Virus record (IMG/VR): IMGVR_UViG_3300025645_000111
Coordinates: 1-51,015 of that record
Origin: a virus
Strand: one strand, 5' to 3'
DNA length: 51,015 bases
Part shown: one piece after another, positions 1-51,015 of the stretch
How positions within the stretch are numbered: the stretch's first letter is position 1
How the letters are laid out: the number at the start of each line of letters is the position of its first letter
Made by a program: the position numbers and the translations under genes
Notes under the pieces: model-generated
Database searches by the model: none
What the model saw: the letters and a program-made list of their open reading frames with translations, nothing else
What the model was told of the DNA's origin: nothing

Positions 1-145
1 AGATTGTGCTGCAGCCTTCTGCGCTGCGGTCTGCCCCATTTGAGAAGCCAGTGTTTGATCTGCGCCAAACTGTGTTTGTGATACGTCACCAGTACGCCTA
101 GCAATGTCTGCCTGAAATGCAGCACGTTGCGCGGCAGTATTTCCT
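1..145. repeat. Left copy of the 145-bp terminal redundancy (circular overlap)
   Basis: This segment recurs at 50871-51015 with one difference: C at 19 versus T at 50889, a synonymous Gln codon change (CAG/CAA) on the minus strand. The same reading frame crosses the join, so the two ends are most simply the overlap of a circular or circularly permuted molecule. The segment lies inside a gene carrying 108-bp tandem repeats, so a misjoin that changes the repeat number cannot be excluded. Confidence 0.85.
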
Positions 146-260
146 AACTGAGAAGAAAGAGCCTGGTCTGCGCCAAACTGTGTTTGTGATATATCGCCTG
201 CCCTTCTTGCCAGGTCAGACTCAGCTGCACCTAACTGTGAAGCAGAAGAACCAAGCTGAG
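1..260 (-). repeat. 108-bp (36-aa) tandem repeats in the Gln/Ala-rich gene
   Basis: The string starting TGCGCCAAACTGTG occurs at 61 and again at 169, exactly 108 bases apart, and a diverged third unit follows on the other side of the join (about 50760-50870). Each unit encodes a 36-residue block with the core ARR.GD.SQT.FGA.Q. The repeat unit is shorter than the 145-bp end overlap. Confidence 0.8.
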
Positions 261-2307
261 AAGCAACGGTCTGCCCTGCGCCAAATCTTTGCGAACCGGC
301 AGCAGCTAAACGATCTGCAATGCTTTGATTAGCAGCCAGGTCGCCAGAAGCCTCCTGGGACATTCTGCCAGATAGTGATTGGTCTGCAGTAAGCCTGCTC
401 GCCGCACCCTGACTCAATGTATTTGCAGCACCCTGCTGGGCACTCAAGTCCTGACCGCCAAGAGATGCAAGCCCTTCTGCTGCGCCACGCTGAGCTCCCT
501 GCTGTCGAGCAAACTCACTCATCGCAGTGTTTTGAGCGTTCTGGAATCCCTGAGCTCTTAGACCGCCAACCTCTTTGGCCAATCCTCTACCCATTGCTTC
601 CGCTCGCTCTGCAGCAGTCAACCTAGCCCTAGAGCCAAAAGCAGACTCACCGCCAGTCTGTATATCTCTAGCGGTCTGAGCCATGTCGGACTGAGCCAAC
701 CCTTTAGTGGCGTCCTGGATCATTTGGTTGACTACACTATCTTCATACGGGTTCATATACTGAGAAGTAGTTGACGGATCAAATGCCCCTACAGAACCAC
801 GCAGTAAATCCCTGGACTCATTTAGCCCAGCAGAGAAATCATCAACCGCACCAATCCCACGCTGTTCTGCGTCAGACAGTCTGTTGCCGAAACGGTCAAC
901 AGCGGCACCAAGCCTTGCTGTAGCTTCACCTTGTCGGTTGGTAAATCGGTCAACAGCTCCACGCTCCTGGCCTAATGCCTGGTTGAGCTCTTGATTTAAT
1001 TTTGCTTCTGCACCCTGCAGAGATGTGGTGGCCTGACCCAAGCCTTGGCCAAGACGATCTACGGCACCTTCTTGCCTGGCTAAGGAGCCAGATAAGCCCT
1101 CGCCTAAACCTTCAATCCCCTGCCTAAGTGCTGCAGTTGACTGACCTAAACCAGAATCTAAAGTACGACCAGCCTGCTCTTGCCTGGACAAAGATTGTGT
1201 TAATCCAGCCCCTAAGCCTTGAACACCTTCTCTAAGCGCTGCAGTTGAAGAGTCCAGTCCTGATCCCAGGCCAGCGACAGCTCGACGCTGTTCTGCCAAA
1301 GATCCACCTAAACCTCCACCAAGCTCATTTACTGATCGAGATAAACCCTGAGTTGCTTGCCCTACTTGGCCAGAGAATTGTCCTTCTGCGCCTCTAGCTA
1401 AACCTTCTATTCCACCCAGGTCTCGCGCAAACCGATCACCAGATTGTCGAAGCATCGCACCCTGCTGCCCAAGTGCCTGACGTTGCTGACTTGCACCACC
1501 GGCCAGCTCCCTGGCAGCGCCAGCAAGTCCTCGATCAAAACCGGCTGTAGATCTTCTAGCCAAATCATCAATATTAGATAAGTCGCGTCCAAATCTATTG
1601 GCAGCTAACTGACCAGTCCGCTCAGATCCAGCAAGATCTCGCTTAAACCTGTTAAGGTCATTAGCTGCAAACCGATCCACATCACCCATTCGGTCGTCAA
1701 ATGCAGAGGCTGCACCCCTGGATAAATTCTCTACGCCCTGGGCACGTTGGTCGAATTGCTGCTGAGTTTGAAGCGCTTGTTGCTCTTGAGCAGACAAGTC
1801 TCTCCGTAATTCATTTGTTGCTCGCTGCGCTTCGCTCTGGTTTCTGCGAATGCCGCCTAATGCGTCACCCAAACCACGCTGGGCTTGAAACTCAGATATG
1901 CCTGCGCCACGCTGCAACTCTTGGAGTGACTGCTGCTGAGAAGCAAGCTGAGCCTGCTGCCCTTCACCCAGGGCACCAAGGCCCTGCTGATACGCATCTT
2001 GAGAAGCCTGGAGAAAAGGCTCTTGAGAACCAACGGCCTCTCTTGCCATTTCAAAGGCTGCTTGTTGGTCTGGGCTAAACCCAGCAATCTCCTGGGGAGT
2101 AACCAGGGGACGACCCTGCTCATCAAAGAAACTGCGCTCGGCAGCTTGCATCGCTCCAGGTATAAAACCGCCCTGGCCATCTAAGCCATAAAGCATTTGC
2201 TGGACAATAGGGTCCATGCTGGTTTCAGTCTTTTGAATACCAGCTACATAAGGAGAAGCGGCGCCACCTTCTTGAAACCTTTTAATTTGGGCGGGGGACA
2301 TAATCAT
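1..2307 (-). CDS. Giant Gln/Ala-rich repeat virion protein, N-terminal 769 codons (continues through the circular join)
   Basis: The start is an ATG at 2307 whose ATGA overlaps the stop of the LysM gene. The frame stays open to base 1 and continues in phase as the segment ending at 49836, giving about 1113 residues. The N-terminus (MIMSPAQIKRFQEGG) and the stretch around PLVTPQEIAGFSPDQQ are ordinary. After about residue 130 the chain is low-complexity coiled-coil sequence rich in Q, A, G, L and R, with degenerate units such as SLARQE.GLGQGL and, near the join, 36-residue units of the type ARRAGDISQTQFGADQALSSQ. No enzymatic motif is seen. Its place among late genes, next to other long non-enzymatic proteins, suggests an internal or ejected virion protein; that role is inference. 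Confidence 0.8.
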   Translation of the reverse strand, partial: MIMSPAQIKRFQEGGAASPYVAGIQKTETSMDPIVQQMLYGLDGQGGFIPGAMQAAERSFFDEQGRPLVTPQEIAGFSPDQQAAFEMAREAVGSQEPFLQASQDAYQQGLGALGEGQQAQLASQQQSLQELQRGAGISEFQAQRGLGDALGGIRRNQSEAQRATNELRRDLSAQEQQALQTQQQFDQRAQGVENLSRGAASAFDDRMGDVDRFAANDLNRFKRDLAGSERTGQLAANRFGRDLSNIDDLARRSTAGFDRGLAGAARELAGGASQQRQALGQQGAMLRQSGDRFARDLGGIEGLARGAEGQFSGQVGQATQGLSRSVNELGGGLGGSLAEQRRAVAGLGSGLDSSTAALREGVQGLGAGLTQSLSRQEQAGRTLDSGLGQSTAALRQGIEGLGEGLSGSLARQEGAVDRLGQGLGQATTSLQGAEAKLNQELNQALGQERGAVDRFTNRQGEATARLGAAVDRFGNRLSDAEQRGIGAVDDFSAGLNESRDLLRGSVGAFDPSTTSQYMNPYEDSVVNQMIQDATKGLAQSDMAQTARDIQTGGESAFGSRARLTAAERAEAMGRGLAKEVGGLRAQGFQNAQNTAMSEFARQQGAQRGAAEGLASLGGQDLSAQQGAANTLSQGAASRLTADQSLSGRMSQEASGDLAANQSIADRLAAAGSQRFGAGQTVASQLGSSASQLGAAESDLARRAGDISQTQFGADQALSSQLGNTAAQRAAFQADIARRTGDVSQTQFGADQTLASQMGQTAAQKAAAQS

Positions 2308-4304
2308 GCTGGCTCTCCTGCAAAGTCTCTGAACAGCTTCATCATGTCGTACATTAGCTTTGTGCCTTTCTCCCTGGACTCTTCACCCAGGGGTTGCAAT
2401 GTAATGATGCCGCCGTCTTTTTTCATCTCGAAAGCTCCAGCACCTCTTACTGCCTGGCCCGTCATGACGAACTCGCCATCGGATAGCATGGCAGGAATGT
2501 CATCACTTACCTCAGTGCCTGGTCCTTCGATATCGCCAACCATTCTTTGAAACTCTTCCATAGAGACGTTGCCGCCATCAGCATAAGACATGACAGGTCC
2601 GCCGTATCTCATTCCTTCCGCTTCAGTTGGTGGTGGGGTTGGTCTTCCACCGCTCAAGGTCGGGAAGGTATTAGCAGGCAGCAAGCCAAACTCAACAGGG
2701 TTAGGGGCTTCCCCTCCTGTACGTCTTGCAATCTCTGCTTCAATATTGTATCGGCCAGCCGCGTTCATAGAGGTCAACGGCGTCTGTGCTACACCTTTAG
2801 AGTTCTTGGCTTCATCATAAGCGAGCTTACCCAGCAAGCCGGCCAGGCCAAGCGCTGCAATGTCTTTGCCTCCAAAGCCACCGCCACCGCTACCACCGCC
2901 AGTGATAGACTTGATAAAGTCAGGTGTTGGATTGCTCCCACCAAATCCTAAGCTGTCGCCTATGTTCTTTATGTAGTCTGGGGTGTCAAACGCCTCATCA
3001 ATAAAGCTGCCATTGGTGAATGGGTTCAAACCAGACAGTACACTGGAGGCCGCTCCTGCAGCTGCACCAGTGCCGGCCATCATCTGGCCACCTGGTACGT
3101 TTAGCATTTGGCCAGCGATAATCATGTTGGGGTCAGTTATGTGCGGGTTATTTGCCATCATTTCTTCAACAGATACGCCGTACTGCTGGGCTATCTGAGA
3201 GAGCGTATCCCCAGATTGAATCTGATATTGCTCTGGCACTCCTGCCATTCCAGCACCGCCAAGACCCGCTGCAGTGGTAAGACCTCTTCCAACCATTCCG
3301 GTAGGAGCTCCAGGCAGCTGACCAGGATTGAGCACGCTACCTGTTGCAGCTACACCAGGCAGCGCTGCCTCTCCTGAGTAAGTTGCTGTTTTTAGCAATC
3401 CAGGAATACCCTTGTTACCTGCAGCACCACCGAAGATGGTGTCCATGGGGCTAGAGACAAGGTTACCAATACCGCTCTTTAACGCAGCACCAGTGCCGGT
3501 TAAACCGGCGCCTATCCCGCTGAAAAAGTTACCGCCACCAGCTTTAGTGATATTAGAGATGTTAGATCCAATACTTCCGCCAGTAGCAGCGGGGCCAGCT
3601 ACAGTCAGCAAAGCCAGGGGATTGGCTCTGCCTTTTGCAACATCGTATACAGTGAATGCTTTGTTAGCCAAAGCAGCGATAGGCTGCCATGGACCAGGTA
3701 TAAATTGAGCTACCTTGGCAAGAGGTTTGACAACCTTCTTAACAACCTTCTTAACGCTTTTTGCAATCTTCTTAAAGAAGCCGAATTCTTCCAGCCCAGT
3801 AATTGGGTTTAATGAGGCGATGCCCAAACCAACTACAGCCTGGTGTGGGTCAATATCTAATTCTTCAAATCTTTGCTGAACGACACGCTCAAACTCTGGA
3901 TCCTCAAATGCTTCAGGCGGAAGGACAACCTCACCTGGTCGGAGGTGAGCCAGGGCAGTATCATCGCCACGACCTTCTGCTGCCAGGGCAATAGCCTGCT
4001 CAGCCATGGGCGCGTTAGCCCCAACCATAGCGGCTTCAGCCAGGTGCTCATATGTTCTTTTTTCTGTGGGATCGTCTGTGGCCTGGGCTTGCATCATCAT
4101 CTCTTCGATGGCTGCAGCAATATCGGCATTCGGGTCTTGAGTTACGGCCTGCTCTACAACGGCCTCTTGAGCTTGGCCCATCAAGGCCATTTGATCCTGG
4201 GAAGGTGCTGCGCCGCCATCTCTCATCATGACAACTGGCCCTCCCATGTTCATTGGTTGGGCTTCAAGACTTGCAAGCAGTTGATCTTCTAATTTCATAT
4301 TCAT
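2304..4304 (-). CDS. LysM-domain virion protein (666 aa)
   Basis: A LysM peptidoglycan-binding module sits at about residues 359-404 (YQIQSGDTLSQIAQQYGVS, then IIAGQMLNVP). A strongly cationic amphipathic stretch lies at about 178-197 (FFKKIAKSVKKVVKKVVKPL). Two motifs that I recall from many phage structural proteins are present: LRPGEVVLPPEAF near 121 and, near the C-terminus, SDDIPAMLSDGEFVMTGQAV. The middle is Gly/Ala-rich. The start ATG overlaps the upstream stop by four bases. It most likely belongs to the tail or to the set of ejected proteins and helps attach to or cross the cell wall. The LysM call is firm; the exact virion location is inferred. Confidence 0.85.
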   Translation of the reverse strand: MNMKLEDQLLASLEAQPMNMGGPVVMMRDGGAAPSQDQMALMGQAQEAVVEQAVTQDPNADIAAAIEEMMMQAQATDDPTEKRTYEHLAEAAMVGANAPMAEQAIALAAEGRGDDTALAHLRPGEVVLPPEAFEDPEFERVVQQRFEELDIDPHQAVVGLGIASLNPITGLEEFGFFKKIAKSVKKVVKKVVKPLAKVAQFIPGPWQPIAALANKAFTVYDVAKGRANPLALLTVAGPAATGGSIGSNISNITKAGGGNFFSGIGAGLTGTGAALKSGIGNLVSSPMDTIFGGAAGNKGIPGLLKTATYSGEAALPGVAATGSVLNPGQLPGAPTGMVGRGLTTAAGLGGAGMAGVPEQYQIQSGDTLSQIAQQYGVSVEEMMANNPHITDPNMIIAGQMLNVPGGQMMAGTGAAAGAASSVLSGLNPFTNGSFIDEAFDTPDYIKNIGDSLGFGGSNPTPDFIKSITGGGSGGGGFGGKDIAALGLAGLLGKLAYDEAKNSKGVAQTPLTSMNAAGRYNIEAEIARRTGGEAPNPVEFGLLPANTFPTLSGGRPTPPPTEAEGMRYGGPVMSYADGGNVSMEEFQRMVGDIEGPGTEVSDDIPAMLSDGEFVMTGQAVRGAGAFEMKKDGGIITLQPLGEESREKGTKLMYDMMKLFRDFAGEPA

Positions 4305-4627
4305 GGCGTGTTCACCGTTACAGTTCCCAAGCCGGATTCAATTACCTGACCAGCTGGATAGGTCTGGTGGGAATACAGATCTCGCAAAGCATTTCCATCA
4401 AAAGCCTGGTGTATTTGGTTAGTTGTATTAAAGATTATAGCACCCGTTGCAAACTGAAGGGTACTAATTTGTGTTGAGTTAAAATGGGGGGATATTGTAA
4501 AATCGACAGAACCGAGATTTATCTCCAAAACCCTAACCAAACGATTAAAGGTTTCTACATCAACCTGCGTATCTGTACCGATCCCACCAGCTGCCAGGGG
4601 AAGCCTGGTCTCAAGTAGCTTACTCAC
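4301..4627 (-). CDS. Small late virion-associated protein (108 aa), function unknown
   Basis: It starts with GTG overlapping the stop of the gp10-like gene (GTGA) and ends in an ATGA overlap with the LysM gene, so it is translationally coupled on both sides. The sequence has mixed beta character (NLGSVDFTISPHFN, LQFATGAIIFNTTNQI) and no recognisable catalytic motif, signal or membrane segment. Its position between tail-hub and LysM genes suggests a tail component. Confidence 0.75.
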   Translation of the reverse strand: MSKLLETRLPLAAGGIGTDTQVDVETFNRLVRVLEINLGSVDFTISPHFNSTQISTLQFATGAIIFNTTNQIHQAFDGNALRDLYSHQTYPAGQVIESGLGTVTVNTP

Positions 4628-6522
4628 GACCGGCGACCACTTGGTTGTATATCAATCCTGGTAGAGCCTAGCCTCCACTTATATCCAAGCTGATTGTTTG
4701 CAGTGTCGTCATCATCCGACTCAAACCTGAATACCAGCTGCCGCGCACGGCTTCTTACGTTGTTATAGGTAGATGTTCCGGTGACTTGGGTGGTGGAGTC
4801 TGTGGTCAAATCTTGACCAGGGTAATCTCTTCGTTTAAGAACTATGTTCATCGCAGGAGTGTTGCTAGAGCTGCCATCACTAAAGAAAGCAACATCAGGT
4901 ATGATCTGCTTGACAAAAGAGAAGTTCTCTCCGTCACCAATAGCGGTATCGCCAGACTCGACAAATACATTGGTCATTGGGCCGTGATTATCGTTGTAGC
5001 CCGTCTCATGCTCAAACACCAGGCTCTGCCCTGAAGACTGGGCCCCAGATAACGGCAAGTCTTCAATGCCTGCATCTAGCCAGGAGTACCGGACCAGGGA
5101 ACCAATCGACCAGGTATTCTCTTCGTAGTTGTAAATGACATACCGGCTAATCTCGCCAGTAGCATCTTCCTTGGACGGGTAGAAGAACCACATCTCACCA
5201 AACTCGGAGTTAAGACCCATATGGCATTTGAATGCCTGCTCCAGGTCTAGGTCCTCAAACACGTATTCCTGAACGGAGCAGGGCAGCTTCTTAACTGCAC
5301 CAGTGTAAACATAGAATCCGGTTTTCGACGCAAAAAACACCCCGCTCGGCGCATTTACTGCAGCCTTGGGTCCAATCAATCCGGCGCCTTCGTTTACCAG
5401 GTTTACCGCAAACGTCAGCGGTGGTCCGATAAAGTTCATGCTGTATAGGCTGGTGTCTGTCCAGATCAGGATCTCCTGCCTAGACTTCAGCCCCCCAACA
5501 ATAAAGGAACCGGAGCTCAATCGCACATCACCCGCTGAGTTAGTTGGCAGCGGCTCAAACTCCAAATCATTCTCTGAAGCAGAGAAGGCAACAAGCATAG
5601 GGTCGATAACACCAGTCCTGGCGCCACCGCTTACAGGGTCGCAACCTAAAACAACCAGGTGTCGATCAGTCTCTGAAGTAATAACCTGGAGCCCAACAGT
5701 GGGGACCTGGTTGGCACCGCTAACTGTGGCCAGCTCTTTGGCCTCAACCGTAACGCCGTTATTTTCCACCCAGCGATAAATACCCGCACCCCTGGGATTA
5801 ATTATTAAGTTCTCACCAAAGTTATCGTGGGTCCATAGCCTCAGCTGATTGACTGCAGATATGGCGTTAGCCGAACCATAGGCGCCATTGCCCCAGGTGC
5901 CGATACCCCAACCGGTACTGGTTACATAAGTATCCAGGCCCACGTTTATTTGATAGGTGCCTACAGTGCTAGAGCCGCCATTTCCAGAGTCGCTGGCATT
6001 TGCCGTAACGGTGTTACCGCTAGTGTCCTTGGCGGTTATGGTGTAGGTGTTGGCATCTGTCACCAGAAGGATTTGATATTCCTGGTTAAGTACGCCGGCT
6101 GTAATTAATCCACCCAAAGAAGCAGCGCCGCTAAATGTGACAAAATCGTTTGTCACCGCGCCATGGGCAGTATCTGTGATTGTAATTGTTGAAGAGCCGT
6201 TAGAAGCTGAAAAGGTTACATCGCCTGCAGAAGTAACCAGGCGAATAGGGGTAACGTCATTGTAAGAATTACCCTCTTCAATGTAATACTTCCAGGTGGT
6301 GCCTACGCCCAAGAACCTGGTGCCACCGAGAGAGATCCAGCTATGCAGTGCCCTGCTCAACCCAAGAAAATAATTCTGGCCGAGCTGCTGCCAGCCGCCT
6401 ACTTTCTCTACACGGGCTTTTCTAAAGCGCACAAGATTGCCATCAACCCAGCCGCCCTGGGCGCTGTAGTCGGTGGCTTCTTTATTTATGCCAGCTTGAA
6501 ACTCTATCTTTGATAGCGGCAT
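4624..6522 (-). CDS. P22 gp10-like tail hub / DNA-stabilisation protein (632 aa)
   Basis: The N-terminus FQAGINKEATDYSAQGGWVD followed by NLVRFRKARVEKVGGW is characteristic of the gp10-like packaged-DNA stabilisation/tail-hub proteins of short-tailed phages, as I recall the family. A Ser/Thr/Gly-rich segment at about residues 95-190 (DVTFSASNGSSTITITDTAH onward) looks like an inserted Ig-like or decoration domain before the main body resumes at about 200. The rest is beta-rich, as expected for a propeller-like hub. The gene sits downstream of the gp4-like connector, the usual order. Family assignment is from remembered sequence features, not a search. Confidence 0.75.
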   Translation of the reverse strand: MPLSKIEFQAGINKEATDYSAQGGWVDGNLVRFRKARVEKVGGWQQLGQNYFLGLSRALHSWISLGGTRFLGVGTTWKYYIEEGNSYNDVTPIRLVTSAGDVTFSASNGSSTITITDTAHGAVTNDFVTFSGAASLGGLITAGVLNQEYQILLVTDANTYTITAKDTSGNTVTANASDSGNGGSSTVGTYQINVGLDTYVTSTGWGIGTWGNGAYGSANAISAVNQLRLWTHDNFGENLIINPRGAGIYRWVENNGVTVEAKELATVSGANQVPTVGLQVITSETDRHLVVLGCDPVSGGARTGVIDPMLVAFSASENDLEFEPLPTNSAGDVRLSSGSFIVGGLKSRQEILIWTDTSLYSMNFIGPPLTFAVNLVNEGAGLIGPKAAVNAPSGVFFASKTGFYVYTGAVKKLPCSVQEYVFEDLDLEQAFKCHMGLNSEFGEMWFFYPSKEDATGEISRYVIYNYEENTWSIGSLVRYSWLDAGIEDLPLSGAQSSGQSLVFEHETGYNDNHGPMTNVFVESGDTAIGDGENFSFVKQIIPDVAFFSDGSSSNTPAMNIVLKRRDYPGQDLTTDSTTQVTGTSTYNNVRSRARQLVFRFESDDDDTANNQLGYKWRLGSTRIDIQPSGRRS

Positions 6523-6528
6523 CAGCTA

Positions 6529-6963
6529 TCACGCTAGTCGAATAATAGCGCCTGTTGCTGTTGGCGTTGGGAAGACAACAGTAAAGTCTCCAGCAGTGGA
6601 GGTCTTATCTCCACCAAAGTCCACAGCACAAACAGCTTTATCTGATTGAGTATCGTTATAAATCAAGCAGCCCCTAGCGGTGATTGTGGCATTGCTGAAG
6701 GTGAGATCATTGAAATCACATACCGCAGTAGTGCCTGTAGCGAACGGCGTTACGTTAGTAAGCGCAGATCCACCGGAGGAGTAGTTGGTCCCACTAGCCT
6801 GGCCTGTTGTGGTAAAGGCAGTTGTAGCCGCACCCAGGTTAGCCGAAGAAGTGTAAAGCGCTAACTTAAAACTGTTACCGCTAGAGTTAGTAAAATTGTG
6901 CGTACCGACAAGCAGCTCTTGCTTGAAGGACGTACATATTGCTGAAGTTATAGCCATCGTCAC
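6529..6963 (-). CDS. Beta-rich virion protein (144 aa)
   Basis: The composition is Thr/Ser/Ala/Gly-rich with motifs such as FKLALYTSSANLGAATTAF and FTVVFPTPTATGAIIRLA, typical of small phage head or tail decoration proteins. No signal peptide or catalytic residues are visible. The start overlaps the preceding gene's stop by four bases. I recall similar proteins beside the gp10-like gene in marine short-tailed phages, but the molecular role is unknown. Confidence 0.75.
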   Translation of the reverse strand: MTMAITSAICTSFKQELLVGTHNFTNSSGNSFKLALYTSSANLGAATTAFTTTGQASGTNYSSGGSALTNVTPFATGTTAVCDFNDLTFSNATITARGCLIYNDTQSDKAVCAVDFGGDKTSTAGDFTVVFPTPTATGAIIRLA

Positions 6964-7250
6964 AGCTCCTTTAAAAATTTGGCAACGTCACCGTGGCCAA
7001 TTTCTTCTAATTTATTGGACACTGTAACACGATCCGAAGCGATTGCGCTTCTCATGCCTGTCAATATTACATTATAAACTGCGTTTCGGAAAGCAAACGC
7101 TTGTTCTTTAATGTGAGGAGATGCTTGCTCAGATATGCCACAAATTCTATTTGTCGTCTGTTCTGCCCAAAACTCTGGGTCATGGCCACGATTGTTTGTA
7201 GTCTGAACCGTGATCTGGCCCATGCCTAAACCTATATTATCTTTAATCAT
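6960..7250 (-). CDS. Conserved-looking late protein (96 aa), function unknown
   Basis: A soluble, mainly helical protein (GHDPEFWAEQTTNRICGISE, then HIKEQAFAFRNAVYNVIL), coupled to both neighbours by four-base overlaps. No motif is recognised. It always reads in the late direction and lies between a Rossmann-like enzyme gene and a virion beta protein. Confidence 0.7.
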   Translation of the reverse strand: MIKDNIGLGMGQITVQTTNNRGHDPEFWAEQTTNRICGISEQASPHIKEQAFAFRNAVYNVILTGMRSAIASDRVTVSNKLEEIGHGDVAKFLKEL

Positions 7251-7969
7251 CCTTTGTATGGCTCCGGTGCTGAGGGCATGTCTATTGTCTCCAGGTTGTG
7301 CTTCTTAATCATTCCTGGAAGCATTGACCTTGGGCACAATACCCACTCACCCTCTGGGCTTGGCATTGCCACCATAGGATCTGGCAGCCTGTGATAACCA
7401 TACAGTCTGTCTGTGATCGGCACGTTACTATCAAGCAGCGTTGACCTGGGGGAGGCCCCTATGGCGATTCCTTCAGAGATGCACTTGGATATCCAAAACT
7501 CCAAGCAAGCTCTTCCTGCCTCAGCAAAGTGAATGTTCTCTTTATAGCTAAAGTCCATGCCGAACAGGTCCATCTGGCCCACCTTGTTCCACAACCCAAA
7601 TGCAATAGCATAAGCAGCGGTGGTGTTTAGGTAGGCGCATTTTGCCGAGGTTGCAACTTCGGCCAGGGGATATTCAACAATAGCTGGCACGCGCTCATCA
7701 AGCACGCAGGAGTATATTGGCTTTGTTACGCCAGGCAACAGCTTACGCATTACCTCGGTTTGATTGCCGGCATCCTCACTATCCAGATACCTGGTGGGAG
7801 GATCCATCATAAACACTCTGTCGTAATTGAATGCAGCCAAGGCTGAGTTAATTACCCAGACTTCATCCCATTCCTTAGAGTTCTCCAGGCCAATCACAAA
7901 ATCAATTTGTGAGGCGCCTAGACCGAGTATTGCAATTTTCTTATCTTTAAGTTTTTTTATTGGTTCCAT
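7247..7969 (-). CDS. Rossmann-like protein resembling DUF115/MptE-type enzymes (240 aa)
   Basis: The N-terminus carries a nucleotide-binding-like beta-alpha-beta turn (KKIAILGLGASQIDFV, residues 9-24). It is followed by WVINSALAAF and YDRVFMMDPPTRYLD, and later by YLNTTAAYAIAFGLW and MDLFGMDFSY. This series of short strands ending in N or D matches the layout of DUF115/6-hydroxymethylpterin-pyrophosphokinase-like Rossmann proteins as I remember them. An enzyme is unexpected inside a head-tail connector cluster. It might modify a virion component or a cell-surface sugar, but the substrate cannot be told from sequence. It overlaps its downstream neighbour by four bases and its upstream neighbour by one. 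Confidence 0.6.
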   Translation of the reverse strand: MEPIKKLKDKKIAILGLGASQIDFVIGLENSKEWDEVWVINSALAAFNYDRVFMMDPPTRYLDSEDAGNQTEVMRKLLPGVTKPIYSCVLDERVPAIVEYPLAEVATSAKCAYLNTTAAYAIAFGLWNKVGQMDLFGMDFSYKENIHFAEAGRACLEFWISKCISEGIAIGASPRSTLLDSNVPITDRLYGYHRLPDPMVAMPSPEGEWVLCPRSMLPGMIKKHNLETIDMPSAPEPYKG

Positions 7970-8616
7970 TAAGTGACGCCCGTTCGTAGTAAGTCATACC
8001 TATATTCGTCCCTGGTCTCTCGGCCCTCACTCACATTCTTCATGCGAGATAAGGCTTCTTTAAACCTGGTCTCAAAGGTGGCTACTACATCGGGAGTCTC
8101 TTTTAAGAACACTGCGGCTTCAACGAGCGTACCGTACAACAAAGCATCACTATACTTAGTTGACAGCACTGTGGTGCCTGATTCGGCGCCTGCAGTCAAC
8201 GATGGTGGCTTATACAAGTAATGCAGCTCGATTGTGTAACCCGCATCAGGAACCGGTGAGAGTTCAAATGCGTCATTGTCAAACAAGCTGTAATACTTGG
8301 GCTGTCCGGTAACAGTTGAGTTTGGACTGTACTCTTTAATAAATGACGGGTGCTTAAACAGCAAATACGAATATACGTTAGAGCTGATTACCGCCAGGGA
8401 AAAAGGAGCATAGAAGTCTGTAGGTGTAGCCAGGAATCGGTTGTTCTGCGAAACCGTTCCCTGGACGTTCTTGCGCTGCTCAGGCAGCTGAACCATAGAG
8501 AAGATTCGATCCTCGGACTCTCTGATAAATTCATCCAGGTTAGCATTAAACGTGGTTTCATTTACCTGCAGGTAGTCCTGAACCGTAGACTTCAAAGTCG
8601 CTAATGTAAAGCTCAT
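7969..8616 (-). CDS. Head-tail connector/adaptor-like protein (215 aa)
   Basis: The N-terminus TLATLKSTVQDYLQVNE and DEFIRESEDRIFSMVQLPE, followed by LATPTDFYAPFSL and a C-terminal helical part with FLKETPDVVATFETRFKEAL, has the architecture of phage adaptor proteins that stack under the portal. Downstream of portal, capsid and gp4-like genes this is the expected place. No enzymatic motif is present. The alternative is a minor structural protein of the tail collar. Confidence 0.65.
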   Translation of the reverse strand: MSFTLATLKSTVQDYLQVNETTFNANLDEFIRESEDRIFSMVQLPEQRKNVQGTVSQNNRFLATPTDFYAPFSLAVISSNVYSYLLFKHPSFIKEYSPNSTVTGQPKYYSLFDNDAFELSPVPDAGYTIELHYLYKPPSLTAGAESGTTVLSTKYSDALLYGTLVEAAVFLKETPDVVATFETRFKEALSRMKNVSEGRETRDEYRYDLLRTGVT

Positions 8617-8936
8617 GATGTAGTTACCTCCACAGATCCTACATTAGCACTTATTGCAAATGTTTGCAAAGTTGTACCTAAAATACCATCGCCCACATTC
8701 GTATACATTGTGAACACGGTGTTATCGTGGCCGTCCGAAGATGGATCTGGCCGCGACTCTTTTAAAGCCTGGGGGTCAATAGGGGTAGGCTTTCTCATAA
8801 GCTGGGGGTGCTTTGGGCTCCACTGATCTGGACCTACCAGCAAACCATCCCAGGTCTTCTTCATGTCTTTGAGCTTGTAACGAAAGCCTGTGATGTCACA
8901 GATCCCGTATGCTCTTCTGTCAGATGCGAACGCCAT
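8613..8936 (-). CDS. Small head-tail region protein (107 aa)
   Basis: Contains YGICDITGFRYKLKDMKKTW and LLVGPDQWSPKHPQLMRKP, a segment I recall as conserved in small proteins beside the connector genes of many tailed phages; the two cysteine-poor halves suggest a compact fold with a flexible C-terminus. It is coupled by a four-base overlap to the adaptor gene and by a one-base overlap to the gp4-like gene. Function unknown. Confidence 0.7.
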   Translation of the reverse strand: MAFASDRRAYGICDITGFRYKLKDMKKTWDGLLVGPDQWSPKHPQLMRKPTPIDPQALKESRPDPSSDGHDNTVFTMYTNVGDGILGTTLQTFAISANVGSVEVTTS

Positions 8937-9631
8937 TAGGCAATGTTATACCCACGCAGATCAGGGGCGATTCTAAACGATGCACGCTCTTCATCTTGCG
9001 ATAGTGCTCGATCAAACTCTTCCTCATACATCTGCTTGAGCATTCCTACTTTTTCGGGCGCTTTCTTGATAGCCATATAATACGCTAGTCCAGCAGCCAG
9101 GCATGGGTAGAACCGGAAAGGTAAATCCATAGTATTGGCGCCGACTCCCGCATCATCCATTCTGGATAGTACGTTGCAGTACACAGTGTACTTCCCACTC
9201 TGATCGGGTGCAGGCCAAACCGTAATGGTTGGGCTCAATGTCTTGTTGACGTAAAACTGGTTAGGCTTGCCAGTTGTTGACTTAGTTGCCAGGTGAGAAT
9301 ATTCCGCCCTGGACATCCTGCTAAGCGGCACATCGGTTACCTGGCTGCCGATTGTCTCTCTAATGAAGACATCAAGCACATCAATAGTTGCGGTTGGGTT
9401 TACAGCATCAACGTCATACTGAACCGTGTCGGCAACCATAGGTAGCGCTTTCTGGGCAACGGTCCACTGGTTTAATCCCCTATTTGCCCACTCGGCCAAC
9501 ATAAGGTTAAGGGACCGATTGGCGGACTTGAGATCATAACCAGTACGCAGCTCCAGGCCGCATCTTTCAAAGGCCTCCTCTACATACTCAGCTACATCGA
9601 GCTCAAATGTTTTAGTTCCGCTAACAGCCAT
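8936..9631 (-). CDS. P22 gp4-like tail accessory factor / connector (231 aa)
   Basis: The N-terminal helix pair (DVAEYVEEAFERCGLE, then LKSANRSLNLMLAEWANRGL) and WTVAQKALPMV, followed by RETIGSQVTDVPLSRMSRAE and a Pro-rich segment TITVWPAPDQSG, match the gp4-like tail accessory factors that extend the portal in P22-type phages. Length is in the usual range. It is the best evidence, together with the gp10-like gene, for a short-tailed virion. Confidence 0.75.
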   Translation of the reverse strand: MAVSGTKTFELDVAEYVEEAFERCGLELRTGYDLKSANRSLNLMLAEWANRGLNQWTVAQKALPMVADTVQYDVDAVNPTATIDVLDVFIRETIGSQVTDVPLSRMSRAEYSHLATKSTTGKPNQFYVNKTLSPTITVWPAPDQSGKYTVYCNVLSRMDDAGVGANTMDLPFRFYPCLAAGLAYYMAIKKAPEKVGMLKQMYEEEFDRALSQDEERASFRIAPDLRGYNIA

Positions 9632-9870
9632 TAGGGTCTCCGCAGGTTATTCTTTCCAATGTTAGGCATACCGCCGCCCTTCATTCCAATAGGCTTCATC
9701 TTACCACCGCCCATCTTGCCCTGCACTCTTCCATACAAACCGCAGTTGCTGCTTGAGGGAGCTCGTTTGTTTTTGGTGGCAGCTCCGCCCATGTTCATAC
9801 CCATAGCCTTCTTAGCTGCAGCTTTACCCGCTTTGGTGTACGGGAATTTTTTTCCATTTACGTTTGGCAT
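9631..9870 (-). CDS. Small basic Gly/Met/Lys-rich protein (79 aa)
   Basis: It is highly positively charged and Gly/Met-rich (KAGKAAAKKAMGMNMGG, KMGGGKMKPIGMKGGG), with one SSNCGLYGRVQGKM segment. No fold is recognisable. The composition suits a DNA- or acidic-protein-binding minor virion component. Its last codon overlaps the gp4-like start. Confidence 0.7.
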   Translation of the reverse strand: MPNVNGKKFPYTKAGKAAAKKAMGMNMGGAATKNKRAPSSSNCGLYGRVQGKMGGGKMKPIGMKGGGMPNIGKNNLRRP

Positions 9871-9871
9871 A

Positions 9872-12800
9872 TTATCTTCCTCGTCTCGTTCGTTTATCAG
9901 TAACCCTACCTCTTGGCGCCGGCCTCTTAGTCGTCGTCTTCTTAGGTGGAGCCGACTTAACAGGCTTAATTGGAGCCTTCTTAGGAGGCGCTGTCTTCAC
10001 CGGAGCTCTTTTAATAGGAGTCCTCTTGGGCGGCGGTGGCGTCTTCACTGTCCGCCTTTTAGGTGGCAGTTTTTTCTTAGGTGGATTTGGCACCGTAGGA
10101 ATTGAAATTGGTCGCCCTGGAGGTCTAACCGGCATAATTGTTCTTGTCGGTGGCTGTGGTGCAACCGGCATAATTGTTCTTGTCGGTGGCGGTGGAGTCT
10201 TAACCGTTTGCCTTGTTCTTGTCTTCGGCAGCGGGGTTGCACGCCCGTCTCCAATTCCAGTTAAGTTGCCTGGTAATGTGTCGGTGTTTATCTTAACGCC
10301 TGGCACTATGCCGGTTCCAGGTAGCATAGGTGGAACCTCAGCAGCTGGAATTCCGGTTGGGATTGTTGATCTCAGGTTTTCTATCTGCCTGCGAATAGCA
10401 CTGTCATCAAACTGCGGAATCTCGCGTTCAGAAATCTGATTAACTCTTCCACCAAGATCTCGGATTCTGGCTTGGATATCACTCGCATCAAACTGCGGGA
10501 TCTCACGATTAGCCAGGGCATCTATTCTTGACTGAATAGCGCTATCATCAAACCTGGGAATCTCCCGCTCAGAGATGGTGTTTACTCTGCCGCCAAGGTC
10601 TCTAATTCTTGCCTGAATAGCACTGTCGTCAAACTGTGGGATCTCACGATTAGCCAGGGCGTCTATTCTCTGATTAATTGAGCTTGCGTCAAACTGTGGG
10701 ATCTCACGCTCCGAGATATTGTTTACTCTTCCACCTAGCTCACGAATTCTTTGTTGAATAGCGCTATCGTCAAACTGTGGGATCTCACGCTCAGATATCT
10801 TATTTACCCTTTCACCCAAGTTTCCAAATCTTCCGCCTAGCTCTGAAATTCTTTGTTGAATGGCACTATCGTCAAACTGTGGGATCTCACGATTAGCCAG
10901 GGCATCTATTCTTTGATTAATAGAGCTTGCGTCAAACTGCGGGATCTCACGCTCGGATATTCGATTAACTCTTTCACCCAGGTTTCCAAACCTTCCGCCC
11001 AACTCTGCAATTCTTGCCTGGATATCACTGGCGTCAAACTCAGGTACTGCAGCAACCGCAGCCTCATTAGCCGCAGCCTTAGCTCTAGCGTCTTCTGCAG
11101 CCTGTCTTGCTGCAGCAATATTTGCCTGCACGCTTCTAGGGTCAAAGCCCTCGAACCGCCGTCCCAAGCCACCAACTTCGTTTTGCATGGCATCAATTCG
11201 TGCCTGCAAATCGGGGTCTACTGCTGGAGTATTTTCAATGGCAGCCGCATTATTTGCTGCGGCTTCTTGCGCTGCTGCAATGCTGGCTTGTATCGCCGCA
11301 GGATCAAAGTTACCAAACCGTCCAAACTCTCCCTGGAGAGCGTTGATTCTTTCCTGGATATCTGGGTCTATGTTAGATACAACCGCCGCGTTAGCCGCTG
11401 CTTGTTCTTCTGCCGCCCTGGCTGCTTCCTGTGCTGCTGCAATTCTTTCTTGCACAGCTGCAGGGTCAAACCCACCAAAGCGTCCTTCAAACCCACCAAA
11501 GCGTCCTTCCATGGCGTCAATTCTAGCCTGAAAGTCAGCCATTCTTTGAGCTTCGGCTTCTTCAGCTAAGCGCTGAGACTCTGCTTCTGCTGCCATCTGT
11601 GCAGCCGCTGCTTCTGCTGCTGCCGCTTCTTGGGCTGCCGCTGCCGCTGCCGCTTGTTCTTGCGCTGCCGCTTCTTCAGCAATACGATCCGCTTCTGCTA
11701 TGGCTGCTGCCTCGGCTGCTGCTTTTTCTGCAGCAACACGCTCTTGCTCAGCTGCAGCTATTGCCGCCTCTTCTGCAGTCTTAGCATCAGCCGCTGCTTG
11801 CGCTGCCGCTGCCTCTTCTGCAGCAATACGCTCTTGCTCCGCCTGGGCTGCCTGCTGGTTAGCCAGGGCCGCAGCATCTGCCTCATCTCGGATATACTGC
11901 TGAGACGACATTGTGGCAAAGGGGTCGTCCTTCTTCTCGAAGGTAAACATGGGATTGTCGGTCCTGACACCTCGGTCAAAAACCGGACGATTCATTAAAT
12001 AGTCAGCTTGAGCTGCGTAAGGGCTACCCTGGTTCCTATACTGGTCCTGGTAAAGGTTGGATAGAATGCGGTCATAACCAGCCTTGTTTTGATTGCCAAA
12101 CAAACCCTCATCACTCCCACCGCTTTCGGGGGGTCTCATTGGGGGCCTTAAAGGTGGCAGCTTAGGCGGTCTCCTGGAAGGATCATCTCTTCCTTTCCCA
12201 AAAATATCTTCAAGTATTTTCCCACCGCCAGGAAGCCGTGGTCTTGGTACTTGGGTATTCTCATCACGATCATCTATGCCATTATTGTTAGCATCTTGAA
12301 AGTCCATGGTCCTCATTGGCGGCATGAAGGGGCCATCTAAAATTACATCACCTGGACCTGGAGGGGACATAGGTGGAATTTGCCCAGGGCCTCCTCTAGT
12401 AGGGCTGTCTTTGTCAAACAAGCGTATGTCTGAACCATCTGGCCTTTGGCCAACAACGGGGTTAATTCCACCGTTTACAGGACCGCGCTCCATCCCTCCA
12501 CCGGTAGGCGGCTGAAAAATAGGAATAGTAGGCGGTAACTGTGGGCCACGGCGTTCAAGTCCATCAACGAATTGTGAGAATGGGTTCTTTATTCTTCCAT
12601 AGTTTTCTTCGGCAAACTTTCTGCTGCCGCCAGGGGATATGGGCAGGTTATCACCGCCACGGCCACCTTCACCACCCAGTCCTGGGTCGCTAAATAAGGG
12701 GTTGTTAAAAGGATTAAAAGTGTTTACGTTGCCGCCACCTGGTCGCGGGGGTGGTCTGTAACTTGGATCTCTTGGATCAACTCTTGGGCCAGCAGAACCC

Positions 12801-12892
12801 AGGGGAAATTCTCCATATCCTGGGCCACCAAGGGTGCCCATCATTGGAGCTTTCTGTCTGAATTGTTTTAGTCGGTCGTCAAAGAAGCCCAT
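9872..12892 (-). CDS. 1006-aa modular repeat protein: Pro/Gly arm, Ala/Glu coiled coil, IPQFD repeats, histone-H1-like tail
   Basis: Four zones are visible. Residues 1-300 are Pro/Gly/Arg-rich. About 330-480 is a long Ala/Glu/Gln coiled coil. About 611-837 holds some eleven imperfect repeats built on REIPQFDDSAIQQRI and LGGRFGNLGERVN. From about 884 the tail is Lys/Pro/Thr/Arg-rich (TVKTPPPPKRTPIKRAP and similar), like a histone H1 C-terminus. The repeats would form a rod or fibre; the tail could bind nucleic acid. The gene lies between capsid-decoration and connector genes, so a virion protein is likely. It could be a fibrous head or tail appendage, or an ejected DNA-associated protein. No homologue is recognised with confidence. 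Confidence 0.75.
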   Translation of the reverse strand: MGFFDDRLKQFRQKAPMMGTLGGPGYGEFPLGSAGPRVDPRDPSYRPPPRPGGGNVNTFNPFNNPLFSDPGLGGEGGRGGDNLPISPGGSRKFAEENYGRIKNPFSQFVDGLERRGPQLPPTIPIFQPPTGGGMERGPVNGGINPVVGQRPDGSDIRLFDKDSPTRGGPGQIPPMSPPGPGDVILDGPFMPPMRTMDFQDANNNGIDDRDENTQVPRPRLPGGGKILEDIFGKGRDDPSRRPPKLPPLRPPMRPPESGGSDEGLFGNQNKAGYDRILSNLYQDQYRNQGSPYAAQADYLMNRPVFDRGVRTDNPMFTFEKKDDPFATMSSQQYIRDEADAAALANQQAAQAEQERIAAEEAAAAQAAADAKTAEEAAIAAAEQERVAAEKAAAEAAAIAEADRIAEEAAAQEQAAAAAAAQEAAAAEAAAAQMAAEAESQRLAEEAEAQRMADFQARIDAMEGRFGGFEGRFGGFDPAAVQERIAAAQEAARAAEEQAAANAAVVSNIDPDIQERINALQGEFGRFGNFDPAAIQASIAAAQEAAANNAAAIENTPAVDPDLQARIDAMQNEVGGLGRRFEGFDPRSVQANIAAARQAAEDARAKAAANEAAVAAVPEFDASDIQARIAELGGRFGNLGERVNRISEREIPQFDASSINQRIDALANREIPQFDDSAIQQRISELGGRFGNLGERVNKISEREIPQFDDSAIQQRIRELGGRVNNISEREIPQFDASSINQRIDALANREIPQFDDSAIQARIRDLGGRVNTISEREIPRFDDSAIQSRIDALANREIPQFDASDIQARIRDLGGRVNQISEREIPQFDDSAIRRQIENLRSTIPTGIPAAEVPPMLPGTGIVPGVKINTDTLPGNLTGIGDGRATPLPKTRTRQTVKTPPPPTRTIMPVAPQPPTRTIMPVRPPGRPISIPTVPNPPKKKLPPKRRTVKTPPPPKRTPIKRAPVKTAPPKKAPIKPVKSAPPKKTTTKRPAPRGRVTDKRTRRGR
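10370..11060 (-). repeat. Tandem imperfect repeats encoding EIPQFDxSxI units
   Basis: Near-identical 15-20 base strings such as CAAACTGTGGGATCTCACG recur at spacings that are multiples of three (for example near 10630, 10691, 10772, 10872, 10933). They encode the REIPQFD repeats of the 1006-residue protein. Two alternating longer units (one with ISEREIPQFD, one with LANREIPQFD) suggest growth by duplication. Confidence 0.85.
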
Positions 12893-12898
12893 AACTTA

Positions 12899-13192
12899 TC
12901 ACCAATTTTTGCAAGACCAATACGAAGGTGCGAAAACGTCTTTCTTCTTCTGCACCACATCGCAGTTATGCCTTGCGCGAAATGACTTCTTTCTTGCTGG
13001 CTGGTCTGATTTTATTTTCATTTTAGGATCGCCATACCTAACCAGCTTAACCTGGTCACCTTTCTTGGCAAGAACCTTAAACTTTTTGCTGGCTCCTGGC
13101 GTCCTTACTTGTTTGTTGTAACCAGGAAAAGACTCACCCCTATAGGAGAGCCTTCCTGATTTGCTTCTCTTAACATCATCCGTGGTAGCCAT
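12899..13192 (-). CDS. Small basic late protein with FRARHNC...YWSCKNW end (97 aa)
   Basis: Lys/Arg-rich, with GRLSYRGESFPGYNKQVRTP at the start and a C-terminal segment SFRARHNCDVVQKKK then SYWSCKNW that I recall from small basic proteins of marine phages. The His and two Cys residues could coordinate a metal, but one full binding set is not visible. Position beside capsid decoration genes suggests a virion component. Confidence 0.7.
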   Translation of the reverse strand: MATTDDVKRSKSGRLSYRGESFPGYNKQVRTPGASKKFKVLAKKGDQVKLVRYGDPKMKIKSDQPARKKSFRARHNCDVVQKKKDVFAPSYWSCKNW

Positions 13193-13818
13193 TACGCATG
13201 GAATACAGTCATATTGGAGAAGGTGGTAACGTCATACTGCAAATAAATACCGTCCTTAAATAAGATACCCTCGTCTGGGACGGTGATATCTCTGGAAACG
13301 GTAGCGCTTGCAACCGTACCTATTTTTAACTGCGAATCACCGGTAATAGATGTTGTGAGAAAATTCAAAACACCCGCTGCAGAAGAGCAAACAATGTAAG
13401 TCCCCTGAAGCCTGGCTCTACCAGCGTAAATTGCGACTGCGGCGTTATTAGCCATTCCTACTGAAATGTTAGCTGCTGGCTGCGTATTAACCGCACCCGC
13501 AGTAACAGTCTTAAAATACTTGGTTCCGGTTACCGTAGTAGCAGAACCAAGCATAGTAAGGGTTTCAGTCTGAGCTGCGCCATCAATATCAGTACCTGTA
13601 ATCAGAATCGTTTTACCAGCATCACCGGTCCCAGTAGTTGTTACTGTGACCAGGCGAGCATTGGTAAAAGATACTGCACCGCCATCAGCGTCAGTACCAT
13701 TGATAGTAAGGGCGGTATTTGGCTGTTGGTTTGCACCTATTGAAGCAACATCTGCAGCATTAGTGTCGGCCTCAACAAAGAGGGCCGAAGCATCGCTGCC
13801 TGAAAATCTAGTGCCCAT
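13192..13818 (-). CDS. Decoration-like beta-rich virion protein (208 aa)
   Basis: Thr/Ala/Gly/Val-rich, with alternating strands (VTTTGTGDAGKTILITGTD, TETLTMLGSATTVTGTKYF) and an end ITVPDEGILFKDGIYLQYD followed by FSNMTVFHA. This end is typical of phage proteins that coat the capsid or tail. No cysteine-based, enzymatic or membrane features occur. The ATG is preceded by a short spacer after the next upstream gene. Confidence 0.7.
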   Translation of the reverse strand: MGTRFSGSDASALFVEADTNAADVASIGANQQPNTALTINGTDADGGAVSFTNARLVTVTTTGTGDAGKTILITGTDIDGAAQTETLTMLGSATTVTGTKYFKTVTAGAVNTQPAANISVGMANNAAVAIYAGRARLQGTYIVCSSAAGVLNFLTTSITGDSQLKIGTVASATVSRDITVPDEGILFKDGIYLQYDVTTFSNMTVFHA

Positions 13819-13838
13819 GATAAGCCTCCAATAGTGGT

Positions 13839-14552
13839 TTAACGCTCGACAGAGGCCAGGATGTAATCAATGGTCATAGTCTTCGCAGCTGCTTCGCCAT
13901 TCTGAATACCAAAAGAAACAGTCAACTCTTCATCATCAACCGCGTTAGTCAGAGTAAGCTGAGAAGCTACCTGCGCGTCATTGACAAAGATCTTGAATGC
14001 ACCAGCGCCATCTTGGCCGCCATTTGGATCGTAGTGGAAAGCAACAGTGACAAAAGTGTCATCTGCCATTGCGTGAACATCTTCGTTAGAAGTTGAAGCG
14101 TTATCCTTCTCGATAGTGAAATCAAGACCGGTTGCGCCGTCAGCTTTGATGAAGTAAAAACCATCAGTAGTGTCTAGCGGAGTGGTATCAGTAATACCAA
14201 GGCCCATCACAAAGTCGGACTGAGTTGCGTCACTTACCTTGAATCGCGCTTTGAAGAACATGTTCTTGCTTGCGTCATACTTAAAGGCTTCGCCTTTGAG
14301 CTGCAAGAAATCAAGATCATTGTCACCAGCTGCGTTTGTAACAAGTAACAAGCCGCCAGATCCTGAAGCCAGGGCTTCTGTCGCGCTTCCTGTACCAGCT
14401 TCTGTGGTGGTGATAGTCCACTCATCAGCGTGATAGGTAAAGAAGTCGTTGGCGTAAGTCACATACTTGAACGGGTCCAGGTACGGAAAGTCATATAGCG
14501 GGTTTCCAGCAACTTGGTTGGAAACACCATTTCTAAAGTGTGTAGTAGGCAT
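13839..14552 (-). CDS. Jelly-roll/lectin-like virion protein (237 aa)
   Basis: The protein begins MPTTHFRNGVSNQVAGNPLY. It has Asp/Phe-containing beta strands (NMFFKARFKVSDATQSDFV, FVTVAFHYDPNGGQDGAG) ending in MTIDYILASVER, a pattern like concanavalin/laminin-G-type sandwich domains that decorate phage capsids. It is the first gene after the terminator that follows the major capsid gene. Carbohydrate binding is possible but not shown. Confidence 0.7.
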   Translation of the reverse strand: MPTTHFRNGVSNQVAGNPLYDFPYLDPFKYVTYANDFFTYHADEWTITTTEAGTGSATEALASGSGGLLLVTNAAGDNDLDFLQLKGEAFKYDASKNMFFKARFKVSDATQSDFVMGLGITDTTPLDTTDGFYFIKADGATGLDFTIEKDNASTSNEDVHAMADDTFVTVAFHYDPNGGQDGAGAFKIFVNDAQVASQLTLTNAVDDEELTVSFGIQNGEAAAKTMTIDYILASVER

Positions 14553-14680
14553 AACAGTTATCCTCGATTAACCAGCGCATTTAGCGCCATTAAGCTACTT
14601 ATACAGCAAATACTCGCTTGGCCGAATGCTGTTGTTTAATCCAAGTCTCCAAAGTATACCACCAATATTTAAAAACGCGC

Positions 14681-14712
14681 AAAAAAAAAGGGGAGCCATA
14701 AGCCCCCCTTTC
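14681..14712 (-). terminator. Rho-independent terminator after the major capsid gene
   Basis: On the minus strand a 9-bp stem (AAGGGGGGC pairing with GCTCCCCTT, one G-T pair) with a TTATG loop is followed by nine T residues. It lies about 20 bases past the capsid stop and before the next late gene, the arrangement of a classical intrinsic terminator. Confidence 0.85.
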
Positions 14713-14730
14713 CTTTTCACTAACTTAGAG

Positions 14731-15648
14731 TTATGCGCCTTGCGACCCATAAATACCACGCCAGTCAGAGAAACCAAACGAATAACGCTCACGCGCCTTG
14801 TATCGAATGTTTCCTGTGCTGAAGTCAGGCTCCATGTTAGTCTCCATCGCAGTACGCTGGAACATCTTCAGACCTTCGCCACTTTCAGTAACGGAAGTCA
14901 ACAAGAAGAAGGCGTCTGGGTCAGTCAGATAATGATTGACCGTATAGCCACCAGGCAATACGCCTGTGTTCTTGATAGCGTTGATGTCGTTGTCAGCAGT
15001 ACCTGAACGCAGTTGCGAGTTCAAGATACGGTCAGCAACAAACACCAGCTGAGGAGGTACAACCAACTTAGTAGCCTGGACCGAAACAGTAAGACCCTTA
15101 TCATCGGTAAATGTGCTGATATCAATCAGAGCATCTTCCAGGGAAGTTTCGTTCAAGTCCGCCATAGTGGTTGCACGGTTAGCCGCAGTACCACCGCCAG
15201 CCAATGGGTGAGCAGTGTTAATCATAGATACACCGTCTCCTCCAGTGAAGCTCGCAGAGAATGCGTTGTTAAGTACGTCAGCACCCTTAACCTCTTTGGT
15301 GTTAGCCATAGAGCGAGCGAGAGCTTTAACATAGCGCTTACCGAGTGAGTCATAGAGGTTATCCTCTACAGCTTCGTCAGTCAGTGCGAATGCCAGAGCA
15401 ATCGTATCGTGGGTGTAACGTGCTGAGTAAGACTCAGATGCGTTGTCAAAAACAACACCCTGGCCTTCTGTCTTAGTTGGGGCTGAACCGAATCCGGTAA
15501 TCAACACCTCTTCTTCAAAAGCACGCTGAGAATCTTCAATAGCAAAGATCTCCTCATACTCTTTCTCGTAGCTGTCGTAGCTCATGCCGAAGAGACTGTT
15601 TAGCCCAGGCTCTAGCTCTTTCGCTAGTTGTGCGCGTGAAATAGCCAT
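14731..15648 (-). CDS. Major capsid protein, HK97-type (305 aa)
   Basis: The length, acidic N-terminal helix (LAKELEPGLNSLFGMSYDSY, then EKEYEEIFAIEDSQRAFEEE), internal TDEAVEDNLYDSLGKRYVKA and LSEALxD-like ALIDISTFTDDKG, and the end RYSFGFSDWRGIYGSQGA, fit HK97-fold coat proteins of the Mu-gpT-like branch. It follows scaffold and decoration-type genes and is succeeded by a strong terminator, both typical for the coat gene. There is no N-terminal delta domain or visible protease site, in keeping with a separate scaffold. Confidence 0.85.
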   Translation of the reverse strand: MAISRAQLAKELEPGLNSLFGMSYDSYEKEYEEIFAIEDSQRAFEEEVLITGFGSAPTKTEGQGVVFDNASESYSARYTHDTIALAFALTDEAVEDNLYDSLGKRYVKALARSMANTKEVKGADVLNNAFSASFTGGDGVSMINTAHPLAGGGTAANRATTMADLNETSLEDALIDISTFTDDKGLTVSVQATKLVVPPQLVFVADRILNSQLRSGTADNDINAIKNTGVLPGGYTVNHYLTDPDAFFLLTSVTESGEGLKMFQRTAMETNMEPDFSTGNIRYKARERYSFGFSDWRGIYGSQGA

Positions 15649-15663
15649 TCTTTACTCTCCTTA

Positions 15664-16251
15664 TTAAGCTAAGCCAGCGCCTTTCACACCCATAATGTGG
15701 TTCTGAATAACCACCATTACGTTTGTGTTAGCACTCGCTACGTCATCGTTATCGGGATCCTGGGAAATGTCGATAGCCTTGAGAGGTAACGTGGTAGCAG
15801 TTGCTCCCGTAGTTACGTCTAGCTCAACATTGCTGCGTCCAGAAGCTGTGTCACCAACAGTTGCTTGATCGACAATATCGAAGTTTCCGAACAAGTCAGC
15901 AACTGGGAAAGCTGCGTCTGCTTGTACTTCAAATACGGTATCGGGATCGTCAATTACAAATGCGATGATGTCACTCTGTACGATAGCACCAGGGTAATAG
16001 TTGCTGAACACTTGCTCACCAGAGGTGGGGTCCGTGTACTGACAACCGTTAAATACTCCTACAACAGGAACAGTGCTTGAAGCAGCTGCACGCTGAACCG
16101 TTCCGCCGGTTAGCTGTTTTACCAGATCACCTTGGAAAATTGCGTTGGTTTCATTAGACGCAATTCTATAACGGCTCTGGCCACCTGAGTAAGGAGCTCC
16201 GCCCATCATGCGGGACGGCTTTAAACCAAATGCGGCATCTTTATTGCTCAT
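15664..16251 (-). CDS. Head decoration/stabilisation-like protein (195 aa)
   Basis: The N-terminus KDAAFGLKPSRMMGGAPYSG is one I recall from phage structural proteins encoded directly upstream of the capsid gene. Repeated beta strands and a Gly/Ala-rich end (HIMGVKGAGLA) follow. The two genes are separated by only 15 bases. A trimeric capsid-decorating role is the best guess. Confidence 0.7.
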   Translation of the reverse strand: MSNKDAAFGLKPSRMMGGAPYSGGQSRYRIASNETNAIFQGDLVKQLTGGTVQRAAASSTVPVVGVFNGCQYTDPTSGEQVFSNYYPGAIVQSDIIAFVIDDPDTVFEVQADAAFPVADLFGNFDIVDQATVGDTASGRSNVELDVTTGATATTLPLKAIDISQDPDNDDVASANTNVMVVIQNHIMGVKGAGLA

Positions 16252-16266
16252 AGGTCATTTCCTCGT

Positions 16267-16740
16267 TTATCTTCTGCCAAAGGTTACTTGGGTATCCCTC
16301 TTTGGATCATACTTGACATAACGACCATCTTTCTGAGCATCTCCAAACATATTATTGTCAAGAGCGTCTTTTGCAGCTTGAGTCTTACCTTCGTAATATT
16401 CGCGCCGCTCGGCAATCGTTTCATCAGGAATCTTCGCAAGAAGAAGGCCCTCGTTATATATGACTCCCATATGTCTGCCATTATCCATAGTCGGTAGGCT
16501 TTCAGCCCACTCTGGAGGAAGATCTGAGCCTTTAACAAGCTCCCATCCTTCTCTAATGCGGCGAGAGACATTACTTCTGTCTTCCGCTCCCAACATGGAT
16601 TCCCGAATCCACCGGTAGGTATAACCAGGTGGTGGTTCAGGCGTTTCCAGCTTTCTTACAGGACGCCACGGTTTACGTCGAGTCTGATTATCGTGCGCTC
16701 CACTTTCACGCGAGGTGCGATTACTTTTTGATTCTGTCAT
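16267..16740 (-). CDS. Conserved-looking head-module protein (157 aa)
   Basis: Basic disordered N-terminus (SNRTSRESGAHDNQTRRKPW), then PEPPPGYTYRWIRESMLG and REGWELVKGSDLPPEW, a segment that I remember in proteins between scaffold and decoration genes of marine short-tailed phages. No catalytic motif is visible. It may be an assembly or minor head protein. Confidence 0.7.
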   Translation of the reverse strand: MTESKSNRTSRESGAHDNQTRRKPWRPVRKLETPEPPPGYTYRWIRESMLGAEDRSNVSRRIREGWELVKGSDLPPEWAESLPTMDNGRHMGVIYNEGLLLAKIPDETIAERREYYEGKTQAAKDALDNNMFGDAQKDGRYVKYDPKRDTQVTFGRR

Positions 16741-16741
16741 G

Positions 16742-17719
16742 TTACATCTCCTCCCTTGCTGAGATTTTTTGTTTCTCTTTAGCTACGTGCCGCAACCATG
16801 TATCCATATCCATGTTATGCGGCTTTAAGCCACGGAGGCGCTCCACTTCAGAGTTACTAAAAGTAACACCGCTCCTGTTGCCTCGTGTTTTTTGCCGTCC
16901 GCCTGAAGAGGCGGAGGAAGAGACTCTTTGCACGGCGGGTCTGCTTCCATTTTGTACAGCTTTGTTATTGCCTGGTGTGGCATTAACAAGTTTAGGATAT
17001 ACTTTTCCAACCCGACTGTCCAATTCACCGTAATAGTCATCACTATCAGGCTCAAATCCTTCGTTGATTAAATTGAAGTGGGTGAAGTAAGCATACTGGG
17101 TTGCTTGGAGATGTTCTTGATCTTCTCCATTGCCATACCATTGATTTCTTTCGTGCCAGGTCAACGCTTGTTCAGTTGGCTCTGCAGTAGCTGGTTGTGC
17201 TTGCTGCTCCTCATATGCCTGATACTGACCTTGATCCTGGTACTGTTGAGCTTGAGCCTGGGCTTGTGCTTGAGCAGCTTGCTGCCTGGAAGCCTGGACC
17301 CGAAGGCGCTCTTTCTGAATCGACATGTCATTTTTAAGCGTAGTCGCTTTAGACATTAATTCAGGATCACCACTAGCAACGGCCTTCTTGTACAGGTCGT
17401 CAACTTGGGCCTCTTTTGCTTCAACCGCCTCGGCTTCTTTTGATAAAACCGTCTGGTCTTGCTGGGCGGTATAAGCTCGATATTGTTGAAGCTCTCGCTC
17501 TTTAGCCAGGGCAATTTGCTCTAACTGTGCAGCTCGATCTTCTGCCTGTTTGTTCTTGGCGTTGAGCTTGTTAATTCTTTTGCTAACAGACTTGGTGTAA
17601 TTTTCCAGCTCATCTTCGCTGCTGGATTTTACCTCCTCACCTTCAGGTGGATCGTCAACAATTTCAATCTCTAAGTCTTCATTTTCTTGCAGTTCTTCTG
17701 CCTGGTTGTTCTCAATCAT
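16742..17719 (-). CDS. Capsid scaffold protein (325 aa)
   Basis: An acidic N-terminus (LEIEIVDDPPEGEEVKSSS) is followed by long Gln/Ala/Glu coiled coil at about residues 45-175, including a QAQAQAQAQQYQDQGQYQ tract, and a basic C-terminal part (ERLRGLKPHNMDMDTWLRHV). Acid start, long coil and basic end, just upstream of decoration and capsid genes, is the standard scaffold arrangement. Confidence 0.75.
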   Translation of the reverse strand: MIENNQAEELQENEDLEIEIVDDPPEGEEVKSSSEDELENYTKSVSKRINKLNAKNKQAEDRAAQLEQIALAKERELQQYRAYTAQQDQTVLSKEAEAVEAKEAQVDDLYKKAVASGDPELMSKATTLKNDMSIQKERLRVQASRQQAAQAQAQAQAQQYQDQGQYQAYEEQQAQPATAEPTEQALTWHERNQWYGNGEDQEHLQATQYAYFTHFNLINEGFEPDSDDYYGELDSRVGKVYPKLVNATPGNNKAVQNGSRPAVQRVSSSASSGGRQKTRGNRSGVTFSNSEVERLRGLKPHNMDMDTWLRHVAKEKQKISAREEM

Positions 17720-18141
17720 CGGAAGCTCACTATGTCGTCAGGGTCTAGGATAGTACCAATGACCTCATCGTCATTGATAATGCGGACTTCTGCGCCATCT
17801 TCCAACTTAAACCTAGCGCCAGAATATCGACCAATGAGAACCCATTGCTTTTCAGCGCACCAAGGCTTTTCACCATACTTTGTCGTATCGTTATAGCAAA
17901 GAGGACCCATCTTTACGACATAAGCAACAACCGTTGCCAGCGCCTCTCTGTCCATGGTCTCCTTTGTAAGGGCAATGCCACCTTTTGTCTGAGCTTGGCC
18001 GGCATAAGGAAGAACAAGCATCCTCCAACCAGTCGGGGTTGGCATGCGGTCAATCAAGCTCATGTCCAATAGGCTTGGATCTAAAACGCGGTTATCGCCC
18101 TCCAGATAAGCACTGTCGATACTAGATGATGGTTTACTCAA
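17716..18141 (-). CDS. GroES-like co-chaperonin (141 aa)
   Basis: After a 32-residue phage-specific leader the GroES/Cpn10 domain runs from about 33 to 141: PTGWRMLVLPYAG, the mobile-loop-like QTKGGIALTKE, a G-x-V substitute region ATVVAYVVKMGP, then KQWVLIGRYSGARFKLEDG and ending DDEVIGTILDPDDI. Such proteins cap host GroEL to fold the capsid protein (T4 gp31 is the model). The gene overlaps the scaffold start by four bases, within the head-assembly operon, which supports that job. Confidence 0.85.
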   Translation of the reverse strand: MSKPSSSIDSAYLEGDNRVLDPSLLDMSLIDRMPTPTGWRMLVLPYAGQAQTKGGIALTKETMDREALATVVAYVVKMGPLCYNDTTKYGEKPWCAEKQWVLIGRYSGARFKLEDGAEVRIINDDEVIGTILDPDDIVSFR

Positions 18142-18325
18142 ACTTGTTCTCCTTATAAAAGTCTTTTATGGTCATTTCTACTAAGTTTAGCACTTCTAGC
18201 TGACCTTGCAAAGATTTATAATGTTCGATATCTTTGAGCATACCCTCCATCATGACGGTCTGTATTTGATCCCGCCTTTCGGCAACTGTCCTTTTCAGGC
18301 TTGCCGCCAGGTTTAAATCATCCAT
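18134..18325 (-). CDS. Small coiled-coil protein (63 aa)
   Basis: Helical throughout (LAASLKRTVAERRDQIQTVM, LQGQLEVLNLVEMTIKDFY), without cysteine or membrane segments. It overlaps the GroES-like start by eight bases and its upstream neighbour by one. It may be an assembly accessory protein; function unknown. Confidence 0.65.
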   Translation of the reverse strand: MDDLNLAASLKRTVAERRDQIQTVMMEGMLKDIEHYKSLQGQLEVLNLVEMTIKDFYKENKFE

Positions 18326-18522
18326 TACACTTTCTCGTAATAGTACAAACCTTTAGTTGCAGCGCCTGTGCCTCTAGTCTTCATGCGCTTTACTTCACCA
18401 CCCATCTTCATGCCCTTTGCCGTTTTCATGGCAATGGCAACAGCCTGGGCTTGAGGCTTTCCTTCTGAGCGAAGTTTTTTAATATTCTTACCGATTGATT
18501 TTTTACCTTTGTCTAATGGCAT
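18325..18522 (-). CDS. Small basic protein, DUF6496-like (65 aa)
   Basis: The segment KKSIGKNIKKLRSEGKPQAQ then AVAIAMKTAKG is the signature I associate with the small phage family DUF6496. A Gly/Met-rich basic middle and YYYEKV end follow. The role is unknown; the charge suggests DNA or scaffold binding. The family name is from memory. Confidence 0.7.
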   Translation of the reverse strand: MPLDKGKKSIGKNIKKLRSEGKPQAQAVAIAMKTAKGMKMGGEVKRMKTRGTGAATKGLYYYEKV

Positions 18523-18932
18523 TATTTTTTACTCCTAGCTTTTGCTTTAGGTTTTGCTGCGTCCTTTTTCTTAGGCGCAACTTTTTTCTTAGGCGCAGTC
18601 TTCTTAGGGACAAATGCCTCATTAATATCTGGGGTAGAGGGGTCGTCAGCGACATAATGGCCCTTGTCATCCCTTGCTCGCTCCATTTCAACAGGAGCTG
18701 GGGCAACCATCTCAACCTTGGCATTAGCAGCAATTTCTTTCTCAGCTGCAGCCTGGGCAACTTCGTCACCATTGATCCTGGCTATCTTTGCAGCTAACCG
18801 CAAAGAATCTGCTTTGGCAGCGGCTTTCTTCGCAACCTCTTCTTTATCCCTGATTAGCTTTTCAGCCTGGCGCTCTAGCTTTTTAATAGCCTTGAGCTCT
18901 TCTTGTTTTTCTAAAATATAACTTGTCGTCAT
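18522..18932 (-). CDS. Helical protein with basic Lys/Ala/Pro tail (136 aa)
   Basis: A charged coiled coil (residues 1-70, EELKAIKKLERQAEKLIRDK) is followed by a linker and a C-terminal tail rich in Lys, Ala and Pro (APKKKVAPKKKDAAKPKAK). It overlaps the portal stop by four bases. The tail resembles that of the 1006-residue protein. It may be a small virion or DNA-binding protein. Confidence 0.7.
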   Translation of the reverse strand: MTTSYILEKQEELKAIKKLERQAEKLIRDKEEVAKKAAAKADSLRLAAKIARINGDEVAQAAAEKEIAANAKVEMVAPAPVEMERARDDKGHYVADDPSTPDINEAFVPKKTAPKKKVAPKKKDAAKPKAKARSKK

Positions 18933-21433
18933 CTCATGCCTCCAAATTTGGCTCTCATTTCGGCCAGCTTTAGATTAGCTTGCTGATCCAGACGTTGTTC
19001 AGCGATGCCCAGCTTATCGTCGGCGACCTGTTTCTGAGTGTTAATACGCTCCTGAGCAATAGCAACATCCTGCAAGTTCTCGTCCTGCTTGGCTTGCTGC
19101 TTCATGTCAAACTGCTCAGAATCCTGGTCTATCTCTTTGTTTCTCAACTGTAACTCTTGCTGCCTAATGGCAACCAAAGGATCTGTCTCCGATCCCGTAT
19201 CCATAGAGGCAAGCAACTCTTGCGTAAGCTGCGCCATAATCGGGGCGCTGTACTGCTCTTGCATCATCTGAATTTGTCCCTGCATTGCTGCTACCTGGTC
19301 AGGCGGCACCTGGCCGGACTGCGCTTGCTGCTGCATGCCCTGGATCTGCTCCTGGACTTCAGGAGGCATTTGCTCCTGGGCAGCTTCGGTGGCCATAAAC
19401 TGCAAGTGCTGCATCATGTGGGATATAATTCCACTCTGCAGCTGGGGCGTTGTTTTTACTATCTCAGTCATAAAGAGAGACTTATGCGCCTCAATATGCG
19501 CCTGGTGATTCTGAGGCGGGAATGCGTTAGCAGGCTGCCCCATCATAAATCCACTGTTCTCCATACCAGCATCCACCGGAGAAGGCGGCTGTGGCACAGG
19601 GGGAGGAGTTAGCAGTGAATCGACGTTATCAACCCCCAGGGCTGCATACATCCGGCGATAAGCCTCATAGATGCCATTGGGTCCATGTATCTGTGGATTG
19701 CTTTGCACCATTGTCAGCAGCTCTTGAGCTAGAGTAATTCTCTGGCTCTGGCTAAAGATATTAGGATCACTGACTGGAATAATATCCACTCGACCGTCAA
19801 AGTCCTCTCCCTTTATTTCTTGGGGTCCGGTGCCGGTGTTATATGGATAGCTAGGTGGCAGATACTCGCCAAAAACTTTTGCAAGTAAATTAAACTCTAA
19901 GCGCTGCGAATAATGCAGCCGCTTATGAATCGCGGACATAACTTTTGTGCCGCGCTCTAACAATGCGACTGTGGTGCCAACAGGCATAGCCTGGTTAGCA
20001 TCGCCAATGTTCATATCGCCAATGCTGGCAAACCGCTTGCCTGAATCAACCAGCATAGCAAGCATGCCCTGAAGCACGCTGCTTGGTTCTTTAATTGGTA
20101 ACGGAATAAGGTTGTCTTTTAGAGACGCGCCAGTGGTATCAATGTCTCTAAACTCACCTGGCTGTAAAGGCTCATCTTCATCGCGTATTCGCATGCCGCG
20201 TGCTTTAAAGCCTGCAGGTAAGTTAGCCAAGGTGCCGGCATCAATAAGCTGGCGAAGAATAGACGTTGACGCCTTGGATATACCGCCAATCATATGGCTT
20301 AACCCAAGACCGTAAAAACCCAAGCCTGGTAAAAACTTGTACTGAACAAAGAAATTAATCTTGTCCTTGGAGGGATCTTCTTCCTGGTAGTTGCGTCTAA
20401 TAGCAAGAACCTTCTGACTGCCTTCGTCTATAGTGACAATGTACGGCAGCTTTAACCCAGTCTCCTCGCCATCTTCCCCCAAATCTTCAAAGCCAGGTAA
20501 GTCCAGGACGCAATGGGTCTCATAGACAACGTGATCTCTGTCCTCCTGGTAGCTTGGCGACATTCCTTCAATTTCATCAATCTGCTCTTCAATCTCATCT
20601 CGACTAAAGTGCTGCCCACCACCCTTGAGCTCAACATCGGCATAAAACCCAGAAAGCTGCTGCTTCTTGATTTCATTCCTAGACATGTTGATAACGTGAG
20701 TCACTCGCTCGGCTGAGCTTAGATCTGTGGCCTCGTAAGGGACTATTAAGTCCTGGGGCATAATAAACTTGGATAACGCACGGTTCTGAACCGTGTCGTA
20801 ATAAACTTTCTTAAACGCGCTGCCGGCCAGAGGCAAATAAAACAACAGCATGTCTAGCTCTGGGTCGTACTCCTGCATCACATTCATGATGTAGAAGTTC
20901 ATGAACTCCTGAACGCGGTCAGCCTGCATCTCAACTTCAGCAGTTCTTGCTCCCACGATCTCTGTCTTAACAGGACCTTTTGCTGGCAGCAGTTCTTTGT
21001 ATGCCTGGGCCTGAAACTGCGTTACAGCTTCTGCAAGTATAGGGTGAATAACGCCGGAGCTTCCCTGGAAGGGTGTGGACCTGGCATCATCAAACTTCAT
21101 GCCCAGGTACTTTAAGCCGTCTGTGTAAGTCTTTTCCCAATCGGATCTTGACTCTTTGTCGGCCTTAATTGACTCTAAAACATCGCCAGCTAGAGAGCTA
21201 AGCTCTCCTGAATCAAGGTAATCAACCAGGTTGACGTTGAAATCTATCTGAGGCGCTTCATCTATCGCGTCGATTTCATCATCGACCAGGATATCTTTTT
21301 CTGTGACCAGAATCTGCGCTGCGTTCTCAATCAAGTCCTGGCGAGTAGGCTCTTGCGTAACTTGCATACCAGAACCCAACTGGATTATGTCGCCATCGTC
21401 CTCAGTGCCTAAGTTTCTTTTTTCAATCGCCAT
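18929..21433 (-). CDS. Portal protein (834 aa)
   Basis: Directly downstream of TerL, as usual. Typical portal features include KADKESRSDWEKTYTDGLKY and ARSTPFQGSSGVIHPILAEA near the N-terminus, DPSKDKINFFVQYKFLPGLG and the SHMIGGISKASTSILRQLID segment before the wing/crown region, and a very long Gln/Met-rich helical C-terminal barrel (MQQQAQSGQVPPDQVAAMQG). At 834 residues it is in the size range of P22-type portals with an extended barrel. A one-base overlap couples it to the terminase gene. Confidence 0.85.
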   Translation of the reverse strand: MAIEKRNLGTEDDGDIIQLGSGMQVTQEPTRQDLIENAAQILVTEKDILVDDEIDAIDEAPQIDFNVNLVDYLDSGELSSLAGDVLESIKADKESRSDWEKTYTDGLKYLGMKFDDARSTPFQGSSGVIHPILAEAVTQFQAQAYKELLPAKGPVKTEIVGARTAEVEMQADRVQEFMNFYIMNVMQEYDPELDMLLFYLPLAGSAFKKVYYDTVQNRALSKFIMPQDLIVPYEATDLSSAERVTHVINMSRNEIKKQQLSGFYADVELKGGGQHFSRDEIEEQIDEIEGMSPSYQEDRDHVVYETHCVLDLPGFEDLGEDGEETGLKLPYIVTIDEGSQKVLAIRRNYQEEDPSKDKINFFVQYKFLPGLGFYGLGLSHMIGGISKASTSILRQLIDAGTLANLPAGFKARGMRIRDEDEPLQPGEFRDIDTTGASLKDNLIPLPIKEPSSVLQGMLAMLVDSGKRFASIGDMNIGDANQAMPVGTTVALLERGTKVMSAIHKRLHYSQRLEFNLLAKVFGEYLPPSYPYNTGTGPQEIKGEDFDGRVDIIPVSDPNIFSQSQRITLAQELLTMVQSNPQIHGPNGIYEAYRRMYAALGVDNVDSLLTPPPVPQPPSPVDAGMENSGFMMGQPANAFPPQNHQAHIEAHKSLFMTEIVKTTPQLQSGIISHMMQHLQFMATEAAQEQMPPEVQEQIQGMQQQAQSGQVPPDQVAAMQGQIQMMQEQYSAPIMAQLTQELLASMDTGSETDPLVAIRQQELQLRNKEIDQDSEQFDMKQQAKQDENLQDVAIAQERINTQKQVADDKLGIAEQRLDQQANLKLAEMRAKFGGMR

Positions 21434-22917
21434 TAGTAATATACCACCCTATCTCGTTTTAAGAATTGGGCCTCGTCTTGATAATCAGTCTCCAAGTTTA
21501 GGAACCCGCCTTGCCGGAACCGCATCAATGCCATTGTAGCACTGTCGCAAAAATCATCGTGCTCACCAAACGGAAAGGCCGCCATTTCCTCAATTACTTC
21601 TTCTGCAAAACCCTCTTCTGGAGCCCACACCATTCCTGATTCAAAAATAGGCGCCACTGAATTCATTCTTGCTATTTTATCTTGACCACGGCTCGGTGTA
21701 TATGCCATAACAGGTATTCCCATTCGACGCAACTCCTGCGTCAATGGTGTACCACTTGCCTTTGCTTCAATTAAAACGCAATCAGGTTCCCAATATTTAT
21801 ACTCATCATACGCTAATCTCTTCAATTCTGGAAAGTCTAAGCGAACACGCTTAGCGTCCAGGAGCATAATCGCCTCTGGACCCTCTGCCTCTGGCTCAAA
21901 AACAGCCCAGGTTGTAATGGCAGAATAGTCAGCAGTTTCCTTGGCTGAGAAGGCGGTATCATAGCTTTGAATAACGTAGCTGTAGGCTGGGACCTTTTCC
22001 TCTTCCCAGGTTTGCCACCACTCTCTTTTGACTATCGCGCCGCTTTGAGCGGTGGGCTGCTGCATCCACTGAGCATTCCATTTGCTGATCGGCAGCGAAG
22101 CCTTAACCGATAAGAGTTCTTCTTTGTTCCAAAACTCAGGCCATAAAGGCTCTTCTGACTCAGGCATGATCGCAGGAAATTCAACAACCTCCCACTGATC
22201 GGCGTGCTCATCACCCTGGCGAGAAAGGACCTTTCCAACCAGGTCTTTGGTGCTCCACCTGGTCATCACAATGATAATGATCCCGCCAGGCTGCAGACGC
22301 TGCCTGGGACCAGATGTATACCATTCGTATGCTGCATCCATGGATGTGGGAGAAAGGGCGTCTTGCTCAGAGTGAGGGTCATCAATAATTAGAAGGTCAG
22401 CACCACGACCAGTAATAGCGCCACCAACACCAGCATAGAAGGATTCACCTTCCTGGTTAGTGGTCCATCTTCCTGCAGACTTGTTGTCTGATTGTAATTT
22501 TAAATCAGGAAAGACATGCTGATAGTCTTCGCTATCAATAAGGTTTCTGACTTTCCGGCCAAACCTGACAGCAAGCTCTGCGGTGTGAGTCGTCTGAATA
22601 ATCTTGAGATCACCCCTGCGCCCCATCATCCAGGCTGGAAAGAAGGTGGATGCAAACTCAGATTTGGAATGCCTGGGCGGCAAGCAAACAATTAAACGCT
22701 TGAGCTTACCATCGGCAATACGATTAAACTTTTCGCCAATGATCTTATGATGTCGCCCCAGGATACACTCAGGCCACATATGCTTGACAAAGTTAATGAA
22801 GTCGCCCTGGCAGTCGTCTTGCGTTTCAAGTCTCTGATATCGGCTCAGAAGAGCCATAGCTTCGTTCTTTTCTGCCTCAGACAGGACATCAAAGTCCTTG
22901 AAGTCTATGTCAGACAT
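21433..22917 (-). CDS. terL: Terminase large subunit (494 aa)
   Basis: ATPase motor and nuclease that pumps DNA into the capsid. The Walker-A-like LPPRHSKS is at residues 79-86, the Walker B DLLIIDD at 174-180, the coupling motif VMTRWSTKDLVG at 217-228. The nuclease begins IQSYDTAFSAK (Asp320), with VLIEAKASG and FPFGEHDDFCDS supplying later acidic residues. I chose the ATG at 22917, which gives an eight-base overlap with the endolysin stop; an in-frame ATG at 22977 would add 20 residues unlike the family. TerS is about 15 kb away. Confidence 0.92.
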   Translation of the reverse strand: MSDIDFKDFDVLSEAEKNEAMALLSRYQRLETQDDCQGDFINFVKHMWPECILGRHHKIIGEKFNRIADGKLKRLIVCLPPRHSKSEFASTFFPAWMMGRRGDLKIIQTTHTAELAVRFGRKVRNLIDSEDYQHVFPDLKLQSDNKSAGRWTTNQEGESFYAGVGGAITGRGADLLIIDDPHSEQDALSPTSMDAAYEWYTSGPRQRLQPGGIIIIVMTRWSTKDLVGKVLSRQGDEHADQWEVVEFPAIMPESEEPLWPEFWNKEELLSVKASLPISKWNAQWMQQPTAQSGAIVKREWWQTWEEEKVPAYSYVIQSYDTAFSAKETADYSAITTWAVFEPEAEGPEAIMLLDAKRVRLDFPELKRLAYDEYKYWEPDCVLIEAKASGTPLTQELRRMGIPVMAYTPSRGQDKIARMNSVAPIFESGMVWAPEEGFAEEVIEEMAAFPFGEHDDFCDSATMALMRFRQGGFLNLETDYQDEAQFLKRDRVVYY

Positions 22918-23353
22918 GGGACCATTCTTCTTCAAGCCAAAGAAGAGCTTCAGCCTCTCTGCGCCGCACCAGGCCATCTAGGACCTTGCCGCCGGCTTTA
23001 TTCCATCGCTTTATTTGATGAGGTACGTCATCCAGGTCCCCAGAGTTTAGCCTGGTCAGAAGCGTAGAAGATTTTAGATTAGTTGGCCCCAGGTTGAACG
23101 TCCAGGCAACCAGGGCATCAAATTGATTTTGCGTGAGCTCTGTATCTACCAGGTCATTGACATAACCCTCAAACTCTACCAGGTCATCTATGAGGATCGT
23201 CTCAGCATCGTCCTTGGTGCAAGTATCGCCTTCACTTACTCCCCTGGTATGGCCATAGCCTATAGTCCAAACGTCTGCGCTGCACTGATACGCATTTAAT
23301 TCACAGCCCTCAAACTTCTTAATTAAAGCTATGCCTTCTCCGCTTGTTTTCAT
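22910..23353 (-). CDS. Endolysin, GH24 lysozyme (147 aa)
   Basis: Cleaves peptidoglycan at the end of infection. The GH24 signature is clear: KKFEG with catalytic Glu15, AYQCSADVWTIGYGHT (residues 21-36, Thr30), NQFDALVAWTFNLG, and GLVRRREAE near the end. Cys24 stands where T4 lysozyme has an Asp, a change known in many phage members. I chose ATG 23353, preceded by an AGGAG at a rather long distance. An upstream ATG at 23440 would add 29 residues that do not look like a signal-anchor. Holin and TerL are its neighbours. Confidence 0.9.
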   Translation of the reverse strand: MKTSGEGIALIKKFEGCELNAYQCSADVWTIGYGHTRGVSEGDTCTKDDAETILIDDLVEFEGYVNDLVDTELTQNQFDALVAWTFNLGPTNLKSSTLLTRLNSGDLDDVPHQIKRWNKAGGKVLDGLVRRREAEALLWLEEEWSHV

Positions 23354-23470
23354 GATCTTTGGCTTCTCCTGGTGACGCTGCTGTGTTATGCAATTTTTGA
23401 TAACATTGTACAGTCGAATTAGCTGGGCGTATATAATCATCTTCCAGGCAACCAGGTTTTGTGGGGTGGA

Positions 23471-23848
23471 CTACTTCTCTCGCTGAACGCCCTTGGTCTT
23501 TTCATAGGAGCGCATCGCGCCCATGCCGAGCATGCCCATGAGGACGGGGGTGAGAAGGGATGGGTCAACTTCTGGCACATCAAACCAAATGCCGAGTATC
23601 TGGGCCAGCAGTACGTTGTATAAAAGACCGATTCCGCAAATCCAGCCGACAAAGGGACGCCAGCCGGCGACGAACAGTGATTTATGGGCAGCCTCTACTT
23701 TGTTTACTTCCAGCTGCGCTTTGTTTATCTCTAATGCTTGCTTAGAGGCCAGGGTGGATATCTCATGGGCCAGGGCGTTAGCCTGGTCCTTATCCTCGAT
23801 AAATTTATCCAGGAGTCCAGCGACTGGTCCAATTAGCTTATCAAGCAT
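23471..23848 (-). CDS. Holin, GTA_holin_3TM-like (125 aa)
   Basis: An amphipathic, helical first half (NKAQLEVNKVEAAHKSLF) leads to FVAGWRPFVGWICGIGLLYN, the hallmark I associate with the 3TM holin family, and two or three hydrophobic segments at about 63-84 and 97-113, ending in a charged tail (RSYEKTKGVQREK). It would permeabilise the inner membrane to release the endolysin. The start at 23848 makes a TAATG overlap with the preceding gene. Confidence 0.85.
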   Translation of the reverse strand: MLDKLIGPVAGLLDKFIEDKDQANALAHEISTLASKQALEINKAQLEVNKVEAAHKSLFVAGWRPFVGWICGIGLLYNVLLAQILGIWFDVPEVDPSLLTPVLMGMLGMGAMRSYEKTKGVQREK

Positions 23849-24033
23849 TATTCCATCCACTTAGATGCGGCAAACACCGCAATGATTGTTGGGTAAATAC
23901 CCCAAAGCATAGCCTCTAGCTTGTCAAATCGCTTGCTGCCACCATCTAGTCTGCGGCCAATGTTCTCATACCTAATCAGGCACTCAGCCTCATGCTTTTC
24001 AAGTCGGGCAATTGTCTCTTTTACTGTGGCCAT
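23848..24033 (-). CDS. Small lysis-associated tail-anchored protein (61 aa)
   Basis: A charged helix (ETIARLEKHEAECLIRYENI, RRLDGGSKRFDKLEAML) ends in one hydrophobic segment IYPTIIAVFAAS and KWME. That XhlA-like arrangement (coiled coil plus C-terminal membrane anchor), together with the TAATG coupling to the holin, points to a holin regulator or accessory lysis protein. Confidence 0.75.
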   Translation of the reverse strand: MATVKETIARLEKHEAECLIRYENIGRRLDGGSKRFDKLEAMLWGIYPTIIAVFAASKWME

Positions 24034-24049
24034 AATTTATAATTTAAAG

Positions 24050-24277
24050 TTAGTCTAGTGGTCTCTGGGCGGGAATGCCTATCCTGCCCCGTTCTTCTTC
24101 CTCTTCATCAGCCTTGATGGTGGAAATGTCTATCCCTTCTGTCACAAAGATATCAGGATAGCATACTGTCTTTTTCGGGTCACTGACGCAAAAAAAGCCG
24201 GTGAACTCCATCACATAAGAATCTTGGTCCTCCGATTCCCATATTCTGTTTGACCAGGCGCGAGTCTCTACGTCCAA
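24050..24277 (-). CDS. Acidic-tailed protein of unclear start (at least 75 aa)
   Basis: The frame from the TTG at 24277 gives LDVETRAWSNRIWESEDQ through FTGFFCVSDPKKTVCYPD to an EEEEERGRIGIPAQRPLD end. The same frame stays open upstream for about 66 codons to near 24475 (KACDLATFNLLGG, RKLRAIHWFRYNIGKC, VYIYNRLAVTLGVS). That part looks coding and HTH-like, but contains no ATG or GTG and only the TTG at 24277. The true start (a CTG or ATA, or a frameshift out of the gene ending at 24439) is undecided. Confidence 0.55.
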   Translation of the reverse strand: MDVETRAWSNRIWESEDQDSYVMEFTGFFCVSDPKKTVCYPDIFVTEGIDISTIKADEEEEERGRIGIPAQRPLD

Positions 24278-24438
24278 AGAAACTCCGAGCGTGACGGCTA
24301 GTCTATTGTAAATATAGACCGACCTACTGGGGCTGCATTTTCCTATGTTGTACCTAAACCAATGTATGGCTCGCAGCTTCCGCTCGGTGGTATCGTGTAC
24401 TCCGCCAAGAAGATTAAAGGTTGCCAGGTCGCAAGCCT

Positions 24439-24750
24439 TTACTTCTGGTTTTGTGCGATAAGCAGCTCCACCAGCGTTTGAAGTTTTGCATCACTGGCCT
24501 TAGCCGTTTCCTGCATGTCCGTCAGACTCTTGGCAATGCTCTTGATTGCCTGCTCATTTAATTTTGTGGATGTGCCGTTCTCAACAGCCTTTTTGTTGGT
24601 CTCAACAACAATTTTTTCCACACGATCAAGCTCCTTCTTGGTGGTCTCAGCATTTGCCTGGGCTGCGCCATAAGACACGGCCCCGACAAAAAGAGAAATT
24701 ACCAAGGGGAGCATATAAGTTGGGATAGTGATCCCTTTATCATCTGACAT
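24439..24750 (-). CDS. Membrane-anchored coiled-coil protein (103 aa)
   Basis: One N-terminal membrane segment (TYMLPLVISLFVGAVSYGAA, about 11-30), then a long charged helix (KKELDRVEKIVVETNKKAV to QTLVELLIAQNQK). This resembles i-spanins such as Rz in layout and lies near holin and endolysin, so a lysis role is possible. No embedded Rz1-type lipobox gene was seen, so the spanin idea is weak. Confidence 0.7.
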   Translation of the reverse strand: MSDDKGITIPTYMLPLVISLFVGAVSYGAAQANAETTKKELDRVEKIVVETNKKAVENGTSTKLNEQAIKSIAKSLTDMQETAKASDAKLQTLVELLIAQNQK

Positions 24751-24759
24751 GCTTGCCTC

Positions 24760-24984
24760 CTAGTGAGACGATTCAACCGCCTCTTCATCATCAAAAGAGC
24801 TTGTCAACATGTTTACAAAAGCCTCGCGGCCTACCTGCAGCTGATCCATATTAAACCGCAAATTACCTAGCTTCTTATCCAGGTCCGCTATGTGGTTGAC
24901 CATAGCAATCTGCTGCTCATTTAAGTCTTCTATGTTGTGCTCTACGTCATTAACAGTAATGGTTTTCTTTTCATTTTTCGCCAT
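24760..24984 (-). CDS. Small helical protein, DUF6447-like (74 aa)
   Basis: The start TITVNDVEHNIEDLNEQQIA then NHIADLDKKLGNLRFNMDQL matches the pattern I recall for the small phage family DUF6447. It ends in an acidic DDEEAVESSH. An AAGGAGAC sits a short distance before the ATG. Function unknown. Confidence 0.7.
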   Translation of the reverse strand: MAKNEKKTITVNDVEHNIEDLNEQQIAMVNHIADLDKKLGNLRFNMDQLQVGREAFVNMLTSSFDDEEAVESSH

Positions 24985-25008
24985 TATAAGTCTCCTTTAG
25001 TTTTAAAT

Positions 25009-25161
25009 TTATTTGTCCTTCCTGTTCCACAGGTCAAACAAGGTTTTTACTTTTTCCTTAATCTGCTCGATATCTGCGTGCATTTTAGCCAGCACAATTA
25101 CTAGAGTTACAAACCCTAATGCAATGGGCCAAAGTGCCCCAATGGCGTCAAGACCATCCAT
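25009..25161 (-). CDS. Membrane microprotein (50 aa)
   Basis: A 50-codon frame between two real genes, read in the same direction. The sequence runs MDGLDAIGALWPIALGFVTL, with a hydrophobic segment at about 7-26, then a Lys/Glu helix KMHADIEQIKEKVKTLFDLW. Its length, single membrane span and charged helix resemble other lysis-region small proteins, and it fills an otherwise empty gap. Confidence 0.65.
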   Translation of the reverse strand: MDGLDAIGALWPIALGFVTLVIVLAKMHADIEQIKEKVKTLFDLWNRKDK

Positions 25162-25193
25162 ATACCTGGCATCTCAAAGTTTAACACGGTGGA

Positions 25194-25544
25194 TTAAGAC
25201 GACCAGGGAACCCCTGAAGCTGTCGTTGCAGCCGCATCAATTTGCTTTTGAACCTTAGCGTCACGGTCCGCTTCTACGCGAGCTTTAGCTTCGGCAGCGG
25301 TTTCGTCGCCTTCGATCAAGCTGTCGTAGACCCAACCAAGAACATCGTTCTCTGTTAGATCAGCGTATGGAATAAAGTCTGAAGCTGAAGCATCATATGT
25401 GCATCGCAGCTTGCCTCCTTCAGAAGCAGTGTACGATGGAGTACCATCGCTTGCCGCTACCATCGACCAGTAAACTAAAAAGACACCGCCATCGGCGTCC
25501 GTGTGTTGCATGTCCTGTATGGACCATGTGTTGTTAATTGCCAT
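25194..25544 (-). CDS. Tail-fibre-associated small protein (116 aa)
   Basis: NNTWSIQDMQHTDADGGVFL and VYWSMVAASDG recall a short domain common beside tail-fibre genes of marine phages (DUF7936 as I remember it), followed by a helical acid/basic C-terminal part (AEAKARVEADRDAKVQKQID). It sits immediately downstream of the large fibre gene, where a fibre partner or assembly protein is expected. Confidence 0.7.
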   Translation of the reverse strand: MAINNTWSIQDMQHTDADGGVFLVYWSMVAASDGTPSYTASEGGKLRCTYDASASDFIPYADLTENDVLGWVYDSLIEGDETAAEAKARVEADRDAKVQKQIDAAATTASGVPWSS

Positions 25545-25568
25545 GTTTCTTTCTCCTTTAATGACAGT

Positions 25569-28500
25569 TTATGATTCTAAGTCCGCTACTCGCGCACGTA
25601 GGGTTTGTATTTCTTTGACAAGCATTGGGACTAGCTTGCTGTAGTCCACACCCATCATTTCGTCAGGGTCTTCTAAGGCTGATACTGCTTCTGGTGCAAC
25701 GATTTGTAATTCTTGAGCTACCATACCGTAATCTTGGTGAGAGCCGTCTGCTTTCCAATCAAACTTGCGTACTTGGATGGAGTCTATCTTGCTACCTGCG
25801 TCATCAGCGTCTGCAATGTTTTCTTTGAGGCGTTGGTCTGATGAGGTGTTGTAGGCAGTCCCACTTGAATTGGATATAATTGACCCTTTGTTAGCACCGC
25901 CAAGATAGAAAAATAATTGGCTACCTGACCCAGTATCTATTGCAACCCCATAGGCGTTTGCATTAGAGTTTGTGAAATGCCCAACAAAATGTGATGCTTG
26001 GTTTTCACTTACTGTAAGTGTAGCCTGTTGTGTAGCAGTACCCATACATACTGCATTATTACCACTATCGACAAACAGCATATGGGTGTCGCTGTCAGAC
26101 TCAACGCGGAAGTCTTGCCCTGCGTTACCTGCATCGTTAAATATAGCTCCAGACGAATTTAACGCCATGAGACTAATCCAACTGATACTTGCGTCTGACC
26201 CTGTGTCAGCGGCATAGTTAAAATTATATGCGGCACTACCTGTTTGGAGCATGGTTGGGGCATAGCCCGTAAGCCGTTGTTTCCACCCAGAACCGTAGTA
26301 AGCGTTGTGTAGTAAGTAAGTGAAGTTGTTATCTACAGAGAGGTTAAAACAAGCATTGGAGTAACTAGCCCCTTGAAAAGCGTAAAGGTTATCTGCAACT
26401 ACAACGCTGTTGCCGCCTATCCATGATGGTACACCTGCGGGCATTCCCATTGAAACAATATCTTCACCACTATCAACAAACAGCATATGGGTGTTGTTGT
26501 CAGACTCAACGCGGAAGTCTAATGAGGCTGAACCACCTTCGTTAGCTATGACACCACCACTTGTGAGAGACAGGACATTTGTTACTGATCCTACATAATA
26601 ATCGTACCCGCTTGCGTAGAACCTAGCCGTGTCATACGCGGCGGTAGAGCGGTTATAGAACTGGACAAGGCTGGTAGTGGTATTTATACCCTGTGGACCG
26701 AGCTCAATACCGGACGAGCCGTCCTTAGATACTACAAACTCATAACTTGGCGCTCCGGTGCCGATCCCGACCCGATTATTATTAGCATCAACAAACAACA
26801 TATTAGCGTTGCCGTTAGACTCAACGCGGAAGTCACGGTCTACGCTTGCATTGTTTATTACTAGCTCGCTCGGCAAAATATCTAAAGCGTTTACGGCATT
26901 ACCCGCAGTCATGACTTGGATGTCCATTCCAAAATCTTCGGTGCCGTCGGTTACGTCCTTTATGTAAGAACGCACTTTCATATAATCTTTTATCGCACCT
27001 GCACTATTTCTACCTTGATAAAAAATAGTTGATAAAGGGTCATCATCAGCAGGGCTTGAGGAGTCTCTGAAAAGAACTATGTCTGGCCCAGAAGCATTAT
27101 TTGCCTGTGTGCTGTGTAAAGTTAGGTATGTTCCATCAAGAGTATTTTTTATTATTGCATCACCAAGAACGGACAATGTTTTAGTTGGTGTTGACTCGCC
27201 TATACCGACTCTATTATTGCCACCATCAACCCTTATCATATTAGCGTTGCCGTTTGACTCAACGCGGAAGTCTACATCTGCACTATCTTCGTTAAATATA
27301 ACACCACCTGCGGCACGAACATCTAGTATATCAGTGCTTGAGATGTACATCTTTCCAACAGTCTGACTGCCAGAATTAGTTTCCATATTAATGTTGCCAA
27401 TTTCGTTCGCACCATTAACAAAACTTATTACACCACTGTCAGCACCATTAGATGCTGTAGAGCCAATGTTTAATCTACCTCTGTTAGCTGTGCCAATAAT
27501 ACCTACATAGGTTCTTGCGGCAGTGCCATCGCTTGTAACATCACCGTCAGCTACGCCTATTCCGACAGAGCCGAGGTTATTGATGGTCATTTTTGCTGAG
27601 TTCACGCCAGACGTAGCTGTCTGAAACTGAAGGCCAGAAGACAAAGTTGTGCCGCTATTGACCTCTGCAACAGCGCTAATTCGAGCCATTTGTTGCGTAT
27701 TACCATCCCCATTACGATCACCAGCAAACACGATGCCGGGGCCAAAGCCTGTAGTAGTAGTGCCAGAGGAACGGGCGTTAAGGTACAGTTTCGTATCTAC
27801 AGCGTTTGTTGTACCCGTAGAACTTGATATTCTTAAACCATTTGCTTGAACAGAGCCATCACCAATACCTACACCGTCTGCACCAGCATCAACAAACAAC
27901 ATATGTGACAGGTTGTCAGACTCAACGCGGAAGTCTAGGTTCACGGCAGTATCGTTGATTACAACTTCTTGAGTATCTGCATGCAGAATACTACGGCTGT
28001 TTGTTACGTCATAAATGTCTAACGAACCGTTGGCTACTTGTCCATCCGCAATTCTCCAATTCTTAGTGGTTGCACCGGTTTTAGCAATTTCAAATCCGAC
28101 TGTACTATTTCCGCCAACTTCTGTTTTTACTAGCGTTGTGCCTGTTGATTTTTCAACATGGAGGATTTCATCGGCGGATTCAACGCCTATACCTACGTTC
28201 CCGCGATCTAACGTAAGCGTGTTGTTATATGCGGTGCCGTTGTTTGTAAGGTGAAACTGATACCCAACAACGCCGCTTGCGACTATCGCTGAGTCTAGCT
28301 CTAAGAAAAAATTATCTTCCCCCGAAGCGTAGGAACCTCTTAGTATGTTGGCGTTATCACCAAACTGTATATCTAAAGGTGCGGCAGGGGAGCTAGTAAA
28401 CAAACCAACGCGACCATTACCTGCATCAACAAACAAAGCATGAGTGTTAGCGTCTGATTCAACGCGGAAGTCCCTATCGGCACCTGTTTCATTGAAAGTG

Positions 28501-29714
28501 ACATTGCCGCCGTCTATTTGGAAATAGTTGACGTAATTTGAACCGTTGTCTGTTGAAAGGAGGTATTGAAAATCATCACTGCCCCCGCCGTTGAACAAAA
28601 GCCTATGTCGGTTTTGGAAAGTAGATGTGCTAGGGCTTTCTAAATATAATTGTAAACCGCCATTTCCGGTTCGTATATTTGCGTAATTTGCGCCAGCAAA
28701 CGCGTCGTTATCAAAAATTAATTTTGGTTCATCGGCATCCGTTGCTGTGTCGTTACGCAAGGTCAGGGTGTTTGCGCCTACAAGCGTAGCGGTTGTTCCA
28801 GTTAAAGCACCATCAATGTCCACGACATCAAGGTTAGTAGTGCCGTCTACGTCTATGTCGCCTGAGATGTCTAGGCTTGCCGCAATGATCTCGCCGCTTG
28901 CGTTGATGGCTCCGTTAATATCAATCGTAGTAGCAGCTATCTGAATCTCTGTGTCAGCAACGAGGTCGAGCTGTCCGTCTGCGCTTGAGTTTATGTATAT
29001 GGCTGAATCACGGAATTGAACTTTCTGTGCGGTTGTTACTTCTATATCAGTTGATCCAGTGGTATTACCCTGGGCCAAAACCTCAGCCAGGGTGTCAAAA
29101 GATGCTACCGAAGAATCAACATACGCCTTAATAGACTGCTGTGTGGCCAGGGCGGTTGCGCTATTGGAGGACATGTTGTCCTGGTCCAGGATGTCAGTTA
29201 CCGCAACAGCTCCGGTGCCAGAAAGTGAGTCAAACTCAACAGCCGCTGCATCAACAGTGCCAGAAGCAGTCAGGTTGACAACCGTGGTGGTGCCGGTAAG
29301 GTCAGTATCAACTAATAGGTCATAAACAACAGCGCCGCTGCCGGCACCGTCTGTGGCAATCATCTTCACCTGGCCAGCTGGGACCGCAACATTTGCGCCA
29401 GAGCCCTGGGAGAAGGTAAGGGTAGAGTTGGTGGTATTTTCAACCATCCAAACTTTAGATAAGGTGTTAGGTGCCAGGGTAACAGTACAAGCCTGGCCGC
29501 CGCCGGTCAGTTTTAAGTAAAACGACCTGGCTGAGTCAGCTGTTCCATCGGCAACAGTGATTGTATGAGTGGAGGCGTTAGCAATAGCTTCGGAGCCATA
29601 ACCCAAGGCTTCACCAATCAGTTCCAGGTTGGTGTTAGTGGTTGTGCCCCAGGTTCCAGATCCTTCACCTGTTGCCAGCTCAGTAAGCCGTAAGTTATTA
29701 ACGTAAGTAGCCAT
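25569..29714 (-). CDS. Tail fibre/spike with C-terminal S74-type intramolecular chaperone (1381 aa)
   Basis: The N-terminal ~215 residues (GEGSGTWGTTTNTNLELIGE, then TNSTLTFSQGSGANVAVPAG) form the virion-attachment part. The middle holds six DFRVES repeats. The last ~90 residues (SSDQRLKENIADADDAGSKI, then DYGMVAQELQIVAPEAVSAL and LRARVADLES) are an S74/endosialidase-type chaperone domain that folds the trimer and may cleave itself off before the SD dyad. This is the likely receptor-binding protein. CCWGG sites, dense elsewhere, are absent from about 29066 down to the stop, so the distal 80% probably came from elsewhere. Confidence 0.9.
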   Translation of the reverse strand: MATYVNNLRLTELATGEGSGTWGTTTNTNLELIGEALGYGSEAIANASTHTITVADGTADSARSFYLKLTGGGQACTVTLAPNTLSKVWMVENTTNSTLTFSQGSGANVAVPAGQVKMIATDGAGSGAVVYDLLVDTDLTGTTTVVNLTASGTVDAAAVEFDSLSGTGAVAVTDILDQDNMSSNSATALATQQSIKAYVDSSVASFDTLAEVLAQGNTTGSTDIEVTTAQKVQFRDSAIYINSSADGQLDLVADTEIQIAATTIDINGAINASGEIIAASLDISGDIDVDGTTNLDVVDIDGALTGTTATLVGANTLTLRNDTATDADEPKLIFDNDAFAGANYANIRTGNGGLQLYLESPSTSTFQNRHRLLFNGGGSDDFQYLLSTDNGSNYVNYFQIDGGNVTFNETGADRDFRVESDANTHALFVDAGNGRVGLFTSSPAAPLDIQFGDNANILRGSYASGEDNFFLELDSAIVASGVVGYQFHLTNNGTAYNNTLTLDRGNVGIGVESADEILHVEKSTGTTLVKTEVGGNSTVGFEIAKTGATTKNWRIADGQVANGSLDIYDVTNSRSILHADTQEVVINDTAVNLDFRVESDNLSHMLFVDAGADGVGIGDGSVQANGLRISSSTGTTNAVDTKLYLNARSSGTTTTGFGPGIVFAGDRNGDGNTQQMARISAVAEVNSGTTLSSGLQFQTATSGVNSAKMTINNLGSVGIGVADGDVTSDGTAARTYVGIIGTANRGRLNIGSTASNGADSGVISFVNGANEIGNINMETNSGSQTVGKMYISSTDILDVRAAGGVIFNEDSADVDFRVESNGNANMIRVDGGNNRVGIGESTPTKTLSVLGDAIIKNTLDGTYLTLHSTQANNASGPDIVLFRDSSSPADDDPLSTIFYQGRNSAGAIKDYMKVRSYIKDVTDGTEDFGMDIQVMTAGNAVNALDILPSELVINNASVDRDFRVESNGNANMLFVDANNNRVGIGTGAPSYEFVVSKDGSSGIELGPQGINTTTSLVQFYNRSTAAYDTARFYASGYDYYVGSVTNVLSLTSGGVIANEGGSASLDFRVESDNNTHMLFVDSGEDIVSMGMPAGVPSWIGGNSVVVADNLYAFQGASYSNACFNLSVDNNFTYLLHNAYYGSGWKQRLTGYAPTMLQTGSAAYNFNYAADTGSDASISWISLMALNSSGAIFNDAGNAGQDFRVESDSDTHMLFVDSGNNAVCMGTATQQATLTVSENQASHFVGHFTNSNANAYGVAIDTGSGSQLFFYLGGANKGSIISNSSGTAYNTSSDQRLKENIADADDAGSKIDSIQVRKFDWKADGSHQDYGMVAQELQIVAPEAVSALEDPDEMMGVDYSKLVPMLVKEIQTLRARVADLES
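26090..28475 (-). repeat. Six dispersed DFRVES repeats in the tail fibre
   Basis: The string TCAACGCGGAAGTC (encoding DFRVE on the minus strand) occurs at about 26101, 26507, 26821, 27259, 27919 and 28459. Each sits in a longer unit of the type DFRVESDxxTHMLFVDSGxxxVG. Spacing is irregular (about 300-660 bases) because different fibre segments are inserted between the units. Confidence 0.9.
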
Positions 29715-29730
29715 TTTTTGTCCTCACTTG

Positions 29731-30714
29731 CTAAGCAGCATCGCGCCCAGCGTCAATTTCTTGGTAACCTGGGGACTGTGAAACTGATATAGAAGCCCAC
29801 CCAGGACTTTGCCCATCGTTTATTGTATTGTAGTTTGGATCTTGATTGGTGTCTATCTCTCCATACACCAAAGGAGCGCCCAAGTCTACACTTACAGCCA
29901 AGCCCACTGGGAATGCGGATGCGCCTAACTTTAACGTAACATCGCCAACCGCTACGCCAATCTCAAAGCCAACGGGCTCTACAATTGTGTTGTTGTAAAC
30001 AATGACGCTGCCAATGGCAGATGTCATCGCCAGGGATCCCGCAGTCACATTGGCTTTCGCCTGGACAGAAGCAGATCCCACTGCAGAAGTTATTGCCAGG
30101 CTGCCGGCTGTCACATTTGCTTCGGCATCAACAGCTGCAGCGCCAACAGCAGAAGTAATCGCCAGGGTGCCAGCTGTCACATTTGCTTCAGCATCAACAG
30201 CTAGGGCGCCTACTGCAGAAGTTATTGCCAGGCTGCCGGCTGTCACATTTGCTTCAGCATCTACCGTTACGCTGCCAATGGCTGAGGACATAGACAGTCC
30301 AGTCACCTGGACAACTGCGCCGGCAACTACCTGGGCAGCGCCAATACCAGACGTAATCGCCAGGGATGGGGCTGTAACATTAGCAACCGCATTGACTGTT
30401 AAGCTGCCAACGCCTGAAGTAATAACGCCGGCTGAAGATACAGCAACATCTGCTGCAGCGGTAGCGGTAACGCTGCCAACTGCCGAAGATATAGATAACC
30501 CAGTAACCTGGACGACAGCGCCAGCTACAACTTGCGGGGCACCAACTGCCGAGGTTATTGCTGGGGAAACAGGGGTCACGTTGGCTTCTGCAACAATAGT
30601 TACACTGCCAACGGCTGAGGTGATTACACCAGCGGTCGATAAAGTTACAGGCAGCGAAGTACCCCAGGCGCCTTCGCCCCAGGTTCCGCGACCCCAGCCG
30701 GTTAATGTGGCCAT
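29731..30714 (-). CDS. Repeat-rich virion appendage protein (327 aa)
   Basis: N-terminus GWGRGTWGEGAWGTSLPV, then about eight near-identical 20-27 residue units (ANVTAGSLAITSAVGA) over residues 25-265, each probably a pair of beta strands. A non-repeated end contains YNTINDGQSPGWASISVSQS. It is separated from the large fibre gene by 16 bases. It may be a second fibre or a beta-solenoid spacer. No enzymatic motif is seen. Confidence 0.75.
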   Translation of the reverse strand: MATLTGWGRGTWGEGAWGTSLPVTLSTAGVITSAVGSVTIVAEANVTPVSPAITSAVGAPQVVAGAVVQVTGLSISSAVGSVTATAAADVAVSSAGVITSGVGSLTVNAVANVTAPSLAITSGIGAAQVVAGAVVQVTGLSMSSAIGSVTVDAEANVTAGSLAITSAVGALAVDAEANVTAGTLAITSAVGAAAVDAEANVTAGSLAITSAVGSASVQAKANVTAGSLAMTSAIGSVIVYNNTIVEPVGFEIGVAVGDVTLKLGASAFPVGLAVSVDLGAPLVYGEIDTNQDPNYNTINDGQSPGWASISVSQSPGYQEIDAGRDAA

Positions 30715-30857
30715 TAGCCGCCTAGCTCTACTTTCGCCTCTTCAAGATGTTCTTTACACTCATTCAAGATTTGACGAACGGGCGTTGTCATGTAATCTTG
30801 TTCGAGCATGCCGTCAATCTTGGTCAGAGCATATTCCACATTTTCTAGTGCGCTCAT
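30714..30857 (-). CDS. Small helical protein (47 aa)
   Basis: ATG at 30857 is preceded by a good GGAG at 8-9 bases. The 47-residue product is a two-helix acidic protein (SALENVEYALTKIDGMLEQD, then QILNECKEHLEEAKVELGG). A longer reading from 30995 would overlap the recombinase and is not supported. It overlaps the next gene's start by one base. Function unknown. Confidence 0.65.
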   Translation of the reverse strand: MSALENVEYALTKIDGMLEQDYMTTPVRQILNECKEHLEEAKVELGG

Positions 30858-30888
30858 AACGATCTCCAAATGAAGCCCCATTATACAC

Positions 30889-31680
30889 CTATGCAGCTTC
30901 GCCGATACCTTGGAATTTGCGGTCCAGGATACGGCGTACTTTAGAGTAAGTGATATCAGCAGCGCAAGCGTGGAGCGATGCGACCTGCTTAGCAATCTTC
31001 CTGGGGCCCAGCCCTCGGTCCCGCAGTTTGTAAATCGTCATCAACACATCCTGCTCTTCGGGGATCTCCTCCAGGCGAGTCCTGGTCTTATTGCCGTGCT
31101 TCTCCTGGACCTTAGCGTAGCCATAAGGAGCGCTGCCACCAATGAAGTATCCGCGAGAGGCCCAATCTACCTTGCCATCACCAAATCGGTCCTTGATGGT
31201 GGAGTGTTCTATCTCAGCAACCGCTGAAAGCACCATAAGCATGATCTGGTTAGCCATTTCGTTCATATCAAACTTAGATCTCAGGCCCTTCTGGCCTTCT
31301 GGCTTAGGATATACGATGGGCACCTCGCCAAACTGCTCACAAAAGAACAATGTAATGCCAATATCTTGCAATACGGGGATAATTGACAGCAAATCGGCGC
31401 TGGACCTGGATAATCGGTCCAATCGAGTGCAAACAATGACATCATGACGATCAATGATGTCGGTGAGCTCTTTACTGCCTGGTCGATCCAGGATTGGCCT
31501 GGTGCCGGACACGCCGTCATCTACCAGGAACTCTGTAACCTCTCGGTTATACTTCTCTTTAACAAAGTCAGCAATCTGCTGCTGCTGAACCTCTAAGGAC
31601 ACGCCAGATCGTACCTGCTCTTTAGTCGATACCCTGACATAGCCATAAATATTGTTGATTTGCTTGAGCGGATTAATCAT
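30889..31680 (-). CDS. Serine recombinase (263 aa)
   Basis: Resolvase/invertase-type catalytic domain: YGYVRVSTKEQ with nucleophile Ser18, DDGVSGT at 54-60, and TRLDRLSRS with Arg86, Arg89 and Arg92. A C-terminal DNA-binding part (GGSAPYGYAKVQEKHGNKTR, then RDRGLGPRKIAKQVASL) resembles the start of the large-recombinase domain, but lacks a zinc ribbon and long coiled coil. It could act as a phage integrase, a resolvase of circular dimers, or a fibre-region invertase. No inverted fibre cassette or attachment site was seen nearby. Confidence 0.85.
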   Translation of the reverse strand: MINPLKQINNIYGYVRVSTKEQVRSGVSLEVQQQQIADFVKEKYNREVTEFLVDDGVSGTRPILDRPGSKELTDIIDRHDVIVCTRLDRLSRSSADLLSIIPVLQDIGITLFFCEQFGEVPIVYPKPEGQKGLRSKFDMNEMANQIMLMVLSAVAEIEHSTIKDRFGDGKVDWASRGYFIGGSAPYGYAKVQEKHGNKTRTRLEEIPEEQDVLMTIYKLRDRGLGPRKIAKQVASLHACAADITYSKVRRILDRKFQGIGEAA

Positions 31681-31931
31681 ACAGCCTTTCTCTCCCTACA
31701 CTTGAACCCATAATCGGTAACTTCCTGAAACAAACGCTGCCAGTTGATGTTCAATGGCTGCCGATCACTAGCCCTATCGGCAAACAAGACCTGGCCATTC
31801 TTTACGAGCTCAACTGCAGCATAGTTTTTAGGCACACCGTCATAGACGATCTCGATGTCGTGCGCCAGGCAAATCCGGCGCACTCTGTTAGCAAATACTT
31901 TCTTCACCCTGGCTTCTTCAGATACTGGCAT
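31677..31931 (-). CDS. Small protein upstream of the recombinase (84 aa)
   Basis: A Cys/Arg-rich small protein (VFANRVRRICLAHDIEIVYD, then NWQRLFQEVTDYGFKCRE). The four-base overlap with the recombinase start and the TAATG junction with its upstream neighbour make it part of a four-gene leftward operon starting at 32360. No family is recognised. Confidence 0.65.
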   Translation of the reverse strand: MPVSEEARVKKVFANRVRRICLAHDIEIVYDGVPKNYAAVELVKNGQVLFADRASDRQPLNINWQRLFQEVTDYGFKCRERKAV

Positions 31932-32113
31932 TAACGTGCCCTCCCTTGAAGAAGAGCACGGATCATCTTGGCTTCCTTCGCTTTAATGCGAGGGTCCTTC
32001 TTGATCTCTTTCTCCACAGAATCAACCCTGATAATCTTTGACACGCCAGGTATGAAGCAATCATCTACCATTTTCTTGCGCTCTGCTCTTGTCATGCTTT
32101 CCCAGTTACCCAT
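31931..32113 (-). CDS. Small basic helical protein (60 aa)
   Basis: MGNWESMTRAERKKMVDDCF and RIKAKEAKMIRALLQGRAR form charged helices. The ATG overlaps the upstream stop by eight bases. Same operon as the recombinase. Function unknown. Confidence 0.6.
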   Translation of the reverse strand: MGNWESMTRAERKKMVDDCFIPGVSKIIRVDSVEKEIKKDPRIKAKEAKMIRALLQGRAR

Positions 32114-32360
32114 TCATCTTCTCCTCAAATTCAGCCCAAGCCTCTTTACCCGCGTCACTGTTCGCAGCTTCTTCCGCGATGGTGACCATGTAGTGGCCCA
32201 ACTCTTCTTCACCGTAAGTGGCTAACTTGACCAACTCTGCAGCGGTCATACCAACCTCTTCGGCACCCTGGTTAAAGACCGCAGGCAACATCATGGCAAC
32301 AGCCGGCGGAACACCGAACCTGGTTGCGAAGACCTCGATCTCGTTGACTAAAACACTCAT
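32106..32360 (-). CDS. First gene of the recombinase operon (84 aa)
   Basis: Helical, with hydrophobic but not membrane-spanning PPAVAMMLPAVFNQG and an acidic end KEAWAEFEEKMNG. A strong AAGGAG lies before the ATG, and a TTGCAC/TACATT promoter with the shared operator motif lies at 32388-32416. It may be a regulator because it is the first leftward early gene, but no HTH is evident. Confidence 0.65.
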   Translation of the reverse strand: MSVLVNEIEVFATRFGVPPAVAMMLPAVFNQGAEEVGMTAAELVKLATYGEEELGHYMVTIAEEAANSDAGKEAWAEFEEKMNG

Positions 32361-32387
32361 TTCTCACTCCTTAATTACTACATTGCT

Positions 32388-32416
32388 AATGTATCCTATA
32401 TCGTGTCGTTGTGCAA
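32388..32416 (-). promoter_or_regulatory. Early promoter/operator A (leftward)
   Basis: On the minus strand: TTGCAC, 17-bp spacer beginning AACGACACGATA, then TACATT. It drives the operon starting at 32360. It forms a perfect 15-bp inverted repeat (CGTGTCGTTGTGCAA at 32402-32416) with promoter B. Confidence 0.7.
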
Positions 32417-32450
32417 GCATAAATATACTTTAATTTAATTTAATAAATAG

Positions 32451-32479
32451 TTGCACAACGACACGTTATTAGGTATATT
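32451..32479 (+). promoter_or_regulatory. Early promoter/operator B (rightward)
   Basis: TTGCAC, 17-bp spacer beginning AACGACACGTTA, then TATATT, 31 bases before the ATG at 32511 and before a good AAGGAG. It is the divergent partner of promoter A, with about 35 bases of A/T-rich DNA between the two -35 elements. Confidence 0.75.
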
Positions 32480-32510
32480 GTAAATGTAAGTTAATTATTA
32501 AGGAGAAGTT

Positions 32511-32822
32511 ATGACTGCGTTTGTTAAAGAAGATTTTGCCTGGGACGGTATGTACTTAATGTATCGAGGCCGTCACTCTGAGTCTGTCAATATGGAGGTT
32601 GCACACCCTAACTGTCACCCTTCATGGATCGGCAAGCCAAAGCCAGCGTTTATTGCTCGCTTCAAATACGGCAGCAAGCCCTGGAAGTCTTGGGTAAACT
32701 GCTTGATGGATAACTATACTGTCGAAGGTTATCTCCAGGCTTGCAAAGAAAGCAGCCCGTTAGAGGCCGTCCAGGCTAAAGGTTACAAGGGTCGCGGCAG
32801 GTATAAGAGGATGGCAGCGTGA
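32511..32822 (+). CDS. First rightward early protein (103 aa)
   Basis: An aromatic-rich small protein (EDFAWDGMYLMYRGRHSESV, HPSWIGKPKPAFIARFKYG, KPWKSWVNCLMDNY) with a basic GYKGRGRYKRMAA end. It follows promoter B and a clear AAGGAG. Its position as first early gene and its composition suit a host-takeover protein, but nothing identifies its target. Confidence 0.7.
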   Translation: MTAFVKEDFAWDGMYLMYRGRHSESVNMEVAHPNCHPSWIGKPKPAFIARFKYGSKPWKSWVNCLMDNYTVEGYLQACKESSPLEAVQAKGYKGRGRYKRMAA

Positions 32823-32902
32823 TAGATATTGCGTTGCTTTTTACAGCCACAATGATGGGAGGGCTCCTGGCTCTCCTATTTGCCGAGGATAAAAATGAGT
32901 AA
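32819..32902 (+). CDS. Membrane microprotein (27 aa)
   Basis: A GTG start makes a GTGA overlap with the preceding stop, and the next ATG lies inside its end. The product (IDIALLFTATMMGGLLALLF, then AEDKNE) is almost entirely one hydrophobic span. The chain of overlaps and the direction support a real, very small gene. Confidence 0.5.
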   Translation: MIDIALLFTATMMGGLLALLFAEDKNE

Positions 32903-33008
32903 AATCATTATTGAGTTAGACAAAGAGGACGCTGAAGAAGTCCTTAAAACCCACGCGGAAATCCTGGAGTTATTGCGGGAGATCCTCAAGGAGCTGCAAG
33001 ATGGATAA
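32895..33008 (+). CDS. Leucine-zipper-like microprotein (37 aa)
   Basis: MSKIIIELDKEDAEEVLKTH then EILELLREILKELQDG is a strongly predicted charged helix. It overlaps the upstream stop by eight bases and the downstream ATG by eight bases. Function unknown; it could dimerise. Confidence 0.55.
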   Translation: MSKIIIELDKEDAEEVLKTHAEILELLREILKELQDG

Positions 33009-33210
33009 GTATTTCGACACTCTGGACCAGGCTGAATTGTTCCACGTGGAACCTGGTATGACTGAGAAGCAGCGAATGAAAATCTACAAACGTGCCCTGA
33101 ACGTGCATCATAACGCGGGGCCTGAAGCCAAACACATCGTAAAAATCTGGAGAGAGCAGAAAGATGAGCAAAGGTCACACCCAACGCCCCACCAATATGA
33201 AGAGTTTTAG
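33001..33210 (+). CDS. Small early protein (69 aa)
   Basis: ATG at 33001 directly follows an AAGGAG. The product is basic and His-rich (EKQRMKIYKRALNVHHNAGP, EAKHIVKIWREQK). The end overlaps the next gene by 47 bases in another frame. Function unknown. Confidence 0.6.
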   Translation: MDKYFDTLDQAELFHVEPGMTEKQRMKIYKRALNVHHNAGPEAKHIVKIWREQKDEQRSHPTPHQYEEF

Positions 33211-33349
33211 CGACAATTTTGATCGCATCTTCAACAAACCAACCGATCCTCGATTCTGTGACGCGCATGATTTGCGCCTGGTTGAGGACCCTAAAACCAA
33301 ACAAATGGTTTGCCCACACTGTGAGCAAGCCAAAGGAGAAGCAATATGA
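33164..33349 (+). CDS. Small putative zinc-binding early protein (61 aa)
   Basis: The end FCDAHDLRLVEDPKTKQMVC then PHCEQ supplies C..H and CPHC, a possible zinc site. The start at 33164 follows a GAGAG stretch; an inner ATG at 33197 is an alternative that removes the overlap with the previous gene. It ends in an ATGA overlap with the next gene. Confidence 0.6.
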   Translation: MSKGHTQRPTNMKSFSDNFDRIFNKPTDPRFCDAHDLRLVEDPKTKQMVCPHCEQAKGEAI

Positions 33350-33540
33350 GTGCAGATAGATACGAGCTGGAAGAGTTCTTCCAGGCAGAGAGCGGCAGCG
33401 GGTACGTTGTTACCAGGCGCTGCGGTGAAGCAAGTTATGAGGAGATAATAGCCAGGCGTGCCAAGATCCTGGATAAGCAAAAGAAGCCTCACGGGATCTA
33501 TTACATTAGCCCCCAGGGCGAGCGCAGCCGAGTTAAGTAG
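33346..33540 (+). CDS. Small early protein (64 aa)
   Basis: RYELEEFFQAESGSGYVVTR then GIYYISPQGERSRVK. It is coupled by ATGA to the preceding gene and is the last gene of the first rightward early operon. No recognised family. Confidence 0.6.
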   Translation: MSADRYELEEFFQAESGSGYVVTRRCGEASYEEIIARRAKILDKQKKPHGIYYISPQGERSRVK

Positions 33541-33551
33541 GCTGCAATTAG

Positions 33552-33580
33552 TTGTACAACGACACGATAAGTGTTACAAT
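33552..33580 (+). promoter_or_regulatory. Early promoter/operator C (rightward)
   Basis: TTGTAC, 17-bp spacer AACGACACGATAAGTGT, then TACAAT, 27 bases before the GTG of the HD hydrolase gene. This is the best match of all copies to a sigma-70 promoter, and it is the only unpaired copy. Confidence 0.75.
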
Positions 33581-33607
33581 AAACTGTATTGAGAAGGGAG
33601 GTGTGTT

Positions 33608-34048
33608 GTGGTTGCTGGGTTTCAAAAGGCTTTAGAGGTTGCCGTTGCCGAGTATGAGGAGCTGTTCGATAAGAACGGCTTGCCTATCATATTCCACGCG
33701 ATGGCCGTAGCCAAACCCATGATGGAGAAGTATGGCGAGACGCATGCTATTGTTGGATTGTTGCATGACGCTTACGAGAACGTCTGGAATACTGAGCAAG
33801 ATTTCATCGAGTGCGGTGAGATCTTTGGTCCTGAAATAGAGGCTGCGGTTCGAGCGGTCACTAAGGCCCCTGGTGAGGATTACTTGGAAGAATACATCCC
33901 CAGGTGTTTTGCCAACCCGATTGCAAAAGCAGTTAAGGTGTGCGACCTCAAAAACAACTACAATGGTCTTGACAGTATACCCAAGCCTGCCGATAGAAAA
34001 AGATTGGCAGCCAAGTATGCAGCAGCATTGCTCATGGCAGGAGAATAA
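33608..34048 (+). CDS. HD-domain hydrolase, SpoT/MESH1-like (146 aa)
   Basis: The metal-binding HD pattern of (p)ppGpp hydrolases is visible: IFHAMAVAK (His30), then ETHAIVGLLHDAYENV (His53-Asp54, followed by acidic residues), FGPEIEAAVRAVTKAPG, and KVCDLKNNYN (Asp113). The length suits a stand-alone MESH1-type enzyme. A GTG start at 33608 follows GGAGG by six bases, downstream of promoter C. It faces, tail to tail, a gene with a RelA/SpoT-like synthetase domain, so it may remove that domain's product or lower host (p)ppGpp. Substrate is inferred from the family. Confidence 0.8.
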   Translation: MVAGFQKALEVAVAEYEELFDKNGLPIIFHAMAVAKPMMEKYGETHAIVGLLHDAYENVWNTEQDFIECGEIFGPEIEAAVRAVTKAPGEDYLEEYIPRCFANPIAKAVKVCDLKNNYNGLDSIPKPADRKRLAAKYAAALLMAGE

Positions 34049-34049
34049 T

Positions 34050-34283
34050 ATGGAAAAGATAGAGAGTTATTGGACCTGGGAAGAAGCGCCAGGCGTTTTA
34101 GTTGACTACGGTGACGATAATTTTGGTGGATTTCACCTAGCCCAGGGCTCTGACGAATGGGAAAAACAGACCGAGTGGGATGTCGTTCAGTGGTTTAAAG
34201 AGGGTAAAAAGCTATCTAAGCCCAGTTTTGAAATGAAATACGGAAAGATCGGGGACCAGCTTCCACAACTCCCCCTTTCATAA
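34050..34283 (+). CDS. Small acidic protein (77 aa) between hydrolase and RelA-like gene
   Basis: ATG at 34050 follows AGGAG by seven bases and lies two bases after the hydrolase stop. The acidic, Trp-rich product (YWTWEEAPGVLVDYGDDNFG, DEWEKQTEWDVVQWFKEGKK) suits a protein-binding or inhibitor role. Its last 68 bases overlap the convergent RelA-like gene on the other strand. Function unknown; its position makes it a candidate third partner. Confidence 0.65.
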   Translation: MEKIESYWTWEEAPGVLVDYGDDNFGGFHLAQGSDEWEKQTEWDVVQWFKEGKKLSKPSFEMKYGKIGDQLPQLPLS

Positions 34284-35484
34284 ACTTATCCACAAGCTGC
34301 TCCACAATAGCAGGATCCGCTGCATCAAAAGCAGCACCAAACAGGCGCCTCTGCTCAGCAAGCGCCTTATTGTATAGCTTCAGCTTAGTACCAGGTATCT
34401 CGTGGTTGTACCGGCCTTCTAGCTTCCTGGAGTAATCATACCAGCGGTGAGCTCCCTGCTCCCCCGCATCAAACATTTCAGGCGTCTTAATCTGGATCTC
34501 AGCAACAATCTTCTTGCCGGTAGCCGGATCATCAACCAGGACATTCATCTTCCGGTCAAAGTAACCAGATTCAGGTATGCGCTGCCAACCTCGGTCGATA
34601 GTCGTGTACATCTGGCCTATTTGACTCACAGCCTCTTCTGCCTGGTCTGCAGTATCTATGTAAATCGTTGTTCTTACGCCATCGGTGAAGTCTGCCGGCG
34701 CCAGGCCCTTTCTCTCAACCTTGGTGGCTATGCTTTTCGGCGTCTTGACCTCAACATCAAACTGGCTGCCATCTTTTAGGTTGATAAACTTATCAGCTTT
34801 CTTGCCACCAACTGACTTAGCCACTGAGTCAATGTTAGCCTGGAATGAAGGGTTCACTGTGTTAGCTCGCTGGACCATGGCTTCAACCGAATTAAGATCA
34901 CCTTGCTGCCGTTTAAGTGCAGCCTCAATCTCTCTCACTCGCTCAATACCCAGCTCCTGGAATACAGGGGTGGTTCTGATCGGACCATCTACCTTGGTGC
35001 CCTGCTCAATCGCTGCAACTAACCTGGCGGCATCAATGGCTTCAACACCATCACCTACCCTGGCAACATCCTGGGGCAGATTATCAATTCCACCGGTCAG
35101 CTTCATGGCTTTTCTAAGTGCGCCTGGTGCCTTCAACGCGGTCCCCAGCGTAGCTCCGAGCGGCGGAATCACGTAGGTCGCATCACCCAGGACGCCTAAC
35201 GCCTGCAGCGCAGGATCTAGGATGTTGCCCTGGCGAATGTTCTCCAGGATAGAAGGATTGTTTTCGGCATCAAATATATCGGTGAGACCTGTATCAGACG
35301 ATGGCATTCCAGGCATATTACCGGTAGCATCAACAGTCGCTGCCCCAGGAAGTAGTTGCGCTGCAAAATACGCAGCCTGCTCCTCAGTCAGAAAAGGATC
35401 ACTCTTCTCTTCGGGATCGCGCATCATATCACTGACGCTGCCCCCAAGGTTAAAAGCGAATATGTCGATATCGTCTCTATTCAC
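34216..35484 (-). CDS. Long protein with C-terminal RelA/SpoT-like synthetase domain (422 aa)
   Basis: Residues 1-200 look like an ejected-protein leader (FLTEEQAAYFAAQLLPGAAT, a Gly/Ala/Pro stretch VIPPLGATLGTALKAPGALR). Residues about 240-360 align by eye with the Rel nucleotidyltransferase: EVKTPKSIATKVERKG (Lys247, Ser251, Lys255; the usual Arg is Glu), DFTDGVRTTIYID (Asp268), SGYFDRKM (Gly307-Tyr308, like GYQSIH), and VAEIQIKTPEMFDAGE (Glu329) with GAHRWYDYS. Key metal and base-stacking residues are kept. It may make (p)ppGpp or modify another nucleotide or RNA. GTG start. It converges on the HD hydrolase. Confidence 0.8.
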   Translation of the reverse strand: MNRDDIDIFAFNLGGSVSDMMRDPEEKSDPFLTEEQAAYFAAQLLPGAATVDATGNMPGMPSSDTGLTDIFDAENNPSILENIRQGNILDPALQALGVLGDATYVIPPLGATLGTALKAPGALRKAMKLTGGIDNLPQDVARVGDGVEAIDAARLVAAIEQGTKVDGPIRTTPVFQELGIERVREIEAALKRQQGDLNSVEAMVQRANTVNPSFQANIDSVAKSVGGKKADKFINLKDGSQFDVEVKTPKSIATKVERKGLAPADFTDGVRTTIYIDTADQAEEAVSQIGQMYTTIDRGWQRIPESGYFDRKMNVLVDDPATGKKIVAEIQIKTPEMFDAGEQGAHRWYDYSRKLEGRYNHEIPGTKLKLYNKALAEQRRLFGAAFDAADPAIVEQLVDKFMKGGVVEAGPRSFRISFQNWA

Positions 35485-35491
35485 CTAATAA

Positions 35492-35584
35492 TCACCTCGT
35501 AAGTAAATGCCAAAGGGCAATTGAGACAAATACGACAACTAGCGCTAAGCCTTTCCAAGTGTCGGGGTCTCTCCAATCATCCAT
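35492..35584 (-). CDS. Membrane microprotein (30 aa)
   Basis: The frame MDDWRDPDTWKGLALVVVFV then SIALWHLLTR lies wholly between the RelA-like gene and a short leftward gene. It has a charged start, one hydrophobic span and a basic end (positive-inside orientation at the C-terminus). A GGTGAT stretch precedes the ATG. Confidence 0.5.
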   Translation of the reverse strand: MDDWRDPDTWKGLALVVVFVSIALWHLLTR

Positions 35585-35588
35585 TGCA

Positions 35589-35774
35589 TCACCTAAATGA
35601 ATCGTCTGGGCCCACTATCGGCCTCATGAAATTTTCGGTGCCTGGTTCAGATTCGGATCTAGCCACCCTATTATCAAAAAAATCTACTGCTTCATAATAA
35701 TCCATGTCGCTCTTTTCAACAAGCAAAGCGATGCAGCGGTCACGATCTCCAGGACCATCTCTAAAGTCAGTCAT
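35589..35774 (-). CDS. Small acidic protein (61 aa)
   Basis: MTDFRDGPGDRDRCIALLVE then SDMDYYEAVDFFDNRVARSE; no family is recognised. It follows the TM/coiled-coil gene by 14 bases in a leftward run of short genes. Confidence 0.6.
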   Translation of the reverse strand: MTDFRDGPGDRDRCIALLVEKSDMDYYEAVDFFDNRVARSESEPGTENFMRPIVGPDDSFR

Positions 35775-35788
35775 TAACCAGGTACACT

Positions 35789-36145
35789 TTAGTCAGTTGG
35801 ATTAGGATCTTTGTAAAGGGCCTCAACAGTGCCGATCCTTATTGTGAGCTCATGAACACGGTCCTGCATTTCCCGCAGCTCGGACAAATCTCTATCAAGG
35901 CCCTCAATCATCATGTCTTGCCTGGCATCTGCCGGCAGAGCACCTAGCTGGCCCCTGGGCCAAAGGATGCGAAACTCAGAGTTGGACTTGATCTCAACAT
36001 CGGTTAGCTCAATCTTATGCTCCAGGGCAGTCAATCGAGACTCAACCGTAAAATACGCCATGGTCGATACCGCTGTAAAAGCAATCATTGCCAGGAGGTT
36101 TTTAAGTGGAATGGTGAGAGCGGTATTCTCGTTGAGCTCGGTCAT
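35789..36145 (-). CDS. Membrane-anchored coiled-coil protein (118 aa)
   Basis: N-terminal membrane segment at about 13-33 (LKNLLAMIAFTAVSTMAYF), then coiled coil and RILWPRGQLGALPADARQDM in the middle. The layout is that of phage membrane proteins of the spanin/XhlA type, but the gene is far from the lysis cluster. It overlaps its upstream neighbour by one base. Confidence 0.7.
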   Translation of the reverse strand: MTELNENTALTIPLKNLLAMIAFTAVSTMAYFTVESRLTALEHKIELTDVEIKSNSEFRILWPRGQLGALPADARQDMMIEGLDRDLSELREMQDRVHELTIRIGTVEALYKDPNPTD

Positions 36146-36390
36146 TACCGTTTCCTATAGGTCCTGGTCTTGCCAGCCACCTTCTTGGGCTGAGCGCTAT
36201 GCTGCTTACCCTTCTTTGTATCCGCTCGCTTCTTCCTGGTAGTCGCTGCATATTCCTTGTCGGACAGCGCCTTGATAGCCTTCTTCGGTAAATAACGCTC
36301 ACCGGTTTCAGCGCTAGGCTTACCGGACTTCGTGGTCCATTTCTGTTTAGTCCACTTCTTCAGGGACTTTTGGGGTTTCTTTAATGCCAT
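36145..36390 (-). CDS. Small Lys-rich protein, DUF5872-like (81 aa)
   Basis: KSLKKWTKQKWTTKSGKPSA and ETGERYLPKKAIKAL, then EYAATTRKKRADTKKGKQ, correspond to a small basic family that I remember as DUF5872, found in phages and giant viruses. It is probably a nucleic-acid-binding or virion-core protein. Confidence 0.75.
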   Translation of the reverse strand: MALKKPQKSLKKWTKQKWTTKSGKPSAETGERYLPKKAIKALSDKEYAATTRKKRADTKKGKQHSAQPKKVAGKTRTYRKR

Positions 36391-36575
36391 TATTTTTTAT
36401 AGCCTCCCCCCGCCTTCTTATATTCAGAAGCCAGCAATTGAGCCTTCCTGGCAGACCATTGACCCGCCTTTCCGCCCTTAGTACCAGCCTTGATACGATT
36501 GAACAGGTTTTTACGCATTGTGGGCTTAGTATAATTGCCCGAAGCATTCACCGTCGATTTTTTTTTGACCGCCAT
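36390..36575 (-). CDS. Small basic protein (61 aa)
   Basis: KKKSTVNASGNYTKPTMRKN and GGKAGQWSARKAQLLASEYK then KAGGGYKK form a very basic short protein of a type common in marine phages. An AAGGAGGG five bases before the ATG fixes the start at 36575, even though this overlaps the upstream nuclease-like gene by 50 bases. Confidence 0.75.
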   Translation of the reverse strand: MAVKKKSTVNASGNYTKPTMRKNLFNRIKAGTKGGKAGQWSARKAQLLASEYKKAGGGYKK

Positions 36576-36993
36576 AACTACCCTCCTTAAAGTATTTACC
36601 CAATAGTATAAACCATTGGTCCAAAGTCATTACCACGGTTTGCGCGTTGTCGCGCTCGAAACCAGGGTTGATCGCGTGAATCGGCACGCAGACCCTTATG
36701 GCTTTGTTGTTAAACTTATAGATAAGGACGGGAGTTCTGTCACCGCACGCCTCAAGCACCTGGTCCCACCAGGCGGGGGCATACCACCAGCCACTCTTAT
36801 ACGCCTTGGCCTCAATAGCATGACCAGGTATCTCAATGTCACACATGCCTGCAGTCTGATATTGATCGAGGTTGCGCTTACAGGTGAGGTCCTGGCCATT
36901 ACCATCGACTACCCCGTTATCCGCGAAAAAAGTATTTAGGCGCTTGACCAAATCACGCTCGAAGGCAGCTCCTTTGTTGCGTGAATCAGCCAT
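36526..36993 (-). CDS. PD-(D/E)XK nuclease, Holliday-junction-resolvase-like (155 aa)
   Basis: NKGAAFERDLVKRL (Glu12), then MCDIEIPGHAIEAKAYKSGW with Asp52 and the E-x-K pair Glu61-Lys63, is the archaeal-Hjc-like resolvase/PD-(D/E)XK layout. Such enzymes cut branched replication or packaging intermediates. It is not joined to TerL but sits in the leftward group downstream of TerS. Confidence 0.7.
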   Translation of the reverse strand: MADSRNKGAAFERDLVKRLNTFFADNGVVDGNGQDLTCKRNLDQYQTAGMCDIEIPGHAIEAKAYKSGWWYAPAWWDQVLEACGDRTPVLIYKFNNKAIRVCVPIHAINPGFERDNAQTVVMTLDQWFILLGKYFKEGSYGGQKKIDGECFGQLY

Positions 36994-37517
36994 ATCATCA
37001 TTTCCTTTTATTTAAAAATTTGAAAAAAATTTTTCCCCCCAGGCAACCCAAACGTCCCTAGAGTTTACCCCCCTGGACAATTTGGTGTGCAAAAATTTGC
37101 ACATAGAATCTGAAAGGGCAAAGTGTTTATCCATTACAGAATTTTAGTTACTGAATGTGTAAAACTCAAGTAAACCTATCCCGCTGGCCGCCGCCCCATT
37201 TAGGGGGGTGCCGCCCCAAAAAAACCAAAGGGATTCGATCTCGTTTTCTGGATCCATAGGGGTCCAATAAAATCCTGCCCTGGTGGCCCATATCCAGGCA
37301 AATCAGGCCCAATCAGCCCTGTTTGTGACCCCCGTGCTCACAGGGGGCGCGGACCAGGCTGCTCAATCCCTGGCAAAACCTGCCCTATATCACTGATTCT
37401 TATGGGAATTCCCTTTTTTATAACTTTTTTGCATATATCTGGGCACCAAAAAGAAAGAGCCCTCTTTCTTGGTTATATTCAACCTTCCCCAGGCTACCCT
37501 TTGCTTCGCAACTTGCG
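36994..37517. other. 524-bp non-coding region next to TerS
   Basis: No frame looks coding. The segment holds a GCCGCCCC direct repeat (37190-37197 and 37210-37217), an imperfect hairpin with CCCCC at 37329-37333 and GGGGG at 37343-37347, poly-A/T runs near its left edge, seven CCWGG sites and the TerS terminator. Being beside TerS it is a candidate packaging (pac/cos) region; it could equally hold a replication or transcription signal. Confidence 0.5.
37446..37470 (-). terminator. Intrinsic terminator after TerS
   Basis: On the minus strand AAGAAAGA and TCTTTCTT form a perfect 8-bp stem around a four-base loop, followed by TTTTT. It lies 48 bases past the TerS stop. Confidence 0.75.
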
Positions 37518-38045
37518 CTACACATCCTTGTCATCGTAGGTAGTTTTTATGCCCAATAAATCGTTCAGCCTCTCCTTGATATCCTCCTTGGTCATGCGCT
37601 CCAGGTTGGCGTTGATGTTAAGGTTTTGGCTGCGTTGTATTGACAGACCTGCCAGGCTGTTGAGCTCCTTCACCGCACTCACGGCAGCATTGTATGCGCC
37701 CTGCTCGAACGATGTCTCGGCGATATTCCATAGCATCGCACCAGTCTTTTCTGGCGTGATTGCATATTTCTCGCGCAGCTCTTCCTGGGCGATCCGCACT
37801 GCTTTTGTCACCTTCGGATGATCCCTACCGTTCAGCATCTTCGATGCGGCATTAGCTGGGAAGCTGAAGCCTGCTCTTCGAGCTGCCTCTGTCTGTCCGC
37901 ATGCACCTTCGGTGTAGTGCCAGACGAACCCTGCTTGCATATCGGTAATGCCCAGCTCCTCGTCTGCGACGAATTGAATGGGCGCGTTTGTGAGCTTAGG
38001 CTTTTCCTTCTTGGGTCTGCCTAATTTCTTTTCTTCTTCAGCCAT
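37518..38045 (-). CDS. terS: Terminase small subunit-like protein (175 aa)
   Basis: After a Lys-rich leader, ITDMQAGFVWHYTEGACGQT then EAARRAGFSFPANAASKMLN is the helix-turn-helix of Terminase_2-type small subunits. A long helical oligomerisation part follows (VRIAQEELREKYAITPEKTG) and then an acidic end. It would recognise the packaging site. TerL lies about 15 kb away, so the two subunits belong to different transcription units. Confidence 0.8.
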   Translation of the reverse strand: MAEEEKKLGRPKKEKPKLTNAPIQFVADEELGITDMQAGFVWHYTEGACGQTEAARRAGFSFPANAASKMLNGRDHPKVTKAVRIAQEELREKYAITPEKTGAMLWNIAETSFEQGAYNAAVSAVKELNSLAGLSIQRSQNLNINANLERMTKEDIKERLNDLLGIKTTYDDKDV

Positions 38046-38197
38046 AAGTCTCCTGCCATTTTTGCGAACATCCGTTCGGCCTCACCGTGGGCCAGTGGTC
38101 TCTCGCCGTAGCTCTCTCTTTCATCTTTGTTCATTAGCCGCCACTTATTGAAATTTTCGTTATAAGTAAGCTGCTCATCATAATCAAACACATCCAT
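38021..38197 (-). CDS. Small protein upstream of TerS (58 aa)
   Basis: ATG at 38197 follows GGAG by six bases. The product MDVFDYDEQLTYNENFNKWR then LAHGEAERMFAKMAGDLWLK is hydrophilic with a basic KKKRN end, and it overlaps the TerS start by 25 bases. No family is recognised. Confidence 0.6.
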   Translation of the reverse strand: MDVFDYDEQLTYNENFNKWRLMNKDERESYGERPLAHGEAERMFAKMAGDLWLKKKRN

Positions 38198-38503
38198 AGT
38201 CTTCTCCAGTGTACAGTGTAGGGTATAGTAGGTGTCTCATAGTAAGGCTATATGACCCTATATAAACTATAAATAACTCTACTTTATACTTATATAAAAC
38301 TGCTCTACCTAAAAGACTATACCCTACCCTACCTATAAAAAAACAAGCGATATATCAAGGACTTACGCATACACCTAACAGGGTACAGTGTATAGCTAAT
38401 CTCATTGTATAAATTTGCATACATTATCGTGTCCACTTATACCAACTTTATACATCGACACGATACACCAATTATGCCTACCTGTACCCTGCACCTCACC
38501 CTG
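38198..38503. promoter_or_regulatory. A/T-rich repeat-bearing intergenic region (candidate origin/regulatory region)
   Basis: No coding frame. A 12-bp inverted repeat (GTAGGGTATAGT at 38218-38229; ACTATACCCTAC at 38316-38327) encloses about 85 bases of A/T-rich DNA. GTACAGTGTA occurs twice (38211 and 38383). Two weaker copies of the early operator, ATCGTGTC at 38426-38433 and GACACGAT at 38457-38464, form an inverted pair. The region lies just past the primase-helicase gene, which makes it a replication-origin candidate. Confidence 0.5.
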
Positions 38504-40666
38504 TCACATATCCCACTTCGGGGCCGGTGGGAAGGTGTCATCTGCGGTGACTACCGCGTCATAATCCAGGTCATATATCTTCTTGCCATTGCTATATCTT
38601 GGTTCAACACCACGATCAGCGAGCACCCTGGCAGCGTCTTTGAAGTCCGCCATCCTGGGGTTGTTGATTCCCATGTCTCTGAGCAAGTGCGTCATTTGCA
38701 CTGGCTTCTTGTCTGCACTGTCAAACCGTATGTATTGTAGCAGTAGGTCTTCGACCGCGCTCTGGGTTCTAAAGAACTCGTTGCTGTCCTGCAGCATGAC
38801 CCGCTCTTCACTTGTAAGGAACCAGTTACGATCTCCCTTGGCATACATCGTCTGCTTGATCTCGGCCCACACTTGTTGCATGTTCAAGCCATGGCGCCAG
38901 TCTATCTCTGTCACCGGTACAACCCAGAACCGTCTGTTGCCGCTGGTGTCGATCAAGAACTCCCTCTCATTCACACTGGCATAGAACGCTGTGCGCCGCT
39001 GGTAATTGCTAAACGCTCGGTCATAAGGTAGGCGTAACTCATCGCTGCGCTTGGTTAGGAATGCCTTGAGCTGGTCAATATCTGCACGCTTGAAGGTGGA
39101 TCCCAACTCTCCGAGCTCGCATATCCAATGGCTAACACACTGCTTCACACTGTCCTTGTCCTGGGGATTCAGTGTAGCGCCTTCCAGCAGCCACTCTTTG
39201 TTCGGTGCCAGGCTGTTGAACCACTGCGTCTTACCGACTGCCTGGGCTCCCTGGAATACCAGGATACCCTCCAAATTAGCTCCGCCCTCCTCGCATGCTG
39301 CAGCAACACATCCTTGCAGCCACTTCTTCATCAGCATCTCTTTGAGCGGCTCATTAGGACTCTTAATGGTATCTAGGAACATCTGCAGCCTGGCCTTTCC
39401 ATCCCAGGGCTCACTCTCCATCCACTCCTTGACCGGATTGTACTCCCTGGCCAGCAGCTTCAGATTGAACCGGATACGTTCATGGGGGATCCCCATCTTG
39501 ATAGCACGGTCCTCGATCTCAATAATCGCCGCGTCATCCTTTAGGTCAGCGATAAACTTCTGGTTGGGTATGTGTATCTCGATCGCCTTCTTAATGACGT
39601 TGTAGTCCACCTCTATCTGATTGGTAACCAGGACGCCACGATGATTGTCCTTGGTGTGCAGGAAGCGCCCATTGCTGTTGCGCTCAAAGTCATACTCCTC
39701 CGGTATCCTCACCTCTTGCAGCGCCGGAATCACCTCTCCCTGCAGCGCTTCTTTGTGATCGTTGTAATCCCCCTTAGACTGCGGCATCAACACCTCAGCC
39801 TGGCCACCCCCACTCTTCACCGCCTGGGCTGCCTTAATTGCCTCTTTCTCGCCGGTCGCATTGTCATCGAAATCCGCGATGAAAATATGCTTGGCCTCAG
39901 CGAAGTGCTTGAATATGACTTCCGCAACAGGAGCCAGGTTGTAAGCATCAAAGCTCACCACCACCGGCTGCTTCATATCCTGGTAGTAACTGGCAGCTGT
40001 CGCATACCCTTCACAGTAGTTGATAGTGTGAGCGCCCTGGAGTAGGTCCTGGCCCAGGATGAAGAAGCTGCCCTTCTTCTTGGAACCAGTAAGGAACATC
40101 TTCCCCCCACCATCGTCAATATACTGCAGACCGACAATACTGAGAGATGCGTCCAGGAGAGGGATCATCAAGCGCCCATCGTTGTGCTGCTTGAGACCGT
40201 GACTTAATACATTCTTCTTGGTTAGGTAAGGGTGCTCGCTGCAGTCCTGGGCACCCTCCCAGATATTAGTGCTGCGCTTAGCAGCTCGGTTGTTCTTCTC
40301 TTCTTTCTTTGCCTGAGCTTCTGCCTGGAGCTGCTTGATCTCCTCTCGCTGCTCATCAGTCATCTTATAGCTGCTGCTGTTGTTCGGCTTCCAGGTTGCG
40401 GTGGGGTTAGCACTATCTACACGATAGTCACCGCATCGGCCAAAAGGGACGGTCTGGTCCGCCCAAAATTGATACCAACCAGTGAGCTTCTGCTTGCCAC
40501 CGACATCCATATAGGCTCTGCCAATGCTGCCATCGACCAGGAGGCCCTTCTTTTGGTCCAGTTGTAAGCCATTGTCTGCCAGGAACGATTCAAACTCTTG
40601 CCGGAAATTGCCCGTTATGGGCCTTGATTTATCTTTTTTATTGGTTGCACTGACTAGAAATGACAT
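38504..40666 (-). CDS. Primase-helicase: TOPRIM domain plus VirE/DUF5906-type P-loop ATPase (720 aa)
   Basis: The primase part contains GRCGDYRVDS (about 76-85), HGLKQHNDGRLMIPLLD and the TOPRIM motifs NYCEGYATA (Glu219) and FIADFDDNATG (Asp265, Asp268), then KGDYND. The C-terminal VirE-like helicase has GAQAVGKT (473-480), ICELGELGSTFKRADIDQLK and SGNRRFWVVPV. It would synthesise primers and unwind DNA; no DNA polymerase is encoded, so the host enzyme is presumably recruited. I chose ATG 40666, since the 44 residues further upstream belong to the divergent promoter region. Confidence 0.88.
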   Translation of the reverse strand: MSFLVSATNKKDKSRPITGNFRQEFESFLADNGLQLDQKKGLLVDGSIGRAYMDVGGKQKLTGWYQFWADQTVPFGRCGDYRVDSANPTATWKPNNSSSYKMTDEQREEIKQLQAEAQAKKEEKNNRAAKRSTNIWEGAQDCSEHPYLTKKNVLSHGLKQHNDGRLMIPLLDASLSIVGLQYIDDGGGKMFLTGSKKKGSFFILGQDLLQGAHTINYCEGYATAASYYQDMKQPVVVSFDAYNLAPVAEVIFKHFAEAKHIFIADFDDNATGEKEAIKAAQAVKSGGGQAEVLMPQSKGDYNDHKEALQGEVIPALQEVRIPEEYDFERNSNGRFLHTKDNHRGVLVTNQIEVDYNVIKKAIEIHIPNQKFIADLKDDAAIIEIEDRAIKMGIPHERIRFNLKLLAREYNPVKEWMESEPWDGKARLQMFLDTIKSPNEPLKEMLMKKWLQGCVAAACEEGGANLEGILVFQGAQAVGKTQWFNSLAPNKEWLLEGATLNPQDKDSVKQCVSHWICELGELGSTFKRADIDQLKAFLTKRSDELRLPYDRAFSNYQRRTAFYASVNEREFLIDTSGNRRFWVVPVTEIDWRHGLNMQQVWAEIKQTMYAKGDRNWFLTSEERVMLQDSNEFFRTQSAVEDLLLQYIRFDSADKKPVQMTHLLRDMGINNPRMADFKDAARVLADRGVEPRYSNGKKIYDLDYDAVVTADDTFPPAPKWDM

Positions 40667-40740
40667 TATTTTGTTGATCCTCCGCTTAGAATGTGTAGAA
40701 TAGTGCAAACTTATACAAACAATCAAGAGGTATTTGCAAA
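40667..40740. promoter_or_regulatory. Divergent promoter region between primase and SSB genes
   Basis: Rightward: TTGATC (40674-40679), 16 bp, TAGAAT (40696-40701). Leftward: TTGATT, 18 bp, TATTCT. Both fit sigma-70 boxes loosely. The AACGACACGATA operator is absent, so replication genes may be timed differently from the other early operons. Confidence 0.45.
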
Positions 40741-41496
40741 ATGGCACTAACAGCAAGCGCAGGATCGGGTGGTGAATCCACCTTTGAAACCGTACCACCA
40801 GGCTCTTACGAGGCTATCTGCTATCGACTTGTCGATGCAGGCACAGCGGAGGAAGATTACAAGGGAGAGATCTCCAAGAAGCATAAAATTTATATCTTCT
40901 GGGAAATCCCTGAGCTCACACTGAGCGATGGCCGCCCATATTCTATCTTCCACGGGTACACTTTGTCACTTAATGAGCGCAGTAATCTGCGTCGAGATCT
41001 CCAGGCATGGCGTAACCGGCCATTCACTGAGGAAGAGCTGCAGGCTTTTGACCTGACCAAGCTGCTCGGTGTGACCTGTAAGATCAACGTGGTCCTAAAT
41101 AGCAACGGCAACGCAAAGGTTGATGGCATTTTCTGCTCTGACCAGGGCGCCAAGCGCGTTGAAACCACGAACCCGACCTCAGTGTTTGACCTCGAAGAGT
41201 ACACCAAAGAATTTTCCGGCGAGAGCTGCGAGGCCAGCAAGGCGATGTGCGATGTCTTTGAAGAGCTGCCACGCTTCATCCAATGGCGAATTGCCGGTTG
41301 CGATGAAGACGGTAGAGACCAGCAGGCCCCGTGCTTTGAAGTGGCTGCAGCCTGGAAGAAAGGCGGCAATGTAACCAGCACACCACCTGTGTCTGGCTTA
41401 GAAGCAATGGCTGCTGATAAAGCAAAAGCGACAAAGAAGTCAAAAAAGAAGGAAGAGCCTGAAGAGGACTTCATCGACGACGACATCCCGTTTTAG
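40741..41496 (+). CDS. SSB-like single-stranded-DNA-binding protein (251 aa)
   Basis: Beta-rich body (KHKIYIFWEIPELTLSDGRP, LLGVTCKINVVLNSNGNAKV), then a Lys-rich linker and an acidic end EEDFIDDDIPF. This matches the DxDIPF tail used by bacterial and phage SSBs to recruit partners. It is divergent from the primase-helicase and is followed by the exonuclease, a consistent replication/recombination group. The core fold is not diagnostic by eye; the tail is. Confidence 0.7.
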   Translation: MALTASAGSGGESTFETVPPGSYEAICYRLVDAGTAEEDYKGEISKKHKIYIFWEIPELTLSDGRPYSIFHGYTLSLNERSNLRRDLQAWRNRPFTEEELQAFDLTKLLGVTCKINVVLNSNGNAKVDGIFCSDQGAKRVETTNPTSVFDLEEYTKEFSGESCEASKAMCDVFEELPRFIQWRIAGCDEDGRDQQAPCFEVAAAWKKGGNVTSTPPVSGLEAMAADKAKATKKSKKKEEPEEDFIDDDIPF

Positions 41497-41505
41497 GAAC
41501 CTGCT

Positions 41506-41943
41506 ATGAAAATTGAACTCACAGACGACCAGCGAGAAGACCTGGAGGCGTTCCAGGTCAATGGCGGCCTGAGCAATACAGCAATGGCTGGGCACCTGGG
41601 TGTTAGCCCTGGGGTTTGGTCAAGAGCAATGGAAGGCCAGCCGGTACGCATCAGCAGCTACAAGAAACTGGTGGCGTGCCTGGAGCCTGACGTTGATGAC
41701 CAGATGGCAGCTGCCCACGATATGGTCAACTCACCCAACCATTATGCTGACTCCGAGATAGAGTGCATTGACGCTATGGTTGCAGCCTTTGGCACCGAGC
41801 GTGTCAGGGCTTACTGTGAGCTTGCTGCATTCAAGTATCAGTGGCGATGTGGGAAGAAACCAGGCAATGACGCCGACCAGGAAAAGGCCAAATCAGTTTG
41901 GTATTTACGTTACTCAATGGGGGACGACCCCCGAAAGGATTAG
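41506..41943 (+). CDS. HTH plus DUF3310 protein (145 aa)
   Basis: Residues 1-60 form a Cro/XRE-like helix-turn-helix (NGGLSNTAMAGHLGVSPGVW). From about 74, VNSPNHYADSEIECIDAMVA then YCELAAFKYQWRCGKKPGND and EKAKSVWYL are the DUF3310 signature (T7 gp1.7-related, linked to nucleotide metabolism). The pairing is unusual: DUF3310 usually stands alone. It may be a regulator that senses nucleotides, or a DUF3310 enzyme with a DNA-binding arm. Confidence 0.75.
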   Translation: MKIELTDDQREDLEAFQVNGGLSNTAMAGHLGVSPGVWSRAMEGQPVRISSYKKLVACLEPDVDDQMAAAHDMVNSPNHYADSEIECIDAMVAAFGTERVRAYCELAAFKYQWRCGKKPGNDADQEKAKSVWYLRYSMGDDPRKD

Positions 41944-41944
41944 T

Positions 41945-42715
41945 ATGGATTTTAAACCAGGCATATACGAAGACCTCGATTATCCAACATATGACTCCAT
42001 CCCCGCATGGAGATCCCACGATTTAACCTCGATAGCCAAGTGCCCATTCACCTGGAAGAACCGCAAGTTCAACAACTCGCCGGCTCTCCTGGAGGGCAGG
42101 GTGCAGCACACCGTCTTTCTGGAGCATCACAAGTTCCACGACGAATTTGCCCTGGAGCCCAATGTGGACCGGCGCACTAAGGTGGGCAAAGAAGAGTATG
42201 CCGATTGGCTTACCTCGGTTGGTGACCGCACCCCTTGCAAGCAAGATATGTATGAAGTCTGCATGGAGCGCCGAGAGGTAGTTGCTGAGTACATACCCAA
42301 GCCAGAGCATCGAGTAGAGCTCACGCTTTGCTGGGAATGGTTGGGGCAGCCATGTAAGGGCAAATTAGATTGGCATACTGGCACTGACATCTGGGACCTC
42401 AAGACTTGCAGAGACGCATCCCCCAGGGGCTTCAAGTCAGCTATTAACAGCTTCAAGTATCACCAGCAAGCAGCCTATTATGTTGCCGGCTGCCGAGCCG
42501 TTGGTCTTCCGACTGAGAAGTTTTACTTCCTGGCCCAGGAGAAGATGGCCCCTTACCCCTATGCTGTCTATACCCTTTCAGATGAAGCCATAGCCTACGC
42601 AGATGCTAAGAATGAACAGGCCCTGGCAATCGGTATGGCGTGCAGGGAGAGTGACATCTACCTGCCTTATAACCAGGAAGGCATCAAGGAGTTTGACATA
42701 GGTGATCTTTACTAA
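41945..42715 (+). CDS. RecE-like PD-(D/E)XK exonuclease (256 aa)
   Basis: Start ATG 41945 follows GAAAGGA by six bases and lies one base after the DUF3310 stop. Exonuclease motifs are in order: GRVQHTVFLE (His55), HRVELTL (Glu115), KGKLDWH (Asp132), WDLKTCRDA (Asp141, Lys143) and YHQQAAYYV. It degrades one strand from DNA ends, feeding strand annealing. With the SSB-like gene it forms a recombination module, although no annealing protein was recognised. Confidence 0.85.
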   Translation: MDFKPGIYEDLDYPTYDSIPAWRSHDLTSIAKCPFTWKNRKFNNSPALLEGRVQHTVFLEHHKFHDEFALEPNVDRRTKVGKEEYADWLTSVGDRTPCKQDMYEVCMERREVVAEYIPKPEHRVELTLCWEWLGQPCKGKLDWHTGTDIWDLKTCRDASPRGFKSAINSFKYHQQAAYYVAGCRAVGLPTEKFYFLAQEKMAPYPYAVYTLSDEAIAYADAKNEQALAIGMACRESDIYLPYNQEGIKEFDIGDLY

Positions 42716-42908
42716 AGAAGAGCAGGAGCGTGAGGACATGTGGGCTGAGCAGAAAAAGTATTATGCTGCCAGGTCAGTATGGCGTAAACGCTTCCAGGAA
42801 GTCCCCAGCAGGCGCCACGGCAAAACTTGGGGCCAGTGGTTCGAGAAGATGTTTGGAGAGAACCTGGACGATTACGCTAAGCGTATGGCTAAAAAAAAGC
42901 CTGGGTGA
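42702..42908 (+). CDS. Small charged protein (68 aa)
   Basis: A GTG start lies 14 bases inside the exonuclease end. The product is highly charged (EEQEREDMWAEQKKYYAARS, KTWGQWFEKMFGENLDDYAK) with a basic RMAKKKPG end. Its stop lies in the loop of a terminator hairpin. Function unknown. Confidence 0.65.
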   Translation: MIFTKEEQEREDMWAEQKKYYAARSVWRKRFQEVPSRRHGKTWGQWFEKMFGENLDDYAKRMAKKKPG

Positions 42909-42923
42909 CCAGGCTATTTATTT
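42898..42923 (+). terminator. Terminator at the end of the SSB-exonuclease operon
   Basis: AGCCTGG (42898-42904), loop GTGA containing the TGA stop, CCAGGCT (42909-42915), then ATTTATTT. The T-tract is imperfect. On the other strand the stem is preceded by A-rich sequence (eight T on minus), so it may act in both directions. Confidence 0.65.
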
Positions 42924-43003
42924 CTAAATCTCCACCAATCAATTAGGTTTTGAATCACTAAGACTGCAATTAAGCAGTCTAAAAAAAGTAAAAAATCAAT
43001 CAT
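42914..43003 (-). CDS. Membrane microprotein (29 aa)
   Basis: The frame MIDFLLFLDCLIAVLVIQNL then IDWWRFRNK begins in an eight-base overlap with the zinc-ribbon stop. One hydrophobic span with an aromatic/basic C-terminal end is typical of small inner-membrane proteins. The perfect inverted repeat at 42961-42980 lies within it and could instead be a transcription signal. Confidence 0.45.
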   Translation of the reverse strand: MIDFLLFLDCLIAVLVIQNLIDWWRFRNK

Positions 43004-43154
43004 CGCAGGCTTTGCACCAGGGAATATCCCTCCCCTCTTCATCCTCTACCAGGCCAAGCTCCTCACCACACTTTTCACAGAACTCAGCCTCCACCCAATC
43101 AAGGTCCCCATGATGCCAGTCGGGGTCCTTGATATCCCAGTCACCGATCACCAC
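42996..43154 (-). CDS. Zinc-ribbon microprotein (52 aa)
   Basis: From GTG 43154 (or 43151) the frame encodes DWDIKDPDWHHGDLDWVEA, then FCEKCGEELG and DIPWCKACDD: two CxxC knuckles about 25 residues apart, a zinc ribbon. It overlaps its upstream neighbour and the microprotein downstream, in a five-gene leftward operon that begins at 43865. Confidence 0.65.
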   Translation of the reverse strand: MVIGDWDIKDPDWHHGDLDWVEAEFCEKCGEELGLVEDEEGRDIPWCKACDD

Positions 43155-43477
43155 TCAATCCTGTCGTGAATGGCAACTGCTCCATACCAACTTTGACCTA
43201 AAAGCTCTCGACATTTATCGCTGAAACGACTGTCGCTTGTTCCACCATAGTTTCCGCCAAACATTGTCCACTTGCCTTCAGCATCCGCCGGCTCGATTCT
43301 CAATATCTTTCTACCACCTATCGGCTCAGCCATAACCAAGACAGCAGCGGGGCTGTCTTCGCTGGGCTCAAATGGCCCCTCAACATTTGTGAGACATAAC
43401 TGCTTTGCGGTAGCGCTAATACCGCCTGCGGTGCTGTCACCAAGATCGTTTCGATAAACATAAACTGTCATACCCAT
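43148..43477 (-). CDS. Conserved-looking early protein (109 aa)
   Basis: Chosen start ATG 43477 gives TAATG coupling with the upstream stop. The product has a beta-rich start (MTVYVYRNDLGDSTAGGISA) and FGGNYGGTSDSRFSDKCREL, a segment I recall from small phage proteins of unknown role. No catalytic motif. Confidence 0.65.
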   Translation of the reverse strand: MGMTVYVYRNDLGDSTAGGISATAKQLCLTNVEGPFEPSEDSPAAVLVMAEPIGGRKILRIEPADAEGKWTMFGGNYGGTSDSRFSDKCRELLGQSWYGAVAIHDRIEW

Positions 43478-43671
43478 TAGAACCACTCCTTTTGACCAGT
43501 AATTGCGTGACGCATCTCAAGCACAACAAAGGGACATGTCACATCCATTGTCTGGGTTCCAGCCCACTCACAAGCCTGGTCCCAGGTTGGGAACCGCATG
43601 ACCTTGAAGCCATGCTGCCCATTCTTTACACCTCCACAGTGAAAGGTATCCATCTCAACCGTAATCATCAC
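43477..43671 (-). CDS. Small early protein (64 aa)
   Basis: MITVEMDTFHCGGVKNGQHG then FPTWDQACEWAGTQTMDVTC; three Cys and two His could bind metal but no standard pattern is seen. It overlaps the first gene of the operon by four bases. Confidence 0.6.
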   Translation of the reverse strand: MMITVEMDTFHCGGVKNGQHGFKVMRFPTWDQACEWAGTQTMDVTCPFVVLEMRHAITGQKEWF

Positions 43672-43865
43672 TCACCTCCTTCAGCTTCGATCATCTCATC
43701 ACAGAACCCCATGGCTTTCTCAAAGGCGTTTTGCGCCTCCTCATCTCTGCCGCACTGCATCATGAACGCCATGAATTGCAACTGAAACTTTATCTTGCTC
43801 GCAGCGCTCTGCTCTTCCTTGATCTCGTTACCGAACATGTCTATTGCTTGACCCATCTCACTCAC
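43668..43865 (-). CDS. First leftward gene of a small early operon (65 aa)
   Basis: Helical protein (MGQAIDMFGNEIKEEQSAAS, FQLQFMAFMMQCGRDEEAQN). GAGGAG lies a few bases before the ATG. It is downstream of promoter/operator F. Function unknown. Confidence 0.6.
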   Translation of the reverse strand: MSEMGQAIDMFGNEIKEEQSAASKIKFQLQFMAFMMQCGRDEEAQNAFEKAMGFCDEMIEAEGGE

Positions 43866-43895
43866 TCCTCAATTGATTAATTACCCTACATACAT

Positions 43896-43925
43896 ATAGT
43901 CTCATATTATCGTGTCGTTGTATAC
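43896..43925 (-). promoter_or_regulatory. Early promoter/operator F (leftward)
   Basis: On the minus strand GTATAC, an 18-bp spacer beginning AACGACACGATA, then GACTAT. The boxes are weaker than in copies A, B and C, but the operator core is intact. It serves the operon starting at 43865 and pairs divergently with copy G. Confidence 0.6.
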
Positions 43926-44010
43926 ATCTTTACACATTATATATAGACCGTGTAGTTATAAGGGCTGCAGCTGATATGCACTTTTATTCTATATATATTT
44001 GTGCAAACAC

Positions 44011-44039
44011 TTGCACAACGACACGATATGTGTGATTAT
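44011..44039 (+). promoter_or_regulatory. Early promoter/operator G (rightward)
   Basis: TTGCAC, spacer AACGACACGATATGTGT (17), then GATTAT, 38 bases before the gene at 44078. Just upstream, TTGTGCAA (43999-44006) and TTGCACAA (44011-44018) form an 8-bp inverted repeat with a four-base gap, overlapping the -35 box. Confidence 0.7.
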
Positions 44040-44077
44040 AGCTATGTGGTAATCAATTAGTAATTAAGGAGAACGAT

Positions 44078-44659
44078 ATGAGAGCACGAATGACTAGAGA
44101 GTTTTACATCCCAGCAGACTCTGTTGAGGTTAAGCCAGAAGGCATTGACGCCGTTGCCTACTACTACGACAGCGGTGCCAACAAGCCAGCTGCCATGATC
44201 TTCATCGGCAAGCAGCAGAAGCCAGCCAAGCACTACTGCTTCAAGAGCGTCGAGCGAAGAGATGAGTATGTCCAGGAGATCTTCGAGAACGTCAAGGCCA
44301 ACGCTGAGTACAAGAAGGAGCGAGCCGCCAAGGCCAAGGCTGCCAAGACTGAGGCTGCCAACACTATCAAGGTGGGTGACATCTTCGATACTAGCTGGGG
44401 CTATGACCAGACCAATGTTGAGTTCTTCAAGGTTGTCGCCAAGAAGGGCCAGATGATCGAGGTGGTTGAGATTGGCCAGGTAACTATGGAGAGCAACCAG
44501 AACATGGATTACGTTGCCCCCAATCCTGACCACATTATCGGCAAGATCATGACCAAGAGAATCAATCAGTACGGTGGATTCAAGGCTCACGACTGCGCCA
44601 ACGCCAGCCCTTACGGTGGTCAACCTCGATATCAAACTGCCTGGGGTTACGGGCACTAA
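44078..44659 (+). CDS. Early protein with Lys/Ala helix (193 aa), function unknown
   Basis: Start DSVEVKPEGIDAVAYYYD and MIFIGKQQKPAKHYCFKSVE (a small alpha/beta domain), then a Lys/Ala/Glu helix at about 80-105, then VGDIFDTSWGYDQTNVEFFK and EVVEIGQVTMESNQNMDYV with an aromatic/Gly end. The second half reads like a small beta-barrel. It has its own promoter and AAGGAG, and a hairpin closes the unit, so it is probably abundantly and separately expressed. Confidence 0.7.
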   Translation: MRARMTREFYIPADSVEVKPEGIDAVAYYYDSGANKPAAMIFIGKQQKPAKHYCFKSVERRDEYVQEIFENVKANAEYKKERAAKAKAAKTEAANTIKVGDIFDTSWGYDQTNVEFFKVVAKKGQMIEVVEIGQVTMESNQNMDYVAPNPDHIIGKIMTKRINQYGGFKAHDCANASPYGGQPRYQTAWGYGH

Positions 44660-44665
44660 TCAACC

Positions 44666-44681
44666 AGCCCCTTCGGGGGCT
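44666..44681 (+). terminator. UUCG-loop hairpin between convergent genes
   Basis: AGCCCC, loop TTCG, GGGGCT: a perfect 6-bp stem with a stable tetraloop in the 20 bases separating the convergent stops at 44659 and 44680. No long T-run follows, so termination in either direction may rely on the hairpin alone. Confidence 0.6.
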
Positions 44682-45405
44682 ATTCGATCTCTTCGTAAAT
44701 GTGTTTATTCCTAGACTTATTATGTAACCAGAATACCAGGAGGTATCTGTCGCCACTCTCCACTGCCAAGCCCCTGTGGAGATTGGTGAAGGATGGGAAT
44801 ATAAGGGCATGGCCAGAGGGCAAGGGCTTGAGCGTTCCATGATTATGGAATTCAGTACCGCCACCGACATACCCTCCAGTGTTCAGCGGAACAACCACCG
44901 AGATATCTGCAGACTCATCATGGTGCCAGGCACCTTTCTGCTTATCCTTGGGGTTGTAGTTTGCTATCTGCACCGAGGAGATATCAAAGCAATCTCTCTG
45001 ATACAGGCTTAGGAATATAGGGTTGAGGACAGTCTGCACCACGAACCACATACGGCTATACAGCTCAGGACAGTGGTCCCGCAGCACAATCTCTGGGATT
45101 TGCCTGAGCTCATCCTCATCCTCATTCGGTTTAAATGCAACGTGATCTTCCATGAGTTTGATCTCTTCGACCATCATCTTGCACCATTGCCGCCTAAACA
45201 AAGGCACGGTGTAAATGTCAGGAAAGACCCGCTTGCACATCTTATCTATGGGGGTTTTATGAAGATCCTCACGCCCCTCATTAGCTCTGTATTTGGCTAT
45301 GGCGGGGATAGATTCCTGGACGGCATCATACAGGGCATGATTGATAGGCCAGTTCGACTGCATTGAAAGAAGATAATTCTTTATTTGGTAAGTCATAGTT
45401 TGCAT
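44680..45405 (-). CDS. 2OG-Fe(II) oxygenase, prolyl-hydroxylase-like (241 aa)
   Basis: The double-stranded beta-helix motifs are complete: WHHDESADISVVVPLN with His161-x-Asp163, GGGTEFHNHG, and FTNLHRGLAVESGDRYLLVF with His210 and Arg220 (2OG binding). Such enzymes hydroxylate protein or nucleic-acid side chains using 2-oxoglutarate, Fe(II) and oxygen. The N-terminal ~150 residues are helical and may set the substrate. ATG 45405 is chosen over the TTG at 45417. It stands alone, divergent from a small regulator-like gene. Confidence 0.85.
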   Translation of the reverse strand: MQTMTYQIKNYLLSMQSNWPINHALYDAVQESIPAIAKYRANEGREDLHKTPIDKMCKRVFPDIYTVPLFRRQWCKMMVEEIKLMEDHVAFKPNEDEDELRQIPEIVLRDHCPELYSRMWFVVQTVLNPIFLSLYQRDCFDISSVQIANYNPKDKQKGAWHHDESADISVVVPLNTGGYVGGGTEFHNHGTLKPLPSGHALIFPSFTNLHRGLAVESGDRYLLVFWLHNKSRNKHIYEEIE

Positions 45406-45456
45406 ATTCTTACACAAAACTATAAACTGGTCCAGACAAATTTGATAGGACTAACA

Positions 45457-45642
45457 ATGACTAACGTAGAAGATAAACCACAACCAGATCGCCAGCGTAA
45501 AAGCCTGGCTGTTGACCAGCACACCTATGATTTGCTGCAGGAAATTTGCTTCGATCAGAGACGCTCAAAGATAGACCAGCTCAAGATTTTGATTGAGCAT
45601 GAGCATGACCGACTGTTCCTGGCTGCAGGGATCCAGGCGTGA
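45457..45642 (+). CDS. Small ribbon-helix-helix-like protein (61 aa)
   Basis: Start ATG 45457 follows AGGA by six bases. After a charged leader, RKSLAVDQHTYDLLQEICFD then RSKIDQLKILIEHEHDRLF looks like a short beta strand plus two helices, as in Arc/MetJ-type DNA-binding proteins. It is a candidate for the regulator acting at the shared operator; that link is only inference. Confidence 0.65.
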   Translation: MTNVEDKPQPDRQRKSLAVDQHTYDLLQEICFDQRRSKIDQLKILIEHEHDRLFLAAGIQA

Positions 45643-45887
45643 ATCTGTTCAATAAACCAGGGGCTTCTCGCTCAGTACCGCAAAGCTACAAGCCAGTGCT
45701 TGAGGCGTCAGAAGTTATCGACTTGTTTGCCAGGCTAACACTGCACCAGCAAGCAGCAATGATGCGACTGTTAAGCCGCAACATAGTGATCGACCTGGGA
45801 GACGACAATCGTTATATGGGATATGAGTTTGACTACAGCGTAGATGGCGCAGTGATTTCTGTTACGCCGTCTATTGATGAAGACTAA
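45639..45887 (+). CDS. Small protein downstream of the RHH-like gene (82 aa)
   Basis: A GTG start makes a GTGA overlap. The product has a helical middle (EVIDLFARLTLHQQAAMMRL) and a beta end (YEFDYSVDGAVISVTPSIDE). Its last four bases overlap the convergent late gene. Function unknown. Confidence 0.6.
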   Translation: MNLFNKPGASRSVPQSYKPVLEASEVIDLFARLTLHQQAAMMRLLSRNIVIDLGDDNRYMGYEFDYSVDGAVISVTPSIDED

Positions 45888-48424
45888 ACCAGCCCTGCGA
45901 TACCCGATCTATTAGCTTGCATCCGCGAGGCTAATTCCCTGTCTGCGTCATTTGGTAGGATGGTTGGCGACATAGCTGACTGGAAAGAACTAGGTGCGCT
46001 AACTCCACCGGTAGAAGGCAGTGGCTCAAACATAGAACCATCTGTCGAACCGACCTGCGGAATACTCATACTGTTAAGGCTCGCCATGAGCTCTTCCCTA
46101 TTTGGCAGCAGCTTATCTGCCGTGCTCTTAGGAACAACCTGGCGGAATGCTGATTCATTGTTCTCTGGTATAGCTTTGGGACCCTGTTGAGACTCAGAGC
46201 TCTCCCAATCCATTGGCTCGATAGCATCCTGGCTCAAGCCCTGGATAACACCCTTAACCTCATCACGGATATCGGGATTAACTTCTGAGATCTGAACCAG
46301 GCGGCGGATATGCTGCCCAAAAGAGTTGGGCTTGTATGCCGCTATCTCTACACCTTTAGATAGCCACTTCACAAAGTCCTTGTTGGTCATCAACTTGGCG
46401 GAAGCATAGGGGGCAATCAACCCGCCTAACCCGTACTCAAATCCGTCACCACCCAGTAACTTTCCTGCCTCAGCAGCCAGGGGACCAAAGGTTCCCATTG
46501 CTCCTAACAGCCTGGCAGTGCCAGAGGGGTTAGCCATTTGAGCTGCAGTCTTACCTACACGGTCAATTGTAAACACCAGGTCATCAAGAGCTGGTGCCAG
46601 GTCGGCATATTCTGTTCCGCCAAACAAAGCCTCTTTCGCTTCTTTGGAAAGGTTGTTCCAGTTGGTAACAAATCTGTTTGGGGAGAAGCCGGCCTCAGCC
46701 ATCGCCTCGGCGCCAGACTTGGCGGCCTGCTCACCTAACTCAGAAGCACCCGCAGCTGATCCGGTAGGCATGCCCATTCTGCCCAGCATGTAGCCGGATA
46801 GAACATTAAACTCATCAGGCTCAAATTGACGACGAAGTTTTTCAAGACGCTCGGCGCCCTCTTTAGAACCGCTAAGCACATAGCGTAAAGCTCCCGTGGC
46901 CTCAGTCTCTCCTCGCTTGATAACATCATCAACAAAGGCAATGTCTCCGCCCTTACGCATATTCTGTTTAACAAACGCATTGGCGGCCTTATATTTATTT
47001 AAAATAGCGTTGGACGCACGCTTGCCAGCCTCACCATCAAACATGTCTATCTGAGCGTTCCCTGCGGACTTTACAAGGTTATCCAGGTCTGCGGTGACAT
47101 ATCCTATCAACTCTTTTACTTTGGCCTCAGAACGGCTTAGAGCGCCTTGTGACTCGGCCTTTCTAACCGTGCTCATCAGGCTGCTTCTAAATGCTTTCAG
47201 CTGGTTATAATCGAGCACACCATCAGCAGCATCCTGGAGCAATCGACCGGCCTGCTCTAATGCAGGATTCAAGTCGGGGGCACCAGTTGCAGTCTTAGAT
47301 TGTGCCAGGTACTTATCAACAAACTTCTTTGTGGCGCCAGCATCTGATCTAACGGTGTCGCCGATCAACTCGCCAACTTCGTCATACATTGCTTTTACTT
47401 GTTCATCGTAACGAGCCCTGGATGCCTGGGCTGCTCCCATTACTTGGTCGGCTGCTTCTGAGGTTGTTCTTACACCACCATACTTGCCAGCTAAACCGGC
47501 GGTGGCTTCATCGAGCTCTACCAGGGTTTTCTCCGCGTTCTCCTTCATGATACGAACAGACGGGGGAGCCGCTGCTAGATACTGCTCAAATAAATTAACC
47601 AGGGGATTACCGCTAACCTGGCCGGCAGTGGGGTTACTAACGCCGGCCTTAGACATTCTGTCAAGAGCTTCTTTTGCTGAGGTATCTAAGGCGTTTATTG
47701 AATACCTGATTGGGGCGCCAACCGCAAACTTAACGCCGTTATAAATCTTAGATACGATTGGACCAGCCGCAGCATTGACTGCCGCAGTGGTAGAGAAGTC
47801 ACCTAGCCTTTCCACGCCTGTCCTGTTGTCTTCGGTTTCCCCGAAGAAATCCAGAATACCAATATACGCTTCTCTTGCTGCAGCGCTGCCAAGTCCTTCC
47901 CCAGCTACAAAGCCAGCGGTTGCTGCAGGGATGGCTCCTATCACTGTGGGAGAGGCAAGAGTTCCAGCGGCTGCTGCACCACCAATACCACCACCAATAC
48001 CACCAATAGTCTCAGCTATCTCTGGACCTACATCAGCAAAGTCGCCCAGGGTAGGAATGGGCATCCCGAACAATCTGACATCCTCATCAAAAAGCGTGAG
48101 CGTCCCAGTCTCTGGATTAGTAAATACAAAGTTACCTCGGCCAAACCTGGAGGCGCCATTCTTTGGATCAAGGACCTCAACAGGCATAGCGTCAGGATAA
48201 AACTTTTTAATGGTAGCCAGCTTATCGTCAACTGATTGAGCTGCAGCCACCTGGGCTCTAATTCCGGCAGATGCGCCAGACTTGGTGTCTATTGAGTTTA
48301 AAATATCTGCCTGAGCCAGAGACATAAGTTGATCGTCAGAATAGCTTCCTAAGCTAGGAATCTCTGGAAAAACCATAGAGAGCAGTTGGTCGTCACTTAA
48401 AGTTTCTAATGCTTTTTCACTCAC
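45884..48424 (-). CDS. Large internal/ejection-type virion protein (846 aa)
   Basis: Last gene of the leftward late block. The N-terminus has two acidic LSDDQLLSM/YSDDQLMSL repeats. Residues about 135-185 form a glycine-zipper stretch (ETIGGIGGGIGGAAAAGTLA) able to enter membranes. The remaining ~600 residues are mostly helical (RLEKLRRQFEPDEFNVLSGY), ending in a Ser/Pro-rich tail. No enzymatic motif is visible. Proteins of this design in short-tailed phages are stored in the head and leave with the DNA to form a channel; that role is inferred. Confidence 0.7.
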   Translation of the reverse strand: MSEKALETLSDDQLLSMVFPEIPSLGSYSDDQLMSLAQADILNSIDTKSGASAGIRAQVAAAQSVDDKLATIKKFYPDAMPVEVLDPKNGASRFGRGNFVFTNPETGTLTLFDEDVRLFGMPIPTLGDFADVGPEIAETIGGIGGGIGGAAAAGTLASPTVIGAIPAATAGFVAGEGLGSAAAREAYIGILDFFGETEDNRTGVERLGDFSTTAAVNAAAGPIVSKIYNGVKFAVGAPIRYSINALDTSAKEALDRMSKAGVSNPTAGQVSGNPLVNLFEQYLAAAPPSVRIMKENAEKTLVELDEATAGLAGKYGGVRTTSEAADQVMGAAQASRARYDEQVKAMYDEVGELIGDTVRSDAGATKKFVDKYLAQSKTATGAPDLNPALEQAGRLLQDAADGVLDYNQLKAFRSSLMSTVRKAESQGALSRSEAKVKELIGYVTADLDNLVKSAGNAQIDMFDGEAGKRASNAILNKYKAANAFVKQNMRKGGDIAFVDDVIKRGETEATGALRYVLSGSKEGAERLEKLRRQFEPDEFNVLSGYMLGRMGMPTGSAAGASELGEQAAKSGAEAMAEAGFSPNRFVTNWNNLSKEAKEALFGGTEYADLAPALDDLVFTIDRVGKTAAQMANPSGTARLLGAMGTFGPLAAEAGKLLGGDGFEYGLGGLIAPYASAKLMTNKDFVKWLSKGVEIAAYKPNSFGQHIRRLVQISEVNPDIRDEVKGVIQGLSQDAIEPMDWESSESQQGPKAIPENNESAFRQVVPKSTADKLLPNREELMASLNSMSIPQVGSTDGSMFEPLPSTGGVSAPSSFQSAMSPTILPNDADRELASRMQANRSGIAGLV

Positions 48425-49080
48425 TACAATATCCCTCGCGCTTTTAGTTTAGCCCGTAACTCGGGGTTTCTTTTTGCACGCTCCCTCAATACATCAAGCG
48501 CCTCTTCCTCAGTCAGGTCTGGTTGTGAACTATCCTTGACGCCTTTTTTAAGATCAGTAAAAGCCTTGTCTGCGTTGTTCTTCATTCCCCTAAGAGCATC
48601 TATACGCCGCTGCCTTTTACCCTCTAAAGTTTCCGGCTTGTCACCAAACTCAGGAATATACAATTGGTTGTTTAGCTCTACTTCAGCTTCGGTCAAAGCG
48701 GCACCTGACTCTTTCCTTAGTACAGCCATACTAAAGTCCTGAGACGCATTACGAAAAAGCTGATAATTAGAGGAGGTTAAAGCGTTCTCTAAAAAATCAG
48801 GAATAAATGGCGCTACAGGAAGCAAGTTGTCTTTGACTGCAGTAATGTTAAACATATCAACTGGGTTGTAACCAGAATCAACAAGGTCATCCATCACCGC
48901 CATGTTCTGCTCCATACGAAGAGCAAAACCAGCAGCGTCTTTCTGCTCTTTTGAAAATGGGGACTTCTTTTTCTCTGTTCCAGCAATAATCCCCGAAGCA
49001 GCAATAGGATCAGGAGACGCAGCTCTTTGTGGCATCTGAGTTGTAGATTGTTCAAATTCTTCTAATGTCAGTATCGGCAT
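48424..49080 (-). CDS. Late virion protein with AVLRKESGAAL motif (218 aa)
   Basis: FSMAVLRKESGAALTEAEVE then LYIPEFGDKPETLEGKRQRR is a stretch I recall from internal or structural proteins of many short-tailed phages. A Lys/Arg-rich helical end follows (AKRNPELRAKLKARGIL). It is coupled by one base to the 846-residue gene and is separated by three bases from the next. Its likely place is with the ejection proteins. Confidence 0.7.
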   Translation of the reverse strand: MPILTLEEFEQSTTQMPQRAASPDPIAASGIIAGTEKKKSPFSKEQKDAAGFALRMEQNMAVMDDLVDSGYNPVDMFNITAVKDNLLPVAPFIPDFLENALTSSNYQLFRNASQDFSMAVLRKESGAALTEAEVELNNQLYIPEFGDKPETLEGKRQRRIDALRGMKNNADKAFTDLKKGVKDSSQPDLTEEEALDVLRERAKRNPELRAKLKARGIL

Positions 49081-49083
49081 AAG

Positions 49084-49836
49084 TTAGTCCTTGGTGAAGT
49101 ATATCATCTGACCATCTGCGCCAGGACGTTGAAATATTGGAGCACCTGAGCTGTGGTATCTCCCTGTAAATGTAGCATCTGGAAACTCTGCTGGAGCACT
49201 GGTGTCTTGCGGCTGAGTAAATATGTCTTCGACAGTAATCCCAGGAACCTGCACAACCCTGGCACCCTCTTCTGTTTGGACCGTCTGCATTCTAGGCTTC
49301 TGAACAAACTTGAGCGCGAGCTTATATTCTGGCGTGTTCTTCAACGATGGATTTTTTTCTGCTTCCAACAAAATGTTAAACATCTGAGCCTCTAGGCTCT
49401 TGCCAGCAAAGACGCCTCCCGTCTCTTTCAGTACCTGAAGATCATACTTAAACTTTGCGTCAAGCATTTTCTCCTGCATAGCTTTTGCATCTTGCCTTCT
49501 TTGCTCTACATCCTGATAAGCCATCTGCATGAGCTTGGACCGCATTTCGTCAGCTCTTTGCTGGCGCTTCTGGGCTGCCTCGCTGTAAAGATTAAATCCT
49601 GCTGCCAGGCCATAACCAATAGATGAGGGTCTACCACTTGCTGCTTGCTCAACCAAGCCTCGGCTAAGATCTGAAGCCATGCCATACAAGCCGCGCTTCC
49701 TGGTGGTAGGCATAAGAAAAGAAAGCTCCTGGGCTTTTTTATTTATTGCCTCTAGGTCGATTCCAGATTGCGGCTGATTCTGCATTGCCTGCAGCTGTTT
49801 GAAATATTCAAGGGTTGGATCCGTTGTCTCCGCCAT
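49084..49836 (-). CDS. Late virion protein (250 aa)
   Basis: A helical, Gln/Met/Lys-rich first half (LMPTTRKRGLYGMASDLSRG, KRQQRADEMRSKLMQMAYQD) and a Pro/Thr-rich end with TGRYHSSGAPIFQRPGADGQ and IYFTKD. The start makes a TAATG overlap with the Gln/Ala-rich gene. It lies in the ejection-protein group. Confidence 0.7.
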   Translation of the reverse strand: MAETTDPTLEYFKQLQAMQNQPQSGIDLEAINKKAQELSFLMPTTRKRGLYGMASDLSRGLVEQAASGRPSSIGYGLAAGFNLYSEAAQKRQQRADEMRSKLMQMAYQDVEQRRQDAKAMQEKMLDAKFKYDLQVLKETGGVFAGKSLEAQMFNILLEAEKNPSLKNTPEYKLALKFVQKPRMQTVQTEEGARVVQVPGITVEDIFTQPQDTSAPAEFPDATFTGRYHSSGAPIFQRPGADGQMIYFTKD

Positions 49837-51015
49837 TATGCACCCCCTTGATTCATGTAGGTGCCGGCAGCACCTAACGCTCCTAGTCCAGTAGCAAGAC
49901 CAGCCTGCAACGCACTAGGCGGCGGAGTATAAGTTGTGCCAATAGTTGTTTGGCCGCCAGCCCCTACACCCATATTCACAAACGGCTGCAGAGCGTTGTA
50001 CTGATTAAGCGGAGCCATCTGAGCCTGCTGCATTGCTGCACGCTGGGCATCAAACATCTGCTGCTGATTACCCTGCTGCATTCCGCCGTACTGCATTAGA
50101 TTCTGCATCTGCTGCTGGCCTGCTGCCTGCTGTGCATTGCCAAGACCCTGGAGGAAACCACCATAGCCTTGCTGCGCTGCAAGTTGCTGCTGACCGATCT
50201 GCCCCTGAAGTCCGCCCATGGCGCCATAGCCCTGCGCGATAGTCGCTGCATTCTGCGCTGCATTGTTGCCCATCTGAGTCCTGGCATCCTGCATGCTTTG
50301 GCCTGCGCCCATCATTGTCTGACCAAGCTGAGTGCCGGCGCCATACATTTGATTAGCCACGTTACCCATAGTTTGACCATACTGCTGCTGAGCACCCATT
50401 CTTTGTTGAGCGCTTTGTCCCAGGCTAGAAGCCAGATTCTGCTGGTTACCCAACACCTGGCCGGCAGTGCCCTGGATAAGGTTGCCGTATCCTTGACCTG
50501 CACCCAATCTGCTTTGAGCTGCCTGGGCTTGTTGCTGTGATCTTTGCTGCTGCGAACCAAGTCTTTGTTGAGCACTTGATCCAAGCTGGGCACCATACTG
50601 TTGCTGAGCGCCTAGACGCTGTTGAGCCTGGCTACCCATTTGATTAGCCAGCTGCCCAGATACATCCATCTGCTGCTGACCGATTCTACCAATGCCTTCA
50701 CCTTCTGCCCTTTCCGCCGCAAGTCTTTGTTGCCCAGCAGATCCAAGGGTTGAGGCCAGGTTTTGCCTAGCGCCCAGGGTTGATTGAGCTGCGCCCATCT
50801 GCTGAGAGGTCAGTGCCTGGTTGGCACCAAATCGTGTTTGTGAGATATCTCCAGCTCGTCTAGCCAGGTCAGATTGTGCTGCAGCCTTTTGCGCTGCGGT
50901 CTGCCCCATTTGAGAAGCCAGTGTTTGATCTGCGCCAAACTGTGTTTGTGATACGTCACCAGTACGCCTAGCAATGTCTGCCTGAAATGCAGCACGTTGC
51001 GCGGCAGTATTTCCT
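49836..51015 (-). CDS. Giant Gln/Ala-rich repeat virion protein, C-terminal part (enters from the join)
   Basis: This is the end of the frame that begins at 2307. Bases 50871-51015 duplicate 1-145; unique sequence starts at 50870. After ARRAGDISQTRFGANQALTS the chain is degenerate repeats of SAQQRLGAQQQYG type, then Met/Gln-rich segments (MMGAGQSMQDARTQMGNNAA, QQMFDAQRAAMQQAQMAPLN), and a Gly/Ala end TGLGALGAAGTYMNQGGA. No catalytic motif is visible. The frame carries no stop at the window edge. Confidence 0.8.
   Translation of the reverse strand, partial: GNTAAQRAAFQADIARRTGDVSQTQFGADQTLASQMGQTAAQKAAAQSDLARRAGDISQTRFGANQALTSQQMGAAQSTLGARQNLASTLGSAGQQRLAAERAEGEGIGRIGQQQMDVSGQLANQMGSQAQQRLGAQQQYGAQLGSSAQQRLGSQQQRSQQQAQAAQSRLGAGQGYGNLIQGTAGQVLGNQQNLASSLGQSAQQRMGAQQQYGQTMGNVANQMYGAGTQLGQTMMGAGQSMQDARTQMGNNAAQNAATIAQGYGAMGGLQGQIGQQQLAAQQGYGGFLQGLGNAQQAAGQQQMQNLMQYGGMQQGNQQQMFDAQRAAMQQAQMAPLNQYNALQPFVNMGVGAGGQTTIGTTYTPPPSALQAGLATGLGALGAAGTYMNQGGA
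50871..51015. repeat. Right copy of the 145-bp terminal redundancy
   Basis: Matches 1-145 except T at 50889 (C at 19). See the left copy for interpretation; a circular molecule would carry this sequence once. Confidence 0.85.

Follow-up and report, generated by a model that had tools for sequence, protein, structure and literature searches.

Introduction

Arc of phage P22 is a viral ribbon-helix-helix regulator. In archaeal viruses, the small ribbon-helix-helix regulators SvtR, AvtR and F55 act at repeated sites in viral promoters, mostly by repression, as outlined in the sections of PMC5569661 concerned with them. The repressor of cluster A mycobacteriophages (L5, TipsytheTRex) represents a second type of system, in which, according to the relevant portions of PMC9283540, one protein serves many asymmetric sites across the genome that are oriented with transcription and located in promoters as well as between genes.

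Here we analyzed a window of 51,015 bases, the whole stretch of an IMG/VR virus record, for which an earlier note had described a shared promoter/operator element. The copies are oriented with transcription and reside in promoters (147/171), with one lone inverted pair between genes, and a single phage protein reading all of them would resemble the operator/stoperator system of cluster A as described in that source. Unlike in cluster A, nearly all copies are in promoters, the element contains an additional dyad, and any lysogeny is hypothetical. The PHROGs scan of 40 and the Pfam scan of 20 window proteins named no homologue of the two-domain cluster A repressor. The window shares with the described features of SvtR, AvtR, F55 and Arc a small ribbon-helix-helix protein in a virus and repeated sites in viral promoters, although the protein here is a candidate binder, the sites are different, the promoters are of the bacterial type, and there is no sequence match above the Pfam threshold.

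The terminase and capsid are related to those of HTVC023P, HTVC027P, 023Pt_psg01 and DSL-LC04 (~57–64% identity), and the phage family of the window has no cultured members carrying this ribbon-helix-helix protein. The temporal gene clusters of HTVC027P are expressed in a mosaic order, as stated in the part of PMC12753301 on expression, and the word “promoter” is absent from the main text of PMC9599517 and PMC12753301. We did not find the element in the fetched parts of the records of five HTVC023P-type pelagiphages and relatives (HTVC023P, HTVC027P, 023Pt_psg01, DSL-LC04 and CRP-901). A literature search by the motif letters matched 107 papers containing one of three strings, of which the ten listed seem unrelated as judged by title, and searches for similar phage promoter systems returned few or no matches.

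Architecture and distribution of the promoter element

The element consists of TGTRYAA-N4-TTGYACA, a dyad over the -35 box (O1), WCGACACGR in the spacer (O2), and TATAAT. The dyad is centered at about -37.5 and takes in the -35 box, while CGACACGR of O2 spans about -27 to -20. Both the upstream box and the -10 box are conserved even though the search pattern did not fix them, as counted after dropping copies with at least 75% identity. O1 is also present without O2. We could read the 17-bp spacing from TTGYAC to TAYAWT or GATTAT in the four copies for which it had been reported, and the copy at 43925(-) has GTATAC, with the -10 box displaced by one base (Table 1). When judged as a sigma-70-type promoter, the -10 box and the position upstream of genes fit, whereas TTGYAC is a poor -35 box, far from TTGACA. 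A generic sigma-70 scan gave 20 hits against 18.3 expected, which is no excess, and among the element copies only those at 32452 and 33553 passed; in several copies a shifted sequence (TGCACA, TGTACA) makes a better -35 box.

The window contains six strong copies and one weak copy of the element. For the 12-mer AACGACACGATA with up to one mismatch, simple arithmetic predicts ~0.2 chance matches, but with three mismatches it is non-specific (42 matches against 24.2 expected), and the weak copy therefore stands on its conservation in relatives. Of the seven copies proposed in the earlier note, six are strong, and all six are intergenic, in agreement with its observation of no copies inside genes. 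Of the three proposed divergent pairs, two are pairs of promoters, separated by 35 and 86 bp; the third, at 38.4 kb, turned out to consist of two inverted spacer motifs, and no gene on the same strand follows its + copy. A 30-position profile, which had window-like copies among its seeds, reached 12 bits or more only at the six strong sites. De novo counts of 10-mers in diverged kin proved uninformative. A second profile, built solely from diverged kin (60 elements), ranked five strong copies first to fifth, followed by the dyad at 37097 (6.4) and then nothing above -8.8, while the top score in 40 simulated windows was 6.0. The sixth strong copy, 38448(+), was absent from the best 12 rows of this profile.

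Table 1. Element copies, dyads and associated genes in the window (positions in bases).
Feature	Position	Strand	Observations
Copy 1	32388–32416	-	Exact AACGACACGATA at 32399–32410; 17 bp, then TACATT; diverged-kin profile score 27.3; precedes 32106–32360(-) and recombinase operon
Copy 2	32451–32479	+	One mismatch, 32457–32468; 17 bp, then TATATT; score 46.8; precedes 32511–32822(+)
Copy 3	33552–33580	+	Exact 12-mer at 33558–33569; 17 bp, then TACAAT; score 28.2; precedes 33608–34048(+)
Weak copy, spacer motif GACACGATA	38425–38433	-	Three mismatches, 38425–38436; inverted partner of 38448–38465(+) copy; pair kept in close relatives
Copy with TTATACATCGACACGATA	38448–38465	+	One mismatch, 38454–38465; 30-position (first) profile score 15.4; no + strand gene behind; conserved in relatives
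Copy, GTATAC type	43896–43925	-	Exact 12-mer at 43908–43919; score 8.2; precedes 43668–43865(-)
Copy, best match	44011–44039	+	Exact 12-mer at 44017–44028; 17 bp, then GATTAT; score 48.3; precedes 44078–44659(+)
O1 dyad TGTGCAAACACTTGCACA of 44011 copy	44000–44017	+	Perfect match
Lone O1 dyad TGTGCAAAAATTTGCACA, without O2	37086–37103		Perfect match; kept in relatives L125, L128 and L129 with other central bases
Serine recombinase, operon behind copy 1	30889–31680	-	Pfam Resolvase PF00239; PHROG integrase / DNA invertase
p31677, 84 aa, candidate reader (O2)	31677–31931	-	Co-occurs with O2; predicted helix-three strands-helix
HD-type phosphohydrolase, behind copy 3	33608–34048	+	PHROG 990 metal-dependent phosphohydrolase
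Ribbon-helix-helix protein, candidate reader (O1)	45457–45642	+	Predicted structure, fold matches; homologues in 7/7 other records compared

The element also recurs in many IMG/VR relatives. After removal of identical 60-mers, a ribosome-binding site with a start codon follows 34–100 nt downstream of 147 of 171 distinct copies, compared with 12.4% of random positions. The proteins downstream of the copies (137, in 67 clusters) are mostly of unknown function. The 29-nt pattern was found in 77 stretches in IMG/VR as opposed to a single one, at background level, among bacterial and archaeal genomes (257 Gb, 84,980 species genomes), which supports restriction of the element to phages. While O2 differs between phage lineages, its variants agree within a record (concordance 0.783 against 0.464 shuffled, 0/5000 shuffles, in 36 records listed by hand, each having at least two sites). 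Such agreement would be anticipated for a single protein that reads every copy, although descent and cassette copying can account for part of it.

The genes marked by the element are the recombinase operon and small cassettes of accessory genes, and one copy sits before an ArdC-like anti-restriction gene. The suggestion that it switches all early operons is not supported, since the profile scans of the window detected no element at the primase, the 40741–42908 recombination operon, or the ribbon-helix-helix operon at 45457.

Possible modes of regulation

Because the middle of a promoter is normally variable, its conservation suggests a phage-made protein that reads it and switches scattered early genes as a group. 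The module, its placement before genes, its phage-restricted occurrence and the concerted variation of O2 are all evident from sequence comparison. We consider it somewhat probable that these copies constitute one promoter-operator module of an uncultured phage family, with one or more phage-encoded DNA-binding proteins binding the same module at every copy, most likely repressing accessory cassettes together. Transcription by host RNA polymerase would begin immediately downstream of TATAAT, a short distance ahead of each ribosome-binding site, and the module would drive scattered, probably early, accessory cassettes. Because both O1 and O2 are inside the core promoter, a bound protein would most likely block the polymerase, and the cassettes would be shut off together. 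We infer the use of these start sites, as well as the repressive effect and the identity of the reader. Among the 40 window proteins scanned with PHROGs, none was named as a phage RNA polymerase of the T7 single-subunit type.

The earlier proposal of a protein reading the spacer is supported by a promoter carrying added conserved sequence that is confined to phages and varies in step within a record; the protein may be a repressor or an activator. The poor -35 box might mean that a phage protein at the element is needed to recruit the host polymerase and switch the cassettes on, in line with the two copies passing the sigma-70 scan and with the O1 center near -37.5, where some activators bind. 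We regard such activation as rather unlikely, given the better shifted -35 boxes of several copies and the location of O2 in the spacer, which is unusual for an activator. It is quite improbable that the 29 bp merely represent an optimum for the host polymerase, i.e., a strong constitutive promoter copied among cassettes with no regulator. The conserved distances to the -10 box and start codons and the many related copies are compatible with it, but a generic promoter needs no conserved spacer, nor would its O2 change in step across the copies of a record. In addition, the O2 core of the relative L189 lies 2 bp farther from the -35 box, and at 38.4 kb O2 persists as an inverted pair although no + strand gene follows, both of which indicate that O2 is not merely a promoter part. 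A host transcription factor exploited by the phage is very improbable in view of the variation of O2 between phage lineages and the single background-level genome match, even though the collection of genomes may lack the host; we set a host regulon aside on the grounds of that single match.

If the promoter-operator reading is true, any gene landing behind the element would come under a common switch. This would account for the exchange of accessory genes among these phages with preserved timing. The element could also serve as a tag in a group of phages for which few functions have been annotated, as the first gene behind a copy would be a likely host-takeover or counter-defense gene.

Candidate DNA-binding proteins

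The ribbon-helix-helix protein, which the earlier note had named as a reader, proved to be a good candidate. Its predicted structure (mean pLDDT 80.8) has an extended N-terminus followed by helices 21–34 and 38–60, corresponding to the strand-helix-helix fold of CopG/Arc, and ribbon-helix-helix proteins (CopG, Arc, PutA, NikR, AmrZ) make up most of the top Foldseek and VIA rows, with Z up to 6.5. Pfam RHH_1 matched two of 24 family members below the cut-off (best E 0.012) and did not match the window protein. Residues 14, 16 and 18 are invariant in 24 sequences. This family-wide protein is most likely the reader of O1; its presence also in kin without O2 counts against the promoter-operator reading. 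The 32106 protein, which the earlier note named as well, alongside the HTH-DUF3310 protein, has a narrow distribution, with 12 variants found.

From the sequences compared, the O2 reader is most likely either the ribbon-helix-helix protein or p31677. Among recombinase loci with 400 nt of upstream sequence (47 distinct), p31677 and O2 are both present in 41, most of them fetched by the element and hence biasing the count, and both absent in four; the exceptions are L308 (p31677 with a CGACACC variant) and L158 (p31677 without O2). Among records retrieved through the ribbon-helix-helix protein, both occur in G445, G446 and G448 and neither in G457. G022 and G029 are further kin lacking O2. The co-occurrence may reflect just one or two events. 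It is conceivable, but doubtful, that p31677, in which no DNA-binding domain is recognized, represents a novel kind of sequence-specific regulator. It would read CGACACGR in the spacer, and the ribbon-helix-helix protein would read the overlapping dyad, the two forming a two-key switch for exchangeable accessory genes across the family. We did not retain p31677 as a relative of dsRNA-binding domains, for which Z of ~3 to 5 to many dsRBDs in VIA-align 2 and a best Foldseek E of 0.88 were insufficient. A search for prophage traces via p31677 found none in 398 Pseudomonadota genomes, a set that had no positive control and may not include the true host.

We also considered whether residue 22 of the ribbon-helix-helix protein switches its specificity. 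The association of this residue with the A/G class was near-perfect at first (24 non-redundant records, many of them fetched by the A-class pattern) and later only a hint. Loci retrieved through the protein alone (117, of which 114 were read and three dropped, 61 distinct) comprised 10 with His and A, two with His and G, two with another residue and A, 19 with another residue and G, and 28 with no site. Columns in several replication proteins track the class perfectly. In the exonuclease tree the A class forms one side of a branch (support 65/82), and the tree of the oxygenase gene, which adjoins the ribbon-helix-helix gene, has at least two class changes. The HTH-DUF3310 protein comprises 145 residues in the window, compared with 95 for its homologue in record G004.

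Element copies in the window and their architecture

A shared element had been reported at seven places in the window, an IMG/VR virus record of 51,015 bases. A motif search of the window and reading of the sequences confirmed them all as genuine, six as strong copies, every one between genes, and one as a weak copy. Five of the six strong copies stood far above simulated sequence, even with a profile built from diverged relatives alone. The earlier note's claim that the element serves all early operons fails, however: profile searches of the window found none at the primase, the 40741-42908 operon or the ribbon-helix-helix operon. The copies at 38.4 kb, listed in that note as a third divergent pair, form an inverted operator pair. 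The terminase and capsid proteins of the window are ~57-64% identical to their counterparts in HTVC023P-type pelagiphages and phage DSL-LC04; nothing close to its early region was found in the phage collection searched.

Among 63 non-redundant family copies, the consensus is TGTRYAA-N4-TTGYACA (O1), W, CGACACGR (O2), seven more bases and TATAAT. O1 is a dyad with arms 11 bp apart, and the -35 box lies inside the right arm. Because the search pattern fixed or restricted the letters from the -35 to CGACACG, conservation of this core is not independent evidence; the upstream box and the -10, neither of which the pattern fixed, are informative nonetheless. When only TTGYAYAW and TANNNT were fixed, CGACACG was present in 74 of 94 distinct matches, in a sequence set mostly fetched via the element or the primase. 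In the basal related records L179, L181, L192, L194 and L199, O1 is present but O2 is not. The window also holds a perfect lone O1 dyad, kept in relatives with other central bases and lacking a -10 box, whose role may be that of an operator or packaging site.

Element copies and other features of the window
Feature	Position	Strand	Remark
Tail-fibre gene	25569-29714		1381 aa
Repeat protein, recombinase operon region	29731-30714		many near-identical repeats, TSAVGSVTV..AEANVT type; homologues in relatives
Serine recombinase	30889-31680	-	263 aa; near tail-fibre gene
p31677	31677-31931	-	84 aa; within recombinase operon
Element	32388-32416	-	before recombinase operon
Element	32451-32479	+	
Element	33552-33580	+	
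Lone O1 dyad	37086-37103		in non-coding 36994-37517, between terminase-small-subunit-like and RusA-like genes
Element, weak	38425-38433	-	
Element	38448-38465	+	
DUF3310 protein	41506-41943		helix-turn-helix-like N-terminal stretch fused to DUF3310
Element	43896-43925	-	
Element	44011-44039	+	
2OG-Fe(II) oxygenase gene	44680-45417		
Ribbon-helix-helix protein	45457-45642	+	61 aa

A putative phage promoter serving changing genes

A ribosome-binding site and start codon lie no more than ~200 nt downstream in 154 of 171 distinct copies, and at 34-100 nt in 147 of them (median 64). Judged by this placement, the element appears to be a promoter whose downstream genes change, the 137 proteins behind it forming 67 clusters. 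Sixty of these, comprising all five from the window plus representatives for most clusters, matched 11 Pfam families with one protein per family, including an ArdC-like anti-restriction protein, an SNF2 helicase and an HD domain; PADLOC gave, among the matches listed, helicase-type families with one protein each. Neighbouring copies within 200 bp are divergent in 35 of 37 distinct pairs, almost always spaced by 35, 67 or 86 bp, recurrences that shared descent can explain.

In the collections searched, the element is also phage-specific. Its 29-nt version was found in 77 stretches in IMG/VR vs one in the genome collection, and in that single genome a relaxed pattern barely outnumbered its reversed control (31 vs 27). 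In 19 phage records, each searched over its full length, the element pattern matched 84 times vs 6 for the reversed control, most of these records having been selected for at least one copy and one of them (G017, single match) being possibly unrelated.

Candidate readers of O1 and O2

The base after CGACACG is nearly constant within a record: the lineage of the window has A, most other lineages have G (agreement 0.783 vs 0.464 when shuffled; reached in 0 of 5000 shuffles). This agreement is strong but not conclusive support for a trans-acting reader, because relatedness and cassette copying can explain part of it. The inverted O2 pair, which sits between the primase and terminase small subunit genes with no plus-strand gene behind it, varies too, reading GACACGAT in the window's close kin and GACACGG in L145, L149 and L150. 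O2 drifts to CGACACCC in the more distant relatives L154 and L308 and to TGATACCC at one promoter of L199; in L189, CGACACG lies 2 bp farther from the -35.

The gene for p31677 lies within the recombinase operon. Related records with p31677 have O2 or a close variant, with the single exception of L158; the recombinase occurs without p31677 in L199, L305, L306, L307 and G457, where O2 is missing as well. The predicted fold of p31677 is helix-three strands-helix (mean pLDDT 84.7), with no convincing match in structure comparison and a weak likeness to dsRNA-binding domains, and the protein was not found in cultured phage records. In L199, L305 and L306, different small genes precede the recombinase and the promoter spacers differ. 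The recombinase itself may serve either as an integrase or as an invertase of the tail fibre.

The predicted fold of the 61-residue protein is ribbon-helix-helix, with Pfam matches of its family below threshold only. A homologue occurs in all seven other records compared. Residues 14, 16 and 18, invariant in 24 sequences, correspond to CopG residues 4, 6 and 8 (model 11-55 aligned on chain 1-45), which contact DNA in CopG. Since kin without O2 have both this protein and O1, O1 would be its most natural candidate target. The links of this protein to O1 and of p31677 to O2 are associations only.

O1 and O2 both overlap the region contacted by polymerase, and the viral and plasmid ribbon-helix-helix proteins that PMC5569661 describes mostly repress. 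The poor -35 of the element would also fit activation as an alternative to repression. The mode of action would resemble that of the operator sets in cluster A mycobacteriophages (PMC9283540) and of viral ribbon-helix-helix regulons (PMC5569661), a likeness that may not extend to membership in either group; a description of it was not found in the open-access literature searched.

The ribbon-helix-helix gene may have its own promoter, which lacks O2, just upstream (TTGCAT, 17 bp, TAAACT or TATAAA). The tree of the oxygenase conflicts with that of the exonuclease, which suggests that the block containing the oxygenase gene was exchanged between lineages.

What the first reader, a model, noticed from the sequence alone, without database searches (positions are those of the whole stretch)
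33608..35484. A phage RelA/SpoT-fold protein facing a SpoT/MESH1-like HD hydrolase: candidate alarmone or toxin/antidote module
Seen: a 422-residue protein carries the landmarks of a Rel synthetase (Lys247/Ser251/Lys255, Asp268, Gly-Tyr308, Glu329 in AEIQIKT) behind a leader that resembles ejected virion proteins. Directly opposite and converging lie a hydrolase with HD residues (His30, His53-Asp54, Asp113) under an early promoter, and a small acidic protein whose end overlaps the synthetase gene by 68 bases. Known: RelA/SpoT-fold enzymes make (p)ppGpp, (p)ppApp or pyrophosphorylate tRNA, and small-alarmone-synthetase toxins are paired with HD hydrolase antidotes. Inference: the phage injects or makes the synthetase to stop host metabolism or rivals, and expresses the hydrolase early to protect itself or to clear host ppGpp. 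A virion-associated synthetase with its own antidote would be new to me.
Basis: partly seen in the sequence, partly recalled or inferred. Interest (0 to 1): 0.85.

Follow-up and report, generated by a model that had tools for sequence, protein, structure and literature searches.

The report
Swappable phage alarmone-toxin cassette with antidotes
This phage carries an exchangeable gene cassette that probably makes a RelA/SpoT-type nucleotide poison fused to a phage "effector leader", facing two genes that look like its antidotes (a small blocking protein and an alarmone-degrading enzyme); related phages have the whole cassette or a different toxin in its place.

Summary
ORF 34216-35484(-) carries a RelA_SpoT domain above Pfam's cut-off, and its model matches Rel/SAS synthetases. 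ORF 33608-34048(+) is an HD hydrolase whose best solved relative is a (p)ppApp hydrolase. A 77-aa acidic ORF lies between them and overlaps the toxin gene by 68 bases.

Comparing ~30 related IMG/VR contigs turned an adjacency into a system. The first ~150 residues are a mobile leader shared with proteins ending in Zeta-toxin, ART-like or unknown domains. Wherever the RelA domain is present and its 3' side is held, the acidic ORF converges on it (24/24); wherever the leader carries something else, acidic ORF and HD are both absent (0/8). The exchanged block, window ~33543-35022, runs from the HD gene's promoter element to the leader/toxin joint. In two lineages a divergent HD hydrolase lies elsewhere behind the same promoter element; in three contigs HD is missing and the acidic ORF stays.

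Best reading: a polymorphic-toxin cassette with a steric antidote (acidic ORF) and an enzymatic one (HD). The logic is known from MuF-Apk2/IapK/Aph1 and FaRel; leader, convergent layout and block exchange differ. Virion packaging and substrate are not shown. An invariant Arg-to-Glu change is a caveat.

The parts
34216..35484 (-). 422-aa effector gene: N-terminal leader (about residues 1-150) plus C-terminal RelA/SpoT synthetase-fold domain (about residues 155-422)
   Evidence: modular in relatives
35035..35484 (-). mobile leader shared with proteins carrying other C-terminal domains (Zeta toxin, ART-like, unknown)
   Evidence: alignment A1; relatives
34429..34749 (-). core PF04607 RelA_SpoT match (K247, S251, K255, D268, Y308, E329; Glu245 just before it in place of the RxK arginine)
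34050..34283 (+). 77-aa acidic ORF converging on the toxin gene; candidate steric immunity protein; constant partner of the RelA domain
34216..34283 (.). 68-base antisense overlap of the 3' ends of toxin and acidic ORF (8-68 bases in relatives)
33608..34048 (+). 146-aa HD hydrolase, small-alarmone-hydrolase type, nearest to (p)ppApp hydrolases; candidate enzymatic antidote
33552..33580 (+). promoter/operator element TTGTAC-aacgacacgataagtgt-TACAAT in front of the HD-acidic operon
33543..35022 (.). exchange unit: promoter element + HD + acidic ORF + RelA domain; replaced as a block in L011, L012 and L019
   Evidence: blastn boundaries
32402..32416 (-). another copy of the TTGYACAACGACACG element (divergent promoter of the minus-strand operon)
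32451..32465 (+). another copy of the element, in front of the plus-strand genes 32511-33540
44011..44025 (+). another copy of the element, in front of gene 44078-44659(+)

Best explanation
The block 33543-35022 is an exchangeable polymorphic-toxin cassette of a tailed phage. Shown: (1) the C-terminal domain of the 422-aa protein belongs to the RelA/SpoT nucleotidyltransferase superfamily and sits on a leader that in other phages carries other toxin-like domains; (2) the acidic ORF accompanies the RelA domain in every locus where its 3' side is held, and it is absent when the domain is absent; (3) the HD hydrolase travels in the same block behind its own copy of a phage promoter element, and in two distant lineages a divergent alarmone-type HD hydrolase lies behind the same element. 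Inferred: the RelA domain is a poison that transfers pyrophosphate from ATP to a 3'-OH, on ADP/ATP or GDP/GTP (alarmone synthesis and ATP drain) or on tRNA 3' ends. The acidic protein binds it and blocks the active site. The HD enzyme removes the pyrophosphate again. Effector and antidotes are made from opposite strands under different control, so that an infected (or lysogenic) cell is protected while the effector is delivered to, or released against, the next host or a rival. Delivery inside the virion is plausible but not shown.
For: RelA_SpoT above cut-off. Foldseek: 18 PDB matches at E<=0.001, all Rel/SAS synthetases; viral best matches are polyvalent phage proteins and 'Tas1'. Profile A8 against PDB: GTP pyrophosphokinases 3l9d and 2be3 at 2-4e-5. 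Same leader with Zeta toxin (76 and 70 bits) or ART-like and other domains instead. Acidic ORF 24/24 with RelA versus 0/8 leader proteins without it. Sharp block boundaries at 33542/35023 in L011 and L012 and 33534/35099 in L019, with flanking genes kept at 82-96% aa identity. Lateral transfer: in L009 window 34069-34960 is 91% identical in DNA while the leader is 40% and the terminase small subunit 69% identical in protein. HD nearest to (p)ppApp hydrolase 7smg and to HD proteins directly downstream of MuF toxins in Mannheimia, Pasteurella and Streptococcus phages. Promoter element before HD in the window, L033 and L070. Purifying selection on all three genes. Literature: MuF-Apk2 is neutralised by a hydrolase (Aph1) plus a steric protein (IapK/BcTis1) (PMC12226406, PMC11699363); FaRel likewise (PMC11782079).
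Against: No biochemistry. Glu245 replaces the RxK arginine in every family member; FaRel2 R64/R95 contact the donor adenine (PMC11782079), and that Glu245 sits at the R64 position is inferred, so activity or donor may differ. The acidic ORF has no detectable homology to IapK (hhalign probability 0.4%), its model is poor (pLDDT 52), and no complex could be modelled. HD is absent near the cassette in L058, L059 and L067-L069, so it is not essential. Zeta and ART-like versions have no visible antidote gene, which weakens a general 'polymorphic toxin needs immunity' argument. Contigs are related, so 24 and 8 are not independent events. The RelA-domain model is only moderate (pLDDT 57).
Confidence: 0.72

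Rival explanations
1. Two separate phage functions that happen to be neighbours: a RelA-like virion effector, and an HD hydrolase that clears host (p)ppGpp or (p)ppApp to keep host metabolism running or to escape alarmone-type defences.
For: HD alarmone hydrolases without a synthetase are reported in other phages and read this way (PMC7824862, PMC12846349). An Aeromonas T4-like phage carries a relative with no synthetase named among its neighbours. In L033 and L070 the hydrolase is 2-4.5 kb away from the effector.
Against: In the window's clade HD lies in one operon with the acidic ORF and leaves together with the RelA domain in L011, L012 and L019. None of the 8 leader loci without RelA has it in the sequence held.
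Confidence: 0.15
2. A host-directed alarmone switch, not a toxin: the effector raises (p)ppGpp or (p)ppApp to redirect host transcription and metabolism for the phage, and HD plus the acidic protein tune it back down later.
For: Iyer et al. [quoted passage not shown] A separately promoted hydrolase fits timed control.
Against: The same leader carries Zeta-toxin and ART-like domains in sister phages, which are typical weapons; a constant overlapping partner gene is typical of toxin immunity.
Confidence: 0.2
3. The RelA-fold domain is catalytically dead or changed (Glu245) and acts as a binding or structural module of a virion protein; the acidic ORF is its chaperone.
For: Invariant Arg-to-Glu change in the RxK motif. 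In L076 the gene directly follows the portal gene, a virion position.
Against: K247, S251, K255, D268, Y308 and E329 are kept (L076/L077 have Phe at the Tyr308 position). An alarmone-type hydrolase accompanies the domain. Exchange for Zeta toxin argues for an effector role.
Confidence: 0.1

Closest known systems
MuF-Apk2 / IapK / Aph1 toxin-immunity loci of prophages (PMC12226406)
   Same: RelA/SpoT-type toxin domain at the C-terminus of a phage protein, a small (69-72 aa) non-enzymatic immunity protein and an HD (p)ppApp hydrolase next to it; the HD proteins are related
   Different: No MuF domain found; different leader; toxin domain only marginally alignable; acidic ORF not homologous to IapK; immunity genes convergent under their own promoter element instead of downstream in the same operon
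Phage polyvalent proteins with RelA/SpoT domains (Iyer et al. 2017, PMC5512222)
   Same: Phage multidomain effectors mixing RelA/SpoT, ART and other domains; related contigs show the same mixing
   Different: A word search of that paper for hydrolase or HD domain found nothing; partner antidote genes and exchange with them as one block are the new part here
FaRel TA module: toxSAS with SAH antitoxin ATfaRel and type II-like antitoxin AT2faRel (PMC11782079)
   Same: Same three-part logic: synthetase toxin, enzymatic hydrolase antidote, specific protein antitoxin
   Different: FaRel is a free-standing toxin whose gene shares one operon with its two antitoxin genes; here the toxin is fused to a leader in a phage and the antidotes are on the opposite strand
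Bxa / BAH / Bsi prophage MuF toxin (PMC11699363)
   Same: Phage effector with both an enzymatic (hydrolase) and a steric immunity protein
   Different: ADP-ribosyltransferase toxin and ARH hydrolase, MuF leader

Membership tests
RelA/SpoT synthetase (RSH/SAS) domain | PF04607 match above Pfam's gathering score | tested here: met
   27.5 vs 27 bits, E 3.9e-6; some relatives fall just below (25.7, 26)
RelA/SpoT synthetase (RSH/SAS) domain | Synthetase nucleotidyltransferase fold | tested here: met
   AF2 model of moderate quality (pLDDT 57); Foldseek PDB matches at E<=0.001 are all Rel/SAS synthetases
RelA/SpoT synthetase (RSH/SAS) domain | Catalytic K-S-K, D, G-Y and E residues | tested here: met
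   K247, S251, K255, D268, G307-Y308, E329; Tyr is Phe in the distant L076/L077
RelA/SpoT synthetase (RSH/SAS) domain | Arginine of the RxK motif | tested here: not met
   Glu245 in the window and in all 12 rows of A8; SAS proteins have R
RelA/SpoT synthetase (RSH/SAS) domain | Pyrophosphokinase activity | not testable with these tools
   needs enzyme assay
Apk2 MuF polymorphic toxins | N-terminal MuF domain | tested here: not met
   no MuF match at E<=0.1
Apk2 MuF polymorphic toxins | Apk2-type toxin domain | tested here: inconclusive
   hhalign in register over Syn motifs, E 0.0018 but probability 15%
Apk2 MuF polymorphic toxins | IapK homologue next to the toxin | tested here: not met
   hhalign probability 0.4%; similar size and neighbourhood only
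Apk2 MuF polymorphic toxins | Aph1-like HD hydrolase next to the toxin | tested here: met
   42.5% and 40% identity to the HD proteins of Mannheimia and Pasteurella MuF loci
(p)ppApp hydrolases (Aph1/PaSAH) | HD metal-site residues and closest solved relative | tested here: met
   H30, H53-D54, D113; best PDB hit 7smg (p)ppApp hydrolase E 4e-9, next 1e-5
(p)ppApp hydrolases (Aph1/PaSAH) | PF13328 HD_4 above cut-off | tested here: not met
   21.5 vs 27.2 bits; the divergent HD of L033 does pass (39.7 bits)
(p)ppApp hydrolases (Aph1/PaSAH) | Specificity for (p)ppApp over (p)ppGpp | not testable with these tools
   needs assay; the paper defining the determinants (PMC10083569) is not held
Phage polyvalent proteins | Several effector domains mixed on related polypeptides of one phage group | tested here: met
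   leader with RelA, Zeta, ART-like or unknown domains; the window protein itself has leader + RelA only
Phage polyvalent proteins | Recognised polyvalent domains (e.g. ART-PolyVal) above cut-off | tested here: inconclusive
   PF18760 at 27.4 and 21.2 bits vs 31.2 in L033 and L019
Phage polyvalent proteins | Packaged and delivered with the DNA | not testable with these tools
   only positional hints: L022 leader protein after TerL, L076 after portal
Type II toxin-antitoxin toxSAS module | Co-directional toxin-antitoxin operon | tested here: not met
   convergent genes with 8-68 base overlap

The most novel reading that the evidence does not exclude
A virion-delivered RelA-type effector with a time-separated, two-part antidote: the poison is packaged and injected, the antidotes are made early from a phage promoter, and the convergent, antisense-overlapping layout makes poison and antidote genes move between phages as one block that slots behind a common delivery leader.
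Probability: 0.35. Interest if true: 0.8.

Novelty: new variant of a known kind. Interest (0 to 1): 0.62.

Why it matters
It extends the 'phage toxin + hydrolase + steric immunity' logic from MuF prophage toxins to a different leader in environmental tailed phages (terminase related to pelagiphage terminases), with a different, convergent architecture. Natural swaps of the C-terminal domain with the loss of both candidate antidotes make the toxin-immunity assignment directly testable, and the promoter element in front of the hydrolase makes the question of when a phage needs protection from its own effector testable too.

Tried and rejected
DNA search of the 31-41.5 kb region and tblastn of the 422-aa protein in 50,697 phage records: no match. 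Two genome-contig scans with RelA-domain alignments: no relative, so no host or prophage was found. First PDB profile search of the RelA domain gave only weak cholera-toxin B-type hits from a short stretch; treated as chance and replaced by the broader profile A8. Acidic ORF: no Pfam family, no useful PDB hit, poor model; homology to IapK tested and rejected. A leader alignment was too diverse to scan. Invertible-segment idea for the serine recombinase: the only long inverted repeat at 29.5-32.6 kb is the divergent promoter pair 32379-32488. Clearing of host ppGpp as the main role of HD: lowered because HD leaves with the RelA domain.

Full report
Observation. The 422-aa protein reaches the RelA_SpoT gathering score (27.5 vs 27 bits). 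Its C-terminal domain was modelled at moderate confidence (pLDDT 57, best blocks 70-83); all 18 Foldseek PDB matches at E<=0.001 are Rel/SpoT or small alarmone synthetases, and the best viral matches are polyvalent phage proteins and a protein named Tas1. A family profile finds solved GTP pyrophosphokinases at 2-4e-5. The 146-aa HD protein is below the Pfam HD_4 cut-off but matches PHROG 990 at 4e-23, and its best solved relative is the (p)ppApp hydrolase 7smg (4e-9; next best 1e-5). Its best phage relatives include HD proteins that stand one small ORF downstream of MuF head-morphogenesis proteins in Mannheimia, Pasteurella and Streptococcus phages, i.e. the described Apk2-IapK-Aph1 arrangement (PMC12226406).

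Modularity. Residues 1-150 are a leader that occurs with different C-terminal parts. In L007 and L008 a GNAT-like or ART-like stretch is inserted between leader and RelA domain. In L011 and L012 the leader ends in a Zeta_toxin domain (76 bits), in L021 it is part of a 1304-aa protein with three leader copies, an ART-like stretch and a Zeta_toxin domain (70 bits), in L019 of a 1168-aa protein with two leader copies and ART-like domains, and in L079 it is again followed by a Zeta-type domain. ART-like and GNAT-like assignments are partly by eye or below the Pfam cut-off. This is the picture of phage polyvalent or polymorphic effectors (PMC5512222, PMC5576092), for which RelA/SpoT domains are already on record.

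Linkage of the candidate antidotes. Over 32 sequences (window included) the acidic ORF accompanies the RelA domain, converging on it, in 24 of 24 cases with the 3' side held (in L009 and L032 the acidic ORF runs off the contig end; in L055 only the end of the RelA domain is held), and is found in 0 of 8 leader proteins that carry something else. Where measured, the two genes overlap by 8-68 bases. The sequences are related, so this is not 32 independent events, but clean exchanges are visible. L011 and L012 are homologous to the window up to position 35023 and again from 33542, L019 up to 35099 and from 33534, with flanking genes at 82-96% protein identity. The missing block therefore starts just in front of the promoter element of HD and ends at the leader/toxin joint: promoter element, HD, acidic ORF and RelA domain are exchanged together. 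In the other direction L009 has 91% DNA identity over window 34069-34960 while its leader is 40% and its terminase small subunit 69% identical in protein, i.e. toxin domain and acidic ORF moved laterally. In the distant L076 (RelA domain about 34%, acidic ORF 27-35% identity) the pair is kept and the toxin gene lies one small ORF after the portal-like gene.

The hydrolase. HD is adjacent to the acidic ORF in the window's clade and in L030, L031 and L055. In L067-L069 it is absent where it would be expected, the homologue of 33346-33540 lying directly beside the acidic ORF, and it is absent within the held flank of L058 and L059. In L033 and L070 a divergent hydrolase (HD_4 39.7 bits in L033; 7smg at 1e-22) sits 2-4.5 kb away, directly behind a copy of the same promoter element. 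So the acidic ORF is the constant partner and the hydrolase a frequent second one, as expected if one blocks the enzyme and the other removes its product. All three genes are under purifying selection (dN/dS about 0.06-0.28 where synonymous change is not saturated).

Regulation. TTGYACAACGACACG occurs exactly four times in the window, each followed, 17 bases after the TTGYAC hexamer, by a -10-like hexamer (TACATT, TATATT, TACAAT, GATTAT): divergently at 32402-32465, before HD at 33552, and before the gene at 44078. The copy before HD is missing in L011, L012 and L019. No exact copy precedes the toxin gene. Early timing is an inference.

Mechanism and limits. Most likely a polymorphic-toxin cassette: RelA-type pyrophosphokinase poison, steric antidote (acidic ORF), enzymatic antidote (HD). 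This is what MuF-Apk2 (IapK, Aph1), FaRel (AT2faRel, ATfaRel) and, with other chemistry, Bxa do (PMC12226406, PMC11782079, PMC11699363). It is not shown to be an Apk2 family member: no MuF domain, only marginal toxin-domain similarity, no IapK homology, convergent genes. Open: substrate; virion packaging (only positional hints: L022 leader protein after the large terminase, L076 near the portal); host, as no genome contig was found, although the window's large terminase is closest to phage 023Pt_psg01 (60%), Pelagibacter phages HTVC027P and HTVC023P (57-58%) and DSL-LC04 (61% over a shorter stretch). A caveat for activity: the RxK arginine is Glu245 throughout the family.

Noticed in passing
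window 30889-31680(-): Small serine recombinase (Resolvase 89.5 bits; PHROG integrase/invertase) beside a repeat protein and the tail fibre gene, conserved with them in the relatives; could be a tail-fibre invertase or the integration enzyme. No flanking inverted repeats were found.
   Followed up: partly
window 32379-32488: 55-nt imperfect inverted repeat formed by two divergent copies of the TTGYACAACGACACG promoter element; looks like the control region of a repressor- or activator-driven switch.
   Followed up: partly
window 29731-30714(-): 327-aa protein made of ~22-residue tandem repeats (ANVTAGSLAITSAVG...), with aligned stretches differing between relatives, upstream of the tail fibre gene.
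   Followed up: no
window 44680-45417(-): 2OG-Fe(II) oxygenase-type protein (PHROG 61, E 2.5e-27), a possible auxiliary host-takeover gene.
   Followed up: no
window 2304-4304(-): LysM/tape-measure-like virion protein with MNMGGPVVMMRDGG near its start, resembling the NLGGSVSDMMRDP start of the effector leader; possible shared virion signal, weak.
   Followed up: partly
L021:2923-6837 and L019:3343-6849: Leader repeated three and two times inside one polypeptide between effector domains, suggesting it works as an inter-domain unit (processing or translocation) rather than a plain N-terminal signal.
   Followed up: partly
window 34732-34752 (residues 245-251) and alignment A8: Invariant Glu in place of the RxK arginine of the synthetase in the whole phage family; unexplained.
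   Followed up: partly
L078 (phage DSL-LC04) 19430-21907: A protein annotated 'PcfJ-like' lies between terminase large subunit and portal in a related phage, a position where another large effector-type protein could be made with virion genes.
   Followed up: no
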